DNA of 64,000 nucleotides from Tridacna crocea. Taxonomy: Eukaryota > Mollusca > Bivalvia > Cardiida > Cardiidae. Position numbers and translations under genes: made by a program. The notes under the pieces were generated by a model, which saw only the letters and a list, made by a program, of their open reading frames with translations, had not been told where the DNA came from and did no database searches. Of the stretch, positions 1 through 64,000 are shown piece by piece. Location: NCBI GenBank assembly GCA_943736015.1, contig OX031060.1:24195231-24259230 (forward strand), given 5' to 3'. Each line of letters begins with the position of its first letter. Positions within the stretch are counted from its first letter, which is position 1.

Positions 1-113
1 TGTGGGAAAAGGAGAAAATGCTGGTTACCAGCATTTTCTCCTTTTCCCATAGTGTTTTCAAAAGGCTTCTTTCTCAGGGGCGTCAAAAGTAGGGATTGTG
101 TGGTAATGGGATA
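1..113 (-). mobile_element. HpA MITE, cut by window start
   Basis: Palindrome at 2-50, then the flank with AAAGGCTTCTTTCTC and the end TGTGGTAATGGG followed by ATAA instead of TTAA. Confidence 0.85.
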
Positions 114-375
114 AGCCCCCTTTTATCAGAACGCGGCTCAAATAAATCAAGTAGACTGGCCAAAAGTGAATAGTTTTTTTTCTCATTCTAAATGTGCTCT
201 AATGAACACAATGGATCATGTAAAAGAGCATCAAAACAACAATGCCTCATCTTGCTTTCTAGCTATGCCTAACTTTTCTTGCCTCATATGATATTGAAGT
301 TGATATATTAACTAGCTTTTTATACTTAAATATGGAAATTAACAGAGAATCTGACAGAGAAACATTGGTAGACTA

Positions 376-595
376 TTAATCCTAAAAGTGCTGAGCGCGA
401 CCCCAAGGGCCTTTCGCGGACAGTGTAGACCAAAGATCAGACTGCACAGAACGTGCAGTCTGATCTTTGGTTTACACTGTCCGATAAAGAGATACTATTT
501 ACCTTTGAAAGATAATGCCTTTGAAACAGGAAAATTTGTGTTTTTACTATCGGCTTGAATGTTTCATTTCACTTATTTAGGAAGATAAGGGTTAA
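376..595 (+). mobile_element. HpB MITE, complete
   Basis: Type copy of HpB. TTAA at both ends (376-379, 592-595), a 5' part CTAAAAGTGCTGAGCGCGAC, then a palindrome at about 419-484 whose arms run from GGACAGTGTAGACC to GGTTTACACTGTCC around GCACAGAACGTGC. Length about 220 bp. Other copies vary the arms but keep CAGACTGCAC in the centre. No coding capacity. Confidence 0.8.
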
Positions 596-671
596 TGATA
601 GTAAAAAAAAAATCCATGGAAACTACAGAAACAAAGACATATAATACCAGTTACTGGTAGGCAAAATATTT

Positions 672-825
672 GGATGTGGATGTATTTACCATTCTAAATT
701 GCCCTCTTATTTTGATTCTCCAGAATTGTCTTATTTTTGAAAGTAACCCAATATCTGATTGGCTAAACCAAAAGGTTCAGCCAATCGGATATTGCATCAC
801 TGTCAAAATACTAAATTTTACAGCC
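672..825. mobile_element. PalE palindromic element, diverged
   Basis: Core CTGATTGGCTAAACC facing GGTTCAGCCAATCGG, with a weak GTATTTACCATTC left end. Confidence 0.6.
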
Positions 826-829
826 TAGA

Positions 830-1480
830 GATTGTAATAATGGATAAGATAAAGGAATTCTATATCTCATTTCCATTTGCCACATTTTTATGACTCCATT
901 TAATTCATTTTTTTTTTTACCAAACATTCCGGTATTTCATTTTTTGTTAACTATTTCTAATCTCAGAGGTTAGAATAAGCGTGTTTTGGTATACATATAC
1001 ATTGTATTTCATCAAAAAAGTTTTTGCAATTCTTATCAGATCTAATGTAAGGATTAAGTAGTCACGTCATATTAGAAATGAGAAAAAAAATGAAAAGAAA
1101 AAATATATTAAGGGCCATAACGCAGAGATATTTCAGAGTTAATTTCGCAGCTGTGATACATAGTTCGTTTGTAAGGCTGAAGTTTATCATATAACGTTTA
1201 TGCAGGGGGAAAAAAACAGACCCTGCCAAGAAACGAGACTTAACACCTGCATGTTTTGTGTATTTTTTTAACCACTGTAGTTACAAGGAAAATAGAAAAT
1301 GATTCCTTATCTAGATTTTAAGGAAAAAAAGAGGGGTGGGGGTCGCTTATCATTTATTGAAGATTGTCATAAAAAACAAAAAATAAACACTTAAGATTGT
1401 CACCTTTTTTTTTATCAACTCACTGCTTCCTGGAGCAATACAGGCTCCGTAAATGGGGGTTTAATGATCTGTAAAAAAGG
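830..1480. other. Non-coding stretch, nothing recognised
   Basis: AT-rich sequence with poly-A and poly-T runs; no ORF, tRNA or known repeat seen. Confidence 0.5.
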
Positions 1481-1484
1481 GTCT

Positions 1485-1943
1485 ACACAGGTCAGGCCGG
1501 CGAAAAGGTTTGCTTTTGGTGAATTTTCTGCCTATCAAAGGTCCATTCTACCTCATTATTCAGTCGATTGTTAGACAATATCAATTTTATAGATCCATAT
1601 TTGTGTGGCGACTTTCTGGCCGTAATGCATCACTGTGATGCTCCTTTGGCCAGAACATAAAACACATATTTTTCTTTTTCTTTTCTTTTTTAAATTTTAG
1701 CCCTGCTCTGGTTAAAGTGGGCTTAATACACATGTCTCCGTGTTTCATGATATAGGCCCAAGTCATCACATTATTATATATCCATAAGAGCAACTTTTTA
1801 AACAACCGACTGAATCAGGTGGTAGACTGGTCCTTTGACATACAGAAAATTGACCAATATCGAAAAGTTTCGGCCCAGGTCAGCCTGCGCAGACTGCGCA
1901 GGCTGACCTGGGTCGATACTTTTCGCAGTTGCATTAAGCCCCC
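1485..1943. mobile_element. HpC element(s) in inverted arrangement
   Basis: Forward HpC spans about 1717-1943, from GTGGGCTTAAT to GCATTAAGCCCCC, with a strong palindrome CAGGTCAGCCTGCGC/GCGCAGGCTGACCTG at about 1876-1912. A reverse partial HpC (GGTCCATTCTACCTC, AGTCGATTGTTAGAC) lies at about 1485-1615, so the interval forms a long imperfect inverted repeat. Confidence 0.7.
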
Positions 1944-2619
1944 GTTTCATAGAGCACATCTTATATCTAATTTCTTTTTAAACACATAAAACCAATTTAC
2001 TCACGTTGAAATCCTTTATCAAATTGTCTATTTTTATACCTGCTAAAACTTATATAAGTGACGCAAACAGGAAAAGAAAATGAATTTTTTAATGATTTAG
2101 AAACATTTTGGGAAAAGGACCAATTGCTAATTCAACAGCAATTTCTTTTTTTTGCCATACTGTTCTTAAAGAGCTAACTGAGCGTTAATAAAAAATCGAA
2201 TTAAAATATTTATTTTGATGAACTGGTGCAGAACAGAAATAATAATTCTCATTTTTATTTCGCCTTGTTTCCTTTTTGCACTCACTCAACGATACGATGA
2301 TATAAACAAATGTTTGGTTAATATCCTTCAATAAGCCTAAAATTAACTTACTGCGTGGTTTATTTACATAAAAAAAAAATGATTCCAAGATTACCATCCC
2401 CTTCGAGGCCAAATGTAACAATTTTTGTTACAGGAAAGAATTTCATAACTAGCGTGAGAAATTATTTAAATTTTAGCAAATATTATTTTTGTTTTGCAGT
2501 TATTTTTGTCTTAGTTTTGATGAATGAAAAAAGATTCTTTTCTTGAGGGAATTCTAGATATACCTTATTGACTGTTTAAAAAAAAGTTCAAAATACTAGT
2601 TGAAATAACGAACTAAGAG
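1944..2619. other. Non-coding stretch, nothing recognised
   Basis: AT-rich; the short frames on both strands are unconvincing as genes. Confidence 0.5.
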
Positions 2620-2801
2620 AATTCGTAATACACCAACCATTCTTTACACTATTCCTGGTGTTATTCTCTAGAGTTTTCTCAATTTCACAGTACATGTAAC
2701 ACAATTTCTGATTAGGGTTTAACAAATTATTAGTTGTGTTACTTTCCAAATTTAGAATTAGATCAAGAATGCTATTTAGAATGATTGGTGAACAAGGATC
2801 C
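2620..2801. mobile_element. PalE palindromic element
   Basis: Ends ACACCAACCATTCTT and AATGATTGGTGAAC face each other, with GTGTTACTTTCC on the right arm; the core is worn. Confidence 0.65.
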
Positions 2802-3690
2802 TACTTTTCTGGATTTTTTTCCATGTTGAATGAAGAATTTTACATTCACAAGAGAATTAACTAAGCTGACATACTATATTTGTAAGCAGTGAAAAACCAT
2901 ATTTCATATAATGTGTTTTTTTCCCGTCTTCTTTTGTAGGAGAAAGTTTTATTTTTGCCCTAAAAGTAAAAGAAAAGTCAACGTTTATGACTAGGCCTAT
3001 GTTGTAAACAGTTAAAAACTTTTGTTCTCAGATAATGAGAGGATTGTTCTACCTTTCTATATTACATTTGTAAATGGCTTGTAAGATGAAAGTGAATGTA
3101 AAATCAATCGAAACTTTGATAATATATGCAATTCAAATATATCTGCAGTTAAAGAAAAAAAAAAAGACATTAACAAGAACCACCTTGCATGTTGAAAAAA
3201 ATTATTAGTTGTATTGCTGCGGGAAGTACCTAGTAAATACAATTATGTATTCATCATATCATTAGTATTTTTCGTATCATTTTTAGTAAATCCAAATGCT
3301 TTTAAGATGCGAATGATTGCTTTGTTTCATTCTTGTTTGAATAATTGAGTTTTAACTGTCTTGAAAAAATCTTTTAACTACAGTTAAAGCTGCATGTTCC
3401 TTTTGATTGTTTGAGAAGGTAGTTATCGATGACAGATTCCCCAAATTATTTACAGTGGACCACGTAGAAAATGTCCATTTAGAATACGAATGACTGATCT
3501 TAGAAAAAAAAGGTTTAACATTTGTACTTGAATAAATGAGCATTCTTATATTTATATTTAGGCTAAAAGAGGAATTACTGTACATATTCATTGCAAGAAG
3601 TATTTCCTTAAGCAAGAATAGTTTTTCAATAGTGGTGGTTTGCAGGACAAAACAAAGCATATGCATGAAGTCATTCTCACCTACTGGTAG
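2802..3690. other. Non-coding stretch, nothing recognised
   Basis: AT-rich; a 104-codon minus-strand frame at 3352-3666 lacks any recognisable feature. Confidence 0.45.
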
Positions 3691-3696
3691 TCCAGA

Positions 3697-3790
3697 TTCA
3701 ATAATGATACAATGATTTTTTAAATTGTATCATATGATTGGCTATGACAGAACCGCCTCAGCCGATCAGATGATATGTACTGAGATACGA
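3697..3790. mobile_element. Possible worn PalE relative
   Basis: ATGATTGGCT facing AGCCGATCAGATG around a short loop. Confidence 0.35.
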
Positions 3791-3865
3791 AAGCTTATTG
3801 CCAAGTACAGGTATATAGCCATGCAGCCGTATTCAGCTACCGTTGTAAGTTGCATGCTTGGTACA

Positions 3866-3965
3866 GTCTAAAGAATTTTTTAAATTTTAAAGTAACTTAA
3901 TCTGTAATTGGCTAATCTATTTGGTTCAGCGAATCAGATAGTGCGTTACTTCCTTGATGTATAAC
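3866..3965. mobile_element. Possible worn PalE relative
   Basis: AAAGTAAC and TGTAATTGGCTAATC face AGCGAATCAGATAG and GCGTTAC. Confidence 0.45.
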
Positions 3966-4444
3966 TAGAGCAAGAATGAAGTTTAATTATGGTTGAATAA
4001 GCGCCCTTGTGACGTTAATTTATATGTAAATATTTCAAAGAATTCCACTTGTAATACAAGACATAATACTTTCGACTAATTTTTGTTGTATGAATGTATT
4101 TAACGATGTGTCTGTTGCTGGTATGTATGTTTGGGTGTTTTATTGTGCAAGGTAGGGTGGAAGGGGTAGCCTATATAACTAAGTTTACGACCGTAATTTC
4201 ATTTTGCAGACATTCTCGCTTTGAACTAGATTCCATGAAAATACTATTTTTGTGTGATTGTTGGAATTTCATTGCTTGATATTGATATTATGAGCAAGAA
4301 ATTATTGTAATGTCCAACAAGAAATTTGGCAGATGGAGGTAGCTTAATTATCATTAATTATGCCAGCAATTAGTGATAATAATATTCTTGTTCATTTGCC
4401 ATGCATACTAATAATATTCTTGTTCATTTGCCATGCATACTTTC

Positions 4445-4524
<80 letters not shown>
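4445..4524. repeat. (AG)n microsatellite
   Basis: About 80 bp of AG with a few A interruptions, preceded at 4383-4440 by a 31-bp sequence repeated twice (AATATTCTTGTTC...). Confidence 0.95.
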
Positions 4525-4589
4525 CATTTGCAGACATCTAGCTTAAACGTTCTGAAACGTTGCTCACGATGCAATTTTTGTCTGTGAAA

Positions 4590-4690
4590 TGGTAGAAAAC
4601 ATTGTATGAAAAGGAGAAAGTGACGGTAACCATTTTCTTCTTTTCCTACATTGCTTTTAAAGCCTTTTTAGAGTTGCAAAATTACGGAAT
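4590..4690. mobile_element. HpA fragment, worn
   Basis: GTAGAAAACATTG and a worn hairpin with GGTAACCA in the centre. Confidence 0.6.
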
Positions 4691-5118
4691 TAATTGAAAA
4701 GGAATATACCCTAATGCGCATTGTAGACCGATAGGAATGCACATCACTTACTTTATTCCAAAATTATTATAAGAGTGTGCTGTACATTGCAAGTATTTGT
4801 ATATATTATATATATTGAGGTATAAATGTACAGAATATGCAAAATAATATGTAAATGAATTGTTATATAAATGTGCATGGTGAATTGAATGATCAATATG
4901 CCTGAGTGGACCAAACTTTCACAGTGCTGTGTTAAACAACTTTAAAGTCTTGTTAAACATTTATTGAATTCTAATAACATGTATAAAAGGATGAAATCCT
5001 ATGAACAAAGATAAATCTTTGAAATTTGTTATTTATTTCTAGGCCCGAAGCAGATATCGAATCCCTTCAGAATGCTAAGCTCGATTCTAGGTAATTTCTA
5101 CAGACATTGCCTCTTTGT

Positions 5119-5342
5119 TTAACTCTTTATCAAACTACAAAATCTTAGACTAGTCGAAATTGAAAGCATTTGCAGACGACAAAATAAATGCGACTCGAAA
5201 ATTGAAAGTTGACTTTTGAAGGAAACATTGTGGGAAAAGGAGAAAATACTGGTTACCAGCATTTTCTCCTTTTCCCACAATGTTTTCTAAAGTCTTCTCT
5301 CCAAAGGTTGTAAATCCAAAGGATTGTTTGGTAGAGGGTAAA
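5119..5342 (-). mobile_element. HpA MITE, complete
   Basis: TTAA at the left, TAAA at the right. Flank GAAAGCATTTGCAGACGAC, then a palindrome at about 5224-5287 with one arm mismatch. Confidence 0.9.
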
Positions 5343-5579
5343 CCTGATCCTGCCCTTTATGTTGAATACAAGTAGGCACATAAATAAAACTCCGACTATA
5401 TTATTCTGTAAGTTACATATATACACGTGAAGATACGGGTAAGCCATTCAATTCGTGTACGGAACATTTCCGTGACCATTTGGGTTAATACCGAATGCAG
5501 CTCCGTGTAATGCCGAGGGTAAAAAATAAAATTTTGATTTATATAAATGGTCTTGACCTGGGTCACGTTGAATGAAGTG

Positions 5580-5642
5580 ATACTGTAGACCACAATTAGA
5601 CTGCACAGAACTTGCACCCTAATTTAGGATCTACATTGTCCA
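5580..5642. mobile_element. HpB hairpin, partial copy
   Basis: CTGTAGACC ... GACTGCACAGAACTTGCA ... GGATCTACATTG. Confidence 0.7.
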
Positions 5643-5740
5643 ATATTTGTGGGACTGATTGGGAACAGAAAATGCCTCCAAATTGCAATTATAAAAATCT
5701 AGGCCTTTTCTATTGACTGCTAGCGTTTCTTTCATTTATT

Positions 5741-5797
5741 GATTGCTTTGGGAATTAATAGTATTTTTACGCCGCTTTCAAGATTTCAGTCATAATG
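5741..5797 (-). mobile_element. LINE/SINE 3' tail fragment
   Basis: ACGCCGCTTTCAAGATTTCAG is related to the LINE-1 3' end at 20742-20775 read on the plus strand. Confidence 0.5.
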
Positions 5798-5808
5798 TGT
5801 GTCCAGGG

Positions 5809-6345
5809 TTTTTACAGTATAGGGCTTTAACCTTGGGCTCTACGGTATCTTTCCAAAGAACAATTCCATAAATAAACCAACAGGGTTTTAGCCTAGGGCC
5901 TATGGTACCTTTCCAAAGGACAATTCGATAAATAACAGGGTTTTAACCTTTGGCTCTATGGTACCTTTGCAAAGGACAATTCCATAAATAACCCAACAGG
6001 GTTTTAACCTTGGGCTCTATGGTAACTTTGCAAAGGACAATTTCACGAATAACCAAACATGGTTTTAACCTTGAGCTCTATGGTACCTTTCCAAAGGAAA
6101 ATTCCATAAATAACCCAACAGGGTTTTAACCTTGGGCTCTATGGTACCTTTCCAAAGGACAATTCCATAAATAACCCAACAGGGTTTTAACCTTGGGCTC
6201 TATGGTACCTTTGCAAAGGACAATTCCACGAATAACTAAACATGGTTTTAACCTTGAGCTCTATGGTACCTTTGCAAAGGACTCTTCCACGAATAACCCA
6301 ACAGGGTTTTAACCTTGGGCTCTATGGTATCTTTCCAAAGGACAG
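5809..6345. repeat. 61-bp minisatellite, about nine units
   Basis: Head-to-tail units built on GGTTTTAACCTTGGGCTC, TATGGTACCTTT, CAAAGGACAATTCC and ATAAATAACCCAACA. Units carrying TGG...GAGCTC follow units ending AAACA at two places, so there is higher-order periodicity and block amplification. The last unit changes after CCAAAGGACAG into a tRNA-like segment. Confidence 0.95.
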
Positions 6346-6435
6346 CAGCTCGCATGAGGATCGAACCCGGACGTCAATAATTCATTCTTCAGCTCCAAAT
6401 GTAATGACTCAACCTTCTTCGACTGTTAAAAATTA
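6341..6435 (-). mobile_element. tRNA-like SINE head joined to the minisatellite
   Basis: The minus strand holds a perfect B box GGGTTCGATCC with an A-box-like GGTTGAGTCATTAC about 50 nt upstream. The minisatellite begins directly downstream, where the SINE body should lie. Confidence 0.55.
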
Positions 6436-6494
6436 ACTTCACTGGAACTAGATAGATTTTTGTGTTATCACAATAACTAAACAAGCGGATGACA

Positions 6495-6560
6495 TGGATC
6501 CAAGATCAGACTGTAAGTTATGTGTATTCTGACCTTGACCTATGCCGTCCGCAAAAGTCC
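6495..6560. mobile_element. HpB hairpin, worn
   Basis: CCAAGATCAGACTG facing a degraded arm ending GCCGTCCGC. Confidence 0.5.
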
Positions 6561-6799
6561 CAGTTTTTACCATAATGCTGTTCAAATGGAATGAAGAAAG
6601 TACAGTTCAGAATCATTACACTCTATTCGGTCCCTAGATAGACCGTCACTAGAACTTCGAACATAAATATGCTCAAGTTCTTTTTTTGATTCGTACGTAT
6701 ATTTCATGTCGGAAATTTGATAGGTAAACAAACTTTTATGTCAAAAATTAAATCCTTCCAACGCCATGGGGAACCATTAATTTCTCTGTTGAAAGACGT

Positions 6800-7060
6800 T
6801 TTATTAACTCTATACTGAACGTGCAACCTGATCTTGAATATAAATTTTCCGCTTGTTGCATCTAAATTTTAGTAATTAGGACCTACCTCAGTTTTGGCAT
6901 GGATTTGTCTAGAAGATAACTGCAAAAAGACAAAAACTCGTACAATGACTGTATATTGCGACGCGAGCCATACGGAGTCCCTCCCTCCTAAAGAGTATAG
7001 TAATGATTAATTTCATAAACAGCTACTGGTCATCGCAGTTAAGAATAAAACAAGCTCAGC
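6800..7060. other. Non-coding stretch with half an HpB hairpin
   Basis: GAACGTGCAACCTGATCTTG at 6818-6837 is one HpB arm; nothing else is recognised. Confidence 0.4.
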
Positions 7061-7069
7061 TTCTTGCCT

Positions 7070-7150
7070 GCCGTTGCAGACAGAATAGATCAAAGATCAG
7101 ACTGCATGGAACGTGCTGTCTGAGCCTTGTTCTACTCTGTCTGATAATGT
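7070..7150. mobile_element. HpB hairpin, worn
   Basis: AGATCAAAGATCAGACTGC facing GCTGTCTGAGCC and TCTACTCTGTC. Confidence 0.65.
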
Positions 7151-7524
7151 AGATACAGACTTTCCAGGCCGAGCAACGTTTGATTTCTTTTACATTAGAT
7201 AAATCTTTTCTACTCACTGAACATGTCTATTTCGTTTACAAAACTACCAAGAAATATATACCGATATGAAATGCCTGCTTCTAAAAAAAACATAAAGTTT
7301 TCCCTGGAATTCTGTCGCATCAAAGGTATGCATCATATTTCAATTTAGTTCAAAGAAGTTGGATCTGAACTCCCAATCGTAAGGGTTGAACTTTCTCACT
7401 CAATTATAAACAAGAACCTGCAATAAACTGATAAGCCATGATTAGGCAAGTGTAAAATGTCATTCATCATACTTCTAACGCTTGCAATAATATGGAGTTT
7501 ACATTATGAAATTTTAATATTAGT

Positions 7525-7614
7525 ATTTCTTTCTTTCTTTCATTCGTTCATTCGTTCGTTTTTTCTTTCCTTCTTTCTTCATTCCTTCCTTTTCTTCATC
7601 CTCTTTCTTCTCTA
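7525..7614. repeat. TTTC/TTCC-rich simple repeat
   Basis: Pyrimidine tract of TTCT and TTCC steps. Confidence 0.85.
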
Positions 7615-7788
7615 CATCTTTTTACTTAAAAACAACAAGAACAAATTTTTACAGTTTTTCTATAACTTTCCCCCCCCCCTCCTCTCCACCTTCTTCATCT
7701 TCTCAATAATGACCGCCTTTAAAACCACCAGCAATAGCATCAGCATCATTAACGACAATTTATCATCCTCAACATCACCTTCAACATT

Positions 7789-7845
7789 AGAAGAAGAAGA
7801 AGAAGAAAAAGAAGAAGAAGAAGAAGAAGAAGAAAACGAAGAAAG
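7789..7845. repeat. (GAA)n microsatellite
   Basis: GAA triplets with few interruptions; they create long Glu-rich or Ser-rich frames that are not genes. Confidence 0.9.
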
Positions 7846-8369
7846 GAAATTGAACGAAGATACAGTCATTGAAAATAATATAATTTCATCGTGAAAGAAT
7901 AAACAATTGCTTGTCACAAGTAATTGCTCCTTACCCGCAATGTTTGCAAAATTTGTCTGCTGTAGATGCATTAACTATTTGAAATGTTTTCACGGAAGAA
8001 AGATTTAACGTGACAAAAGGAAACGTTCCTGTTTCTAGCATAATAAAAAAACAACCATTTATATTCAATCAATTTAATAATTTAACCATAAACTGCATTA
8101 TGTAAGATCGAGAATGCATAACGACATTTCAATAAAACTCACTCAGCCATACAAAATAAATAATGTAAGAAACACTTTTCAAGATGATTTTCTTCCCCTC
8201 TTTGGAAAACATTGTTTATTGCCTGTGCACCTATCAGACCATCACTATCGTTTCTTTTGCTGGTACTTTGCACAATATTTCCAAGCGATTTGTTCTGTCC
8301 TCATATACTAGTATACATCGTCGAGAGATGATAAATCCTTTTGCAATGGATATAAACAAGTTTGGTCTG

Positions 8370-8817
8370 GATTTCGAGCTTACGACATCAGGGTCCGTAT
8401 CCATCAATCATTCTTACCCCTTTACTACATAGATACTCATTTCTACGCATTGCTTGTAGGAGCCTTTGGAAAACATTGTGACAAAAAGTGAAATTGCTCG
8501 TCACGAGCAATTTCACCTTTTGCCACAATGTTTTCAACACTATCAATAGGTGTAATATACACGTAAGAAACGGCTTCATCCTTGCTGTTGTTTAGGGTCA
8601 ATTAGAGATACCATAGAAATGCCTTATGGGGTAAGGGGTTAAGAAAGTTCTTTGTCTTATTCTGCAAGAGTTTCTGACTGTGAGAGTAACCATGAGAATT
8701 TCTGATTCGCTAAACCAAATGGTTAAGCCAATCAGAAGTTCTGTGACTTTTACATTGACAAAATTCTGAAGAATAAGACTGAGAATGTTCTTAAGAACGG
8801 TAGGAGAATACGTACCC
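8370..8817. mobile_element. PalE element split by an HpA2 insertion
   Basis: The left piece GGGTCCGTATCCATC runs to ATTCTTAC (8417); the right piece resumes TTAAGAAAGTTCTTTG at 8639. Core AAACCAAATGGTTAAGCC. The right end GAACGGTAGGAGAATACG mirrors the left. The sequence just before it (GGATTTCGAG, TTACGACATCAG) recurs before the next PalE copy at 8868, so the two are a local duplication. Confidence 0.8.
8414..8642 (+). mobile_element. HpA2 MITE, complete, inside PalE
   Basis: Starts CCCTTTACTACATAG after TTAC, ends GGGGTAAGGGG before TTAA. The hairpin at about 8468-8534 has arms GTGACAAAAAGTGAAATTGC and GCAATTTCACCTTTTGCCAC around TCGTCACGA. Confidence 0.9.
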
Positions 8818-8893
8818 AGGGCAACTAGTCTTGTACCCTATCGGCTAAGCTTCTAGATATATCAAGCTGGATTTCGAGATTACGACATCAGCT

Positions 8894-9059
8894 GGGTCCG
8901 TATTCACCAACCATTCTTAAGAACATTCTTTGTCTTATTCTCCAGCATTCTGTCAATGTGAAAGTAATAGAACCTCTGATTGGCTAAACCATACGGTTTA
9001 GCCAATCAGAAGTTCTGTTACTTTCACAGTTAGAAAATCTTGAAGAGTAAGACAAAGAT
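8894..9059. mobile_element. PalE element, right end missing
   Basis: GTATTCACCAACCATTCTTA, perfect core GGCTAAACCATACGG facing CCGTATGGTTTAGCC style symmetry, and right arm to GAGTAAGACAAAG. The terminal part is replaced by the pol fossil. Confidence 0.8.
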
Positions 9060-12000
9060 TCCTGACCTTTACCTTTCAAGTGCAGTTACTAGGGCGAAGG
9101 CGAAGAAAGCCATTTTGACTGAAAATTAGTCTGATATTGACTTATCTGATTCCTTGTTGGGTCATCTATCTAAAAATGAAATTAACAGATCTATTTCACA
9201 AAACCCGTCTGAAAGTCAGATAAATTCTAAACACAATTCATCAGAACTGGATTACACACCTTCACCTTTAGTAAAAGAAGGCCATGATACAAGGTCAAGG
9301 TCAAAACTTAGTGAAGACCATCACAATGATCCAGAAATAGCACTATTATTTACAAAAAACAAACAAACTGAGTGAAAGTGATCCTTCACAGGAACCTGTC
9401 TATTTTTCTGTCTATTTCTATTTGCAAAATGGAATATTAATGAGGAAATGGCACCCTCCTGAAGTCTCTGTTGATGATGAGTAGGCTTTCAATAATCAGG
9501 TCATCATTCCTAAATCTTTTAAATCAGAAATATTGCTTCTCATGAAACACCTATGTCAGGTCATTTAGGTATCGATAAAACCTATGACAAAATTCTTCAC
9601 CATTTTCGTTGGCCTCGTCTAAAAGCAGATGTTACATATTAGATTATCGCAGGTCTTGTCATACTTGTTAAATGGCAGGCCAAGCCAATCAGGTCTGCAA
9701 TTGATGAATCTTTTAGCAGGATTATGATTGATTGTGTAGGTCCATTGCCAAAAAACTAAGGCTGGCAATGAGTACCTTTTGACTATTTTGTGTGCTTCCA
9801 TCCGTTTTCCAGAAGCAATACATTTAAGAAGTGTAAAATCTAAAATAATTGTGAAAGCTTTCGTGAAATTTTTCACTTTGTAAGACTTCGCAAATCTGTT
9901 CTATCTGATAGTTTTATGTCTAGCATTTTCCAACGAGTTGGAAATTAAACAGTATAGGTCATCTGCATATCATCCTGTAAGCCAATTGCCCTTGGTTACA
10001 CAAGATCAGACAAAATGTGATAAGGTCATATTGCTTTGACACATAAAAAAATTGGGATGAAGGTATATCCTTTTTACTCTTTGCAGTAAGGGAGTCTGTA
10101 CAGGAATCTCTTGGTTTTTAGTCCTTTAGAGCTAGTTTTTGGCCAGACAGTTAGTGGACCTTTAAAACTTTTAAGAGAAACATTTCTTTCACAAGAAGAT
10201 TCTCTTTTTCACTCTAGTGCGTATCTGACTTTAGAAACAGAATTCTTAAAACTTGTGAGGTTACAAAATCAAGTTTAGAGAATACCCAATGTAAAATGAA
10301 AGAAAGATATGATACTAAAGAAAGGAATTTTAAACCTGGAGATAAAGTTTTAGCTCTTCAACCAACTCCTGGTAGGCCTCAACAAGCAAGATATTTTGGC
10401 CCTTATTCTGTTGAAAAAAATATCAGTGACTAAGATTATGTGATAACAACTCCTGGCAGGCGAAAGCAAAAGGAATTATGTCATATAAATATGTTAAAAG
10501 AGTATACTGATAGGGATTATGCATATATTTCACCAATAAATGTAGTTTCCTCAGTCTCTCAAAATCAAAATCACATTAAAGATGAAGACAAAAATTGTGA
10601 AGGAAATTTAATGGACCCTATTTGTTCTAAACTTCAGAATTCTGACATTTTAAGAAATTAAGATTAAAAAAACGTTCACATTTAGATGATAATCAAAAAT
10701 GTGAATAATTGATTTATGAATATGAGCACCCGTTCCCTGATATTCCAACACAGACAGACACAGCATACCATGGTGTGGACATTGAAAATTCAAAACCAGT
10801 GAAACAAAATCCATATCAATGAGTTCAAAGAAAGTGAGGGATTCAAGTATGTATTGGACAATTACTTTTTTAGCCTGGCCTGTATTTTTGTACCAAAGCC
10901 AGATGGAACTTTTCGTATGTGCACTGACTACAGAAAAGTTAAAACAGTACTGTGACCAAGACTGATTTTTTCAGTGCAAGAGTAGATGAATGCATTGATA
11001 ATATTTGGTCATGAAAAGTACATTACCAAATTTGATGTTCTGGAAGGATTTTGGCGAATTCCTCTCACCGAAAGAGCTAAATAGATCTCTGCATTTGTAA
11101 CTCCTAGTGGACTTTATCAATACAACTTATGCCTTTTGGGATGAAAAACTCGCCGGCAACATTTTAACGTCTTATCAACAAGATAATATCTGGATTAGAC
11201 GACTGTAAGGCCTACATTGATGATGTATCATTCACAGCGATGATTGGGATGAACATTTAAAGACTATCAGAGATTTTTTTGACAGACTGAGTTAAGCGAA
11301 ATTAACAATTAACCTTGTTAAAAGTGAATTTTGTCATGCTAGTTTGACATTTTTGGATCATGTTGTTGGACAAGGACAGGTAAATCCCTTAGAAGCTAAA
11401 AGTAAAAGCTGTTTCTGATTTTTCTGTACTTGCATACAAAAGATGCCTTAGAAGCTAAAGTAAAAGCTGTTTCTGATTTTTCTGTACTTGCATACAAAAG
11501 ATGCCTTAGAAGCTAAAGTAAAAGTTATTTCTGATTTTTCTGTACTCGCATACAAAAGATGCCTTAGAAGCTAAAGTAAAAGTTATTTCTGATTTTTCTG
11601 TACTCGCATACAAAAGATTTCTTAGTATTGCTATTGACTACAGGAAATTCTGTGGTATTTTTCTGTCATTACTGAGCCACTGACAAGTCTTCTCAGCAAA
11701 TGCGAAAAAATATATAGAATGATGATTGTCAAAAAGCTTTCGATAAAGTAAAAGCTATACTAAAAAGTGAACCAGTTCTTTTAGCTTCTAATTTTAGAAA
11801 ATAATCTAAGTAGTAGATGCTTGTGATGCTGGTGAAGCTCGTGTTTTAACTTCAAGAAGATTGTAATGGTTTAGATTATCCAGTTAGTCATTTTTCTGTA
11901 AAGTTCAACAAACATCAGAAAAACTACTCAACAATAGAAAAAGAGTGTTTATCTCTCATTCTTGCTCATCAGCATTTCGATATGTATATATATGTCGTCT

Positions 12001-12250
12001 TCTCTTACATCCATCATTGTATATAGTTATTATAATCCTCTGAGTTTTATCCATCAAATGAGAAACAACGTTTACTGCGGTGGAGTCTGTTCTTACAAGA
12101 ATATAACATGGAAATTACACATAAAAGGCAGGGATAACATTATTCCTGATGCTTTGTCTAAAGTCCTACTTGTAAATAGTCAAAATTTGTCTTTATGTAA
12201 AATGTATTTTCATGTACAGTTAAGCGTAATGATATGTTTTATATTCTCAC
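9060..12250 (+). mobile_element. Fossil Ty3/gypsy-type pol region, Gmr1-like (INT before RT)
   Basis: Broken remnant of an LTR retrotransposon, kept as a fossil with many breaks (dozens). Recognisable protein pieces appear in this order: an integrase zone (about 9.4-10.5 kb, with pieces like KTYDKILHHFRWPRLKAD and the C-terminal LCHINMLKEYTDRDYAY), then the segment that normally precedes reverse transcriptase (about 10.7 kb, FPDIPTQTDTAYHGVD), reverse transcriptase (about 10.8-11.7 kb), and RNase H (about 11.8-12.2 kb, YSTIEKECLSLILAH and IKGRDNIIPDALSKV). Ordinary Ty3/gypsy elements have INT last; INT before RT is the pol order known for Gmr1-like elements. The RT half also holds a short local tandem amplification. 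No gag is recognised; the left side abuts a PalE repeat. Age: old, judged by the decay. Confidence is high for gypsy-type pol, moderate for the Gmr1 assignment. Confidence 0.8.
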
Positions 12251-12284
12251 AAAAGAAAGTTTTAATTCTGAAAACTTTCTTTTC

Positions 12285-12800
12285 CTCAGGAGGAGAAGAG
12301 TTATAAGAGAAATAGGATATACAGTTACCTGTTTTGAGAATATTCTAGAAACATAAAAAGAACAATAATTGTTTTTTTCATTGTGATTATTTTTAGAAAC
12401 AGTTTGTTGGTAAACAAGCTGTTTACCAATCCATGTTGAATTTTCCCAGCTGATATAAATAGGAGTTACATACTTCGTGAATTTGGACTTGAACTTAGAC
12501 TTGTGGCTTAGGGGATACAGAATTAGTGAAAAGTGTTGGGATATAGTAAGTTGGAATTGTTCTTTTTTATTATACATTTTGCTCATATCTATTTTCAAGC
12601 AAAAACTATTGTCAATATAGGATTTAGAAACCAGGAACTTCATAATTTTTGTAGTCTAAACCAAATTCTTAATTTTAAGGGAATTGTTTTATTTCTTATT
12701 CAAATATTAAAAATTCTCAAATTTTATTCAAACTTAACTCTTATGATACTCTTTTGCCTTTATTTATTGATCAATATTGTTAATTGTTAAAGGTATGTTG
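12285..12800 (+). repeat. Possible 3' LTR remnant of the Gmr1-like fossil
   Basis: Just after the RNase H zone there is a purine-rich stretch (AGGAGGAGAAG near 12289) of the type that precedes a 3' LTR, followed by about 500 bp with a TATA-like GATATAAATAG near 12450. No second copy is visible in the window, so the LTR call rests on position and composition only. Confidence 0.25.
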
Positions 12801-13770
12801 CTGGTTTTCTTTCTCGTTACGCTAAGCTCGTAACAACGTATTTTTATGAGTCTTGTAGTCGACTAAATTTTGGAAAATATTGTGGCCAGAAAAAGAAACT
12901 GCTCCTACTGAACAAATCTTTATCTGAGAGCAATACGTTATAGAAAAAATATAAAATCTTGATGTATTTAACGTATATTATAATTCCCATAAGTGTATTC
13001 AACGCTGTCAATTGCAAAGGCATGAAAAGTCCTATTTATAAAGTAACTTGTAAATCTCTCCTATGACTTTACGGGCCAACTTTTTACTGCTCAAGATTAC
13101 CGATATTTCGGTGACGGTTATCCGTTTTGCATTTCCGGTAGAACGAATTACCGATAGCAGTCCGGATACAGAACCCTGTTCCCGACATCGACTTTTTAAC
13201 CCAAGCGGAAGTAGCAAACTGCAAATTGGGCACCCTTTTTTCGATATAACATGAAAAGTAGAGAAAAGGAAGTTTTTGCCTTTGAATTTATGAAATATTG
13301 GTCAACTTTTCAAAGTTTACCTAGGATTATCGAAATTACTGATGTCTCCACTTCGATTTCGTCAACCCAGGGTGTTTACCTAAAAGTCGAAATAAGTGAG
13401 GTCTAATTTTGATTTCCCTTTTACAGATTTAACAGAATTTGACGAGTTCCAAATTTAGATATTTATTATCTACTAGTATTTTCAGATTTTTACTCTCTAA
13501 AAGTATTTAAATGTACTTTAAACTTTTGTTCAGAAAATTATTTATTTAAAACCTCAATGAAGACTGTAAATTTTCATTTGTAAGAAGACGCCTGTAAGGT
13601 TGAAACACAAATTGGAATACATACGTGTACGCAGAAAATACAAAAGCTTTTCGTTTTTTTCTGAATATTTTCCCGCAAAATTTCCTTTACTGTATGTCAC
13701 GATATAGCCTTTATTGCATAACAATAACGAGGTAAAGTCTAAGACTTACATAGCTGCGGAATTACAGAGT
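12800..13770. other. Non-coding stretch, nothing recognised
   Basis: Two 60-odd-codon frames overlap on opposite strands at 13032-13254 without any recognisable feature. Confidence 0.45.
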
Positions 13771-13774
13771 GAAA

Positions 13775-13775
13775 C

Positions 13776-13808
<33 letters not shown>

Positions 13809-13811
13809 GAA
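13775..13811. repeat. (CAGA)n microsatellite
   Basis: Tandem CAGA followed by scattered GACAGACAGACG remnants to about 13890. Confidence 0.9.
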
Positions 13812-14224
13812 ATAAAGCCGGCGGACAGAGGGACGGGCGCACTGATGGATACATGATTTGACAGACAGACGAACATATTGCAGGACGGACGGACTAGTGC
13901 CACAAGTTTTACATCAAATTGCAAGTGTAAACACTAAAGTAGATCTAGTGTGGAGCACAGGAAGCGATGAATGAGCAAATCATTTGCCTATGATTTTATC
14001 ATTTACGTTCAACAGTCACAAAATGCCATTTGCAGTTACATCTGCAGGTTTTATCTAGTAAAACGAATGGAGTTAAGGATAAAACAGTATTGTAAAAAAC
14101 GAAATGCAAGAGACAGCCGACAATATTCACACATCATTACACGCACATAAAGCAGCTGCTGAGACGAACATCTTAGGAGTTCAAACATCCCTTTACCAAA
14201 CAGTGCGGAGTTTTAATGAAATTG

Positions 14225-14350
14225 TGATAAACATATTTTGGTTACCAGCATTTTCTCCTTTTTCCACAATGCCCACTGCTCTGTCAGTGACAAATCTAAT
14301 TACCTGAGCTGAATCTTCTTTGTTGTCTGCGGGTGCTTTTAAATATGACA
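14225..14350 (+). mobile_element. HpA right half
   Basis: GGTTACCAGCATTTTCTCC, then a diverged flank with GTTGTCTGCGGGTGCTTTT. The left hairpin arm is lost. Confidence 0.75.
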
Positions 14351-14439
14351 CATCTAATTTTTTTTTGGTCTGATAATGTGTTAACCATGCATAGCTTGCC
14401 AAGAAATGTTTACTTATACAGTGTAGATTTATATTAGAC

Positions 14440-14490
14440 AACACAAAGTATACCGTCTGATCTTGTTTCTACACTGTCAGATACGTTGTC
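14440..14490. mobile_element. HpB half hairpin
   Basis: CCGTCTGATCTTG followed by TCTACACTGTC. Confidence 0.5.
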
Positions 14491-14579
14491 GAGATATTCT
14501 AATCTCATTTTCAAAACTGGTTATATTTGGATTCATATTTAATTGAAAGATTAAAAAAAAGTGTAAATTTCACTAATTG

Positions 14580-14690
14580 AGCGCTTAACTCGTCTGATGC
14601 CAAGAAATTTTTGGGGACAGTGTAGGACCAGACCAGATTGCACAGATCGTGCAGTCTGATATTGGATCCTATACCGTTCAATACTTAATG
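14580..14690. mobile_element. HpB hairpin with 5' flank
   Basis: GAGCGCTTAACTCG leads to GGGGACAGTGTAGGACC, GATTGCACAGATCGTGCAG and GGATCCTATACCG. Confidence 0.7.
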
Positions 14691-14745
14691 CTTATATATG
14701 ACTATATAGAGAATCTGCCTTTGTATTTACCGTGCAAACTATACT

Positions 14746-14974
14746 TTAACTCATTACCAAACAACAATATTTTAGACTGGTCCAAATTAAAAGCATTTGC
14801 AGACAACAAAATAAAAGTGACTGAAAATTTGAAATTTGTTTTGTGAAGGGTAGAAAACATTGTGGGAAAAGGAGAAAATGCTGGTTACCAGCATTTTCTC
14901 CTTTTCCCACAATGTTTTCTAAAGGCTTCTTTCTCAGGGTCATTAAAAGCAGGGATTGTGTGGTAATGGGTTAA
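14746..14974 (-). mobile_element. HpA MITE, complete reference copy
   Basis: 229 bp with TTAA at both ends, then CTCATTACCAAAC at the left and TGTGGTAATGGG at the right as terminal inverted repeats. The palindrome 14853-14919 has fully complementary 31-nt arms around GGTTACC. Flanks are not mirror images: one carries GCATTTGCAGAC, the other AAAGGCTTCTTTCTC. No ORF. TTAA plus CCC...GGG ends are those of piggyBac-type elements. Confidence 0.95.
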
Positions 14975-14979
14975 GACTT

Positions 14980-15232
14980 TTAAAACCCTTTAGTCTACCA
15001 CACAATCCCGAAAATTTATAACAGCCCCCCCCCCCCACACACACACAAAGTAGTATTGAAAACATTGCAAGAAAAGAAAAAGATGCTGGTAACAAGCTTT
15101 TTCGATCTTTCGCACCGTGGATGCTTTATAAGAGTTTCAAAATTTAATGATGTAGGCGAAATTCAATTTGTAATCCACAAATACTTTCAGTTTTGACCAG
15201 TCATAAATTCTGTCGTCAAGTGAAGTAGTTAA
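14980..15232 (+). mobile_element. HpA MITE, diverged, with poly-C/AC tract
   Basis: Starts TTAAAACCCTTTAG, holds a C13 plus CA run at 15017-15046, and ends GTCGTCAAGTGAAGTAG then TTAA. The hairpin is degraded. Confidence 0.75.
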
Positions 15233-15239
15233 AAAACGC

Positions 15240-16305
15240 CTTCTTTTATTAATCCTGTAGCGAAAGAGTTAAAGATGAAATAAAAGAAATATTGCAATAA
15301 TGTCTTATTGAACTTGCAAGTCCAACAACTGTAAAATAATGAATGCACGAATTTCTTTTGAAGTATTTCTCACTTTATTGCGGCCATGAAGTCATAAAGA
15401 CTTCAATACGATTGCATCATCGAGAAAGCAACAATCTTTGTCAAAGTAATAGTGAGGAACTGGGCGGGAACAGTCTGCTATATTGCACAATAGATACGAT
15501 TTAGATTTAAGTTTTACCTCTTTGATATAGAACTTTCACCCTTTACTCCACAGTCCCTTGATTTTTTTTTTCCGATTGTGATGAAGGCTCTCGGAAACAA
15601 ACTCGGCCTATCCCGTACCTACATCTAATCTCGTTTGTTAAACGGTCGTTTCCATTTGAACTGCCATTCACGGGATCTTGCACATGGCGTTGCCACTGTC
15701 AGCCGTTTAGCAACAACACAAATCAAAATACTGATAGTACTGAAGGCCAGGAAATTGAGGATACGAAACAACACATGAGGTCAATTTTAATTAATACAAA
15801 CAGGTAGACGGACAGGGATACAAGCGGATTCCACTAAGCCCCTGGAATTCTTGGTTTTATCATGAAATTTTGAACTGATACTAGAAAGCACCAGCCAGAA
15901 ACTGATTAAGCCAGAGCTAGGCATGTGCTCACAGTTATGCGGTGCTTGATGATGACTTAGAATACTTAGTAATTTGTCGTGCTTGTAAACAATCCCAAGT
16001 CAAAATTGAACCGTATTCAATCGGTGCAATGCCAACTATGGTTATCTAAATTTTCTGAGACATGTGATGTCTTGTAGTCCTGAATGACGTTATTTTTTAC
16101 ATTTATGATGCAAGAACATATTTATTTTTGTTGATTTCAATGAAAATACATGTAAGATAGATATCAATGTAAAATGTGATGAATAATAAAGATTGGAGTG
16201 ATATAGCAGTTGGTCATGTCTCTACCTTCCACAAGTCGACGAAATTTTGAACTGGTATTATTTGAAGGAAGTTGTAGATAAAAATCCAAATTATATAGTT
16301 CTTCG
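15240..16305. other. Non-coding stretch, nothing recognised
   Basis: No convincing ORF or repeat seen. Confidence 0.45.
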
Positions 16306-16309
16306 TGTA

Positions 16310-16435
16310 TATTGAAAAGTAAGATTTTGGGGAAATTGGGAGGAATTGCTTGTTACAAGCGAATTCTCTTTTAGCCAAAATATTTTCTCAACAAAATACT
16401 GTGAAAAGGTTGGATTGTTTTGGGAAAATGATTAG
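16310..16435 (-). mobile_element. HpA fragment, worn
   Basis: GAATTGCTTGTTACAAGCGA hairpin centre with TATTTTCTCAACAAAATAC flank. Confidence 0.6.
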
Positions 16436-16574
16436 GCTCGGTTTTCCTATTTTACTTGCCTATTTTACGGACAAGTCACAGTGACTTGAGCTTCGATACT
16501 TATATCTACATAATATAAAAGGACGTTAATCCTAATTCATAATCGTTGTCCAAGGACAACTTGTGTCAAGCCCG

Positions 16575-16870
16575 CAAACACTTGACTCTCAAGCTTGACC
16601 TAGACCCTGGACCTGAATAAATGTTTCAAATGAAACTTCTACTCATGATGGAGAACAATGCATTATGCTAATTTATATCGGAATCTATCCAAAAATGTAT
16701 GGTTCGGGCGAAAAATTGGCCTTCAATGGGGCCTTGATCTTGAACCTACTTGAACAGATGTTTCAAATGGCACATCTAACCGTGATGGAGGTCCATTGTG
16801 CCAAATTATTTTGAAATCCATCCACAATTGTAGAAGTTATGGACCGGAAATATTCGGATGCACACAAGCC
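16575..16870. repeat. Two tandem copies of a ~130-bp dispersed repeat
   Basis: Both units contain GTTTCAAATG, then TGATGGAG, then CATCCA and the second ends AGTTATGGACCGGA. Similar units are common in bivalve genomes (recalled, not searched). Confidence 0.7.
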
Positions 16871-17269
16871 CTAGTGAACACTAGAAATATGTGTGTCAGA
16901 GACACAGAAGCCCCTGCTAAATGGTATTGGTCACAGGTATCTGATATGACACTAGTAGAGAGAGAGAGAGAAAAAAAATACATTAAATGACAAGCGAACG
17001 ACTACAGAAAAAAATTATAAGCATTTATTTGGTTTCAAATCAAAGTCAATCAAAGACATTTTTAAGAATCACACAGGTGTAATCTATTTGTGACAGGTGT
17101 AAAAGGTGTGAAATACATCCTATCAGTGTGAAATAGGCAATATAAACAATGACAAAACTACCAAATAACTCTTGGATAAAGGTATCTAATACACATAATG
17201 TACATACTAAAGAAAACGAAATTTCAAAAATATTTTTATAGACAACTTGATTAACGATATGGATGAAAT

Positions 17270-17490
17270 CTGATGTTGGGGTCGATTTTTCTAAAATTTT
17301 ATTTGGGGACGATTTCACCAAAGAAATGGTCTCCAGGGGACGATTTCTCCAGAGTGATGAACATAACACGGGCCAACCAGTTTGGGGACGATTTCTCCAG
17401 GGGCCGATTTCTCCAGCATTCCGCTGAAGTACCCTAGATTTAGTCTATATACATAAGAAAAAGTGATAAACATAACACGGGCCAATATTC
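17270..17490. repeat. Short repeats around GGGGACGATTTCTCC
   Basis: GGGGACGATTT occurs several times at 17299-17410, and AACATAACACGGGCCAA occurs at about 17360 and 17469. Confidence 0.7.
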
Positions 17491-17980
17491 TATACGTAGT
17501 TTGCTTTATTCACAATCGCATTTTAGCGGAGACGCATTTTGTGACACACATGTTCTGAAAATGTCAACACAACGTTATAGACAAACTCCGAGCAGAGTCG
17601 TCGTTCGTTAATCTCACCATACCTGAATATTACCGGAGTGCAAGAGAGAGCGTTATAGATATTAACCGTATATAGCGCGTAGGAATACACAACTGCTGGA
17701 TAAACTAAGTTCATTAGGTTACGCCTTTATTAGGTCAGTGTTAATGACAAAAACGGGATAAAAAACACACACTCGTCAGTTATTAACGGATTGTAATATC
17801 CTTGCAATTCCATGGCGTTTTGCAGATGAAAGCTTTGAGGAAAGGAAAGCATTCACACCGTGTGATAAGCAATATCTGTATATACTTGGGAAACTAGTTG
17901 TTTTTGCGGACTCAGCGATATAGAGTGGACACACCAACCAACATTTTTGTCTGAATAGACAGCTTACGATCCCTATAGGC
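17490..17980. other. Non-coding stretch, nothing recognised
   Basis: Small minus-strand frames without recognisable features. Confidence 0.45.
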
Positions 17981-17982
17981 AA

Positions 17983-18032
17983 GGGAATCCCTTGAGAGGG
18001 ATTCCCTGGAATCCCTTGAGAGGGATTCCCTG
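17983..18032. repeat. Tandem pair of a 25-bp palindrome
   Basis: AGGGAATCCC, TTGAGAGGGATTCCCT, repeated twice; each unit is itself self-complementary. Confidence 0.85.
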
Positions 18033-18438
18033 GCCTAAAAACCTCGATATAATTATTTACACCTAACTATCTGTCGATGAAAACGTCAATCGCAATTGAT
18101 AATCCACGTTAAAAAATGAAAGTACAAACTGGCTGTCATCTGAAATGAAGTCAGAAAGATTTCGATAGAAAATTCAGACTCGGAGTTTTATTTTTTTACG
18201 AGGAGCAGTGCAGTTTTCAAGACTGTAAACTGGCGTATTTTCGGCGATGAAATGTGCCGTTTTGGTGCATATCAATCCACCAGATACAGTGGAGGGATTT
18301 GATGGCTCCCATCACTTGAAGGATGCCAAATGATTGTCTACCCCCAGAACGGACATTCTTTTCAGCGTGTTTTTTTAAGGGCTGTTTTGTTGTAGACAAA
18401 ATTGCACAACAATGCGTTCGGTTGAGATGGAGGTATTT

Positions 18439-18624
18439 TTAACCCTTAGCAATATAATACCAACTATTAACGACCCTGGAAAAGAGTCTTTTGAAAACAT
18501 TGTGGGAAAAGGAGAAAATGCTGGTTACAAGCATTTTGAAAACATTTTTCCTTTTCCCACAATATTTTCAAAAGGCTTCTTCCTCCGTGGTGTTAAAAGT
18601 CGTCATTATGTGGTAAAGGGTTAA
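18439..18624. mobile_element. HpA variant, symmetric over its whole length
   Basis: TTAA at both ends. The left flank ACGACCCTGGAAAAGAG is mirrored by a right flank ending in GTGGTGTTAAAAGTCG, so this copy is built of one HpA half and its inverse; the normal second flank is absent. Confidence 0.8.
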
Positions 18625-18712
18625 AGGGTATGGTCTCATGGGACAAAGCGTTTGTTGCAACCGGTTGCGATAAAATTGCGACCATCTTCACAACGAAGAA
18701 TGTGCATTTATT

Positions 18713-18941
18713 TTAACCCTTTACCACATGACAAAATTTGAGACCCTTCTAAATTAAAAGCATTTGCAGATGACAGTTTCAATGTTGCTCAGATGGAGCA
18801 ATTTTTCTTTGATCAGGTAGAAAACATTGTGGGAAAAGGAGAAAATGCTGGTTACCAGCATTTTCTCCTTTTCCCACAATGTTTTCAAAAGGCTTCTTTC
18901 CTAGGGGTGTCAAAAGGCGGCACTGTGTGGTAAAGGGTTAA
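18713..18941 (-). mobile_element. HpA MITE, complete
   Basis: TTAACCCTTTACCAC to GTGTGGTAAAGGG then TTAA, perfect hairpin. The flank has GCTCAGATGG in place of the usual AAAGTGACTG. Confidence 0.93.
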
Positions 18942-19203
18942 AGGGAAGTCTGTAAAGCAATTGAAACATAATAGATTAAATAAAGGCCCGACCCCAACTG
19001 TTATAATAGATTTGACCCCTGTAACCCGGGACGATTTTTTAGCAGAGATAATACGGTGCACATTCCTTATTTATCTCGAACAAGTCTACGAGGTGAAAAA
19101 ATATTCGTTCTTTTTTTGACACCCAGCTTGCACAGATAAAATGCTAATCTTACCTCACGGCATGATAAAATGTTTCTCTTTATTAATCCTTATCTTACTA
19201 AAT

Positions 19204-19435
19204 AAGTTCACCCATTCACAAACAATCCCTGGTTTTTACGATGCTGGGAAAGAATGCTTTTGAAAACATTGTGGGAAAAGGAGAAAATGCTGTTAACCAG
19301 CATTTTCTCCTCTTCCCACAATGTTTTCTACCCTTTCATAGACAAAATTCATCATTTGTATTACATTTATTTTGTCCTCTGCAAATGCTTTCATTTTGGT
19401 CTAGTCTAAAATTTTGTTGTTTTGGAAAGGGTTAA
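19204..19435 (+). mobile_element. HpA MITE, complete
   Basis: Near-perfect hairpin with GTTAACC centre; ends GGAAAGGG then TTAA. Confidence 0.9.
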
Positions 19436-19519
19436 TAAAACTTTCAAGGCAACAGTAAAAAAGACAATAAATGACAATTCAAACTCATTTTTTTTTGGGG
19501 GGGGGCATATATGTTCATA

Positions 19520-19624
19520 TTAAACAGTGTAGATCAAAGATCAGACTGCACGTTTTGTGCAGTCCGATCTTGATCTACACTGTCCTCAAAAGGCTAGCGA
19601 GTCACGCTTAGCAGCCTAAAGGGT
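19520..19624 (-). mobile_element. HpB MITE, right part
   Basis: ACAGTGTAGATC hairpin with TTTTGTGC centre, then CGCTTAGCAGCCTAAAGGG and TTGA. Confidence 0.75.
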
Positions 19625-19853
19625 TGATAGAAAAGCAAAAACTTTGCCCAACGACGAAATTCTATTTCTGTCCATATTGAAAGCATTTGCAGACCACAAA
19701 TAAATACTGCTCTGATGACAGAATGTGTCAATGAAAGGTTTGTTACAATCGTGGGAAAAGGTGGAAATGCTGTTTGATGGCATTTTCTCCTTTTCCTGCA
19801 ATCTTTTCTTAAATCTTCTTCTCCAGGATCGTTAAAAGTTTGGTTTGTTTGGC
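19625..19853 (-). mobile_element. HpA MITE, end replaced by a LINE tail
   Basis: CCCAACGACGAAATTC, TGAAAGCATTTGCAGACC, worn hairpin, then TTTGTTTGGCA runs straight into the TAGACA repeat where GGTAAAGGGTTAA is expected. Confidence 0.8.
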
Positions 19854-20290
19854 ATAGACATAGACATAGACATAGACATACTTTATTACGTATACATATA
19901 CATGTATCTTGTAACATTATATATGATTTTACCATACCTGTGGTCATGTGATGTGTACAATAACAACCCCATAGAATATAACAAAAGCCAATTTCTTCCG
20001 TTTAACAAAAATACTGAGAAAAAAAAGGAGATAGTACTTATACGATAATTAATGAGTAACCCAAACTTGTATAGTACATAGAGATCACACCTTGAGGGGG
20101 TGGTCGCTGAGCGTGAAATGGACACTACAATTTGTCATTTTGAACTTTACCTTAGAAAATATCTGAAATAATGGAACAGAATAAGGATAGGATGGAGAAC
20201 GAGACATAGAATTGCTCGAAAATAGCGCTGAGCAAGACAAATACAATACATAATATAAAACGACGTACAACATTCCGTTGCTAGCTTATA
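19853..20290 (-). mobile_element. 5'-truncated LINE end with (TAGACA)n tail
   Basis: On the minus strand the sequence ends AATAAAGTATG and then TCTATG repeated about four times, the form of a LINE 3' end with a short-repeat tail. It lies inside the end of an HpA copy. No RT frame remains. Confidence 0.55.
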
Positions 20291-20472
20291 GGCACTAGTC
20301 AAATCACTCAATTTGAAACAGTGCATTTTTTAAAGGTTTCGCAATGAAACATACAGCTTAGAAAGGTACGAAATTTAAAACAGTGTGGGGTAGGACAAAT
20401 AAAATGTGTAATATCTGACATCCTGCAGCGATCCGTTGCTAGTTTAGAGATACTAAAACTTACAATTAATAC

Positions 20473-20706
20473 TTAAACCCTGGGCTGCTATACGTGACTT
20501 CAGGACCTTAGTGGCACTGTAGATCAAGACCAGAAAGCACAAAATGTGCAATCTGATCTTGGATCCACATTGCCAGATAAGATGTTTCCCATTAGAATAT
20601 CTTTGAAAAAAAGAAAAAAAAAAAGAAAAAAAAAGAACAGTGTGATTATTACTATCGTCTTGACAGTTTGATTTCACTTATTTATTTAGCAGGCCAAGGC
20701 TTATAA
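20473..20706 (+). mobile_element. HpB MITE, near complete
   Basis: TTAAACCCTGGGCTGCTA start, hairpin at about 20514-20577, ACTATCG and TTCACTTATTTA as in the copy at 376. Confidence 0.8.
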
Positions 20707-20773
20707 TATGTAAACGGGAAATAATTGATTGAATGTTTGGTGTTTAACGCCGTTTTCAACATTATTTCAGTTA

Positions 20774-23700
20774 TTACACATTTGCATTCAACAATGACAA
20801 TCTTTGTTTTGTAGCACAGATAATAAAACGGGAAAGGTTTAATAAGATTCTTACATTACTTGAATTAAGTAGCTGTAACAGCTTAAACATATTCGGTCGA
20901 ACGCGGAAATATTTTCTTATGTAGTTTTTACGAAAGTCACTATATGCTGGACAAATTAAGATAAAATGGTACTCATCTTCAACCTCTCCAGAATTACATA
21001 CTGTACAAACTCTATCAGACCTTTCAATTCTTTGTCTACCATACCTGCCTGATTCAATACGTAAATTGTGGGAGGAAATTCGAATTTTTGTAAGCGCGCT
21101 CCTGTTTTGTTTAGTGCTTAAAATTCTAATATAATTTTCTAATCCCCAATTTGGCTTGATATACTGATAAAGAGACTTGAGAACCCGATTGTTTTCTATA
21201 TCCGATGACCATGTCTGTTTAAAGCAATCTAAAAGTCTTGTTTCAAATATAGAAATAAACCTAGTTTCATCAATGTTATTTTGGTAAAGCCAGTAGTCAG
21301 AAAAACCAAAGGTATCTAGTAGAGTCTTGACCTTGTTTGCCCAATTATTTTTTGAACCTGATTTACATCTTTCAAGAGAGTTTTGATAAATTCTTTTTAA
21401 GATGACATTATCAGTGTGAAGTAGTTTTAACCAATACTTAAGGATGAGAACATATCTTTTTATATATAACGGAAAACGCCCTAATTCACCATATATAGCT
21501 GCATTACTGGAATTCGATCTAACCCCAAGAATTTGCTTACTGAATTTTAGTTGCACGCGTTCTAGCTCCTTAGACTTTGAAAATCCCCAAATTGGACATC
21601 CAAAATTCAGAATCGAACCTACGAAAGCATCAAATAGTTGAAGAGATATCTCAGGACATAATTCAACTTTCTTAATGTTATACAATAAAATATTCATGGC
21701 TTTAAGAGATTTACCAATAATGTATTGATTATTTAAAACGAATGATCCAGTATAGTTGAAAACTGTACCCAAATAGTTTATATTGTCAACAACTTCAAGT
21801 TCTTGTCCATTGTAAAACCATTTCTCGGTCTGCAATATATGTCCTCTCTTACGAAAGACTACTATTTTAGTTTTGTCAATATTAACTTCTAAACCCCAAT
21901 ACTGACAGTACTCATGTAGCTGATTAAGGCTATTCTGAAGGTCCTCTACTGAGTTACCTACTACTACCATGTCGTCTGCAAAGAGCAATACAATAATACA
22001 AATATCGATTATACTAACTCCTGAATCCATTTGATTTTGCAGAAAGAGCTCCAAGTCCTCTAGGAAAAGTGCAAATAATACAGGCGAATTATTCAAACCC
22101 TGTTTTAATCCTACTGCTATATCAAAAAAGTCCGAAAGTGAGTTTAAGTGCTTTACGCATGATTTAACAGTTACATACATGGCTTTAAATATTCTAAGTA
22201 TTTTACCATCTAAACCCATTTTCAGCAGTTTAAACCATAAGGCGTTACGATACACTGAATCGAATGCTTTTTTAAGGTCTACAAAGGCACATGGAAAGCG
22301 CTTTTTATCATGCATAAAATGTTCAATTAAATTTTGTAAAATAAAACATGCGTCAACTGTGCTACGCCCTCTCCGGAACCCAAACTGAGCGTCAGATAGT
22401 AAATCATTGCTTTCGAACCATTTTTCCACTCTACTGGTCAGAATACTTGTAAATAGCTTTCCCAAATTACTCATAATGGTTATCCCTCTATAGTTGTTTG
22501 GCACAGATTTGTCACCTTTCTTATAGATTGGTATAATATAACCCTCTGACCATTTTTGTGGGAAACAACCTGAATCAAATACCATATTAAATAAGTCTGT
22601 TAAATGCCCCGTTAAAATATCGTCAGCTTCCAAAAAATATTCATTTATCAAATTGTCAGTCGGACAAGATGCCTTGTTGCGGTTTAATTTTCTGATTGCA
22701 GATTGCACTTCCTGGTAAGTTATCTTAGTATTTAATTCTGTAAATGTTGGATTCTCGATATTAAAGTCAGCAGACGATATATAACTTTCGACCTCCTCTA
22801 TAAGAGAGTTACCTATATTACTATAAACATCTGAAAAATGTTGCTTAAAGTCCTCGATATGAATAGGTGACGAAGAGACAAACTTGCTCTTACCGAAATG
22901 TTTCCAAAAGTCTCTAGGTCTATGTTTTTTTAACTCAGTAAGTTGCTGTGCTTTTTTCAACATAAACTCTCTTTTCTTTTTACGAATTAATGTTTTATAC
23001 TTTGTTTTAAACTCACATAACTGCAACCTATTTTCATAGGATTTACAACGATTAAACTCCCGTAAATACTGCTTGTATAAACTCTTTGCCTCATAACATT
23101 CTGTATCGAACCACTGACTTTCGGCATGGCGAGATCTCGTTTTGTTAAGTGATTTTCGCTTCATAAATAACGGGTCCGCGACTTCACAAATTTTGCTCGA
23201 AAAACTAGAGACCATACTTTCGATAGAGTGTGTATCACTCAAATTAACATTGTTTAAAATCTTATTAAAATCTGGCAATTTTCCTATCAAACGCCTTCTA
23301 AAAACATCTTTTTTATCCTGGTCCCATGAGTAAGTATAATATTCATCAGAAATATTCAATTCGATAGGTGTGTTCGGCAGGCTCTTTCCACCGAAAAGGT
23401 TAAAGCACAAACTTGCATGATCGCTATACATATTAAATGACCCAATCTGAAATGAAGTGACACGTGGAAAATCGTGTTCTCTCAGTAATAAATAATCAAT
23501 TGTGCTACACGCTTTTTTATTGAAATAAGTGAACTCGCCACGGTCAAAATCTATACCTAACCTGCCATTGGCTAAACGCAACGTGTTTGTTTTGCAAAAG
23601 TCTAACAAACGTATTCCTCTAGTATTTACTATCTTATCCTTGGAGGCCCGTGCTAAGGGTCTATCTGGAATGTAGTCTGTAAAATCAGTCTCACATGTAA

Positions 23701-24220
23701 ACCGATCACAGTCTATAAAATCTAACTTAGTTCCTACCCTACAATTCCAGTCGCCTGCCAATAATATACTTCCCAAATTTTCATAAGAAGCGATATCTTG
23801 TGATAACAAGTCAAATAAATCAACATCAACGGAGCTAGCTATCGGCGCATCTTCGGACCATAAATATAGCCCACATAAATAGATATCCTCTTGAAACCTG
23901 AAAAAATGTTTATCAAATTTCAACCATATTAAAGTGTCAAAATGATTTTTAACGACGGATATACCGTTTTTGATATTTTCCCTGATGTAAATTACTATAC
24001 CACCGCTGTTTCTTCTAGCCCTTTTGTGTCTAAATTTCCTGTAAAAGTTATAAACAAAAAACCCTTCTATCTCAATTTCTGAACTATTGTCTGTCCAAGA
24101 TTCTAAAAGAATGATTACATCGTTTTCACATAGATGAGATTTAAAGTCCGGGTCGGAAAGTTTCTGTTCAGTTAAACCATTGCAGTTCCAAACTATAACA
24201 CTTAGCCCATTCTCCGGCAA
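20774..24220 (-). CDS. LINE ORF2 protein: APE endonuclease plus reverse transcriptase
   Basis: 1148 codons open. The endonuclease is about residues 7-277: VIVWNCNG, ILLESWT (Glu), NSGGIVIYIR, LAGDWNCR (Asp/Asn), STIDYLLL and YSDHASLCF (Asp-His). The reverse transcriptase is about 500-800: NNYRGITIM, FGFRRGRSTVD, AFVDLKKAFDSV, VGLKQGLNNSPVLF and the catalytic LLFADDMVVV at about 745-754. A C-terminal CTVC with HFILIC gives a CCHC-like motif near residue 1080. This protein nicks the target and carries out target-primed reverse transcription. The frame begins TTG CCG GAG, directly after ORF1's TAG and one GAC codon; the first ATG is at residue 264, inside the endonuclease, so a normal AUG start would lose the N-terminal catalytic residues. 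Readthrough of the TAG, or reinitiation at a near-cognate codon, is inferred. No internal stops. Confidence 0.9.
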   Translation of the reverse strand: MPENGLSVIVWNCNGLTEQKLSDPDFKSHLCENDVIILLESWTDNSSEIEIEGFFVYNFYRKFRHKRARRNSGGIVIYIRENIKNGISVVKNHFDTLIWLKFDKHFFRFQEDIYLCGLYLWSEDAPIASSVDVDLFDLLSQDIASYENLGSILLAGDWNCRVGTKLDFIDCDRFTCETDFTDYIPDRPLARASKDKIVNTRGIRLLDFCKTNTLRLANGRLGIDFDRGEFTYFNKKACSTIDYLLLREHDFPRVTSFQIGSFNMYSDHASLCFNLFGGKSLPNTPIELNISDEYYTYSWDQDKKDVFRRRLIGKLPDFNKILNNVNLSDTHSIESMVSSFSSKICEVADPLFMKRKSLNKTRSRHAESQWFDTECYEAKSLYKQYLREFNRCKSYENRLQLCEFKTKYKTLIRKKKREFMLKKAQQLTELKKHRPRDFWKHFGKSKFVSSSPIHIEDFKQHFSDVYSNIGNSLIEEVESYISSADFNIENPTFTELNTKITYQEVQSAIRKLNRNKASCPTDNLINEYFLEADDILTGHLTDLFNMVFDSGCFPQKWSEGYIIPIYKKGDKSVPNNYRGITIMSNLGKLFTSILTSRVEKWFESNDLLSDAQFGFRRGRSTVDACFILQNLIEHFMHDKKRFPCAFVDLKKAFDSVYRNALWFKLLKMGLDGKILRIFKAMYVTVKSCVKHLNSLSDFFDIAVGLKQGLNNSPVLFALFLEDLELFLQNQMDSGVSIIDICIIVLLFADDMVVVGNSVEDLQNSLNQLHEYCQYWGLEVNIDKTKIVVFRKRGHILQTEKWFYNGQELEVVDNINYLGTVFNYTGSFVLNNQYIIGKSLKAMNILLYNIKKVELCPEISLQLFDAFVGSILNFGCPIWGFSKSKELERVQLKFSKQILGVRSNSSNAAIYGELGRFPLYIKRYVLILKYWLKLLHTDNVILKRIYQNSLERCKSGSKNNWANKVKTLLDTFGFSDYWLYQNNIDETRFISIFETRLLDCFKQTWSSDIENNRVLKSLYQYIKPNWGLENYIRILSTKQNRSALTKIRISSHNLRIESGRYGRQRIERSDRVCTVCNSGEVEDEYHFILICPAYSDFRKNYIRKYFRVRPNMFKLLQLLNSSNVRILLNLSRFIICATKQRLSLLNANV

Positions 24221-24223
24221 GTC

Positions 24224-25249
24224 CTATGCATCACGCTGTGCCTTCCCATCAATGTATAGAGTATCATAGGATATCCATGCACTATGCCCTTCATTCTGCG
24301 CAGCTTTCATTTTTGGTACGAGTCTTCTTCGTTTTTCAACGATCTCTGGAGGAAATTGTTCATGAATGTAATAACTGGTACCTTTTAGTTTGATTCGTTC
24401 CTTCTTCACGATTTCACGATCCTTAAAATGGGTAAACTTCACCACGATTTTGCGACACCTGTTACTTGCGGCATTTCCACTGTTAATTGGCCCCAATCTA
24501 TGTGCTCTCTCTATATTTAAACCGTCGACATAACTCTGCGCTAGTTTCAGCTGATCGACCAAAAAGGATCTGATTCTGCCTTCACATGTTTGTTGCGTTT
24601 CATTGGGTAATTCCTCTATACCACAAAATATCAAATTGTTCCTCATGCTCTGCGACTGGAGATAAGACATTGAATCTTTTAACTTCGCATTTTCTTGAGA
24701 CAAATATTCCAGCTTCGAGTCTACTTGAGAAGATACAAACTCCACATCAACAACTCTCTCTTCAATACTTTGAAATTTCTCACTGGCTGCTTTTTTCTCA
24801 TCATGGACATGTGCCCAAAGCTTTTTAAGTTCTCTATCAAAAGTACTGACCTTCTCCTCCAAGCTATCTAAAGTTTTCAGTTTAAACTCGATATTAACAA
24901 TCTTTCTGTCCATCTGTTTCAAATAAGCAAATATATCCGCGTTTGACGGCGATTTTTCGTTAATCACTTGCTCACTAAATTGCTCGGTAACCTTTTTCGT
25001 CGCTCCATTGGACTTAGAAGACTCCATAACTGACTCAGGTTCGAACAACGCAGAAAGAGAGTTACTAGATTCATCAAAAAGTACAGAGTTTGTCTCATGT
25101 AAAATATCACTTACGTCGCAATTTTGTGAATTACCACTAGACGGGCCTCCGCTCCTATCGTTAATGGTCGATGTACATTCGTCCTCGCTACTGCTAACCT
25201 TCTTTCTTTTTTTGGCTTTTTGTTTCTGTTTATAGCTATCTTTTGTCAT
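24224..25249 (-). CDS. LINE ORF1 protein, L1-type coiled coil plus RRM-like RNA-binding protein
   Basis: 341 residues from the first ATG (MTKDSYKQKQK); the open frame extends six codons further upstream but only to a GTG. The N-terminus is basic (KQKQKAKKRKK), followed by a serine/acid-rich stretch, a heptad-like coiled-coil segment (about residues 95-190, ending YLSQENAKLKDSMSYLQ) and a C-terminal part resembling the L1 ORF1p (Transposase_22) fold, with RNNLIFCGIEELP, IERAHRLGP and the closing SYDTLYIDGKAQRDA. In this family ORF1p trimerises, binds the element RNA and acts as a nucleic-acid chaperone in the RNP. It ends at a TAG; ORF2 continues in the same frame three nucleotides later. The frame is intact. 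Confidence 0.85.
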   Translation of the reverse strand: MTKDSYKQKQKAKKRKKVSSSEDECTSTINDRSGGPSSGNSQNCDVSDILHETNSVLFDESSNSLSALFEPESVMESSKSNGATKKVTEQFSEQVINEKSPSNADIFAYLKQMDRKIVNIEFKLKTLDSLEEKVSTFDRELKKLWAHVHDEKKAASEKFQSIEERVVDVEFVSSQVDSKLEYLSQENAKLKDSMSYLQSQSMRNNLIFCGIEELPNETQQTCEGRIRSFLVDQLKLAQSYVDGLNIERAHRLGPINSGNAASNRCRKIVVKFTHFKDREIVKKERIKLKGTSYYIHEQFPPEIVEKRRRLVPKMKAAQNEGHSAWISYDTLYIDGKAQRDA

Positions 25250-25583
25250 CCTAAATAACAATGGCACATAACTTCCATGAAAAAACCCAAAATAATTCCA
25301 AATTTATGTCAAATTTAGTCCGAATTAATGGTTTTATCGCTAAAAAACACTGAGCGACACAAAACACGTCCGTACACGTGGCAAAGGCTTCATCCTGGGA
25401 TACAGAATTATATTTTCATTACAGCTATTAATGAGCACGAACCATTGATACCTATAATAATAATTAAAAACTCACATTGCCTTTTGTTAGACTAAGATCG
25501 TTCATGAATGCGGGTTAAATGCATGAAAAAAATTACAAGTACCTGTTTACCATGTATACATACATAACATATAAGTACCTCGG

Positions 25584-25683
25584 ATTATCAGATCACGCAG
25601 TACTAATATTTTTTTAATCACTCGAAATTTATATATAAATTTCGAGTGATTAATAGATTATCGGTACTGCGTGATCTAATAAT
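25584..25683. repeat. ~100-bp two-stage palindrome
   Basis: Outer arms AGATCACGCAGTAC/GTACTGCGTGATCT (25590-25677) and inner arms AATCACTCGAAATTTATA with its complement, separated by unpaired 11-12-nt bulges. Single copy here; family unknown. Confidence 0.9.
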
Positions 25684-26014
25684 GAGATAGCCGCTTGCTT
25701 CAACTAGCAGACGGGTTTTCGAGGTTTTTATGTTTTAATGAAATCGTGTGAAAGGCCTCGAAACTGTCAAACATGCCTAATTCCATCGACAAAGTGAGTC
25801 ATTTAGGATCTTATCTTCGTGTCACCATTTTGTCGGGTAACAAATGTACTCAACACCTGTCGATAGAAAAAACAACAATACAAAAAGGGTATACAACATT
25901 TCATTGCCTTTGGGGAGCAATATTATACATTGAAATTCGATTAGTTAACCAACAAACTTATTTCCTGTCATTCGAAATATCTGGTTTCTAATATCAAACG
26001 GCTAATATTGTTTG

Positions 26015-26233
26015 TGAAACCTTTACCAGAAGAAAAAATTTTTGACACATACAACTGAAAACATTTGCAGACAGCAAATCAGCGTGTCTCAAATGATGAA
26101 ATACTTGCAAGTCTTTGAAAGAATATAGAAGATTGTGCAAAACGGTGAAATGACTGGTTACAAGCATTTCTCCTTTTCCATAGATTGTTTTTTAAAATCC
26201 TCCTTATTTAGGTGCTGTTTAGGAAAGAGTTAA
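26015..26233 (-). mobile_element. HpA MITE, diverged
   Basis: CCTTTACCAGAAG, ACATTTGCAGACAGC, hairpin with GACTGGTTACAAGC, end GGAAAGAG then TTAA (26230-26233). Confidence 0.75.
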
Positions 26234-26455
26234 CCTTTATCAAACTGTCTTGGTTTTAACGACCCTGAAAGATAGAAAGCTTTTGAAAACATCCTGGGAT
26301 AAACAGAAAAACGCTCTTGCCCAGCATTTTCTCCTGTTTTGCTGTATTTTTTTCCCTTCAATTCCACCATGTGACCCCAGTATTATAATGTCATCTGCAA
26401 AATTAATGTTTCCAGGAGGTTGAGCCTAAAATGGTATTGTCTGGTAAAGAGTTAA
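26230..26455 (+). mobile_element. HpA MITE sharing a TTAA with its neighbour
   Basis: Starts with the same TTAA that ends the previous copy; CCTTTATCAAAC, ACGACCCTGAAAG, worn hairpin, GGTAAAGAG then TTAA. Confidence 0.75.
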
Positions 26456-26602
26456 AACACACCTGCAGTTTTTTAATCATTATACCAGAGGTACGATTAC
26501 AGTGGTGTGGAATTTTAGCCAGTAAGGGAGAAATTTTACAAAATGAACATAGCTAGGCAAATTATCCAATAGTCTTCTGTTGCATGGGTGCATGGTTTGT
26601 AC

Positions 26603-27008
26603 GGTGTATTCACCAACCATTCTTTGGAACACTCTTTGTCTTATTCTCTGAGTTTTTTTTTTATTTGAAAGTAATACAATATCTGATTGACTAAATCAAA
26701 TGGTGTGGCCAATTAGAAGTTGTGTTATTGTACTGTTACGGGAGATCACTCCTTCCTGCATGGCCTCGTCCCGATTTAAATACAATACCTGACCACTACG
26801 TTGGAGAGATATATCTTTAGCTCAGGGGTTATGGTATTGGTCTTTTAACCCTCGAAAAACGAGGATATTTGCCCTTCATGGGCTCGAATCCCGCTAGAGG
26901 CGGTTTGTATTTCAGCTATGTATTTGTTGCGAACTATCGTGTTCTTAAGATTATAAAAATACAAAATAACACAAAAATGTCCTTGAGAATCGTTGGTGAA
27001 TACGGACA
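26603..27008. mobile_element. PalE element carrying a tRNA-like insertion
   Basis: GTATTCACCAACCATTC at the left, TTGGTGAATACGG at the right, with the core TGATTGACTAAATC. About 235 bp of unrelated sequence splits the right arm. Confidence 0.75.
26803..26900 (+). mobile_element. tRNA-derived SINE head or tRNA pseudogene in PalE
   Basis: A box TTAGCTCAGGGG, anticodon-like CTTTTAA, B box GGGCTCGAATCCC. Spacing between boxes is long and the acceptor stem does not close, so it is not a working tRNA. Confidence 0.6.
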
Positions 27009-27050
27009 CAGGTGATGGAGTCATTGCTGTGGTTTTGAAGAGTTTCTTAT

Positions 27051-27280
27051 TTAACTTATTACCAAACGACGATATTTTAGGTTTGTCTAAATCGAAAGCA
27101 TTGGCAGACGACAAAATAAAAGTGACTGAAAATTTGAAATTTATTTGGTGAAGAGTAGAAAACTTTGTGGGAAAAGAAGAAAATGCTGGTTACCAGCATT
27201 TTCTCCTTTTCCCACAATGTTTTCTAAAGGCTTCTTTCTTCAGGGTTGTCAAAAGGAGGGACTGTGTGGTAATGGGTTAA
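27051..27280 (-). mobile_element. HpA MITE, complete
   Basis: TTAA ends, CTTATTACCAAACG and TGTGGTAATGGG, hairpin nearly perfect. Confidence 0.93.
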
Positions 27281-27507
27281 ACAATGAGTAATGGCGGTCA
27301 CAGATTTTGTTGTGTTTGTGGCTCATATGCATTTCAGAAAATGGCGATATTTCTTACGAAAGCTGGAGGCACAGAGAGAAAAAAATGCATTCCGACATAA
27401 TTAAATTTTCGATTAGTTTAAACATGTTTAATTCACCGGTTTATTGTGCAATAGGAAAAAGGCAATCACGGGCGATAATTTTTTGAAAAGAAAAAAATGA
27501 ACAAATT

Positions 27508-27733
27508 TATTATCTCTTTCCTTGACGAATTTATTTTAGGTACGCCAAAATTTGAAAGTATTTGCAGACGACAAATAGGATGAAATTCACATCACAGTTT
27601 TTTTTTCAAGCTAAAGAAATGTTATTGGAAGTGAGATATTGCTGGTTGCCAGCATTTACTCCTTTTCCAATAATGTTTTCAAAAGTTGTTTTTTCTCGGG
27701 GTTGTTAAAAATCGGAATCGTTTGGTAAAGGAT
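27508..27733 (-). mobile_element. HpA MITE, diverged
   Basis: TTTGAAAGTATTTGCAGACG, hairpin GATATTGCTGGTTGCCAGCA, end TTTGGTAAAGG. Confidence 0.75.
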
Positions 27734-27739
27734 CTAAAA

Positions 27740-29440
27740 AACTAAGCTTATAGAGGACTCTTTCAACTTCCATGCAACTGTTATTGCATGTATAGCCTAT
27801 CTAACAACAAATAAACTTTTATTTGGTACAGTTGAAGGTTTTATATCATCCGATTACAAAGCTCTATAGTGGGACCGTCACGTGGTACTCCTAGCTACAA
27901 CAGTGGCCTTTACCAGATAGAGTACTATGCAACACCATAGATTCTAGTACATTAATAATATCTTGAAGAACTTGTAGAGCAAAAGTAATATCCTGTCGCT
28001 CGAAAAACAACTCGGAAATGTCTAATACGAACATAGGGGTCACAACACAAAGTTAAACAGATTGTTTTTAAGCGTTTTGGCCATTATTTGATTCCCTTAC
28101 AACGTAAGAATGACACCTCCTTCCAAGGGCATGTAACTGAACTGTACACAAGAGGATGGGGATCCATCATGTTCTACATGAATGGTGTGTTTTAACCAGG
28201 CAAATATTGCTTGTTGGCAACGTCTGGCTTAACAAACTCATAGATGCTCTAAACAGAAGATGTCTGGCGTTACTGTAGGATAAGGAAGAACTTCTCAAAG
28301 CTTTTCTGAGGGCTGATTGGGCACCATTTGATTTTCTCAAAGCTTTTCTGATTGGATAATTTGAAGAGAGGGCTGAGATTCGATTGGCTGATTAGAAGGG
28401 GAGTATGTCTGTATATCCATGGTCATTTTTCGGGTCATTTCTTTTTCAAAGACGGTTAGACCCCTGCACAGAGTATTTTTGGGGTTGTGATGGTCAAAGG
28501 TTGAAATTTAAAGTGACGGTTGTCATTTTGAAAAGTAGTTCGGCTCTGTACTTAGAATTTTCAAATTCGATACATGTCTACCTATTTGTAGAATGCCATC
28601 TAGCGGGAGATAATGATTTCGCTGTATACACGTTTGAATGGTTATAGCATGAAATGGAAATCTAATTCAATTTCCTTTAAAGTGAATGTCGAAAGTAATG
28701 GATGACGGAAACATGCTCCTGCCATCTGTTTCATTACCTACTCGGAAGTAGGAAAACTAGGCAGTGAGAAGAACTAGGCGTTTTTTTACAACAGCACACG
28801 AATATTAAAGGGGTATATTAACTCTAAAATGAAACAGGCATTTAATTGGCAACCAGAAGAACCCAGAAAAGTCAATTTTGTTATGCTTTGCAGTCTGGTC
28901 TTACTTCTCAATGTCAGCCACAAATCAAGTAGAGTACTTGACACTCAATGTGTTAAACATTTCAGAAAACTAAATGGCAATCAGAGTTGCTGCGAAATTT
29001 TAATCCTTTAAGAGAGCTCGTATGTTATTGAGGAAAAGCAATTTCTTCAATATCTGTCGTTCTTAGTTGTTTATATTTTGTTACATGTTACATAATTATG
29101 TGAACTAGTTTAGCAATAAAACATTTTCAATTCTAGTGTAATTCTAAAAATCTAAATAGGAGTATCAAAAGTTTATTTTCCCCTAAATGGCATAATCTCA
29201 TTCTTTGGTTGTTTGTGTGATATCTTTGTCAATGTTATAAAGTGTAATGGGAGCGAATCAAAATTACTAAACATGGGCTTGAAAGCTCGAAAATATTTGA
29301 AAACTTGCGGATTAGTCTCACAATTTATATCTATTCGTTTGCAACTAAATAATCATGACGAATTAGTTTTTAAATGTCACGTGATTTAAGTTTGATATCG
29401 CAAACGGCTGACCTCAGCTATTTGAGGGAAGATTTCGAAA
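27740..29440. other. Non-coding stretch, nothing recognised
   Basis: An 80-codon frame at 28405-28647 and smaller ones show no family features. A short repeat AAAGCTTTTCTGA recurs at 28298 and 28342. Confidence 0.4.
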
Positions 29441-29445
29441 GATAC

Positions 29446-29674
29446 TTAACCCTTTCCCAAACAATCCCTGGCTTTTACGGGTCTAGAATAGTAGCCTTTT
29501 GAAAACATTGTGGGAAAAGGAGAAAATGCTGGTAACCAGCATTTTCTCCTTTTCCCACAATGTTTTCTACCCTATCATAGACAGAAATCATCTTTTCAGC
29601 AAGAGTTGAATTGCCGTCTGCAAATGCTTTCAATTTGGTCTAGTCCAAAAGTTTGTTTTTTGGGAAAGGGTTAA
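29446..29674 (+). mobile_element. HpA MITE, complete
   Basis: TTAA ends, perfect hairpin around GGTAACC, GCAAATGCTTTCAATTTGG flank. Confidence 0.95.
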
Positions 29675-29799
29675 ACAAAAATTAAAAGAAAGCATCAGCC
29701 CGAACTTTAGTCACTTATCCTGGTATAAAAAAATCAAATGAACCTTTTAAGGACGACATTAAAAACCACGTTTGTTTCTATTTCAAGGGTTTTGTTTCT

Positions 29800-29908
29800 T
29801 AGATGGAAAGTTAACTCCTTTTCGGATAGTGTAGATTCAAGATCAGACTACACCTTTTGTGCAGTCTGCAAATGGTCAGAGCGTCGACCTTAGCAGCCTA
29901 GGGGTTAA
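29800..29908 (-). mobile_element. HpB MITE, right part
   Basis: GTGTAGATTCAAGATCAGAC, then CGACCTTAGCAGCCTAGGGG and TTAA. Confidence 0.75.
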
Positions 29909-30185
29909 TCGGGCGCTTTGTCCATTTAAATTCTCTGCATTTGAAATATTCATTCTTTATCAGAACTTGATGACATGATGAATAATTGAAACGTAGTGTT
30001 ACTTGTCATGCTGCAAGCAATTCTCCATGTGTACATGATGATACCAAATTTATACAGAAAGCTCTTCCGAGTCTGTTTCCATAAAAATTTAGCGGAAACA
30101 CCAATCCTTTGCATGTCATAGACTCAGCCGCTTACTCTCTTTTATCCACAACCTCTTTCTTTGCATCCGTCCGCCCTCCAGCCCG

Positions 30186-30220
30186 CCCTCTCTCTGCCTC
30201 TCTGCCTCTCTCTGCCTCCT
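30186..30220. repeat. CTCTGC-type simple repeat
   Basis: CTCTCTGCCTCTCTGCC and extension. Confidence 0.8.
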
Positions 30221-30589
30221 GTAAAATATAGGTACAAAAGGAGGCAGCACTTAGTCTCATAGGTTTTCCATAGGGAAATTCTGTCACTCGAGTGGATTTA
30301 ACCCAAGACTGTACCACGGGATCACATAATAAAGATTCCACACCCTCTATGATTTTCACCACAATTTTCTATAGAATAAAAATATTTATTATTTAATGGT
30401 GCAATTAGACTTCCTACTTCAAAACTTAACCTTCGGAAAATATCCCGAAAAACCGCTAACAACTCCTTCGGGAGGTGCGATAAGCATTTTGTGCTTTTCT
30501 TTATGTTAGCTAGGATAAACCTTTTGCCCTTTATATTGCCTCATTAACCATTTTATTGCCCAGGAACCGGCTTAAGTTACGTTTTGCAG

Positions 30590-30660
30590 ACAATGTAGAT
30601 CAAGACCAGATTGTACGAAATGTGCAGTCTGGTGTTAGATATACTCTGTCCGCAACTTTT
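30590..30660. mobile_element. HpB hairpin
   Basis: GCAGACAATGTAGATC, ACGAAATGTGCAGTCTGG, ATACTCTGTCCGC. Confidence 0.7.
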
Positions 30661-31139
30661 CCACATATTCTTGTGAAAAATAACATTCAAACATAGTCAT
30701 AGTTCGACTCCTTCTACTTATCGAAAATGCCCATATTTTCATTCCTGTGGCGTTCCAGAGATAAAGGCGTCGTCTTAGTTGTTTTGGTAATGAGTTACCC
30801 TTGTTGGTAAACACTTGTAAATACTACGAAATATACTTTTCTCCACTAACTGAACTGGAGAGGTTCTTGTTGTCAATAGATGCAAACTTGGCATTCAAAT
30901 AAGGTGTTGGTCCTAACTGCAATTGGCAACTCCTTCTAATTTAATTAATTAATTATGCATAAAACCTAGTTGTTAGAGTGAGGTATCGAACTGTCAGCTG
31001 ATATGGCTGATTTGGCTTTGTATGAGACCCCCAAGCAACAAAACTGACACCTTGGAGCACCTTGGAGGCGTGGATTCCACCCCGACTGGTGACGTCATTC
31101 GAATGAGACGGGGGTCACAAGTTCGTATATTTAGCTTTG

Positions 31140-31205
31140 CAATACTTTCAAATGGTTGCTTCCTCAGAGTTGATAAAAACTCCTGACTATTTGGCAAAGG
31201 GTAAA
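31140..31205 (-). mobile_element. HpA end fragment
   Basis: TTCAAATGGTTGCTTCCTC to TTTGGCAAAGGG. Confidence 0.55.
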
Positions 31206-31327
31206 GGAAGGGATTTAATGATTATACTCTGGTAACCAAATTCGTCTCCTATTGTGACGATGTTTTCATGAGAAGGTCCTCTTCCTTAGGGTCGTAAAAC
31301 ACAGAATCTTTTAGGATAAAATTTACC

Positions 31328-31527
31328 TTTTAAACAATCCCCAGTTTAATTGACCCCTGAGAATGGAGGCTTTCGTTGAAAAAAATAAGATACTAGGAAC
31401 CAGCGTTTTCCCCTTCCCACAATATTTTCTACACTTGCAAAGAAGAATCCAGTCACTTGAACAACATTTAAATTGTATGTTTTTAATTAGGACAAGTCTA
31501 AAATCATGTCGTTTGGTAAAGAATTAA
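31328..31527 (+). mobile_element. HpA MITE, diverged
   Basis: AACAATCCCCAGTTTAATTG, worn hairpin, TCGTTTGGTAAAGAA then TTAA. Confidence 0.7.
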
Positions 31528-31726
31528 TCGATCCCAGGGCACTGCATGTCAAACCTAACAATCTCAAAGAGCAATAATGAATTTTGCATACATGATAAGA
31601 AATCCACAGGGGAAAATCATTCTAATAATAGCAGAGATACAGAAATTACGCAACGTGCCGCCCTTTCCATTTTTTTCCAATGCTCAGACAGTTACTCAGC
31701 AACGAGAATTTGTTTCAATCGTGTCA

Positions 31727-31930
31727 ACGAAGTTTACAACATTATTTCAGTAATATTTCGCCGCTTTTCTGGGTCTATTTTAACGGTACCTTGCAAATTA
31801 GATTCCAAAGCCACGGGCTTTCCCATATAACCATCGTCAAAACAGTAATCAGCTGTGAGAGAGGAGTCAATCTTGTCGCAATGGCTATCGTCCACGGAAA
31901 TAATTTGCCGACCTGGGGATTCGAACCCCA
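31727..31930 (-). mobile_element. tRNA-derived SINE with LINE-like tail
   Basis: On the minus strand: T-arm TGGGGTTCGAATCCCCA at about 31910-31930, a body with ATTGCGACAAGATTGACTCC, and a tail TACTGAAATAATGTTG at about 31740-31755. The body is related to 58310-58420. The tail matches the 3' UTR of LINE-1 (minus strand near 20740-20775), the usual relation between a SINE and the LINE that mobilises it. The tRNA head is incomplete at its 5' side. Confidence 0.7.
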
Positions 31931-31932
31931 TT

Positions 31933-32080
31933 GTTTAAACCTTTAGCAGACGACAAAATTTTAGCCTTGTCCAAGTTGGAAGCATTTGCAGACGACAATT
32001 CCTGTGTGGCTCAAATGGTGAACATTTTCTTTGAAAGGGTACACAACGAAAATGTGGCCTCTCTCCAGGAAATGTTTTAC
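31933..32080 (-). mobile_element. HpA left half
   Basis: TTTAAACCTTTAGCAGACGAC, GAAGCATTTGCAGACGAC, TGGCTCAAATGG; the hairpin is absent. Confidence 0.65.
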
Positions 32081-32084
32081 GTAT

Positions 32085-32715
32085 TTCAAATTGACTAAAG
32101 TAAATTTATGCAGAACTCAGTGAGAACTAAACTGACAAATCCTAAACAATCTCAAAAAATGTAAATTAAAAAGAAAGAAAGAACCAAAAATGGTAACACA
32201 CAATCATAGCCATTCTTCGGCAAAATGTAACATACTTTCAACTGGAGCTACTGTATTTACAAAAGTAGTTGTCATTCGGCAAACAAGGGTACTGAATTAC
32301 CAAATTGATATTAAAAACTGTGTATGAAATGACCAGAGTGGGTTCGAAATGATCAAAGTGGGAACGAAATCGCCTAAATCGCATGAAATGGCCTTAATAT
32401 GAAATGACCTGTGCACGAAATGACTGGAAGCATTGTAAACAAAATAGCTACATTCACAGGCACTTTTCAAAAGCGTATAAAAGTGTGGTGCCGCCTCAAG
32501 CGGCTCCACAATGAATACATAAGATTACAAATCCTGTTTGCCATCGACTGTCTTTGCATTGATATAAGTCTAATGTATGCCGGACTAGTGCTTGTATGGA
32601 TGGGTACCCGGAGTATATTTCGTAACCGTATCGAAGATCAAAACAGGCTTTTGATTGGTTATTGTCTTCGGTCAAGGCCGATCTCAATAATGGTTGCCAA
32701 ATTCAAGCATAGTCA
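32085..32715. other. Non-coding stretch, nothing recognised
   Basis: A few GAAATGACC-type short repeats at 32320-32425; frames on both strands are not convincing. Confidence 0.4.
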
Positions 32716-32719
32716 GTCA

Positions 32720-32830
32720 TTTAACCTCTTTGCCAGCAAAGCACCTCTCAAAGCGCTTTTGGGGACTGTGTAGATCGCAATTAGGCTGCACAGAATGTGC
32801 CTTCTTCTCTTGAATCCTAATGTTCCGATG
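32720..32830. mobile_element. HpB copy, worn
   Basis: TTAACCTCTTTGCCAGC start, GGGGACTGTGTAGATCG and GCACAGAATGTGCC. Confidence 0.6.
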
Positions 32831-33194
32831 CTGTTGCGTTATTTCCAGCAAAAAAAGAAGAGTTTGAACCCGCTAAGATTGTTTATTTACTGTTTGGTGG
32901 AAATTTCTATATTTTATTTCCTCTAAAAGTATTTGTGTAGTGGTTCAAGGGTTATATGGTGAATAAAAGCTAGGATTTCTTGACAAAAGAATATAAATCT
33001 GAAAATGCTGATTCAAATGCTCCATTAGGTGAGAATGTAGAATCTGATAAAGCCTCAGGAATCTGTTATTAATGTGCTTAGGTGTCATAAAAGTCATTTT
33101 TGTTGCGTATAGCAATATTGTGTTAAATTGTTAAAATGCCGTAAAATTTACATATTCGCCATTATCTAGATAGATTATTTCGGACAACTAAAAG

Positions 33195-33310
33195 CCTTTA
33201 ACTCTTTCCATACCAAAGACAACATCAGAAGCTTCTGTGGACAGTGTATATCAAGATCAGACTGCACAGAACGTGCAGTTTGATCTCTGATCTGCGCTGT
33301 CCACTGCTTT
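33195..33310 (+). mobile_element. HpB MITE, 5' part and hairpin
   Basis: TTTAACTCTTTCCATACC, GTGGACAGTGTATATCAAG, perfect GCACAGAACGTGC centre, GCGCTGTCCAC. Confidence 0.8.
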
Positions 33311-33384
33311 ATTCTAGATTATGAACGAACTGTCTCTTGATCATCTAGCAGAGCTGTATTTAAAGACTGAGAAATTCGATTTAT

Positions 33385-33613
33385 TTATCCCTTTACCCCA
33401 TAAGGCATTTCTATGGTATGTCTAATTGACCCTTAATAACAGCCAGGATGAAGCCGTTTCTTATGTGTAAATGACACCTTTTGATAGCATAGAAAACATT
33501 GTGGCAAAAGGTGAAATTGCTCGTCACGAGCAATTTCACCTTTTGCCACAATGTTTTCCAAAGGCTCCTACAAGCAATGTGTAGAAATGAGTATCTATGG
33601 AGTAAAGGGTTAT
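33385..33613 (-). mobile_element. HpA2 MITE, complete, flanked by TTAT
   Basis: TTAT on both sides, CCCTTTACCCCATA and TATGGAGTAAAGGG as ends. The palindrome 33492-33558 is perfect around TCGTCACGA. The duplicated TTAT suggests a non-canonical target. Confidence 0.93.
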
Positions 33614-33768
33614 TCACTAGTGAAAGAGTTAAAACACCATGTTATCCTTAGGTTGCTGAGAAGGATTTTGGTTGTGGACAGTGAGTATCAAGTAATGAGG
33701 TGTGGTCCTGAATCTACAATGTTTGAGACCATATCCTACGACGTGAGTGGTGCTCTTGCAAAGAAGGT

Positions 33769-33957
33769 TTAACTCTTTACCAAACGACAATGGGGAGAAA
33801 AAAAAAAGAAAACGTTGTGATAGCAAAGGAGAAAATGCTGGATACCAACAGTTTCTCCTTTTTTTCCCCACAATGTTTTCGAAACAAGCTGTAGTTACGA
33901 AGTTTATGAAGAAAACCGACGATATGACCCATTTAGGAAGTGCAAAAGTTTTAACAC
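33769..33957. mobile_element. HpA copy joined to a PalF piece
   Basis: TTAACTCTTTACCAAACGAC, hairpin with GGATACCA, then GCTGTAGTTACGAAGTTTA and CCGACGATATG as in PalF. Confidence 0.65.
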
Positions 33958-34039
33958 TGTGACTGTCAATCATTGACTCTCTTTTTCGGCTTCATTTTAA
34001 ATGAAGGGATTTTTCTAACCACCGTTTAGAAATTTAGCT

Positions 34040-34110
34040 GAAGGAGTTGTAGTTTAAAGATCAGACCGCTCTTTCTGTGCAATCAAATCTTGATCAACAC
34101 CCTCGGCAAA
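34040..34110. mobile_element. HpB hairpin, worn
   Basis: AAGATCAGACCGC, TCTGTGCAATC, TCTTGATCAACACC. Confidence 0.55.
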
Positions 34111-34539
34111 ATCTTCTCATACTCTCAGTACCAGTGAAGTATACATGTATCAAAAGTAATACATGTAGCTCCTTTCAGTCACATAAAAAAATATATATTT
34201 TAATGATAGCAAAGATATTTGAAGAATGTCATGTGCCTTCTTTTTTAAAATAGTCTTCAGAATTAATAATGGAAGGTTTTAATATCTAATACTTTTCAAA
34301 TCTTATTTAAAGCATGTGTGCTTCAGTATTAGATGAAGATACGAAGCTAAACGAATCATTAGAAAGGTTTAAATGATATTAGTAGTCAACATCTCGTATG
34401 TCATAAATAATGAAATAATGTTTTTAAAAGTAATAGGCGACCCGAGGTCGTTAAGATCATTGATAAAATTATTCATGAATTACAATAAAATGGATAAATC
34501 ATCACAGATTTTTCTACAATGAGATTGGAAACATATCGA

Positions 34540-34640
34540 ACCCTTTCATCTCAATAGAGATAGATACGGAAAATATAGACCAACATCAGATTATACAAAA
34601 TGTGCAGACTGATCTTGGATCTACACTGTCGTTTTGTTTG
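34540..34640. mobile_element. HpB hairpin
   Basis: AATATAGACC, TTATACAAAATGTGCAGAC, GATCTACACTGTCG. Confidence 0.65.
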
Positions 34641-34680
34641 GTCAAGCCATAGAATAGAAATGAGATATGCTCTGGAAAAA

Positions 34681-34866
34681 ATGGGCTTAATGCATTTCCG
34701 TGATGCAAGATACTTAGCCAGCGATCACATAATTATGAATCTATAAAAGTCACATATTTAATAACAGACTTAATCATTGGGTACACTGGTCCTTGGGCCT
34801 ACAGAAAATTGACCTATATTGCAGGCTAACCTGGGTCGAAACTTTTTCCAGATTCATCAAACCCCT
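34681..34866 (+). mobile_element. HpC element, hairpin reduced
   Basis: ATGGGCTTAATGCATTTCC start, CACTGGTCCTTGGGCC, AGGCTAACCTGGGTCGA; only one hairpin arm is left. Confidence 0.7.
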
Positions 34867-35096
34867 TTTTCACAGAGAGCATGTCTCAAATCTGTCTGTG
34901 TTTCATTGAAGTTTAGTCATCGAAAGAGACCGAGCTTCTATATTAAGCGGCAATAGCGTGTCACAGCATTACAACATATTTCTTGCAAAGCGATTCCATC
35001 TTGGTTTTTCGGTATGATCGGGTCTTAGAAATTAGGAGCTTATAACTAACCTTTGCAGGAATTTCCACCACTTGTATCTGAGCCATGCACTGGCGA

Positions 35097-35542
35097 TAGG
35101 GGGCTTAACCCATTACCACACAATCCCTACTTTTGACGCCCCTGAGAAAGAAGCCTTTTGAAAACACTATGGGAAAAGGAGAAAATGCTGGTAACCAGCA
35201 TTTTCTCCTTTTCCCACAGTGTTTTCAACCCCTCCCAGAACAAATTTCAATTTTTCAGTCACCTTTATCTTGTCGTCTGCAAATGCTTTTAATTTGGACC
35301 AGTCTAAAATTTTCTCGTGTGGTAAAGAGTTAATTCATGATCCAAGATACCAAGTAAGTCATGGCATAATTTTGTATCTATAAAATTTATTTTATCTAAC
35401 AAGCGACTAAATCACGAGGTACACAGGTCATTTTCCATCTAAAAAAATCGACCAAAAACCAAAAATATCGACTCAGGTAAGTCTGCGCGGACTGCCCAGT
35501 CTGATCTGGTCGATACTTTTTTACAGGAGCATTAAACCCCCT
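35097..35542 (+). mobile_element. HpC element interrupted by HpA at its terminal TTAA
   Basis: GGGGGCTTAA (35099-35108) is the HpC start; after the HpA insertion it resumes TTAATTCATGATCCAAG (35330) and ends GCATTAAACCCCC. The hairpin near 35478-35515 is worn. Confidence 0.8.
35105..35333 (+). mobile_element. HpA MITE, complete, inside HpC
   Basis: 229 bp between duplicated TTAA. CCCATTACCACAC to GTGTGGTAAAGAG, hairpin around GGTAACC. Very similar to the copies at 45812 and 61846, hence recent. Confidence 0.95.
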
Positions 35543-35544
35543 TT

Positions 35545-36068
35545 CCACGTGGTACGTTTATCTGTTTTGTGGAGGATTTCACAATTGATATAGATTTAGT
35601 TTCACTGTTTCACGAATAAATAAAGACACGCTCCATATCACGTGGAGAGGCCATGTGGTCTACAACGTCATAAATGCCATTAGTTACGGTGGCCATTGAC
35701 AATAACTTCGTGCGGCGAAAAAAAGATGTTTCAGATTACAGAAACGCCGAGCACATTGTAGAAAAATCCTGAATTACCAACTTTTAAAAGGACTCACTGT
35801 CCACAGTTGAGATCTTCGTTTACCTATCAGCCACGAAACAAATAATCTATCAAGTCTCAACACTGAGGTCAGCTACCATTACAGCGCCATTTTTGTGCAT
35901 CTTTTTCACCCGAGAGTTTCATCCATTTTTCTATATAGCTGACAAAATAAAAAGGATAAGCCCTTGTTTGGAAATAAATTAATGACCTTTTAGCAAGTCC
36001 GTAAAATCTGAGCCCCTTGTGGTTTAATGTATCTGCGTGTCAAACTTTAATCCTCATCATCTATTGTC
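35545..36068. other. Non-coding stretch, nothing recognised
   Basis: No convincing ORF or repeat. Confidence 0.45.
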
Positions 36069-36070
36069 CA

Positions 36071-36267
36071 GGGCCTGTGTTCACCAACCATTCTCAAGAA
36101 CAATCTCAGTGTTATTCTCTCCAGATTTTCCAAATATGAAAGTAACGCAGCTTCTGATTGGCTAAACCATTTGGTTTAGCCAATCACAAGTTGTGTTACT
36201 TTCATATGTGGAAAATCAAAACAGAACGTTCTTGATAATGTTAATAATGATTGGTGAATACAGACCC
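36071..36267. mobile_element. PalE palindromic element, nearly complete
   Basis: GTTCACCAACCATTCTCAAG to GATTGGTGAATACAG; perfect core GGCTAAACCATTTGG/TTTAGCC with TGAAAGTAAC on the left and GTTACTTTCA on the right. Confidence 0.88.
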
Positions 36268-36419
36268 ACTGATCATGTTTTGCACTAAAAAAGGGGTTCG
36301 TTGCGTGGATGATATTGGCTGGTGTTGTAGAAATGAAGCGAAATAGGTTGTTTCCATTTGAAACCTAAACACATATGAGTATAAAGAAAGAGGTGATGAA
36401 CTCTTTTCCTTGCGACAAA

Positions 36420-36545
36420 TTTTATATATGTTAGAAGTCAAGGCAGTTGCAATGGACATCTTAAAAGAGGCTAAAATGGCGAGCAAGATTTGTTGGAGAA
36501 TGGTAGAAAATATTGATGGAAAAGAAGAAAATACTAGTGATAATG
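36420..36545 (-). mobile_element. HpA fragment, worn
   Basis: GGTAGAAAATATTGATGG and AAAGAAGAAAATACTAGTGA with no right arm. Confidence 0.5.
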
Positions 36546-36549
36546 CGCC

Positions 36550-37480
36550 GTAGAACTTTGTTAGTTGGCCCCTTGGAGCAAAACTCTGCTAGAATCCTAT
36601 ATATTTCCACAAAGAAGGAAATACTAAATTTATAAAAAGAAGTCTTCGCGTGCATGCTTTGGTTGAAATATCGTGCGAACAAAGGAACGTAGTAGATGTA
36701 AATTGGACTACAATCTGCAATTTGATTTTGGTCTTTTCATTTCCCTAAAATACATAATCCTTCTTGTAGGATAGGCTGTTTGGCTGACCGTCACAAAAGG
36801 TCTCGTATATATTGCACATGCAAACGGCTATTAAGGTGTTACTAAATTATGCATTAGTTCTACTTTACGAATGAGTGCTAAACTTGTTACTTAGCAGTCA
36901 TTGAAGAAACAACTAATAATCTTCATTTCTAAAACTGCTTACAGAAATCAGGAGAAATAATTTTCATCAAAAGTGGGGATTCTTTTCGATGTCAGGTACG
37001 ATTAATGTTTATTGAATGATGAAACCGTACTCTATTTCTTATATGATTTTTTTTTCCTTCTTCGCCTCTCAGAGACTGCGAGGCTAATTATAATAAATTA
37101 TAATGATAAACTTAAAAAGTTTATACGTACGTAATTTATACATTTGTTTTACACACACAAAAAAAACAGCTTTTATTCTATTACGTGGGCGTATTTTGCA
37201 GTAAGTTCCATTACAAATCGTGACTATGCAGTTTTTTTTCCCGTACTGGGGTTACAAAATGAAAAAAAAAAGACGAACGACTTGTGTCAACGATAAGGGG
37301 AACCATATCATTTTCGTAACATCGAAAGAAAAATTAAATGTGCACCTTTCTCTACCCATTGTTAGCAGGATGATTTAATGGCGAGTGGAGGATCGTATTT
37401 CTACAATAAACAATTTTTAATGGGGAGAACTGGTACAGAGGAAGAAGTCCCCACCCTGAATAAATTTGAGCTATGCTTAG
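36550..37480. other. Non-coding stretch, nothing recognised
   Basis: AT-rich; no convincing ORF. Confidence 0.45.
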
Positions 37481-37485
37481 TGAAA

Positions 37486-37634
37486 AGGGGGCTTGATGTA
37501 TCTGCGAAAGGTATCGACTTGGGTCAGCCTGATGCGCAATCTACGCAGGTTCACCCGAGTCGAAACTTTTTGCGTTGGGTAAATTTTCTGCATTTACAAG
37601 GACCATTCTACCCCAGGACTCGGTCTGTTGTCGA
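37486..37634 (-). mobile_element. HpC element, partial
   Basis: GGGGGCTTGATG start, GACTTGGGTCAGCCTG facing CAGGTTCACCCGAGTC, then AAGGACCATTCTACCCC. Confidence 0.7.
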
Positions 37635-37863
37635 TTTGACCCTTAACCACACAATTCCTACTTTTTCGACCCTGAGATGGTAGCCTTTTGAAAACATTGT
37701 GGGAAAAGGAGAAAATGCTGGGAACCAGCATTTTCTCCTTTTCCCACAATGTTTTCAACCTTGCTGGAAACGAATTTCTATTTTTGAATAACGTGTATTT
37801 TGTTGTCCGCAAGTGCTTTCAATTTGGACCAATCTGAAGTTTTGCCGTTTGGTAAAGGATTAA
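37635..37863 (+). mobile_element. HpA MITE, complete
   Basis: TTGA left and TTAA right; CCCTTAACCACAC, hairpin around GGGAACC with arms otherwise perfect. Abuts the HpC piece. Confidence 0.9.
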
Positions 37864-37889
37864 TGGATTCACGATTATGCATGTATTGA

Positions 37890-40800
37890 TATGTTTAGTT
37901 TAAACATATTTTATTCAATATAATTACAGATATTATTCATGTACAACAACATATTGCGAATAGGATTAGAACGAAAGCATCAAAGCTTATATAGTTCCTC
38001 TCCCTAAAGAAAATCACGTGGTATAACAATTACAGTAATCAAAAATAAATAGAGACACCAAAATAATGAACTGACAGTGAAAAATTTAAAGAGTAACGGT
38101 GAAAAACGAGGAATAATGTAAAAAAAAAATCAGAGGTTGTGCAGAGTTAAGAAAGAAGATGTAAAATTAACTTTTATAGGCCTCGTGTATGTGTGTGTCT
38201 GATGCAGTACAGTATCCAAAGAAAGGTACCATACACTAGTAACGTTAAATTTAGCTTAAAACTCAGGAGAATCTACCGCTATTCTCAATAAAAGCATGGA
38301 CTGCATTAAAGATTATTTCATTTTCAGCAAGGGAGAGATTATTATCTCCAAAAAGGACAACGTCAATATTATAATCAGATATTTCACAAATACATCGTCT
38401 GAATGCTGTCCTAATATTACGATAAAATTTGCAAACAAAGAAGTAGTGTTTATTGGATTCTATTTCCCCGCAACGACATAAAGGGTTTTCTACAATATTT
38501 TTCCAAAATAAGTGTTGCTTTAAATCACTACATTTATTCCTAAGGCGAGCATGTAAAATCTGCAGTCTTCTTTCTCCATAAAAAAATAGTTTGTTGGGAA
38601 TTGGCTTATCTTCATCTAATATACGTTTAAAAGATGAGAGGGAGTCTGTCTCCCTTGTAGACTGTGGCAAAGAGTTCCATGCCTCTATGGTAGAAGGGAG
38701 AAAAGATTTCATATATAGATTAGTTTTGCAGGCGATGTTTGATAAATCATTAGAATTACGAAGATTGTATGTAGTATTACTGCCAACAGTGGTCGGTACT
38801 AGAGAACATAAGTAATTTGGAACTAACCCATTTACCATTTTGAAAAGAAGAATAAGCTTGTGTTTGTTCCTACGCTGTCTTAATGTTTCCCAGCCTGATT
38901 CTCTTATAAGGTCTGCAATTGATACAAGCTTAGTACATCCCGTTACAATCCTGGCAGCCTCGTTTTGAATCTTGTCAAGTTCTTCCTTTTGGTATTCATG
39001 AACATTATCCCAAATAATATCTCCATATTCAAGAATTGGTCTTATAAATGAAAAATATATGGTTTGAAGTGAAAGGCGATCGAGCTGGTACCTCAAACTT
39101 CTTAAAACACCTATTCTTTTCCATGCCTTTTCAACGGTACACTGCACTTGTTGATCCCAGTTTCCATCACAAGATAGATAAATACCAAGGTGTTTGTGAG
39201 ACTGTACTAATGGGATAACAACATCTGACATAGAAAGATCCGGATGAACAGGTTTGATTCGTTTGCGAGATATTAGCAAAGATTTAGATTTAGAGGGATT
39301 GAATTTAACCAACCATCTGTCTGCCCAACTGCTAACCTTATCTATGTCTGACTGTAAAATAGCACCAGATATATCTGGAGTATCAACTACTAAAGAAAGA
39401 CTTGTGTCATCGGCAAACAAATTGATACCGGATTCAATATCGTGAACAATATCATTGATATATACCAAAAATAGCAATGGACCTAATACTGAACCCTGTG
39501 GGACTCCCGCTTTTACAAATGATAAATCGGAAGAACCTCCAGGAAGAACGACTTTTTGAGTTCTGTTAGTCAGATAGTCCTGCAAAAATGATAAAACTTT
39601 ACCATCTATTCCTGCAGCATGTAATTTGAAGATCAGACCCTTGTGCCACACCTTGTCAAATGCTTTACTAATGTCGAAGAAAACCATCCTTATTTCAAAG
39701 CCATTATCTAAGGCGCTACAGATTTTATTGTACAAATATGTCAATTGGTTGACAGTAGAGTCACCAGGGAGGAAACCGGACTGATGTGGTGTAAAAAAAT
39801 TTGTCTCTTTTAGGTGATTAAAAATATGCTTGTAAATTATTCTTTCAAGTACTTTCTCCATTGTGTTTAGGAGTGATACAGGTCTATAATTAGATACAAT
39901 AGAAGGATCACCGCTCTTTAAAATAGGACACACGAGAGATGTTTTCCAGGTAGTGGGAAGGACACACTTGTCGAGACAAAGATTAAATAATCGACAAAGT
40001 GGAGTTGAAATCTGAAGTGCTGATTCCAGTAACATTTTGTTATTAATACCATCTGGACCTGATGCTTTCCCAATATGAAGAGTTTTTAATACATCGAAAA
40101 CCTCATTTGGGGTGATGACTATACTGTTAAGCTTCTCACCAACAAATTGCTGGTAATCACTCGGAAGAGAGTTTAAAGAGTCGTCAATCATAGACTGACT
40201 GGAGAAAAACGAATTCAAAACATTTGCTTTTTCATTATCATCCACTGCAAATCTGTCGGTACTGGAATCAAAAATGGGTGGCAGTGTTGATGGTGAGCTT
40301 GAAGTCGGGCATATAAACGACTTTAAAATTTTCCACCAGTCACGTGGATTTAAGTTACCAGATTTAAGTTTTAGTGCCATTCGATCAAAGTAATCTTTTT
40401 TCGCAAATCGAATACTAGAAATTACTTCATTTCTTAATCGTTTAAATTTCAGCCAGTGCTGATCAGAGTTGGTCCTTTTTGCTCTTTGATAATATCTTTT
40501 TCGTTTGCGTATTTTTCTTTTGATTTCTAATGTTATCCAAGGCGGATCGTGAGGATTTATAGTGACAGTTTTATTAGGAATTGATTGAGATGCTTTTTCA
40601 ATTAAGACATTCGAAATATTCTGCGCGTATATATTTTCATCATCATTATAAGCAGTATCCCATTCTACCTCGGATAAACTTTTCCTTAACTGAAAATAAT
40701 CGCCGCTATCATATTTCCAAATTCTTCGTTTAAATGACTTATATCTGGGTTTTAAAAAATTGAAAACGCCAAAGATGGGACAATGATAACGGACATTTAA

Positions 40801-41800
40801 ATCAAGACAGGGTTCCCCTACTCCTGAAGTTAGAATTGATTCTTTGTTCTTCACGAAAAGAAGATCTATGACTGACATTGAGTTTTCAGTAAAATGAGTT
40901 GGCTCCTCAATGCACTGAGTAAGATTGAACTGTTTACAGATCGAGTCTGTTTTTCTGAAATGTGATTGATCCATTGTGTTTAAATTGAAATCACCCATTA
41001 TGATAATGTCAGTGATATTCGTGTCAACTGCAAGAGCGATAGAGTCCTCAATTAGAGAAGTATACATTACATTTGAATTGGGTGGTCGATAAAAGACACC
41101 ATAGAGAACATTCCTACTATTACTTAGTTTTATTTCTATCCAAAGGCATTCTAATCTATTAGGTTCTAAATCATATCTACGCTTGTAAACAATTGGATCT
41201 TTAACATATAGAATCACACCACCATACCTGTCCCCAATTCTATCTTTACGTTCAGGTGGGTGAAAAGTAGGGAAGAGAAGATCATTAGATGCGTAGTTAC
41301 TATGTAACCATGTTTCTGTAAAGGACAGCACGTCAAAGTAAGAGAATTCCGAAACCAAGAGATCTACCTTATTTGTGATACTCTGTACATTATAATGAAC
41401 AATAGACAAATGATTTGGGAGACTCAGGAAATCGTACAAATCATTGGTGCAGAATGAGGCTGATGAAGTTTCAGAGTGAGGACCAGGATTCAGATGAACG
41501 TCACCGGACAAAAACAACAAAAATATCAACACAGTTAAAAGATATGCAATATCAACAAATACAAAACTCCTCAAAAGGAAAAGAGAGAATGTAACATTTT
41601 GAGAATGATTCTGGTTAGGAGGTGCTGTCCTTTTATCACGATTTTCAATTAACCTAAACATAGTCGATGAATGCCTGAAATTCCAGTGCACAGAAAAAAG
41701 ATACAAGGGAAACAACTGTACTGCACACAATAGTACAAAAGTTATACTGAGACAGAAAGGAAAGTTCGGACGATATGTCGGCTTAGCACTTTCTATAAAA
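37890..41800 (-). mobile_element. LINE-2 of window: CR1/L2-group non-LTR retrotransposon with 2A-like leader
   Basis: Minus-strand LINE with one long intact ORF, about 370 nt of 3' UTR, and an end near 37890 where the minus strand reads TTGAATAAAATATG and then TTTAAACTAAACAT, giving an AATAAA next to a simple tail. The upstream limit is not defined. No separate ORF1 is seen between the ORF and the VNTR at 42.2-42.9 kb. The intact 1132-codon frame points to a recent insertion. An HpA copy (37635-37863) lies about 30 bp beyond the 3' end. Confidence 0.85.
38263..41661 (-). CDS. CR1/L2-type LINE polyprotein: 2A-like leader, APE endonuclease, reverse transcriptase
   Basis: 1132 residues from ATG (MFRLIENRDK); the frame stays open 23 codons upstream but without ATG. 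Residues about 25-52 are strongly hydrophobic (FLLRSFVFVDIAYLL and following) and run into GDVHLNPGP at about 53-61, a 2A-like motif with His where the consensus has Glu. The endonuclease follows from about residue 85: IVHYNVQS, SFTETWL, YGGVILYV, IIMGDFNLN, VIDLLF and RYHCPIF, the last in place of the usual SDH motif. The reverse transcriptase is in the middle: NYRPVSLLNTMEKV, FFDISKAFDKVW, AGVPQGSVLGPLLF, LFADDTSLSL. The C-terminus has LCRCGE with HYFFVC, a CCHC-like motif. Functions are target nicking and target-primed reverse transcription; a working 2A would release a short hydrophobic leader peptide. Confidence 0.9.
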   Translation of the reverse strand: MFRLIENRDKRTAPPNQNHSQNVTFSLFLLRSFVFVDIAYLLTVLIFLLFLSGDVHLNPGPHSETSSASFCTNDLYDFLSLPNHLSIVHYNVQSITNKVDLLVSEFSYFDVLSFTETWLHSNYASNDLLFPTFHPPERKDRIGDRYGGVILYVKDPIVYKRRYDLEPNRLECLWIEIKLSNSRNVLYGVFYRPPNSNVMYTSLIEDSIALAVDTNITDIIIMGDFNLNTMDQSHFRKTDSICKQFNLTQCIEEPTHFTENSMSVIDLLFVKNKESILTSGVGEPCLDLNVRYHCPIFGVFNFLKPRYKSFKRRIWKYDSGDYFQLRKSLSEVEWDTAYNDDENIYAQNISNVLIEKASQSIPNKTVTINPHDPPWITLEIKRKIRKRKRYYQRAKRTNSDQHWLKFKRLRNEVISSIRFAKKDYFDRMALKLKSGNLNPRDWWKILKSFICPTSSSPSTLPPIFDSSTDRFAVDDNEKANVLNSFFSSQSMIDDSLNSLPSDYQQFVGEKLNSIVITPNEVFDVLKTLHIGKASGPDGINNKMLLESALQISTPLCRLFNLCLDKCVLPTTWKTSLVCPILKSGDPSIVSNYRPVSLLNTMEKVLERIIYKHIFNHLKETNFFTPHQSGFLPGDSTVNQLTYLYNKICSALDNGFEIRMVFFDISKAFDKVWHKGLIFKLHAAGIDGKVLSFLQDYLTNRTQKVVLPGGSSDLSFVKAGVPQGSVLGPLLFLVYINDIVHDIESGINLFADDTSLSLVVDTPDISGAILQSDIDKVSSWADRWLVKFNPSKSKSLLISRKRIKPVHPDLSMSDVVIPLVQSHKHLGIYLSCDGNWDQQVQCTVEKAWKRIGVLRSLRYQLDRLSLQTIYFSFIRPILEYGDIIWDNVHEYQKEELDKIQNEAARIVTGCTKLVSIADLIRESGWETLRQRRNKHKLILLFKMVNGLVPNYLCSLVPTTVGSNTTYNLRNSNDLSNIACKTNLYMKSFLPSTIEAWNSLPQSTRETDSLSSFKRILDEDKPIPNKLFFYGERRLQILHARLRNKCSDLKQHLFWKNIVENPLCRCGEIESNKHYFFVCKFYRNIRTAFRRCICEISDYNIDVVLFGDNNLSLAENEIIFNAVHAFIENSGRFS

Positions 41801-42239
41801 TTTATATCAAGTTATTCCAATAGGTAAATACTGAAATGTATGAAAGCTCGACATACGTCCAGAATATTCCAGCAAATTAAACAAATGGAAATCGATTCTG
41901 CTACATAGACACACGTATTTGACCTTAGTTAAATGACACTCTGCACAATCACGAGAAGAAAAGAAAATGGTAAAACAGAAAAGTATTAATGGAAAATACG
42001 AAAAATGCAACATACAAACAAATGAGATGAAAATGCGTCGTTGAATTGTAATACATATCTCCAAAATTTGAGTGTGGTATTCCATCGGTTGTGAACAACA
42101 ACCGAACAAAAAAAAAACAATGAATCAGTGACATAAATGCAATTATACCGGTAAAAGAGATAATTTACAATGAAGCTGATAAATGCTGATTACAAACACT
42201 ACTGGGTGAATTGAATAAAAATTAGAAATTGTATCAGTA

Positions 42240-42248
42240 AGTAAGAGA

Positions 42249-42285
<37 letters not shown>

Positions 42286-42743
42286 AGTGAAATAGTGGTT
42301 AAATAGATATAGGCTATAACATGTACATGTTGAATATTGAATAGCAGACAAAATACTTACAAACCAGATTTGTGAATGAGACGAACAAAGAAAAGGGACA
42401 GTAACTAACGAGAGAAACAGTGAGTGAGAGAGTGCGTGGTGAAATAATAGATAAATGGATGTCAACATGCACCTGTTGTATATTAGATGGTAATCAACAA
42501 TACGTACACAACACATTGTGATTGAGAGGAATTAAGAAAGGGACATGACTGGCAAAACACAGAGAGAGAGAGAGAGAGAGAGAGAAAGAAAGAGTAATGA
42601 AGTAAATAAAGGAATGTATGGCATATGTACACATGTAAAATATTGAATAGCAATCAATATAGAATGTACAATCCAGATGAGTCACCAAAATAAAACAAAA
42701 ATAAAACAAAGCAAAAAGACCAGGAAAGAACGAGGGGTGGAGG

Positions 42744-42782
<39 letters not shown>

Positions 42783-42890
42783 AGTAATGGAGATTGAAAA
42801 GTGAAAGGATAGCTTCATATACACAAATAGATAACTGATCATGAGGCATCAAGTCGACATGCGATCAAATGCAACAGACAATGGGAGACA
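42240..42890. repeat. VNTR of ~150-190-bp units, each with a (GA)n tract
   Basis: Four diverged units start near 42281, 42430, 42590 and 42780. Each has GTGAAATA or similar, an ACATGT-type segment followed by GTTGAATATTGAATAGC in two of them, and AAAGGGACA before the next GA tract. GA tracts lie at 42245-42281, 42561-42594 and 42749-42780. The array is about 580 bp upstream of the LINE-2 start codon in its sense direction. Confidence 0.8.
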
Positions 42891-42894
42891 AAGA

Positions 42895-43290
42895 TAAGAA
42901 GGGCTAATAATATTAAAAAAAAAATAATAAAAAAATGTTGCTAAAATGTCATAGGTAGTATTAATATACTAGTGAAAAACAAGAAATTGTAAAATCTTCA
43001 TCATAGTCAGAACGAGACAGAGAGACAGAAAAAACAAAAGACAAGATGGCCAACCTTTTCAATTGAGTCGTGATCTATATATATGAGCTAGCAATGAAGA
43101 CTCTTAATACGATCGGCTATCATGCTAAAGCGTCGATAATCACATAACGTCTTAGCTGGAATATTATTGATAATAAATACTACATACTAGTACTACATAC
43201 TAATAACAATAATTTCAGATGTACAATTTGTCAATTCTCAACATACTAAATACTAATAACAATGATTTCAGATGTACAATTGATCAATTC
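42895..43290. other. Non-coding stretch with a short tandem duplication
   Basis: A ~55-bp unit with AATAACAAT, ATTTCAGATGTACAATT and CAATTCT occurs twice at about 43195-43297. Confidence 0.6.
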
Positions 43291-43296
43291 TGAACA

Positions 43297-43502
43297 TAAC
43301 TTTTGACACTCCTGAGAAAGAAGCCTTTATAAAACATTGAGGGAAAAGGAGAAAACGCTGGTAACCAGCATTTTCTCCCTTTCCCACAATGCCCCTACCC
43401 TTCACAAAACACATTTCAAATTTTCAGTCACCTTCATTTCGTCGTCTGCAATCCCTTTCAATATTGACAAACCTAAAATTTTGTCGTTTGGTAATAGGTT
43501 AA
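43297..43502 (+). mobile_element. HpA MITE, left end trimmed
   Basis: CTTTTGACACTCCTGAG, hairpin GAAAACGCTGGTAACCAGC, TTTGGTAATAGG then TTAA. Confidence 0.88.
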
Positions 43503-43554
43503 TCATAGAACTGTAACCGTTATGGTTCAACCCTCCCTTTGTTATAAATAGACA

Positions 43555-43645
43555 AAAACTGAAAGCTGTCCAGACGGCACAATTCAGGATCAGACCGCAC
43601 AGAATGTGTAATATGATTTTCGCTTTATGCCATCTGTTCGTTTAG
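43555..43645. mobile_element. HpB hairpin, worn
   Basis: AGGATCAGACCGCACAGAATG with a decayed second arm. Confidence 0.55.
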
Positions 43646-43738
43646 TTATGTTTATCAGATAAAAACCCTTCTAAGTTTCTATAGATTGTATTTTCAGTCG
43701 CTAAATCTTGTCGGGTTCATATGATTGGCGATGAAAAA

Positions 43739-44025
43739 GTCAACTCCTTACAGAACAACAAAAAATTAGATACCCACTAGTGTAAGCATCTGCAGACGAC
43801 GAAATAAATATGAATCATAAATGAAAATCATTGAAAAGGGCAGAAAACGCTGTGGAAGAATGACAAAAAATTCAATTACTGCTCCAGTGATTGGGTACAC
43901 TTTGAAAGGTTGGAAAACAACTGGGTAAAAGGAGGAAACGCAGGCTACCAGCATTTTTCTCCCTACCCCACAATACTTTAAGAATTAGTCTTTATAATAC
44001 AGTAGATCGCGCGGAAAAGAGTCAA
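43739..44025 (-). mobile_element. HpA copy, diverged, with internal duplication
   Basis: TCAACTCCTTACAG, CATCTGCAGACGACG, two hairpin-like starts (near 43850 and 43910), CTACCAGCATTTTTCTCC. Confidence 0.6.
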
Positions 44026-44062
44026 GACAATATAAAAATTAATATCATAGGCCGCTGAATAT

Positions 44063-44291
44063 GACTCAATGCCTGCAATCGTTCACTACCAAACCTCTTC
44101 AAAATGCGGAAAGAAGCCTTTGGAAAGCCGTGTTGAAAAGGAGAAATTGCCGGATACCGGCATTCTCTCCCCTTCCAACGCTGCCCTCTGCCCCGCAACA
44201 GACAGCATATTGGGCGTTTCATTTGGCTTTCAGCCAGCAATTGCTTTCAACTTGGACAGTTCTAGAATTTCATATTATGGTAAAGAGTTAA
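44063..44291 (+). mobile_element. HpA MITE with changed but still paired hairpin
   Basis: Hairpin centre TGCCGGATACCGGCA replaces TGCTGGTTACCAGCA, so a T-A pair became C-G on both arms. Ends TATGGTAAAGAG then TTAA. Confidence 0.82.
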
Positions 44292-44492
44292 TGCAAAACT
44301 GTTGTAACATATGCACCTATACTGACACACATAACTGATCCCATCAAAATGTGATCAGCACCCATAGACTATAAAGTTCCATTCTCTATTCAAAAATTAG
44401 GAATAAAATCAGACAGTTAAACAAGAAGACCGACAGACTGACAGACAGAGACATTCAGACAGACTAGTTCTCAATTACACAATAATTAACTG

Positions 44493-44493
44493 T

Positions 44494-44527
<34 letters not shown>
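44493..44527. repeat. (GA)n microsatellite with G run
   Basis: GA tract followed by G7. Confidence 0.9.
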
Positions 44528-44603
44528 ATATATGTAGGCTATTATGACTGACAAGCACCATCCAGCATTTAAAGATATGTTTGACATAATGCATCAGGCA
44601 GAT

Positions 44604-44689
44604 CATCTTCCCGAGCAAAGGTTACGATCACTACGTGGATCTTAGGGTAGAGTAGGTTAGTGGATCGTAACCCTTCGCTTGCGAAGATG
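44604..44689. repeat. ~86-bp imperfect palindrome
   Basis: CATCTTC...GGTTACGATCACTA faces TAGTGGATCGTAACC...GAAGATG with a short loop. Confidence 0.8.
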
Positions 44690-44829
44690 CAGGCAGATCT
44701 ATTAAATACCTTTTTGCTATAGCACATAGCTCATTTATACTTGTCTTGTTGGTGTAAACCCTTTCTGCGTCAACTGTATATCCGAAATTCTCTTAACGGC
44801 TTAAAAACAAGCCACTAAGACTCAATGGA

Positions 44830-45000
44830 CTTAACGCCTAGGCTGCTAAGCACGACCCACTGACCTTTGGCGGACAGTGTAGATTCAAGATCAGACTGCA
44901 CAGAACGTGCAGTCTGATCTTGGAAAAGATAACTTTGGAAAAACAATATTTGGTGTTGTTTTTTTTAATCGTTTCAATTATTTAGTTTGATAAGAGTTAG
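44830..45000 (+). mobile_element. HpB MITE, near complete
   Basis: TTAACGCCTAGGCTGCTAAG start, hairpin CAAGATCAGACTGCACAG/GTGCAGTCTGATCTTG, ATTATTTAGTTTG near the end. Confidence 0.82.
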
Positions 45001-45609
45001 CCTTGCGGTTTGTTGGTTCACGGTAGTTACGGTCCGATCAAGAAAAAACAAAATCTTAACAGAGTATAGAATAAATCACCAAATAATTTCATCTATTAGG
45101 TAGCATTGTAGAGAATACGATGCAGTTACATCCAAACATTCGAAAGAAAATCAACCTTGACCTTCACCACTGTCCAGGTGCTAGTCTGAAATTGATGCAT
45201 GTTACTTCGATGGTTTTCATGAAAAAATCAATACAACTCGATATATTTGGCGCCGGTATTCAGTCACATGACCGGAAAATATTGCCACATGACCTAGCAG
45301 ATGATCTAAATACGTCGTCATGCATATTTTGAGGTAAAACTGCTTGAAATGAGGGATTTTAGTGGATGGGGTAAATAGTGTTAAGCATGTAGGTGCCGAT
45401 GACAACGTTTTCACTTCCGGTAGATTTTTCTTCCATTCTAATCTTTTATTTGAAAAAATGAAACATGTTGAGGTACAGAAATGTTGAATTTAAGACATAT
45501 ACAATCAAAATAGAGACCAGTGAAGCCGCTAGAGGGTGTTATGACGGAAAAATACCGATTAACTCGAAGCAACATGTACCGTGAACCAACATGTCGTGGC
45601 TGTAATTCA

Positions 45610-45700
45610 TATTTTTGATCGAAGAGATAGTATAGGTCCACGATAGAACCGAAAGATGGCAGTGTTCTGGTCTTGGGTCTATATTGTCTGTAAAGTCCAT
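45610..45700. mobile_element. HpB hairpin, worn
   Basis: GTCTTGGGTCTATATTGTC with a decayed first arm. Confidence 0.45.
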
Positions 45701-45811
45701 GCTTTTCGTCTTCAAAACATCGAGACGATACTCAGCTTTGTAACGATATAAAGCCTAGAAATAATCTCTCAACTGATACGTCTTGGAATAATTATTATGC
45801 GGGCAGAAATC

Positions 45812-46040
45812 TTAACCCATTACCACACAATCCCTACTTTTGACGCCCCTGAGAAAGAAGCCTTTTGAAAACACCGTGGGAAAAGGAGAAAATGCTGGTA
45901 ACCAGCATTTTCTTCTTTTCCCACAGTGTTTTCTACCCTTTCCAGAACAAATTTCTATTTTTCAGTCACCTTTATTTTTTCGTCTGCAAATGCTTTCAAT
46001 TTGGACCAGTCTAGAATTTTCTCGTGTGGTAAAGAGTTAA
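45812..46040 (+). mobile_element. HpA MITE, complete, young
   Basis: TTAA ends, CCCATTACCACAC and GTGTGGTAAAGAG, hairpin with one T change (TTCTTCTTTTCCC). Confidence 0.95.
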
Positions 46041-46044
46041 ACAA

Positions 46045-46850
46045 AAATACTTTTGTTCCATTATAACAGTAAGACAAAGTTCAGTCACAAGATGATACTA
46101 TCTTTAGAAATGCTCTCTAAGCCAACCTCCTCGGCACTGTCCAACTATCTAAACCGCGTTATAGGTATTTTTCTTCATTGTATGCCGTTTTCATTAAGAG
46201 TATTATATTATCGTAGCGGCGAGTGCATAAATCAATGAGTTGATTGTGTTTTACCAAAGTAGTGCTCCTTTCCCAAGGAACATTTATGTAGAAATGAAAA
46301 TTGTATTGATCAAAGTTTGAATACTGAATTCAGTTTGAATACTGAATTCAAGAAGATGTTAATTACGTTGAACCGCTGTTTTTGTACAAGTTAATTGAGT
46401 ATTGACCCAAACTTTCCTCTTCTACGAAAATTCGGTATTCCGTATCTTATAATGCACTAAATATGAAAGCCTGTACGAGTCAATCACATGTTTTTTTTTC
46501 CAGTTCTGAAGAGGACTAGTTGTTAAAAGCATCATGAAAAAATGAGAAATCGGCATTTTGTCCAATTTCCACTCTGTTTCAATTCGCCGCAGTCAAAGAC
46601 AAATCCGTTATTTCAGACCACGCCTCATTTTTTCATCAGCAAAGCCTTTTTAGAATTGTTGGTTTTGCGGTTTTACTTTCTGGTGAAGGTAAAGATGATT
46701 CAGTAAAGATATTTTGTTACATAAATGATGTACTGCAGATGGGTCTTATTTCATAAACAGAACATATGTTTTATTGTAACATTATTATTGTCAGTTACAA
46801 AATGCATGATTTACTATTATATTACAAAAAAAGCTGAAAATGATACCGTG
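46045..46850. other. Non-coding stretch, nothing recognised
   Basis: GTTTGAATACTGAATTCA is directly repeated at 46315-46349; no convincing ORF. Confidence 0.5.
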
Positions 46851-46852
46851 TT

Positions 46853-47070
46853 TAACCCTTTACTACGCTATCCCAAATTTAAGCAATTGAGGGTCCTTAT
46901 TTACAAACCATTCTTGAATGCATTCTTGACCGTATTTTTTAAGAATTTTCTGAATATGAAAGTTACGAAAATTCTGATTGGCTAAACCATTCATAACTTG
47001 CGTTACTGTCTACATCTAGAAATAAGACAAAGAATATTTTCAAGAGTGGTTGATGAATATACACACAGGG
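46853..47070. mobile_element. PalE element next to an HpA end
   Basis: TTAACCCTTTACTACGC (HpA-like start) then GGGTCCTTATTTAC, core GATTGGCTAAACCATTC, right end GTGGTTGATGAATATAC. Confidence 0.65.
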
Positions 47071-47381
47071 TCCTACTAGATCGATTTACATAATCATCAC
47101 AGCTAAAGATCTATGTCAACCTCAATATCTGTATAAGCAATTTTATCTATGTTCAGCGTTATAGAAGAGTGTTCAAAGACCAAGCAAGTGTTTCGGTATT
47201 TGGTTGTATATACATGCTGGGAGGTTTTAAATAATTATTTATCATTTATCGATTTATTCATTCATTTATGGTATAAATTATCCGTAGAAGAGTAATAACT
47301 TAAAACGAAATATTGTCCCTTCATATTGTTGAAAATGCTACGGAGTGGTGGTGTCAGTATTATACCAAATATGATGTGTTT

Positions 47382-47580
47382 TAACGACCATAGGGTAAAT
47401 GACTTTCGAAAACATTGTGGGAAAAGTAGAAATTGCTTGAAACCGGCATTTTCTCCTTTTTCAACAATGCTTTCTGCAATTTCAAAAACAACGTCCGATA
47501 TTTGAGCCACATTCAACCTGTGGTCTGTAAATGCTTTCAAGTTGACCAAGTCTGAAATTCTGTCGTTAGGTACACTATAA
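47382..47580 (+). mobile_element. HpA MITE, diverged
   Basis: TTTTAACGACCATAGGG, worn hairpin with GAAACCGGCA, TAAATGCTTTCAAGTTG. Confidence 0.75.
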
Positions 47581-47589
47581 CATTTATCC

Positions 47590-47790
47590 TGCTAAGGTAC
47601 TAAAAGGAAATCTTCAATTCAGCAGTAAAAACCGAAATATTGCTATTGCAAAGGTATTTTTGAGAGAAAGATATCTCTTTATCGGACAGTGTAGATCCAA
47701 GGTCATATACTGCATGTTTTGTGCAGTCTGTTCTAGGTCTACACTGTCAGCAAAAGGTCAGTAAATCGCGCTTAGCAGCCTAAGGGGCAA
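47590..47790 (-). mobile_element. HpB MITE, near complete
   Basis: ATCTCTTTATCGGACAGTGT, hairpin with TTTTGTGC centre, CGCGCTTAGCAGCCTAAGGG. Confidence 0.8.
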
Positions 47791-47794
47791 AGGT

Positions 47795-48225
47795 AGTATT
47801 AAGATTTTGGTCATCCCTTTGAACTGCATTAGTCTTTTTTTTCTAGCTCTTTTTGATGCATTATTTTAACATTACAAAAAAAGCTTTCGATGACCTTCTT
47901 TTAAAAAGCACATAATGCTATCAGATATGCATACAGTGAATAAGGAATGTCTGGGGGAATACCTAGCACTTTGATTTTTTCCAAGAAAAGTAAATATACA
48001 GAAAAATGCAATAATATACAAAAAAAAAACCCTTTCAATAGTCTTTACTGTTTATATATACAAAACAGAAGTTAGAGTAAAACATGGAAAATAATTTTAA
48101 AAAATCTTATTTTGAAAAAGAAACAACAAATTTCGATTTCTCCCTTTAAATCTCTTATTTTAACGACGATTTCCTTATACACTAATTATGAGTCATCTTC
48201 TGTAAGAAGGGACTGTGCGTCTGAG
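47795..48225. other. Non-coding stretch, nothing recognised
   Basis: AT-rich; no repeat or gene recognised. Confidence 0.45.
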
Positions 48226-48229
48226 AAAC

Positions 48230-48412
48230 TTGAAAATCGAACCGTATCAGCCTGCACAGTCTGAGCAGGCTTATATGGATCAATTATATTTGCTAACTGA
48301 AAATTTGTCTGCTTGACTAAGGACCGTTCTACTTCATAATTCGGCTAATTGATAAACAAACTTGATTTTATTGAACCGTAATTATTTGATGACTCACTTG
48401 ATATAATGCGTC
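48230..48412 (-). mobile_element. HpC element, partial
   Basis: AATCGAACCGTATCAGCCTG facing CAGGCTTATATGG, then AAGGACCGTTCTACTTC and AATTCGGCTAATTG. Confidence 0.65.
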
Positions 48413-48423
48413 ATACAGATGTA

Positions 48424-48655
48424 TTAAACTCTTTACCAAACGACAAAATTTCAGACTGGTCCAAACTGAAAGAATTTGCAGACCACAAAATAAAAGTGAC
48501 TAAAATTTGAAATCTGTATCATGTTGAAAGGTAGAAAACGTTGTGGGAAAAGGAGAAAATGCTGGTTACCAGCATTTTCTCCTTTTCCCACAATGTTTTC
48601 AAATGGCTTCTTTCTTAGGGTAGTCAGAAGTCGGAATTGTTGGGTGGAGAGTTAA
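48424..48655 (-). mobile_element. HpA MITE, complete
   Basis: TTAA ends, CTCTTTACCAAACGAC, perfect inner hairpin. Confidence 0.93.
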
Positions 48656-49069
48656 AATCCTTTTGTCAGATCGCCTATATATCATAAGTGCTTCTTTTCG
48701 TCAGTCTAGAAAAATCCAGTTTCTAGCTGAACATTTCACAACCTCCATAAAGCAAATAAAAGTAAATCCTTTCGTTCACACGACATCATATTACCAAACC
48801 TGCAGCTCCACAAACATTTTCTACATAGTTCTGCATGTCTGTCTTTATGCACGCCGCATTCCGTAACTGCCGAAACACTGTACCCAACCGAGAGACCACA
48901 GTTTAAACAAATACGTATTTTTTTTCTTCATACGCTTTATAATCATACATAATATGGCGTGGAAGGCGCGTTTCTTGTTTTTGTCTTGCAGCAAACTGGC
49001 TTTTAAAAAACATTGCATCAAAAAGAGATACGCCTCATCACACGCTAACTTCTGTGCTTGATCGAGAGA

Positions 49070-49230
49070 ATGTATATAGTTTATGTAGCCGTTTTCTTCA
49101 TTAGTTTTATTATGGCAATTTTGTATGAACTCTTACCTCCTGCAAACGACTTTGCTATCATACGACAGCAGGCAAGGCTTGAAAAAGTCCTTGGAAAAGA
49201 AGCGTTTGTGTGTAACTGTATCGATACTAC
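49070..49230 (+). CDS. Possible exon, resembling the second membrane segment of a Ctr-type copper transporter (weak)
   Basis: The frame reads YVAVFFISFIMAILYELLPP and then ANDFAIIRQQARLEK: a hydrophobic helix ending in LYE and then a basic stretch, which recalls the FYEGLK region of Ctr/SLC31 proteins. A branch-like CTAAC (49044) and AG (49066-49067) precede it, and a second pyrimidine-rich acceptor-like CATTAG lies at about 49105. No matching exons for the other two Ctr membrane helices were found in the window. The likeness is short and the donor site is unclear, so this may be chance. Confidence 0.22.
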
Positions 49231-49343
49231 ACATCAAAGATACCGTGATAATCAGCCGCGAATGGTAATCCGAAACGACTTTTTCTGTTTTTATGTAATT
49301 TTCAGATTGCGCAAGTCTACTAAATATACTACTAATACAGTCG

Positions 49344-49445
49344 TAAAGTGCCGTCTCGGATTAGCCTGCGCAGTCCGCGCAGGCTAATCCGAGACGGCAC
49401 TTTAGGCAAACGTCTGAATGGCCTTTTTCGCGTGCTGCAGGGCCT
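49344..49445. mobile_element. HpD half element with perfect hairpin
   Basis: Palindrome 49344-49404: AAAGTGCCGTCTCGG and GGATTAGCCTGCGC, loop AGTCC, exact complement. It continues to GGCCTTTTTCGCGTGC, the outer end of HpD. Confidence 0.88.
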
Positions 49446-49759
49446 TATATCATTGACTTCGGCAATATTTTGAGACCGTTTTATTTCCTGTTGTTGACTT
49501 TTTTTTATCTTAAAGTGTACCTCTTTTGACAACATCTTGGCATTAGGAAAATTGCTTGGGAGAAAACTATCCTCTTCTCATCATGCTTTGCATGACTTCC
49601 TGTTTATTGTGTCAAACCGTGTTGTAATTCCACATTATATACGGAAGCAAAGAAAACTCATACATAGATTCCACGAAAAAAAAAAAGATTTTTCATCAAA
49701 AATAAATCATTTTCCTGTCGCTCATTATGGTAAGGGTACTAACGACCTTTTATTACATT

Positions 49760-50082
49760 ATAGGAATATAAAGAAAACGTAATCTCGTCACGAATTCTCG
49801 GAATTTCCGAGATCTGGCAGAAATATGCGAGAATGTCAAAATCATCTTAAGTGGCATCAAGAAACCTTTCTCCTCATATTCTAAAACTCTTTTTCTAGCT
49901 AATTTTCCCTTGGTTCCGTAAAATGTTCCAGGAAAAGTAGCCTCACAAGCACAAACTCTTTCTAAAGCTTTATCATAACTATCTAACTGTTTAAGGTTCG
50001 TAAAGAGATATTTGGGTCTAATTTTGTGATATTGTATGATATGTTTCAATGCTTTTGGACTCTCAAATATAAGTTGATATAC
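49760..50082 (-). CDS. Unidentified exon-like open frame
   Basis: On the minus strand the frame stays open from a TGA near 50148 to about 49753. After an acceptor-like TCTCACAG ending at 50083 it reads VYQLIFESPKALKHIIQYHK, continues through KIRPKYLFTNLKQLD, and reaches a Cys-Glu-rich ERVCACEATFPGTFYG and ARKRVLEYEEKG. Composition is balanced and soluble-protein-like, unlike the low-complexity or MITE-derived frames elsewhere. A possible donor (AAAG then GTTTCT) is near 49866. I do not recognise the family. It could be an internal exon of a host gene or a chance frame; no other exon of the same protein was found. Confidence 0.3.
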
Positions 50083-50119
50083 CTGTGAGACCTTATCCCG
50101 GCATACGCTACCACAGACG

Positions 50120-50195
50120 CATTTTTCGAAGAGTGTAGACCGATATCAGACTGCATATTTGTTCCATCTGATCTTAGTCTATACCATCCGTCTCA
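50120..50195. mobile_element. HpB hairpin, worn
   Basis: GAGTGTAGACCGATATCAGAC facing CTGATCTTAGTCTATACC. Confidence 0.65.
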
Positions 50196-50473
50196 CTTTC
50201 AATGAATTTAGTCATATTTCTCCTATTACAAATCAATATCTTAACGAAATCTATTTTTGGTAACAAATCACAAAAAATCGACAGGGCTGAAGGCCCAAGG
50301 AAAAGGGTACGACGCAGTCATTTGCAGACGAAACCATGTGTTTTTCTTTACGAGGTCTCTTAGTAATGGCAGGACGCACAAGTGCTCTACGGCTATAATA
50401 ATAGAAACAGATTGAAGGAATTACGGTATTAATATATTCCTAACGGTTCAGCGAACTCACCCAATAGATATTA

Positions 50474-50690
50474 TTAACTCATTGCCAAATGACAAAATTT
50501 TAGGTTTGTCCAAATCGAAAGCATTTGCAGACGACAAAATAAAAGTGACTGAGAATTCGGAATTTGATTTATGAAGGGTAGAAAACATTGTGGGAGAAGG
50601 TTACAGCATTTTCTCCTTTTTCCAACAATGTTTTCTAAAGACTTCTTTCCCAGGGTCGTCAAAAGTAGGGATTGTGTGGTAATGGGTTAA
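50474..50690 (-). mobile_element. HpA MITE with shortened hairpin
   Basis: TTAA ends and normal flanks, but the left hairpin arm has lost about 13 nt (GGGAGAAGG then TTACAGCA). Confidence 0.9.
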
Positions 50691-50754
50691 GAAGGTATCA
50701 GACCCTGTAATCTTACAACAGCGCGGTTTTTGGAACTTTGTAAAAAATGATATG

Positions 50755-50970
50755 TTGACCCATAATCAAAATCAAAAACTCACATGTGAATAGGGGGATT
50801 TTGAAAATATTGCGGGAAAAAGAAAAAATATAACCAGTATTTTCTGCTACTTTCTACTCTTTTCGCTGAAAAAAAAACCTCGTATTGCAGCCATAATCTA
50901 TTTGTCTGCAGATGCTTCCGATTTGGACAAGTCTTAGTTAAATTTTGCCTTTAGGTAGAGATATAAAAAG
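50755..50970 (+). mobile_element. HpA copy, diverged
   Basis: TTTTGAAAATATTGCGGG, partial hairpin, TTGTCTGCAGATGC, AAGTCTTAG. Confidence 0.6.
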
Positions 50971-51146
50971 AACCATAAAACATTTATTATTGCAGCAACG
51001 CTTTTTGTGACTGACTGAAATCTGATTTATAACTTAATCAAAATTATAATTTAAGATAAAGAAGAAAAAAGAAAGAAAGAAAAATAATTATTGACTAATT
51101 CAAAATTTATGTTCTGATTGCATTTTTTTTCCTCTTTTTTTTTATT

Positions 51147-51386
51147 TTAACTCTTTACCAGACAATCACGACTTTTAACGACCCTGAAAGAGAAGGCTTT
51201 AGAAAGGCTTTAGAAAACATTGTGGGAAAAGGAGAAAATGCTGGTATCCAGCATTTTCTCCATTTCCCACAATGCTTTCTACCCTATCAGAGACAGAAAT
51301 TTTTATCCTAGCAAAATTAGATTTTTCGTCTGCAAATGCTTTCAGTTTGGATAAGTCCAACACGTTGTCGTTTGGTAATGAGTTAA
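51147..51386 (+). mobile_element. HpA MITE, complete
   Basis: TTAA ends; AGAAAGGCTTTAGAAA is a small duplication before the hairpin; hairpin centre GGTATCC. Confidence 0.92.
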
Positions 51387-51389
51387 GAC

Positions 51390-52275
51390 ACCTCTACACT
51401 ATGCAAATTATCACAAACCTCATTAACATATTTAGGGCATTGCCTCGAAATATGCACTAAGGACTTTTTTCCTGTTATCGTCGTATTGATTATAGATAGT
51501 TTCAGTGATTAAAAAACGTTTCATAATCGAATTTTATTCATCATCAATTACATGTACATGTATATATATTGCATAAGGGTTTTGTCAGCATCAATAAGTT
51601 TTTCATTGCTAAACCGACTTTCATTATCTGAAAAGGCTCGGCATAAAATGTCTTAGACTGGGACATGTAATGAAGGACTAGGGTATTTGTACATAACTGT
51701 TACCGAGTTTCTTTACAGATTTTAAAATGTTAAAAACATACACCCCCGCCTTTCCCAGTATAACCAAATATCAACCTTGATGAGGTGATTGATTTGACGG
51801 ATCGATTGCTTGATCAATCGATCCTCGACAATCGTTGGATCAATTAATTAATTAGAGTTTTATTCCGCTTTCAACTTTATTCCCGTCATTTTAAGGTGAC
51901 AGGCAACTTATTCATACGGTTGTTCGATTTCAACTTTGAAGGATCTTGCCCAAATACACATCCACAAAAAAAGACCGGCCATATTGAAATAAACAAAAGT
52001 TTCCCCGCAAAGACCGTTACACGCATTTCCGGTTAAGACAGAATTAGTGCACTTGGGTCAGTGACAAATATACAACCGAATCTGAAAGAAAAAACCAACA
52101 CACCGTTAGGCATCTGACATCGCACATCGTACTTAGTCATGCTACAGAAATGAACACGAAATAAACACATACTTTTCTTTATAAATCAAATTATTCATTT
52201 ATGTATAAATCCGACCGCTCTTTTCACTAACAAGATGTCCCGTGGAGTAACACCCTTTCTGTACCTACTCTCTAA
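51390..52275. other. Non-coding stretch with a LINE-tail fragment
   Basis: At 51855-51895 ATTCCGCTTTCAACTTTATT and CCCGTCATTT resemble mollusc LINE 3' ends. An inverted ATCGATTG/CAATCGAT pair lies near 51800-51825. Confidence 0.5.
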
Positions 52276-52277
52276 AA

Positions 52278-52449
52278 TACGACAAAACCTAAGACACATT
52301 TACGTAGAAAGTTTTTGCAGACAGCTCGTAAATATTCATGGGTAGAAAGATTGTATTTGTCGATAAATGAATGGAAAATATTGTGGGAAAAGGAGAAAAT
52401 GCTATGACTTGTTTTTTTTTTGTCCTTTTTTCACAAAATGCTTAGTTAA
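52278..52449 (-). mobile_element. HpA copy, diverged, abutting HpA2
   Basis: CTAAGACACATTTACG, GTTTTTGCAGACAGC, left hairpin arm good, right arm decayed. Confidence 0.65.
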
Positions 52450-52669
52450 CCCTTTACTCCATAGATACTCATTTCTACGCATTACTTGTAGGAGCCTTTG
52501 GAAAACATTGTGGCAAAAGGTGAAATTGCTCGTGACGAGCAATTTCACCTTTTGTCACAATGTTTTCTATGTTATCAAAAGGTATCATATACACGTAAGA
52601 AACAGCTTCACCCTTGCTGTTATTTGGGGTCAATTAGAGATACCTTAGAAATGCTTTATGAGGTTTTAA
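52446..52669 (+). mobile_element. HpA2 MITE, complete
   Basis: TTAACCCTTTACTCC to TTATGAGG then TTTTAA. Hairpin around TCGTGACGA with one arm mismatch. Confidence 0.92.
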
Positions 52670-52817
52670 AACTCTCGATTCTTCCTCCTAGAAACTATAC
52701 ACAAGTACTTGCGCCGAACGTATGGGCCAGTGAACGGTACCAAATTTTAAAGGTGACAATATTTTTCTGAAGCCGTCATATATAGGACTGTTAAATCAAG
52801 GGTTTACATGATAGTTG

Positions 52818-53015
52818 GGTCTGCAACACGCGAAAAGGGCCTTCGGACATCTGCGTAAAGTGTCGTCTCGGATCAGCCTGCGCAGTCCGCGCAGGCTAAT
52901 CCGAGACGGCATTTTACGTCAACATTAGATTTTGTTCCATATCAGACTGCATGAAATAGAAAATCACATACGATCGGAAAGTGTCGTCTCTTATAAGCCT
53001 GGGCAGATTGCACAG
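52818..53015. mobile_element. HpD element, right end cut by HpA
   Basis: GGTCTGCAACACGCG start, first hairpin 52855-52918, second hairpin start CGGAAAGTGTCGTCTC at 52976, broken where the next HpA begins. Confidence 0.82.
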
Positions 53016-53016
53016 G

Positions 53017-53247
53017 AAACCAAACGATCCCTGGCTTTAACGACCTTGAAATAGAAGCATTTTGGAAACATTGTGGGACAAGGAGAAAATGCTGTGAATC
53101 AGCATGTTCTCTTTTTCCCCACGATGCTTTCTTTCTACTCTTCCAAAGTCAAGTTTCATTTTTTTTTTAAAATGACGTTTATTTTGTCGTCTGCAAAGGC
53201 TTTCAATTTGGACAAGTCTAAAATTCTGTCGTCAAGTAAAGGGTTAA
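53017..53247 (+). mobile_element. HpA MITE, diverged
   Basis: AAACGATCCCTGGCTTTAACG, worn hairpin, GTCGTCTGCAAAGGC, AAGTAAAGGG then TTAA. Confidence 0.82.
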
Positions 53248-53314
53248 ATATGAACTAACAGTGATTCCTTAATCTGAAGTCGAAGGATAGACATACTTTT
53301 CCACAGTGCAACTT

Positions 53315-53543
53315 TTAACTCATTACCAAACGAAAAAAAATTAGACTGGTTCAAATTGAAAGCATTTACAGATGACAAAATTAACGTGACTAAAAAATTA
53401 AAATTGGTTTCCAGACGGGTAGAAAACATTGTGGGAAAAGGAGAAAATGCTGGTTACCAGCATTTTCTCCTTTTCCCACGATGTTTTCAAAAGGCTTCCA
53501 AGTCAGGGACGTAAAAACCATGGATTGTTTGGGAAAGGGTTAA
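53315..53543 (-). mobile_element. HpA MITE, complete
   Basis: TTAA ends; hairpin perfect except one outer pair; flank GCTTCCAAGTCAGGG. Confidence 0.93.
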
Positions 53544-53707
53544 TCAGTTAATCAGTTATCAATCTTAGACCTGTAATGGTCACCTAAAAAAATAATTTGC
53601 GACCTGCTGTACGGGGAGAATAAACCCTTTTTCCACGTTATCTTTTGGATGTGAGGATATTGTTGCGATGAGCTTTATGAACTTGTGAACCTATTTCATG
53701 AACATTT

Positions 53708-53787
53708 TGTCGATTTACTTCAAAAACATTGTAACTACAGCTTGCCAAGCCGTAGTTACGAGGTTTTTGAAGTAAAACGACGATATG
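53708..53787. mobile_element. PalF palindromic element
   Basis: TGTCGATTTACTTCAAAAAC facing GTTTTTGAAGTAAAACGACG; inner GTAACTACAGCTT/CGTAGTTAC. Confidence 0.8.
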
Positions 53788-54019
53788 TGTCTTTTTTCCA
53801 CTTTTCTCCTAGGTGTATCTTAACTTAATCGTTCGAGTTAATTGACATTTGACCATTTTTTGACGAGGGTTGAAGGTAAGATTGAATGCCTACTTGTAAA
53901 TGTACCGAACGACCTTTTTGACACATCAATATTCTATGCACGGCTTTTCTTACTGACTTCAAAATACAAGGAAAGTTATTGCCTGTAGCTTGGGTTGGGA
54001 AAAATCCAGAGACATTCCG

Positions 54020-54104
54020 ATATCATCAGTTTACTTCTAAAACCTCGTAACTACAGCTTATAACAAGTTGTAGTTACGAGGTTTTGGAAGTATACCGACG
54101 ATAT
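54020..54104. mobile_element. PalF palindromic element
   Basis: ATATCATCAGTTTACTTC facing GAAGTATACCGACGATAT; inner CCTCGTAACTACAGCTT and its complement. 85 bp, self-complementary throughout. Confidence 0.85.
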
Positions 54105-54116
54105 TATTTTTACTTT

Positions 54117-54360
54117 GAATTACTTTGACGCCGCTTTCAACAGTGTTTCACTTTTGCTACAGCGGCAGCTCTTTTATCAAACTCTTTCCAGCATTTCATT
54201 AGTTGTAATTGTTAGGGACCCTTGAAAGTCATACATCATAACATACCAACGTGCCGACGCCTCTATCTGGAAGGATGCTAGTAAATAAATAAACAGGAAT
54301 GAATGACTGGTCGAAACGAGACACTATCACATTTTTGTCCGAGTCTAGTATCGAATCCAA
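54117..54360 (-). mobile_element. Possible SINE with LINE-like tail
   Basis: Tail on the plus strand is TTTGACGCCGCTTTCAACAG with GTGTTTCA; a weak B box (GGATTCGATAC, minus strand) lies at about 54350. The body does not clearly match the SINE at 31727. Confidence 0.4.
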
Positions 54361-54400
54361 CGTTTTGTATGCGTTTGTTTTTCTCCTTGGTAGACTGATG

Positions 54401-54459
<59 letters not shown>
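54401..54459. repeat. (GA)n microsatellite
   Basis: About 59 bp of GA with one C. Confidence 0.95.
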
Positions 54460-54461
<2 letters not shown>

Positions 54462-54744
54462 CAGAAACTTGCTGCCAGAAGACAGTGACCGTGAGCGAAA
54501 CACCTTTAAAAGTTTCCCTTTTTCAGTGAAGGTTGCATTTTTATTGTACCATTTATTTCTCTATTCCTAACTGCAGTCGTCTCTACAACTTGGGAGGTCT
54601 AAGCTGGAGAAAGAAGAGCAAGTTTAACATCAATACATACTGCGAACCCTGAATAGTTTTTCTATGGTCTTACATTAAGTTCGATACTATAGTCAAGTGG
54701 TATTTCTGCACGGTGAACCCTTTCCAACATAATTATTGTGACTT

Positions 54745-54856
54745 TTTAACCCATTCACCCTGATAGGCAAAAACAGACGCCTTTGCTGACGGCACAGATC
54801 AAGATCAGACTGGACAGAACGTGCAGTCTGATCTCGAATCTATAATGTCCGCTTGC
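54745..54856 (+). mobile_element. HpB MITE, 5' part and hairpin
   Basis: TTAACCCATTCACCC start, GACGGCACAGATC, hairpin CAAGATCAGACTGG/GTGCAGTCTGATCTCG; HpA begins directly after. Confidence 0.8.
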
Positions 54857-55085
54857 TTAACTCATTACCAAACGACAAGATTTTAGACTGGTTCAAATCG
54901 AAAGCATTTTGCAGACGACAAAATAAAGGTGACTGAAAATTGAAATTTGCTCTGGGAAGGGTAGAAAACAGTGTGGGGAAAGGAGAAAATGCTGGTTACC
55001 AGCATTTTCTCCTTTTCCTACAGTGTTTTCAAAAGGCTTCTTTCTCAGGAGCGTCAAAAGTAGGGATTGTGTGGTAATGGGTTAA
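54857..55085 (-). mobile_element. HpA MITE, complete
   Basis: TTAA ends; CTCATTACCAAACG and TGTGGTAATGGG; hairpin nearly perfect (GTGTGGGGAAAGG). Confidence 0.93.
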
Positions 55086-55089
55086 TTAA

Positions 55090-55830
55090 TCAAGCATACA
55101 AGATAAAAATGTGTTTATAAACTACATTGGTTTGCATTCCCAGCAGTCGAAAAGATGTAGATTTTTAAATATATGCTGATGATGTTGAAAGAAAATGTCA
55201 AATTACTCAAAAAGAGCAAATATGTTTCCATCAAAATCAACTTCCTCGATTACCACAATGTTTTCTGTATCATTGTTACACAACAGAACAACCATTCCCT
55301 TCTGTCCATTTCTTTTTTTTTTTAATATACCTTCAACAAGTCAGTAGTGTATCTAATCGTGAACTTCATGGCAAAAAGGTAATCTTTTTTTCGAAAGTGG
55401 GTGCTTTTGACCCCTTGTTGTCAAACGGGGCTCTGAAAAACATAGAAAATAACAAGTTTTTGTTTGTCAACTTGTTTTCTTAACCTTTCCTACATAAACT
55501 TTAACTATCCATGGCATTTTAGTATATCAATTAGAGTGGTTTAAAGTTTCATTTCGGGTGAAATTATTGCACAATTTCAAAGGTAGAAAAAAGGACCAAT
55601 AATCTAAGATAACATAGTAAATCCTAGGTAAAACGGCTGCAAGGTGAAATAAAAAGAGAAGACTTACTCTTTGAGCTCCAATTAAAAGAAAGTTTATGTT
55701 ATATTTGTTTCGCCTCAGTTTCATTTGTACTTTTCGCACCAGTTTCCATGTTTTGTGAGAACGTAAATGGACGCAGTTCAATCTAATTAAGGGACATACT
55801 GGATCGATTTCTTCTGCGGCAGATATACCG
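55090..55830. other. Non-coding stretch, nothing recognised
   Basis: No convincing ORF or repeat. Confidence 0.45.
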
Positions 55831-55835
55831 GTTCA

Positions 55836-56070
55836 TTAACCCATTACCCTACACAGGTCTATGCTAGATCTACCTATCTATAAAATATGAAATAAAACCA
55901 AGAATAAACATTTCAAATTTTGAAGACAGGTATATTTATTGTTGTTCAACAGTATAGATGACGTTGTGGGAAAAAATAGGTCACTGCTTGTTATAAGCTG
56001 TTAGTTCCTTTTCCCTCACAATGTAGTCAGAGGTTGTCAACTTAGGGAATGGAAAAGCCATTTCGGACAG
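55836..56070 (-). mobile_element. HpA relative, diverged
   Basis: TTAACCCATTACCCTACAC start, hairpin GTGGGAAAAAATAGG with CTTGTTATAAGC centre, flanks unlike other HpA. Confidence 0.6.
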
Positions 56071-56396
56071 TGCCTTGTTAAGGGAAATATCTAATCTCTT
56101 GTATCGTATTATCATTGGCTCTGATTCAGTTTCTTCTGTACTCTGACAGTCTGTTATCGATGTATGTATCGCATGGTAAAGGGAGATACTACAGGTACCA
56201 GTGTTCTTTCATTTCAAGTTTCATGTTTTCAAAGAAATGATCACAAAATCTCTGTCCATAACAAAAATTTTTGGTCGACAAGTAAGTGGCATAATTATCA
56301 GTATTTTCTATCACCAAGATTTGTTTTCATTTTATTTGTATTTCTCGTTTGGAAAATAAAGTTCTAACTCATGGCGTCCTAAACCGAAAAAAAAAA

Positions 56397-56422
56397 ACAC
56401 ACACACACACACACACACACAC
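56397..56422. repeat. (CA)n microsatellite
   Basis: Pure CA after A11. Confidence 0.9.
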
Positions 56423-56480
56423 TAAATTTTGAAAACATTATGGCAAAGAGAGGATATGCTGGTGATCATTATTAATAGAG
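56410..56480. mobile_element. HpA fragment
   Basis: TTTTGAAAACATTATGGC and GATATGCTGGTGATC. Confidence 0.5.
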
Positions 56481-56766
56481 TTCTCTGCTTCTCTATGATC
56501 TGATTCCAAATGTAACTGTCAACAGTTCGTAGATAAAAATTGATATTAGTACGGTCTGATCTTGCCGTCGGCAATTTGAGCCCGTCTTTTCTGCCATGGC
56601 TATGAAAGGATTAGAGACTCACACAGTCTATTCCCTATATATTTACAAAGCGGACATAAAGGCATATCGTAACAGCAATATAGATACCACATGTTTTTTT
56701 TTTCAGAAAAAAGAAAAGTGAATAAGTGAATAGATTGAATGCAGGCCAGTAGGAACAAGGGGCTAA

Positions 56767-56934
56767 GGGGGGGAATGGGGGGGGGGGGGCTCAGGTTCCC
56801 CCCCCCCCCCCAATAATTTTGAAAATCGTAGTAACTAAAATATGAGTTTTTAGTGCAATGCAACAATACGCAAAAAATCTCAGTATTTCTCAGTAAATCT
56901 CAACCGGGATCGAAGTTAGCCCCCCCCCCCCCCC
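56767..56934. repeat. G-tract/C-tract pair with a second C-tract
   Basis: G7, G13, then C14 after CTCAGGTT, and C14-15 at 56920-56934. The two C tracts bracket about 110 bp. The G and C runs can fold back on each other. Confidence 0.85.
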
Positions 56935-57329
56935 AATTTAAATGCTTCCTACGTGCCTGGAAAGTATAGACTTGTTACCATTCTGCATCAGCCCCGTGAT
57001 TTGTCTATAATTGTAACATGGAACTGCAATTCTAATTCTGAAAGCTTGTTGAAAGCTTTCCCATGAAGTGTTACCCCCAAGTTGAATACAACATGGTGGA
57101 TTATGGTAGTTATAAAAAGAAATTGATCCGCTGGTAATTTGCAACAGCCTCGTTTTGAATGGACGATAGAAATGTCATCAAGTACAGAATATCCGTAAAC
57201 AAAATGGCCGCCTGGGAAAGATTCGTCCACATGTTTGTTATTCATTTAATCTTTGACTAACATTTCCAGAGTTTTATCTACTCCAATAAAAAAGACTTTC
57301 ATTTTTTTTTCTTTTAGGGGGCAGGAAGA

Positions 57330-57470
57330 GAAATTGCTAGTAAATAGTGATGTTTTCTATCCTATCGACAACAAATTTTATAGTTTTAGTCACCTATTAG
57401 ATTACTTCTTCAATTGTTTTCAATATAGACCAGTATAAAATGTTTTTGTCCGGCCAAGGATTCAAGGGAT
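57330..57470 (+). mobile_element. HpA right half
   Basis: GTTTTCTATCCTATCGACAAC, AATTGTTTTCAATATAGACC, TTGTCCGGCCAAGG. Confidence 0.6.
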
Positions 57471-57474
57471 GAAA

Positions 57475-58300
57475 CACTGTAACATTTCTTCTGTGATTAG
57501 TTTGGCCTTTTTGTTTGAACCCTTCAAGCCTAGTAACTTTTGATGCTGTTACATTTGTCGTTGGTGGTGAGTGTGGTGGCGGTATCGTTGTTGTTAGTGA
57601 TGATGCTAATATTTGTTGCAAGTGGTGGAATCGACAATTTATTTTTGTAAAATAAACGAATGAAATAGATAAATTGTAACACAGCTGAGCAGTTGTACGT
57701 GTATCCTATGACCATGAACCCATATCCTGCTGAATCTATAGCTCTGATTGTCACAGAAAAAGGAAAACTTCGTTAATCTATAGGTCATGTCACATATCTG
57801 TAGACAAAAGATAGAGAAGCGGATATAGCAGACCAAGAAATGTGCAGTCTGGTCATGGTCAACAACCTACTTGAAAATATGTATCCATAGCAATACACTA
57901 ACCGGACGTTGCAAATAGCGCGATAAGTATTTGCTTCCCATCAATGAAGGGGTTATAATTTTGTATCATTAATTAACTTTAAGCCGATTAACACCTTGAC
58001 GTGGGGTATTTCATTTTGTTATGATTTTCTTTTCGTACAATAAGGAATGTATTTTCCCTCATCCTATGACACTATTGAACTCCAAAAGTAACGAAACTGG
58101 CATTAAAACGAGGATATATCAAACAGCACCTATATCATTGTTACGATCAGCAAGTGTCAACAAAGAGCAAGTGAGGCACCCCAGACTGTTTGTTTGTAAA
58201 CTGTGTTGACATCATTGTCACCTGTCCATGCTTTTCCAGAGTTTCTCTTACCAGTACTTCGCACAATACTCTTTCTTAGCTACTGCCTGCTTCCTCCCAT
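57475..58300. other. Non-coding stretch with an HpB remnant
   Basis: ATGTGCAGTCTGGTCATGGTC at 57839-57860 is an HpB arm; nothing else recognised. Confidence 0.4.
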
Positions 58301-58309
58301 AATTTTCGA

Positions 58310-58450
58310 TCAAACAAAGGTGACGGAGGAATGAATCTTGTTGCCATGATAATCATCAGTCATCGGAAAGAAATTGATCGAGCTGGGAATTTGAACCAGC
58401 GACCCCTGATTTCCAGATCTGTAAGGGAGCAATGGCGACATTAATTGAAG
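58310..58450 (-). mobile_element. tRNA-derived SINE fragment
   Basis: Minus strand: GGTCGCTGGTTCAAATTCCC (T-arm and B box), then TTTCTTTCCGATGAC and ATGGCAACAAGATTC, homologous to the body of the SINE at 31727-31930. Confidence 0.65.
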
Positions 58451-58454
58451 AATT

Positions 58455-60140
58455 GACAAAAAGCATATCTGCACTAGTGCCAGACTCAGATTTATAGGTA
58501 TAAATTGATACAATTCACGAAGAAAATGGATATTTAAGCTGTGGTTTGATTGATATACATAAAAAGCACACAAAAGTGTTTCTTTCTTTTTTAACACATG
58601 CAATTTGCAAAGGCATGTTTTGGTGTGACAATGAATTAAGCGGTCATATTTAAATATAAACGGTCATGACGTCATATATGATCTCATGAGGATGGAGGGA
58701 ATTCGTGATTGCAAAACGACCATCCCATCGCCTAAACGTAAACATGCATCCTTACACCCTTGTTTTGCACATAACCGTCAGATTTCTACATACATGTACT
58801 TGCAGGAAAAACTATATCTTGTAATATTTATCATTCTTTTTACATGAGTTTTATTTAAGTCAAAAGACCAAATAGGTCCCATTACCAGCAGATTTTTAAC
58901 AGTGGCTTGGGAGTCTGCAATTAATACTGCAGCAATATAATGACATTTTGAAAAATAGTTTCAACAAAGCCTTACGCCATAATAGATGTTAATGACACAT
59001 CAAGACGTTAATCTTTTACAGACAAATTATTTTCTGATTGAAATACATTCTTTTAAAGTCTTTCTGTAGAGTAAATAAGGTGAAAATATTGCCGAATATG
59101 TAAAATGCATATTGATGCGTGCAGTTACCACTTGAGGTTATTGGTGTGATTGTGTTTCTGCATGTAGCGTGAATATCAATGTGTAGAGTTCGATGACGCA
59201 TTCAATAATGAAATGTCTACTGCTTTGAAGCGGAAAAATTGCAAAGACTGGCTACAAAGAGAATCATGTTTCTTGATTTTTCTTAAAGAAAATGAAAAAC
59301 TGTGAGTGTGAATCATGTTAACGGGGTTTGGAAAGGCCGGTTTCCTTGCAGGTTTAAAATCTATTTCAACCAATCAGGGAGCTTAGCTTGACGTTCATAA
59401 TTTGACATTACTGACTATCATATTGAGCAGTTAGAGTCTCGGGATGACCTTAGATTGGGGTTAAGTACTTCTGAAACTCAAAAGAACACAAACATGGACA
59501 TTTTCTGTGCTTAGATTATAAAATAATTACGTTACTTTATTTTCAATACTTATTGCACTATTGACGACTAGGTAAGGTCGTGTGGCCACAATACAAGGCA
59601 TCTGTATGTTTTACATAAGCTCGATATGGTTTGATTCTTCAGCAACAAAAAAAAAAGGTTTTGGTTGGTTTAATATGGTTTGACTCTCCTTAAGCAAAGA
59701 TAGTAGTTTGTCACAAAAAGTTTTACAAAAACACATTATCATTTAGGAGCGACAATATGAAAATGGAATATGCCAATGGTTGATATTGGCTCAATATAGT
59801 TTGTTTTCAGTTCGAATATGTCTTAAATTTCGTTTGACAAAGAGTTCTGTCTGTCGTTTCTTACAGAGAAACATCATATTACATTACATAATTATGTTGT
59901 CAAAAGCTAAATAGAAAAATAAGCACAAGTCCCTGGCAGTGTTCTTATTTTCTCTCGCGACTTTTAATGTGTTAAACATCACTCTACAAGGACAGCCAGC
60001 GGTGGCAAACTGCTTCCCTAATATTCACCTCCATACATTAATATTCATTGCTTAATGCGCCGTAAAAATAGTCCCGTTGATATTCATAATTGCTTGAATT
60101 AGTAAATCGCCGGGCGTGAAAATGCGATACGTATGTAGTA
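58455..60140. other. Non-coding stretch, nothing recognised
   Basis: AT-rich, low in recognised repeats compared with the rest of the window; TTGGTTTAATATGGTTTGA-type words recur near 59630-59690. Confidence 0.45.
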
Positions 60141-60149
60141 CAATAAAAT

Positions 60150-60370
60150 GACAATATCTCTACGCGTTGCCTTTGACTCTTTCGCTGTCCAAAGAGTAAA
60201 TACGACTTTTACCATGTTACAAAAGTTGATTCCCGTTACAACTGACGATGGTTTTGGTCTCAAGTTAGGATCAGGTAGACTGTGCGGTAGATCTCAGATC
60301 CGACTATTTATACTGCACAACCTGATCATGATCTACGCACTCAGCAAAATTTATTTGATTAACCATTTGC
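60150..60370. mobile_element. HpB relative, diverged
   Basis: GACTCTTTCGCTGTCC, CAGGTAGACTGTGCGG, GCACAACCTGATCATGATC. Confidence 0.5.
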
Positions 60371-60942
60371 AGTGAAAAAGTTATAAAAAATTTCTTTGCA
60401 AAAACCCCAGAACTGTTCCGGATTCAGCATCATTTTAGAATCTATATTTTTTTCCGGAAGTGACAATTTGATAGTGACCAACAGCCAAAAGACATGGTTA
60501 CTTCAAAGGCAATTGCAATTGAAATTATTTACAGGAATTAGTCTATATAGTCTTCCACTAATAAAATGTTGGTAACTATCTGAAATGCTGAATTTCGATA
60601 AAACGTGTGTTTCAATTTGTATAAGCTTACTATATGTTGAGAACTGGCTGGTCGTGTTGATTGGTCTGTTTACTGTTACTCACATCTGTCCAATTGAGAG
60701 ATTTTGTTTTCCTTTGAGAAGAGTTTACACCAAGATCACTTGCATATCTGTGCGGTCTGATCTTGGCCAACATACTTAGATACTCATTTGATTCTTTTTG
60801 CTTTATGAGTTCATGTCGCACAGTCGATACATGGATCCTAACTACAGGTATACTAGGTCGAGCCTTTTTGTTGGTTCTTTTTTTGTAAGTCCTCTAAACT
60901 AGGAGAGACGAAATTCGTTTCCCTGCTCGAAAAAAGCTCTCT

Positions 60943-61176
60943 TTAACTCATTACCAAACGGCAAAATTTTAGGCTTCTCCAAATCGAAAGCATTTGCAGG
61001 CGACAAAATAAAAGTGATTTGAAATTTGAAATTAGTTTTGTAAAAGATAGAAAACATTGTGGAAAAAGGAGAAAATGCTGATTACCAGCATTTTCTCCTT
61101 TTCCCACAATGTTTTCTATAGGCTTCTATCTCGGGGGGGGGGGGTCAAAAGTATGGATTGTGTGGTAATGGGTTAA
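60943..61176 (-). mobile_element. HpA MITE, complete
   Basis: TTAA ends; hairpin with A for G change on one arm (GTGGAAAAAGG); G12 run at 61132-61144. Confidence 0.92.
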
Positions 61177-61319
61177 AAAGTGAAGAAAGCATTTGTGAAA
61201 TAGTATTTCAGTCTCGTCAAGGCGGCCGGTACAGAAAATCAGCAGCAACCGGGCAGTTGTCGAGGTCTTCAGGTATCATCTTTTCGTTTGTCACTTTGAC
61301 TGCTCTACAGGTTATAACA

Positions 61320-61520
61320 CTCTAACACTTTACAAAACGACAATGTTTCAACTTGTTCAAACTGACGACATATCTAATGAGGCTGAAATGGTAGAAACTG
61401 TCTTTGTCAGGGCAATAAAGCATCGTGAGAAAAGGAGGATGTGCAGGTTAGCAGTAGGTCCTTTTTTTCCAAAATGACTTCAAAAGTTGCTTTCATCGCA
61501 AACTCAGAAATTTTTTCAGT
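61320..61520 (-). mobile_element. HpA copy, diverged
   Basis: CTAACACTTTACAAAACGAC, GAGGCTGAAATGG, worn hairpin, TTCAAAAGTTGCTTTC. Confidence 0.6.
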
Positions 61521-61845
61521 TGCGGGTATAAGGGAATCTTCCGCACAAAAAACAAATTTTCTGTATTCAAAATACATCAGTGTATGTCAAAAATTGACAA
61601 TCTAGAGTGAATAAAGCCTTACAAGGTTTAAATATTGTTAAGTAAACATTGATAACAGATATTTATTTTGATGAATTTATTTCAATTTTCGTAGTGTGTT
61701 TTTTTCATTGGTATAACATTTGTTGATTGATTTAAACAGACAGCTCGCCATAATAACTTCACTATATGACTTTCGCAATCCCCTGGCCTGGGATTCATTC
61801 GAAATTTAACCTTAACAGGGGCTGTTCAAATATTTATGATTTCAT

Positions 61846-62061
61846 TTAACCCATTACCACACAATCCCTACTTTTGACGCCCCTGAGAAAGAGGCCTTTT
61901 GAAAACACTGTGGGAAAAGGAGAAAATGCTGGTAACCAGCATTTTCTCCTTTTCCCACAGTGTTTTCTACCCTTCCCAGAACAAATTTCAATTTTTCAGT
62001 CATCTTTATTTTGTCGTCTGCAAAGGCTTTCGATTTGGACCAGTCTAAAATTTTCTCGTGC
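61846..62061 (+). mobile_element. HpA MITE, young, right end missing
   Basis: TTAACCCATTACCACAC start; hairpin nearly perfect; sequence stops matching after AAATTTTCTCGTG, before the terminal repeat. Confidence 0.92.
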
Positions 62062-62192
62062 TGACAAAATATGATTCATCACTGAATTAGGCAAAGCGAC
62101 AAGTAGCAAATCATCAATAAGAATAAGAGACAGAATAAGAGGAGAATATTTTTCAATGGTATTCCCCATATGGAGTACGTAGCCTCTCATAT

Positions 62193-62452
62193 GGTCTGCA
62201 ACATGCGGAAGGGCTTTTGGACATTTGCGTAAAGCGTCGTCTCCGATCAGCTTTCGCAGTTCGTGCAGGCTGATCTGAGACGGAACTTTACGTCAACATT
62301 TGTTTTTGAACTACAGTTGACTTGAGTGAAATAAAAATTCCCACACGATCGGAAAGTATCGTCTCGGATCAGCCTGCGCTGATTACGGAGGCTGACCTGA
62401 GACGGTACTTTCCTCAAATGTCCAAAATGCCTCTTTTGACGCGTCACAGGCC
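62193..62452. mobile_element. HpD element, complete, with two hairpins
   Basis: Ends GGTCTGCAACATGCGG and GACGCGTCACAGGCC face each other. Inside are two separate palindromes, about 62225-62295 and 62351-62413, each of GTCGTCTC...GATCAGC and complement. About 260 bp. Type copy for the family. Confidence 0.85.
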
Positions 62453-62454
62453 AC

Positions 62455-62735
62455 ACTTTGGACACAGAGTTTCGCAAAGACTTGTGGAAATGTCACTAGA
62501 TCAGAAACATGCGCGTCGATTATATGGATTTATAATCAAATCAGTGCGATGACGTCATATCTGATTTAAAATTGCTCCTTTTAGCATTTAACCGTAAAGT
62601 TTCTTTAATGTTGCATAAAAACCTGTATGGTTAAATGCAGAGGAAAGGAGCAATCAGGTATGACCTCAGTCTGATTACGAATCCGCACAATAGACTGATA
62701 TTTGTACACTCCCAAGTTGAGCGCTCTTTTATCAA
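62455..62735. other. Non-coding upstream region of tRNA-Ala
   Basis: No repeat recognised; GGAGCAATCAGGTATGACC lies about 80 bp upstream of the tRNA. Confidence 0.4.
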
Positions 62736-62738
62736 CGT

Positions 62739-62810
62739 GGGGATGTGGCTCAGTGGTAGAGCGTTCGCTTTGCATGTGAAAGGCCCCGGGTTCGATCCCC
62801 GGCATCTCCA
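62739..62810 (+). tRNA. tRNA-Ala (anticodon UGC)
   Basis: A 72-nt gene that folds into a full cloverleaf. Acceptor GGGGATG pairs with CATCTCC (one G-T wobble), discriminator A. D arm GGCTCAGTGGTAGAGC holds the A box. The anticodon arm is TTCGC-TTTGCAT-GTGAA with loop TTTGCAT, giving anticodon TGC. A five-base variable loop follows, then the T arm CCGGG-TTCGATC-CCCGG with a perfect B box. CCA is not encoded, as expected in eukaryotes, and there is no intron. A T10 run follows. Unlike the SINE heads in the window every stem is intact, so this is probably functional. Confidence 0.95.
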
Positions 62811-62812
62811 GA

Positions 62813-62822
62813 TTTTTTTTTT
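62813..62822 (+). terminator. Pol III terminator of tRNA-Ala
   Basis: Ten consecutive T residues two bases after the tRNA 3' end. Confidence 0.85.
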
Positions 62823-62824
62823 AT

Positions 62825-63300
62825 GACCCATAGCAGATATGCCTAGAGCAAAAGCACGGAGGGACCTTAATCCTACAAAGCCATCACCAATTGGAAAGAA
62901 AAATAAATATAAATGTGCGTATTTATTGGTGTTTTTCCAGAAGTTTGCTTTTTTGACAAAAAAGATAAATAGATAACGTTAAACTGCTGAGTAAATTGAG
63001 CGTAAGTTTATTTAATTCTCAAAATAGGAGCCTTTCAGAGTTCTTTTTGGCGGGGAAAATCTCATGGTATCTGACGGTGTAGATCCAACACCAGACTGCA
63101 CGTTATTATTATACTTTTCACACTGCTGAATATTATTTCGACGACATCCGCCATGGGCGGTTTCTCGTTTTGCTAAAATAGTTTCACATGTGTATAAATA
63201 AGTGTTACATACATGTATGTATAAGATGTTTTATAAAAGAAAAAATCCTATTGATAGTCTTTATTTAACGTGGATGTTTGAGAAATGGTAGAATTTTTCA
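62825..63300. other. Non-coding stretch with half an HpB hairpin
   Basis: GGTGTAGATCCAACACCAGAC at 63078-63098 is one HpB arm. Confidence 0.4.
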
Positions 63301-63301
63301 A

Positions 63302-63351
63302 GATAGATAGATAAATAGACAATAGATAGATAGATAGATAGATAGATAGAA
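63302..63351. repeat. (GATA)n microsatellite
   Basis: GATA units with two interruptions. Confidence 0.93.
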
Positions 63352-63437
63352 AAAAAGGTGTTTTATGCCACTGTCACAAATATTCAGTCCAACCATGGCT
63401 ACAGCTTATTTATCTATGTAAATCCTGTGCTTTCAAC

Positions 63438-63500
63438 AAGATTCGAGCCTGTGGCCCCCAGGTTAAGAATCATACACTCTACTACTGGACCACACTGGAC
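63438..63500 (-). mobile_element. tRNA-like SINE head
   Basis: Minus strand: A box TGGTCCAGTAGTAGAGTG and B box GGCTCGAATC about 30 nt apart; stems are incomplete. Confidence 0.55.
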
Positions 63501-63849
63501 CCTACCACTGCCTCGGAAAAAGGATCACATGGCCAACTTTATCATGCAAATCAAACCCGGTAACTGTTATTTGACCGCTATGTAAGCCAATTAAATTATA
63601 AGAGTTTGATCCCTTTTGGCCGTGAAATCGATCACATATGGATTGATATATTGACTGGCGATCTCTGCAAACCCTTTGCACTTATAACCCGAATTTCGCG
63701 CTTCGAGTGTAGAGGGTGTCAATTTATTGGAAAATAACTCTGCGGGATATCTGGGATTGTAAATTACTGGGGTACCAAAATTTGTAGGATTTGTTTTCCC
63801 TTCAGGTCTTGCAATTTGATCTACCTCAAATTTTACCGAAAGCACGCGT

Positions 63850-64000
63850 TTGAAAAATTATGGTCAGCTATAGAAATGCTTTTGACCGGCATTTGCTCTT
63901 TTTCAAGCAATGTTGTCATGCCTTAATTGATACAAATTGAATAATTTGAGCCATATTTATTGTGTTGTCTACAACTGCTTTAAATATTGGGACAGTCATA
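63850..64000 (+). mobile_element. HpA copy, diverged, cut by window end
   Basis: Worn hairpin (AAATGCTTTTGACCGGCATTT) and TGTTGTCTACAACTGC flank. Confidence 0.6.

Follow-up and report, generated by a model that had tools for sequence, protein, structure and literature searches.

The giant clam Tridacna crocea carries three sister families of a piggyBac-like TTAA MITE, HpA, HpA3 and HpA2, each organised around a near-perfect DNA palindrome of 67 bases. Changes that separate the families are paired between the two arms of the palindrome, whereas decay within individual copies affects one arm at a time. The explanation favoured here, to which we give slightly better than even credence, is that rare template switching makes paired variants and that, as we infer, lineages with near-perfect hairpins amplify. 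Evidence was drawn from a 64,000-nucleotide stretch of one contig (the window) and from wider searches of the genome.

The element and its palindrome

The HpA2 MITE at the centre of the analysis (Table 1) is flanked by a TTAT target-site duplication at 33385-33388 and 33610-33613, and its terminal inverted repeats (TIRs), CCCTTTACYCCATA, are imperfect. The initial annotation had located HpA2 hairpins at 8414, 33385 and 52446; three HpA2 elements do lie there, and the positions prove to be the first bases of their target-site duplications, not of the hairpins. Elements of this kind measure ~230 bp and have the end type TTAA-CCCTTTACC. Among HpA copies with both flanks, the TTAA duplication is found on the left in 70 of 88, on the right in 69 of 88 and on both sides in 55 of 88. 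Over the first 20 bases, TTAA included, the TIRs match at 16/20 positions in the HpA consensus and at 17/20 in that of HpA2. Features expected of a piggyBac-like MITE are thus present, namely a TTAA duplication, TIRs starting with CCY and a non-coding body of ~230 bp in many copies; the right end of HpA reads CTC, not CCC.

Table 1. Positions of HpA and HpA2 hairpins, elements and relics in the window
Feature	Coordinates	Strand	Remarks
HpA2 hairpin	33492..33558	-	Perfect palindrome, 33-base arms, 1 centre base; orientation from flanks
HpA2 MITE containing hairpin 33492-33558	33385..33613	-	Element 33389-33609; profile match 33379-33617
HpA2 hairpin, two one-arm changes (p13, p19), centre C for G	8469..8535	+	Element about 8414-8640
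HpA2 hairpin, single one-arm change (p13)	52501..52567	+	Element about 52446-52670, right end decayed
HpA MITE, perfect HpA hairpin at 14853-14919	14743..14976	-	Consensus and profile match
HpA MITE, perfect HpA hairpin at 18820-18886	18710..18943	-	Consensus and profile match
HpA MITE, perfect HpA hairpin at 29501-29567	29444..29678	+	Consensus and profile match
HpA MITE, p8 C-G subfamily, hairpin 61901-61967 otherwise perfect	61844..62074	+	
HpA MITE near p8 subfamily, same-base C.C mismatch at p8 (hairpin 54965)	54853..55087	-	
HpA MITE, paired p8 and unpaired p10 in common with copy 1-117; different insertion site	35101..35337	+	
HpA relic, older; T.T mismatch at p26, T.C at p31	47374..47572	+	

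Two old relics of the window, at 16224-16422 and 7887-7951, have T-A at p26 and again at p31, which may represent an older, fourth state of the hairpin. The minus strand also holds two L1-like ORFs (20774-24220 and 38263-41730), each ~1,150 aa long and encoding reverse transcriptase and endonuclease domains; other long ORFs in the window are few. A chance origin of the hairpin was considered and ruled out by the perfect palindrome, by the count of AAAACATTGTGG with at most one mismatch (47 in the window against 1.01 expected) and by the fold statistic given below.

The transposase family DDE_Tnp_1_7 has 118 matches in the genome. At one of these 118 loci, where two short flanking stretches were compared, no autonomous partner with HpA ends was found; the likely element end in its flank, TTAACCCTTTATATACGAG, has only its tip in common with HpA. 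From C18:30428321 onwards (L065), a likely piggyBac-type element end with a transposase ORF adjoins an HpA-like relic. The right flank of HpA contains a second conserved block, TGTCGTCTGCAAATGCTTTC, which lies outside the hairpin and the TIRs (conservation 0.88 to 0.90 in 105 copies). The hairpin pattern had no match in viral contig and genome contig collections.

Abundance and sampling

The genome searched comprises 1,048,827,098 bases (1.05 Gb) in 31 contigs and contains 183,553 exact instances of the 31-base HpA core with centre A, 22,218 of the 24-base HpA3 arm and 20,311 of the 33-base HpA2 arm. For closer study, the window was combined with 20 stretches of 10 kb taken at regular spacing on three contigs. 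These 264 kb hold 275 related loci, 162 of them with a near-complete hairpin and flanks; reducing the tandem arrays L007 and L019 to one copy each left 152 copies. The two arrays (C1 near 25.0 Mb and C3 near 18.0 Mb) have a unit of ~1.67 kb, each with a truncated HpA-type element, and Rfam gave no match in bases 1-3400 of the L007 array. Conservation, flank-clustering and arm-spectrum counts refer to the 105 of 140 HpA-model copies with enough flank. In a 355 kb set, which includes 30 loci (L021-L050) chosen for carrying HpA2, some of them overlapping, 160 of the 202 long near-palindromes are of HpA type.

Whole-pair differences between families

Consensus hairpins were derived from 19 of the 24 window arm pairs (16 HpA and 3 HpA2), with orientation taken from the flanks; the five arm pairs of other length (18494, 33809, 43844, 50582 and 53065) are omitted from this set. 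HpA and HpA2 differ at p14 (G-C/C-G), p21 (A-T/T-A), p26 (A-T/T-A), p31 (G-C/C-G) and the centre (A/G), with no other differences. The initial claim that the sister hairpins are separated by four paired arm differences, all of them flips, is therefore borne out, with the centre as an additional difference. Only one other change is common to more than two of the 19 copies, a T-A to C-G pair at p8 in 3 copies (hairpin 61901-61967 and copies 35161 and 45868); the remaining changes affect one arm each. In 152 copies, the single-arm changes comprise 338 transitions, 152 flips and 129 others. Against this spectrum, four flips of four have p 0.004; if the p8 transition is counted as well, four of five have p 0.015. 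This all-flip pattern is unusual, and the favoured model offers no explanation for it. According to the available text of PMC8604942, template switching favoured transversions in bacteria, not in that study's own yeast data.

An alternative raised in the initial annotation is selection on an RNA stem, in a transcript or a small-RNA precursor, with which the very stable single-strand fold of the hairpin (DNA parameters, z -11.6) would agree. The fit is otherwise poor, as none of the three family consensus hairpins contains a G.T wobble pair and the four differences are flips, not the GC-AU exchange that makes up 61% of instantaneous compensatory rRNA changes in the accessible part of PMC8794818. 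A single tRNA, moreover, is the sole Rfam match in the window. We regard an RNA stem as highly improbable.

Two further palindromic repeats were encountered. One, with core AGCCTGCGCAG (window 1861-1925, 49344-49404 and 52854-52918; also L004, L013, L018, L020 and L029), forms two subfamilies whose differences are largely paired and mostly transitions; among 8 copies compared pairwise, and hence non-independently, paired differences comprise 73 transitions, 15 flips and 18 others, and some unpaired states are shared. The other, older repeat has the core GATCAGACTGCACAGAACGTGCAGTCTGATC and occurs at 411-489, 19521-19591, 44865-44923 and 33234-33303 in the window and in other places; some of its copies seem to lie near TTAACCC-like sequence.

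Single-arm decay within families

Within families, single-arm change prevails. Copies with at most five changes from the nearest family consensus (101) carry 193 single-arm changes and 5 paired ones (1.1 paired expected), those with 6 to 9 changes (25) carry 155 and 8 (3.0 expected), and 26 older copies carry 271 and 26 (13.1 expected). Among 30 distinct copies of HpA2, 38 changes are unpaired and 2 are paired.

Changes that are paired between families and unpaired in copies would also follow from selection alone, if dyad symmetry or a cruciform were needed for mobilisation and a lineage with a mismatch stalled until a second mutation re-paired it, without any arm copying. That the hairpin is the best-conserved part of the element agrees with this account, as does the binding of palindromic subterminal DNA by two C-terminal domains of piggyBac-type transposases, reported in the available portion of PMC11707139. 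Selection alone, however, predicts neither the centre flips nor the excess of paired single-site variants in otherwise resident-looking copies that are described below, and it would favour transitions, whereas the four family differences are flips (p 0.004). We consider it unlikely, though it deserves more weight than any of the other rivals.

Flank distances (nearest-neighbour) reveal clustering of paired states at p8 (p<0.0005), p31 (0.019) and p26 (0.021); paired p10 does not cluster by flank, and among unpaired states 4 of 51 cluster at p<0.03. Copies 1-117 and 35161 have an unpaired p10 in common. Their right outside flanks differ, which rejects a single duplicated locus, so either the imperfect hairpin moved or the change recurred. 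This common unpaired state and the 4 of 51 clustered ones suggest that hairpin perfection is not strictly needed for multiplication.

HpA3 and mixed-arm hairpins

HpA3 displays G-C at p14, A-T at p21, T-A at p26 and C-G at p31, that is, two of the four flips, with centre A; seven copies were sampled, two with one decayed base. Its flanks are HpA-like in L009, L001, L006 and L014 and lean towards HpA2 in L020:4269 and L015:2. The flanks of L020:4269 resemble those of HpA (z 3.4 and 5.4) as well as those of HpA2 (z 4.1 and 4.0), and those of L015:2 are clear only against the left flank of HpA2 (z 5.2). Compared directly, the flanks of HpA and HpA2 are barely more alike than shuffled sequence (z 2.9 left and 1.0 right; distances 0.352 and 0.373 versus 0.376 and 0.377 shuffled). 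An unrelated origin of the HpA and HpA2 hairpins is ruled out via HpA3. With two flips, and with both HpA-like and HpA2-leaning flanks, HpA3 makes the flips look stepwise and not the product of one four-mismatch ancestor. The order of HpA, HpA3 and HpA2 is unrooted, and HpA3 may have arisen by recombination between HpA and HpA2, though it has A and not G at its centre. The hairpin at C1:2431906 has the p14 flip on an HpA3 background, and in an old copy within L039 p14 is flipped and p21 is not.

These observations bear on the earlier proposal that same-base mismatches in an imperfect ancestral hairpin were corrected in opposite directions in two lineages. The family relation, established through HpA3, and the footprints of arm copying (centre flips and paired single-site variants) speak for it in outline. 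In its strict form, in which a four-mismatch ancestor was corrected left to right in one lineage and right to left in the other, it agrees with all four differences being flips and with relics that have T.T or A.A at p26 and A.A at p21. HpA3 has two flips only, however, p14 is flipped without p21, mixed-arm hairpins number 11, and old relics with T-A at p31 present a third state. A search for mismatched ancestral intermediates among 26 window relics showed no clear excess of same-base mismatches at the four sites (11/92 cells versus 60/689 elsewhere), although paired alternative states are enriched there (8/92 versus 17/689 cells). The relic table omits rows r2097+, r7887+, r12852+, r36396- and r55944-. 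A strict four-mismatch ancestor thus appears very unlikely.

Hairpins with opposite-type arms, recognised by same-base mismatches at p26 and p31, amount to 11 genome-wide, and by reading, four of the 11 (L054, L056, L058 and L060) are flanked by sequence from two different families or in two orientations. All 11 were inspected, and the others consist of an other-family arm in an HpA or HpA3 element. Such structures could reflect ectopic gene conversion or recombination among hairpin copies, which might move arms, centres and whole hairpins, and so give a frozen appearance and mixed states, without intra-hairpin template switching; the p31-only and p26-only hairpins described below could likewise be short HpA/HpA3 conversion tracts. 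As the main explanation this process seems improbable to us. Private paired changes at p7, p9 and p12 have no known donor family, and in the closest pairs (flank distance 0.04-0.08) the mean hairpin distance of 0.045 is not far below the flank mean of 0.067, which argues that conversion of resident copies is not frequent. In L058, L060 and perhaps window 18494-18568, left-type flanks stand on both sides, as if two copies had recombined head-to-head at the palindrome.

Centre flips and paired single-site variants

Under the favoured model, one arm would now and then be re-synthesised from the other by quasipalindrome template switching, an event that could invert the centre and make a mutation on one arm paired. 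The centre base was compared with the arms. With the left flank fixed, the HpA centre is A at 26,823, T at 2,801 and G at 832 places in the genome (these three bases counted); because only the left flank is fixed, the counts may include some head-to-head recombinants. Arm A/T sites in the sample show 71 transitions, 41 flips and 35 others, and the ratio of flips to transitions is 2,801:832 at the centre versus 41:71 at these sites (Fisher p 3e-19). Sampled copies with both flanks aligned have 90 A, 9 T, 4 G and 1 C centres and one gap (9/14 flips, p 0.005), and the HpA2 centre is G in 22, C in 6 and A in 2 copies (6/8 flips, p 0.0002). T-centre copies show no clustering by flank (p 0.26). Assembly or polishing error at palindrome centres may be a source of this centre signal.

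Paired variants confined to one site were also sought. T occurs at p26 of the left arm at 940 places in the genome. Of the first 100, classed by eye, 80 are T.T, 4 are paired at this site alone, 11 have a right arm of HpA3 or HpA2 type, 4 have an A opposite at p31 and 1 is T.C. C occurs at p31 of the left arm at 413 places; of the first 100, again by eye, 75 are C.C, 6 are paired at this site alone, 9 have the HpA3 or HpA2 state of p26 on their right arm, 6 are C.A and 4 C.T. Extrapolated from the 4 and 6 cases among these first 100 (intervals 1 to 10% and 2 to 13%), paired-only hairpins would number ~38 at p26 and ~25 at p31, whereas double hits would be expected to give 3.1 and 0.5; the estimates are thus 12 and 47 times the chance level. 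Per one-arm flip, the paired-only rate is 2.5% (p26) and 4% (p31); the centre-inversion rate would predict about 2.6% paired, given two assumed factors of one half. Two of three p26-only loci inspected are near-duplicates 19 kb apart, so there are fewer independent events than counted, and part of the paired excess may stem from ectopic conversion between families, for which the p31-only and p26-only hairpins are the easiest cases.

The centre is inverted in 4/13 copies with private paired changes versus 11/115 without (one-sided p 0.047). Arms with p14 alone flipped occur 2,329 times; the first 100 comprise 79 on an HpA background, 20 on an HpA3 background (one adjacent pair) and 1 other, and the 79 HpA-background arms listed of the 2,329 include no adjacent p14-only pair. 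The signature of template-switch products, both arms matched together with spacer inversion, is thus seen as a statistical excess across copies.

Conservation of the hairpin sequence

Conservation in 105 HpA copies is 0.94/0.93 in the arms, 0.88/0.86 in the TIR regions and 0.78/0.79 in the interior. Among eleven copies whose 67-base hairpins are identical, the flanks are 25.5% apart on average (range 8 to 36%), and at a flank distance of 0.26 the hairpin distance is 0.084. The means of the closest pairs given above suggest that decay after insertion is roughly even and that the source lineages preserved the hairpin. Arm copying should in theory keep the arms alike without slowing their change; it cannot by itself freeze a sequence, and sequence constraint or hairpin exchange between elements would also be needed.

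The favoured model has a second step, in which the elements that amplify would be those with near-perfect hairpins of conserved sequence, so that mainly paired changes become family-diagnostic. For the element, the hairpin may bind the transposase or a host factor, form a cruciform or act in some other way. Against the model stand the rarity of paired changes in copies, the restriction of the family differences to flips and the imperfect hairpins that seem to have multiplied. Taken further, the data may depict a mobile palindrome that evolves by base pairs, with germline hairpin-templated copying pairing a few per cent of one-arm mutations, amplification sorting intact hairpins and the families arising stepwise (HpA, HpA3, HpA2). 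We offer this fuller picture tentatively, at somewhat less than even confidence.

Relation to known systems and significance

As far as the available texts go, the nearest described elements are the CMITEs of Acropora corals (PMC2872659), and the nearest described process is arm homogenisation with spacer inversion (PMC8604942, PMC8794818). CMITEs are likewise piggyBac-like MITEs with TTAA duplications and CCC ends, and their internal region is likewise more conserved between families than the TIRs. They differ in measuring ~100 bp and in having another internal sequence (compared by eye with a 60-base consensus), whereas the elements described here are ~230 bp long with a conserved 67-base palindrome; the accessible part of PMC2872659 describes no paired arm evolution. 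In template-switch homogenisation of inverted repeats, as presented in the available portions of PMC8604942, PMC8794818 and PMC3820800, one arm likewise templates the other, with paired changes and spacer or loop inversion. Those portions treat yeast genes, RNA genes and reporters, whereas the present case concerns a high-copy mobile element with inversion of a one-base centre and a presumed amplification filter. The subterminal repeats of piggyBac and piggyBat (PMC11707139, in its available text) are also palindromic DNA near TTAA transposon ends; these palindromes are 19-bp or short and imperfect and are bound by transposase, whereas the 67-base hairpin is a candidate binding site. Among the publications listed in searches of the open-licence literature, none treats paired changes in MITE palindromes by its listing.

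Whether the matched arms of long stems reflect compensatory selection or template switching is disputed, and HpA could offer a setting largely free of RNA-gene selection. The palindrome exists in very many copies, inversions are registered by its centre base and one-sided and paired changes by its arms, so that the contributions of arm copying, of inversion and of ectopic conversion could be separated in one animal genome. If the fuller picture is true, the HpA families would serve as a natural assay for template switching, and its rates could be read from >100,000 copies.
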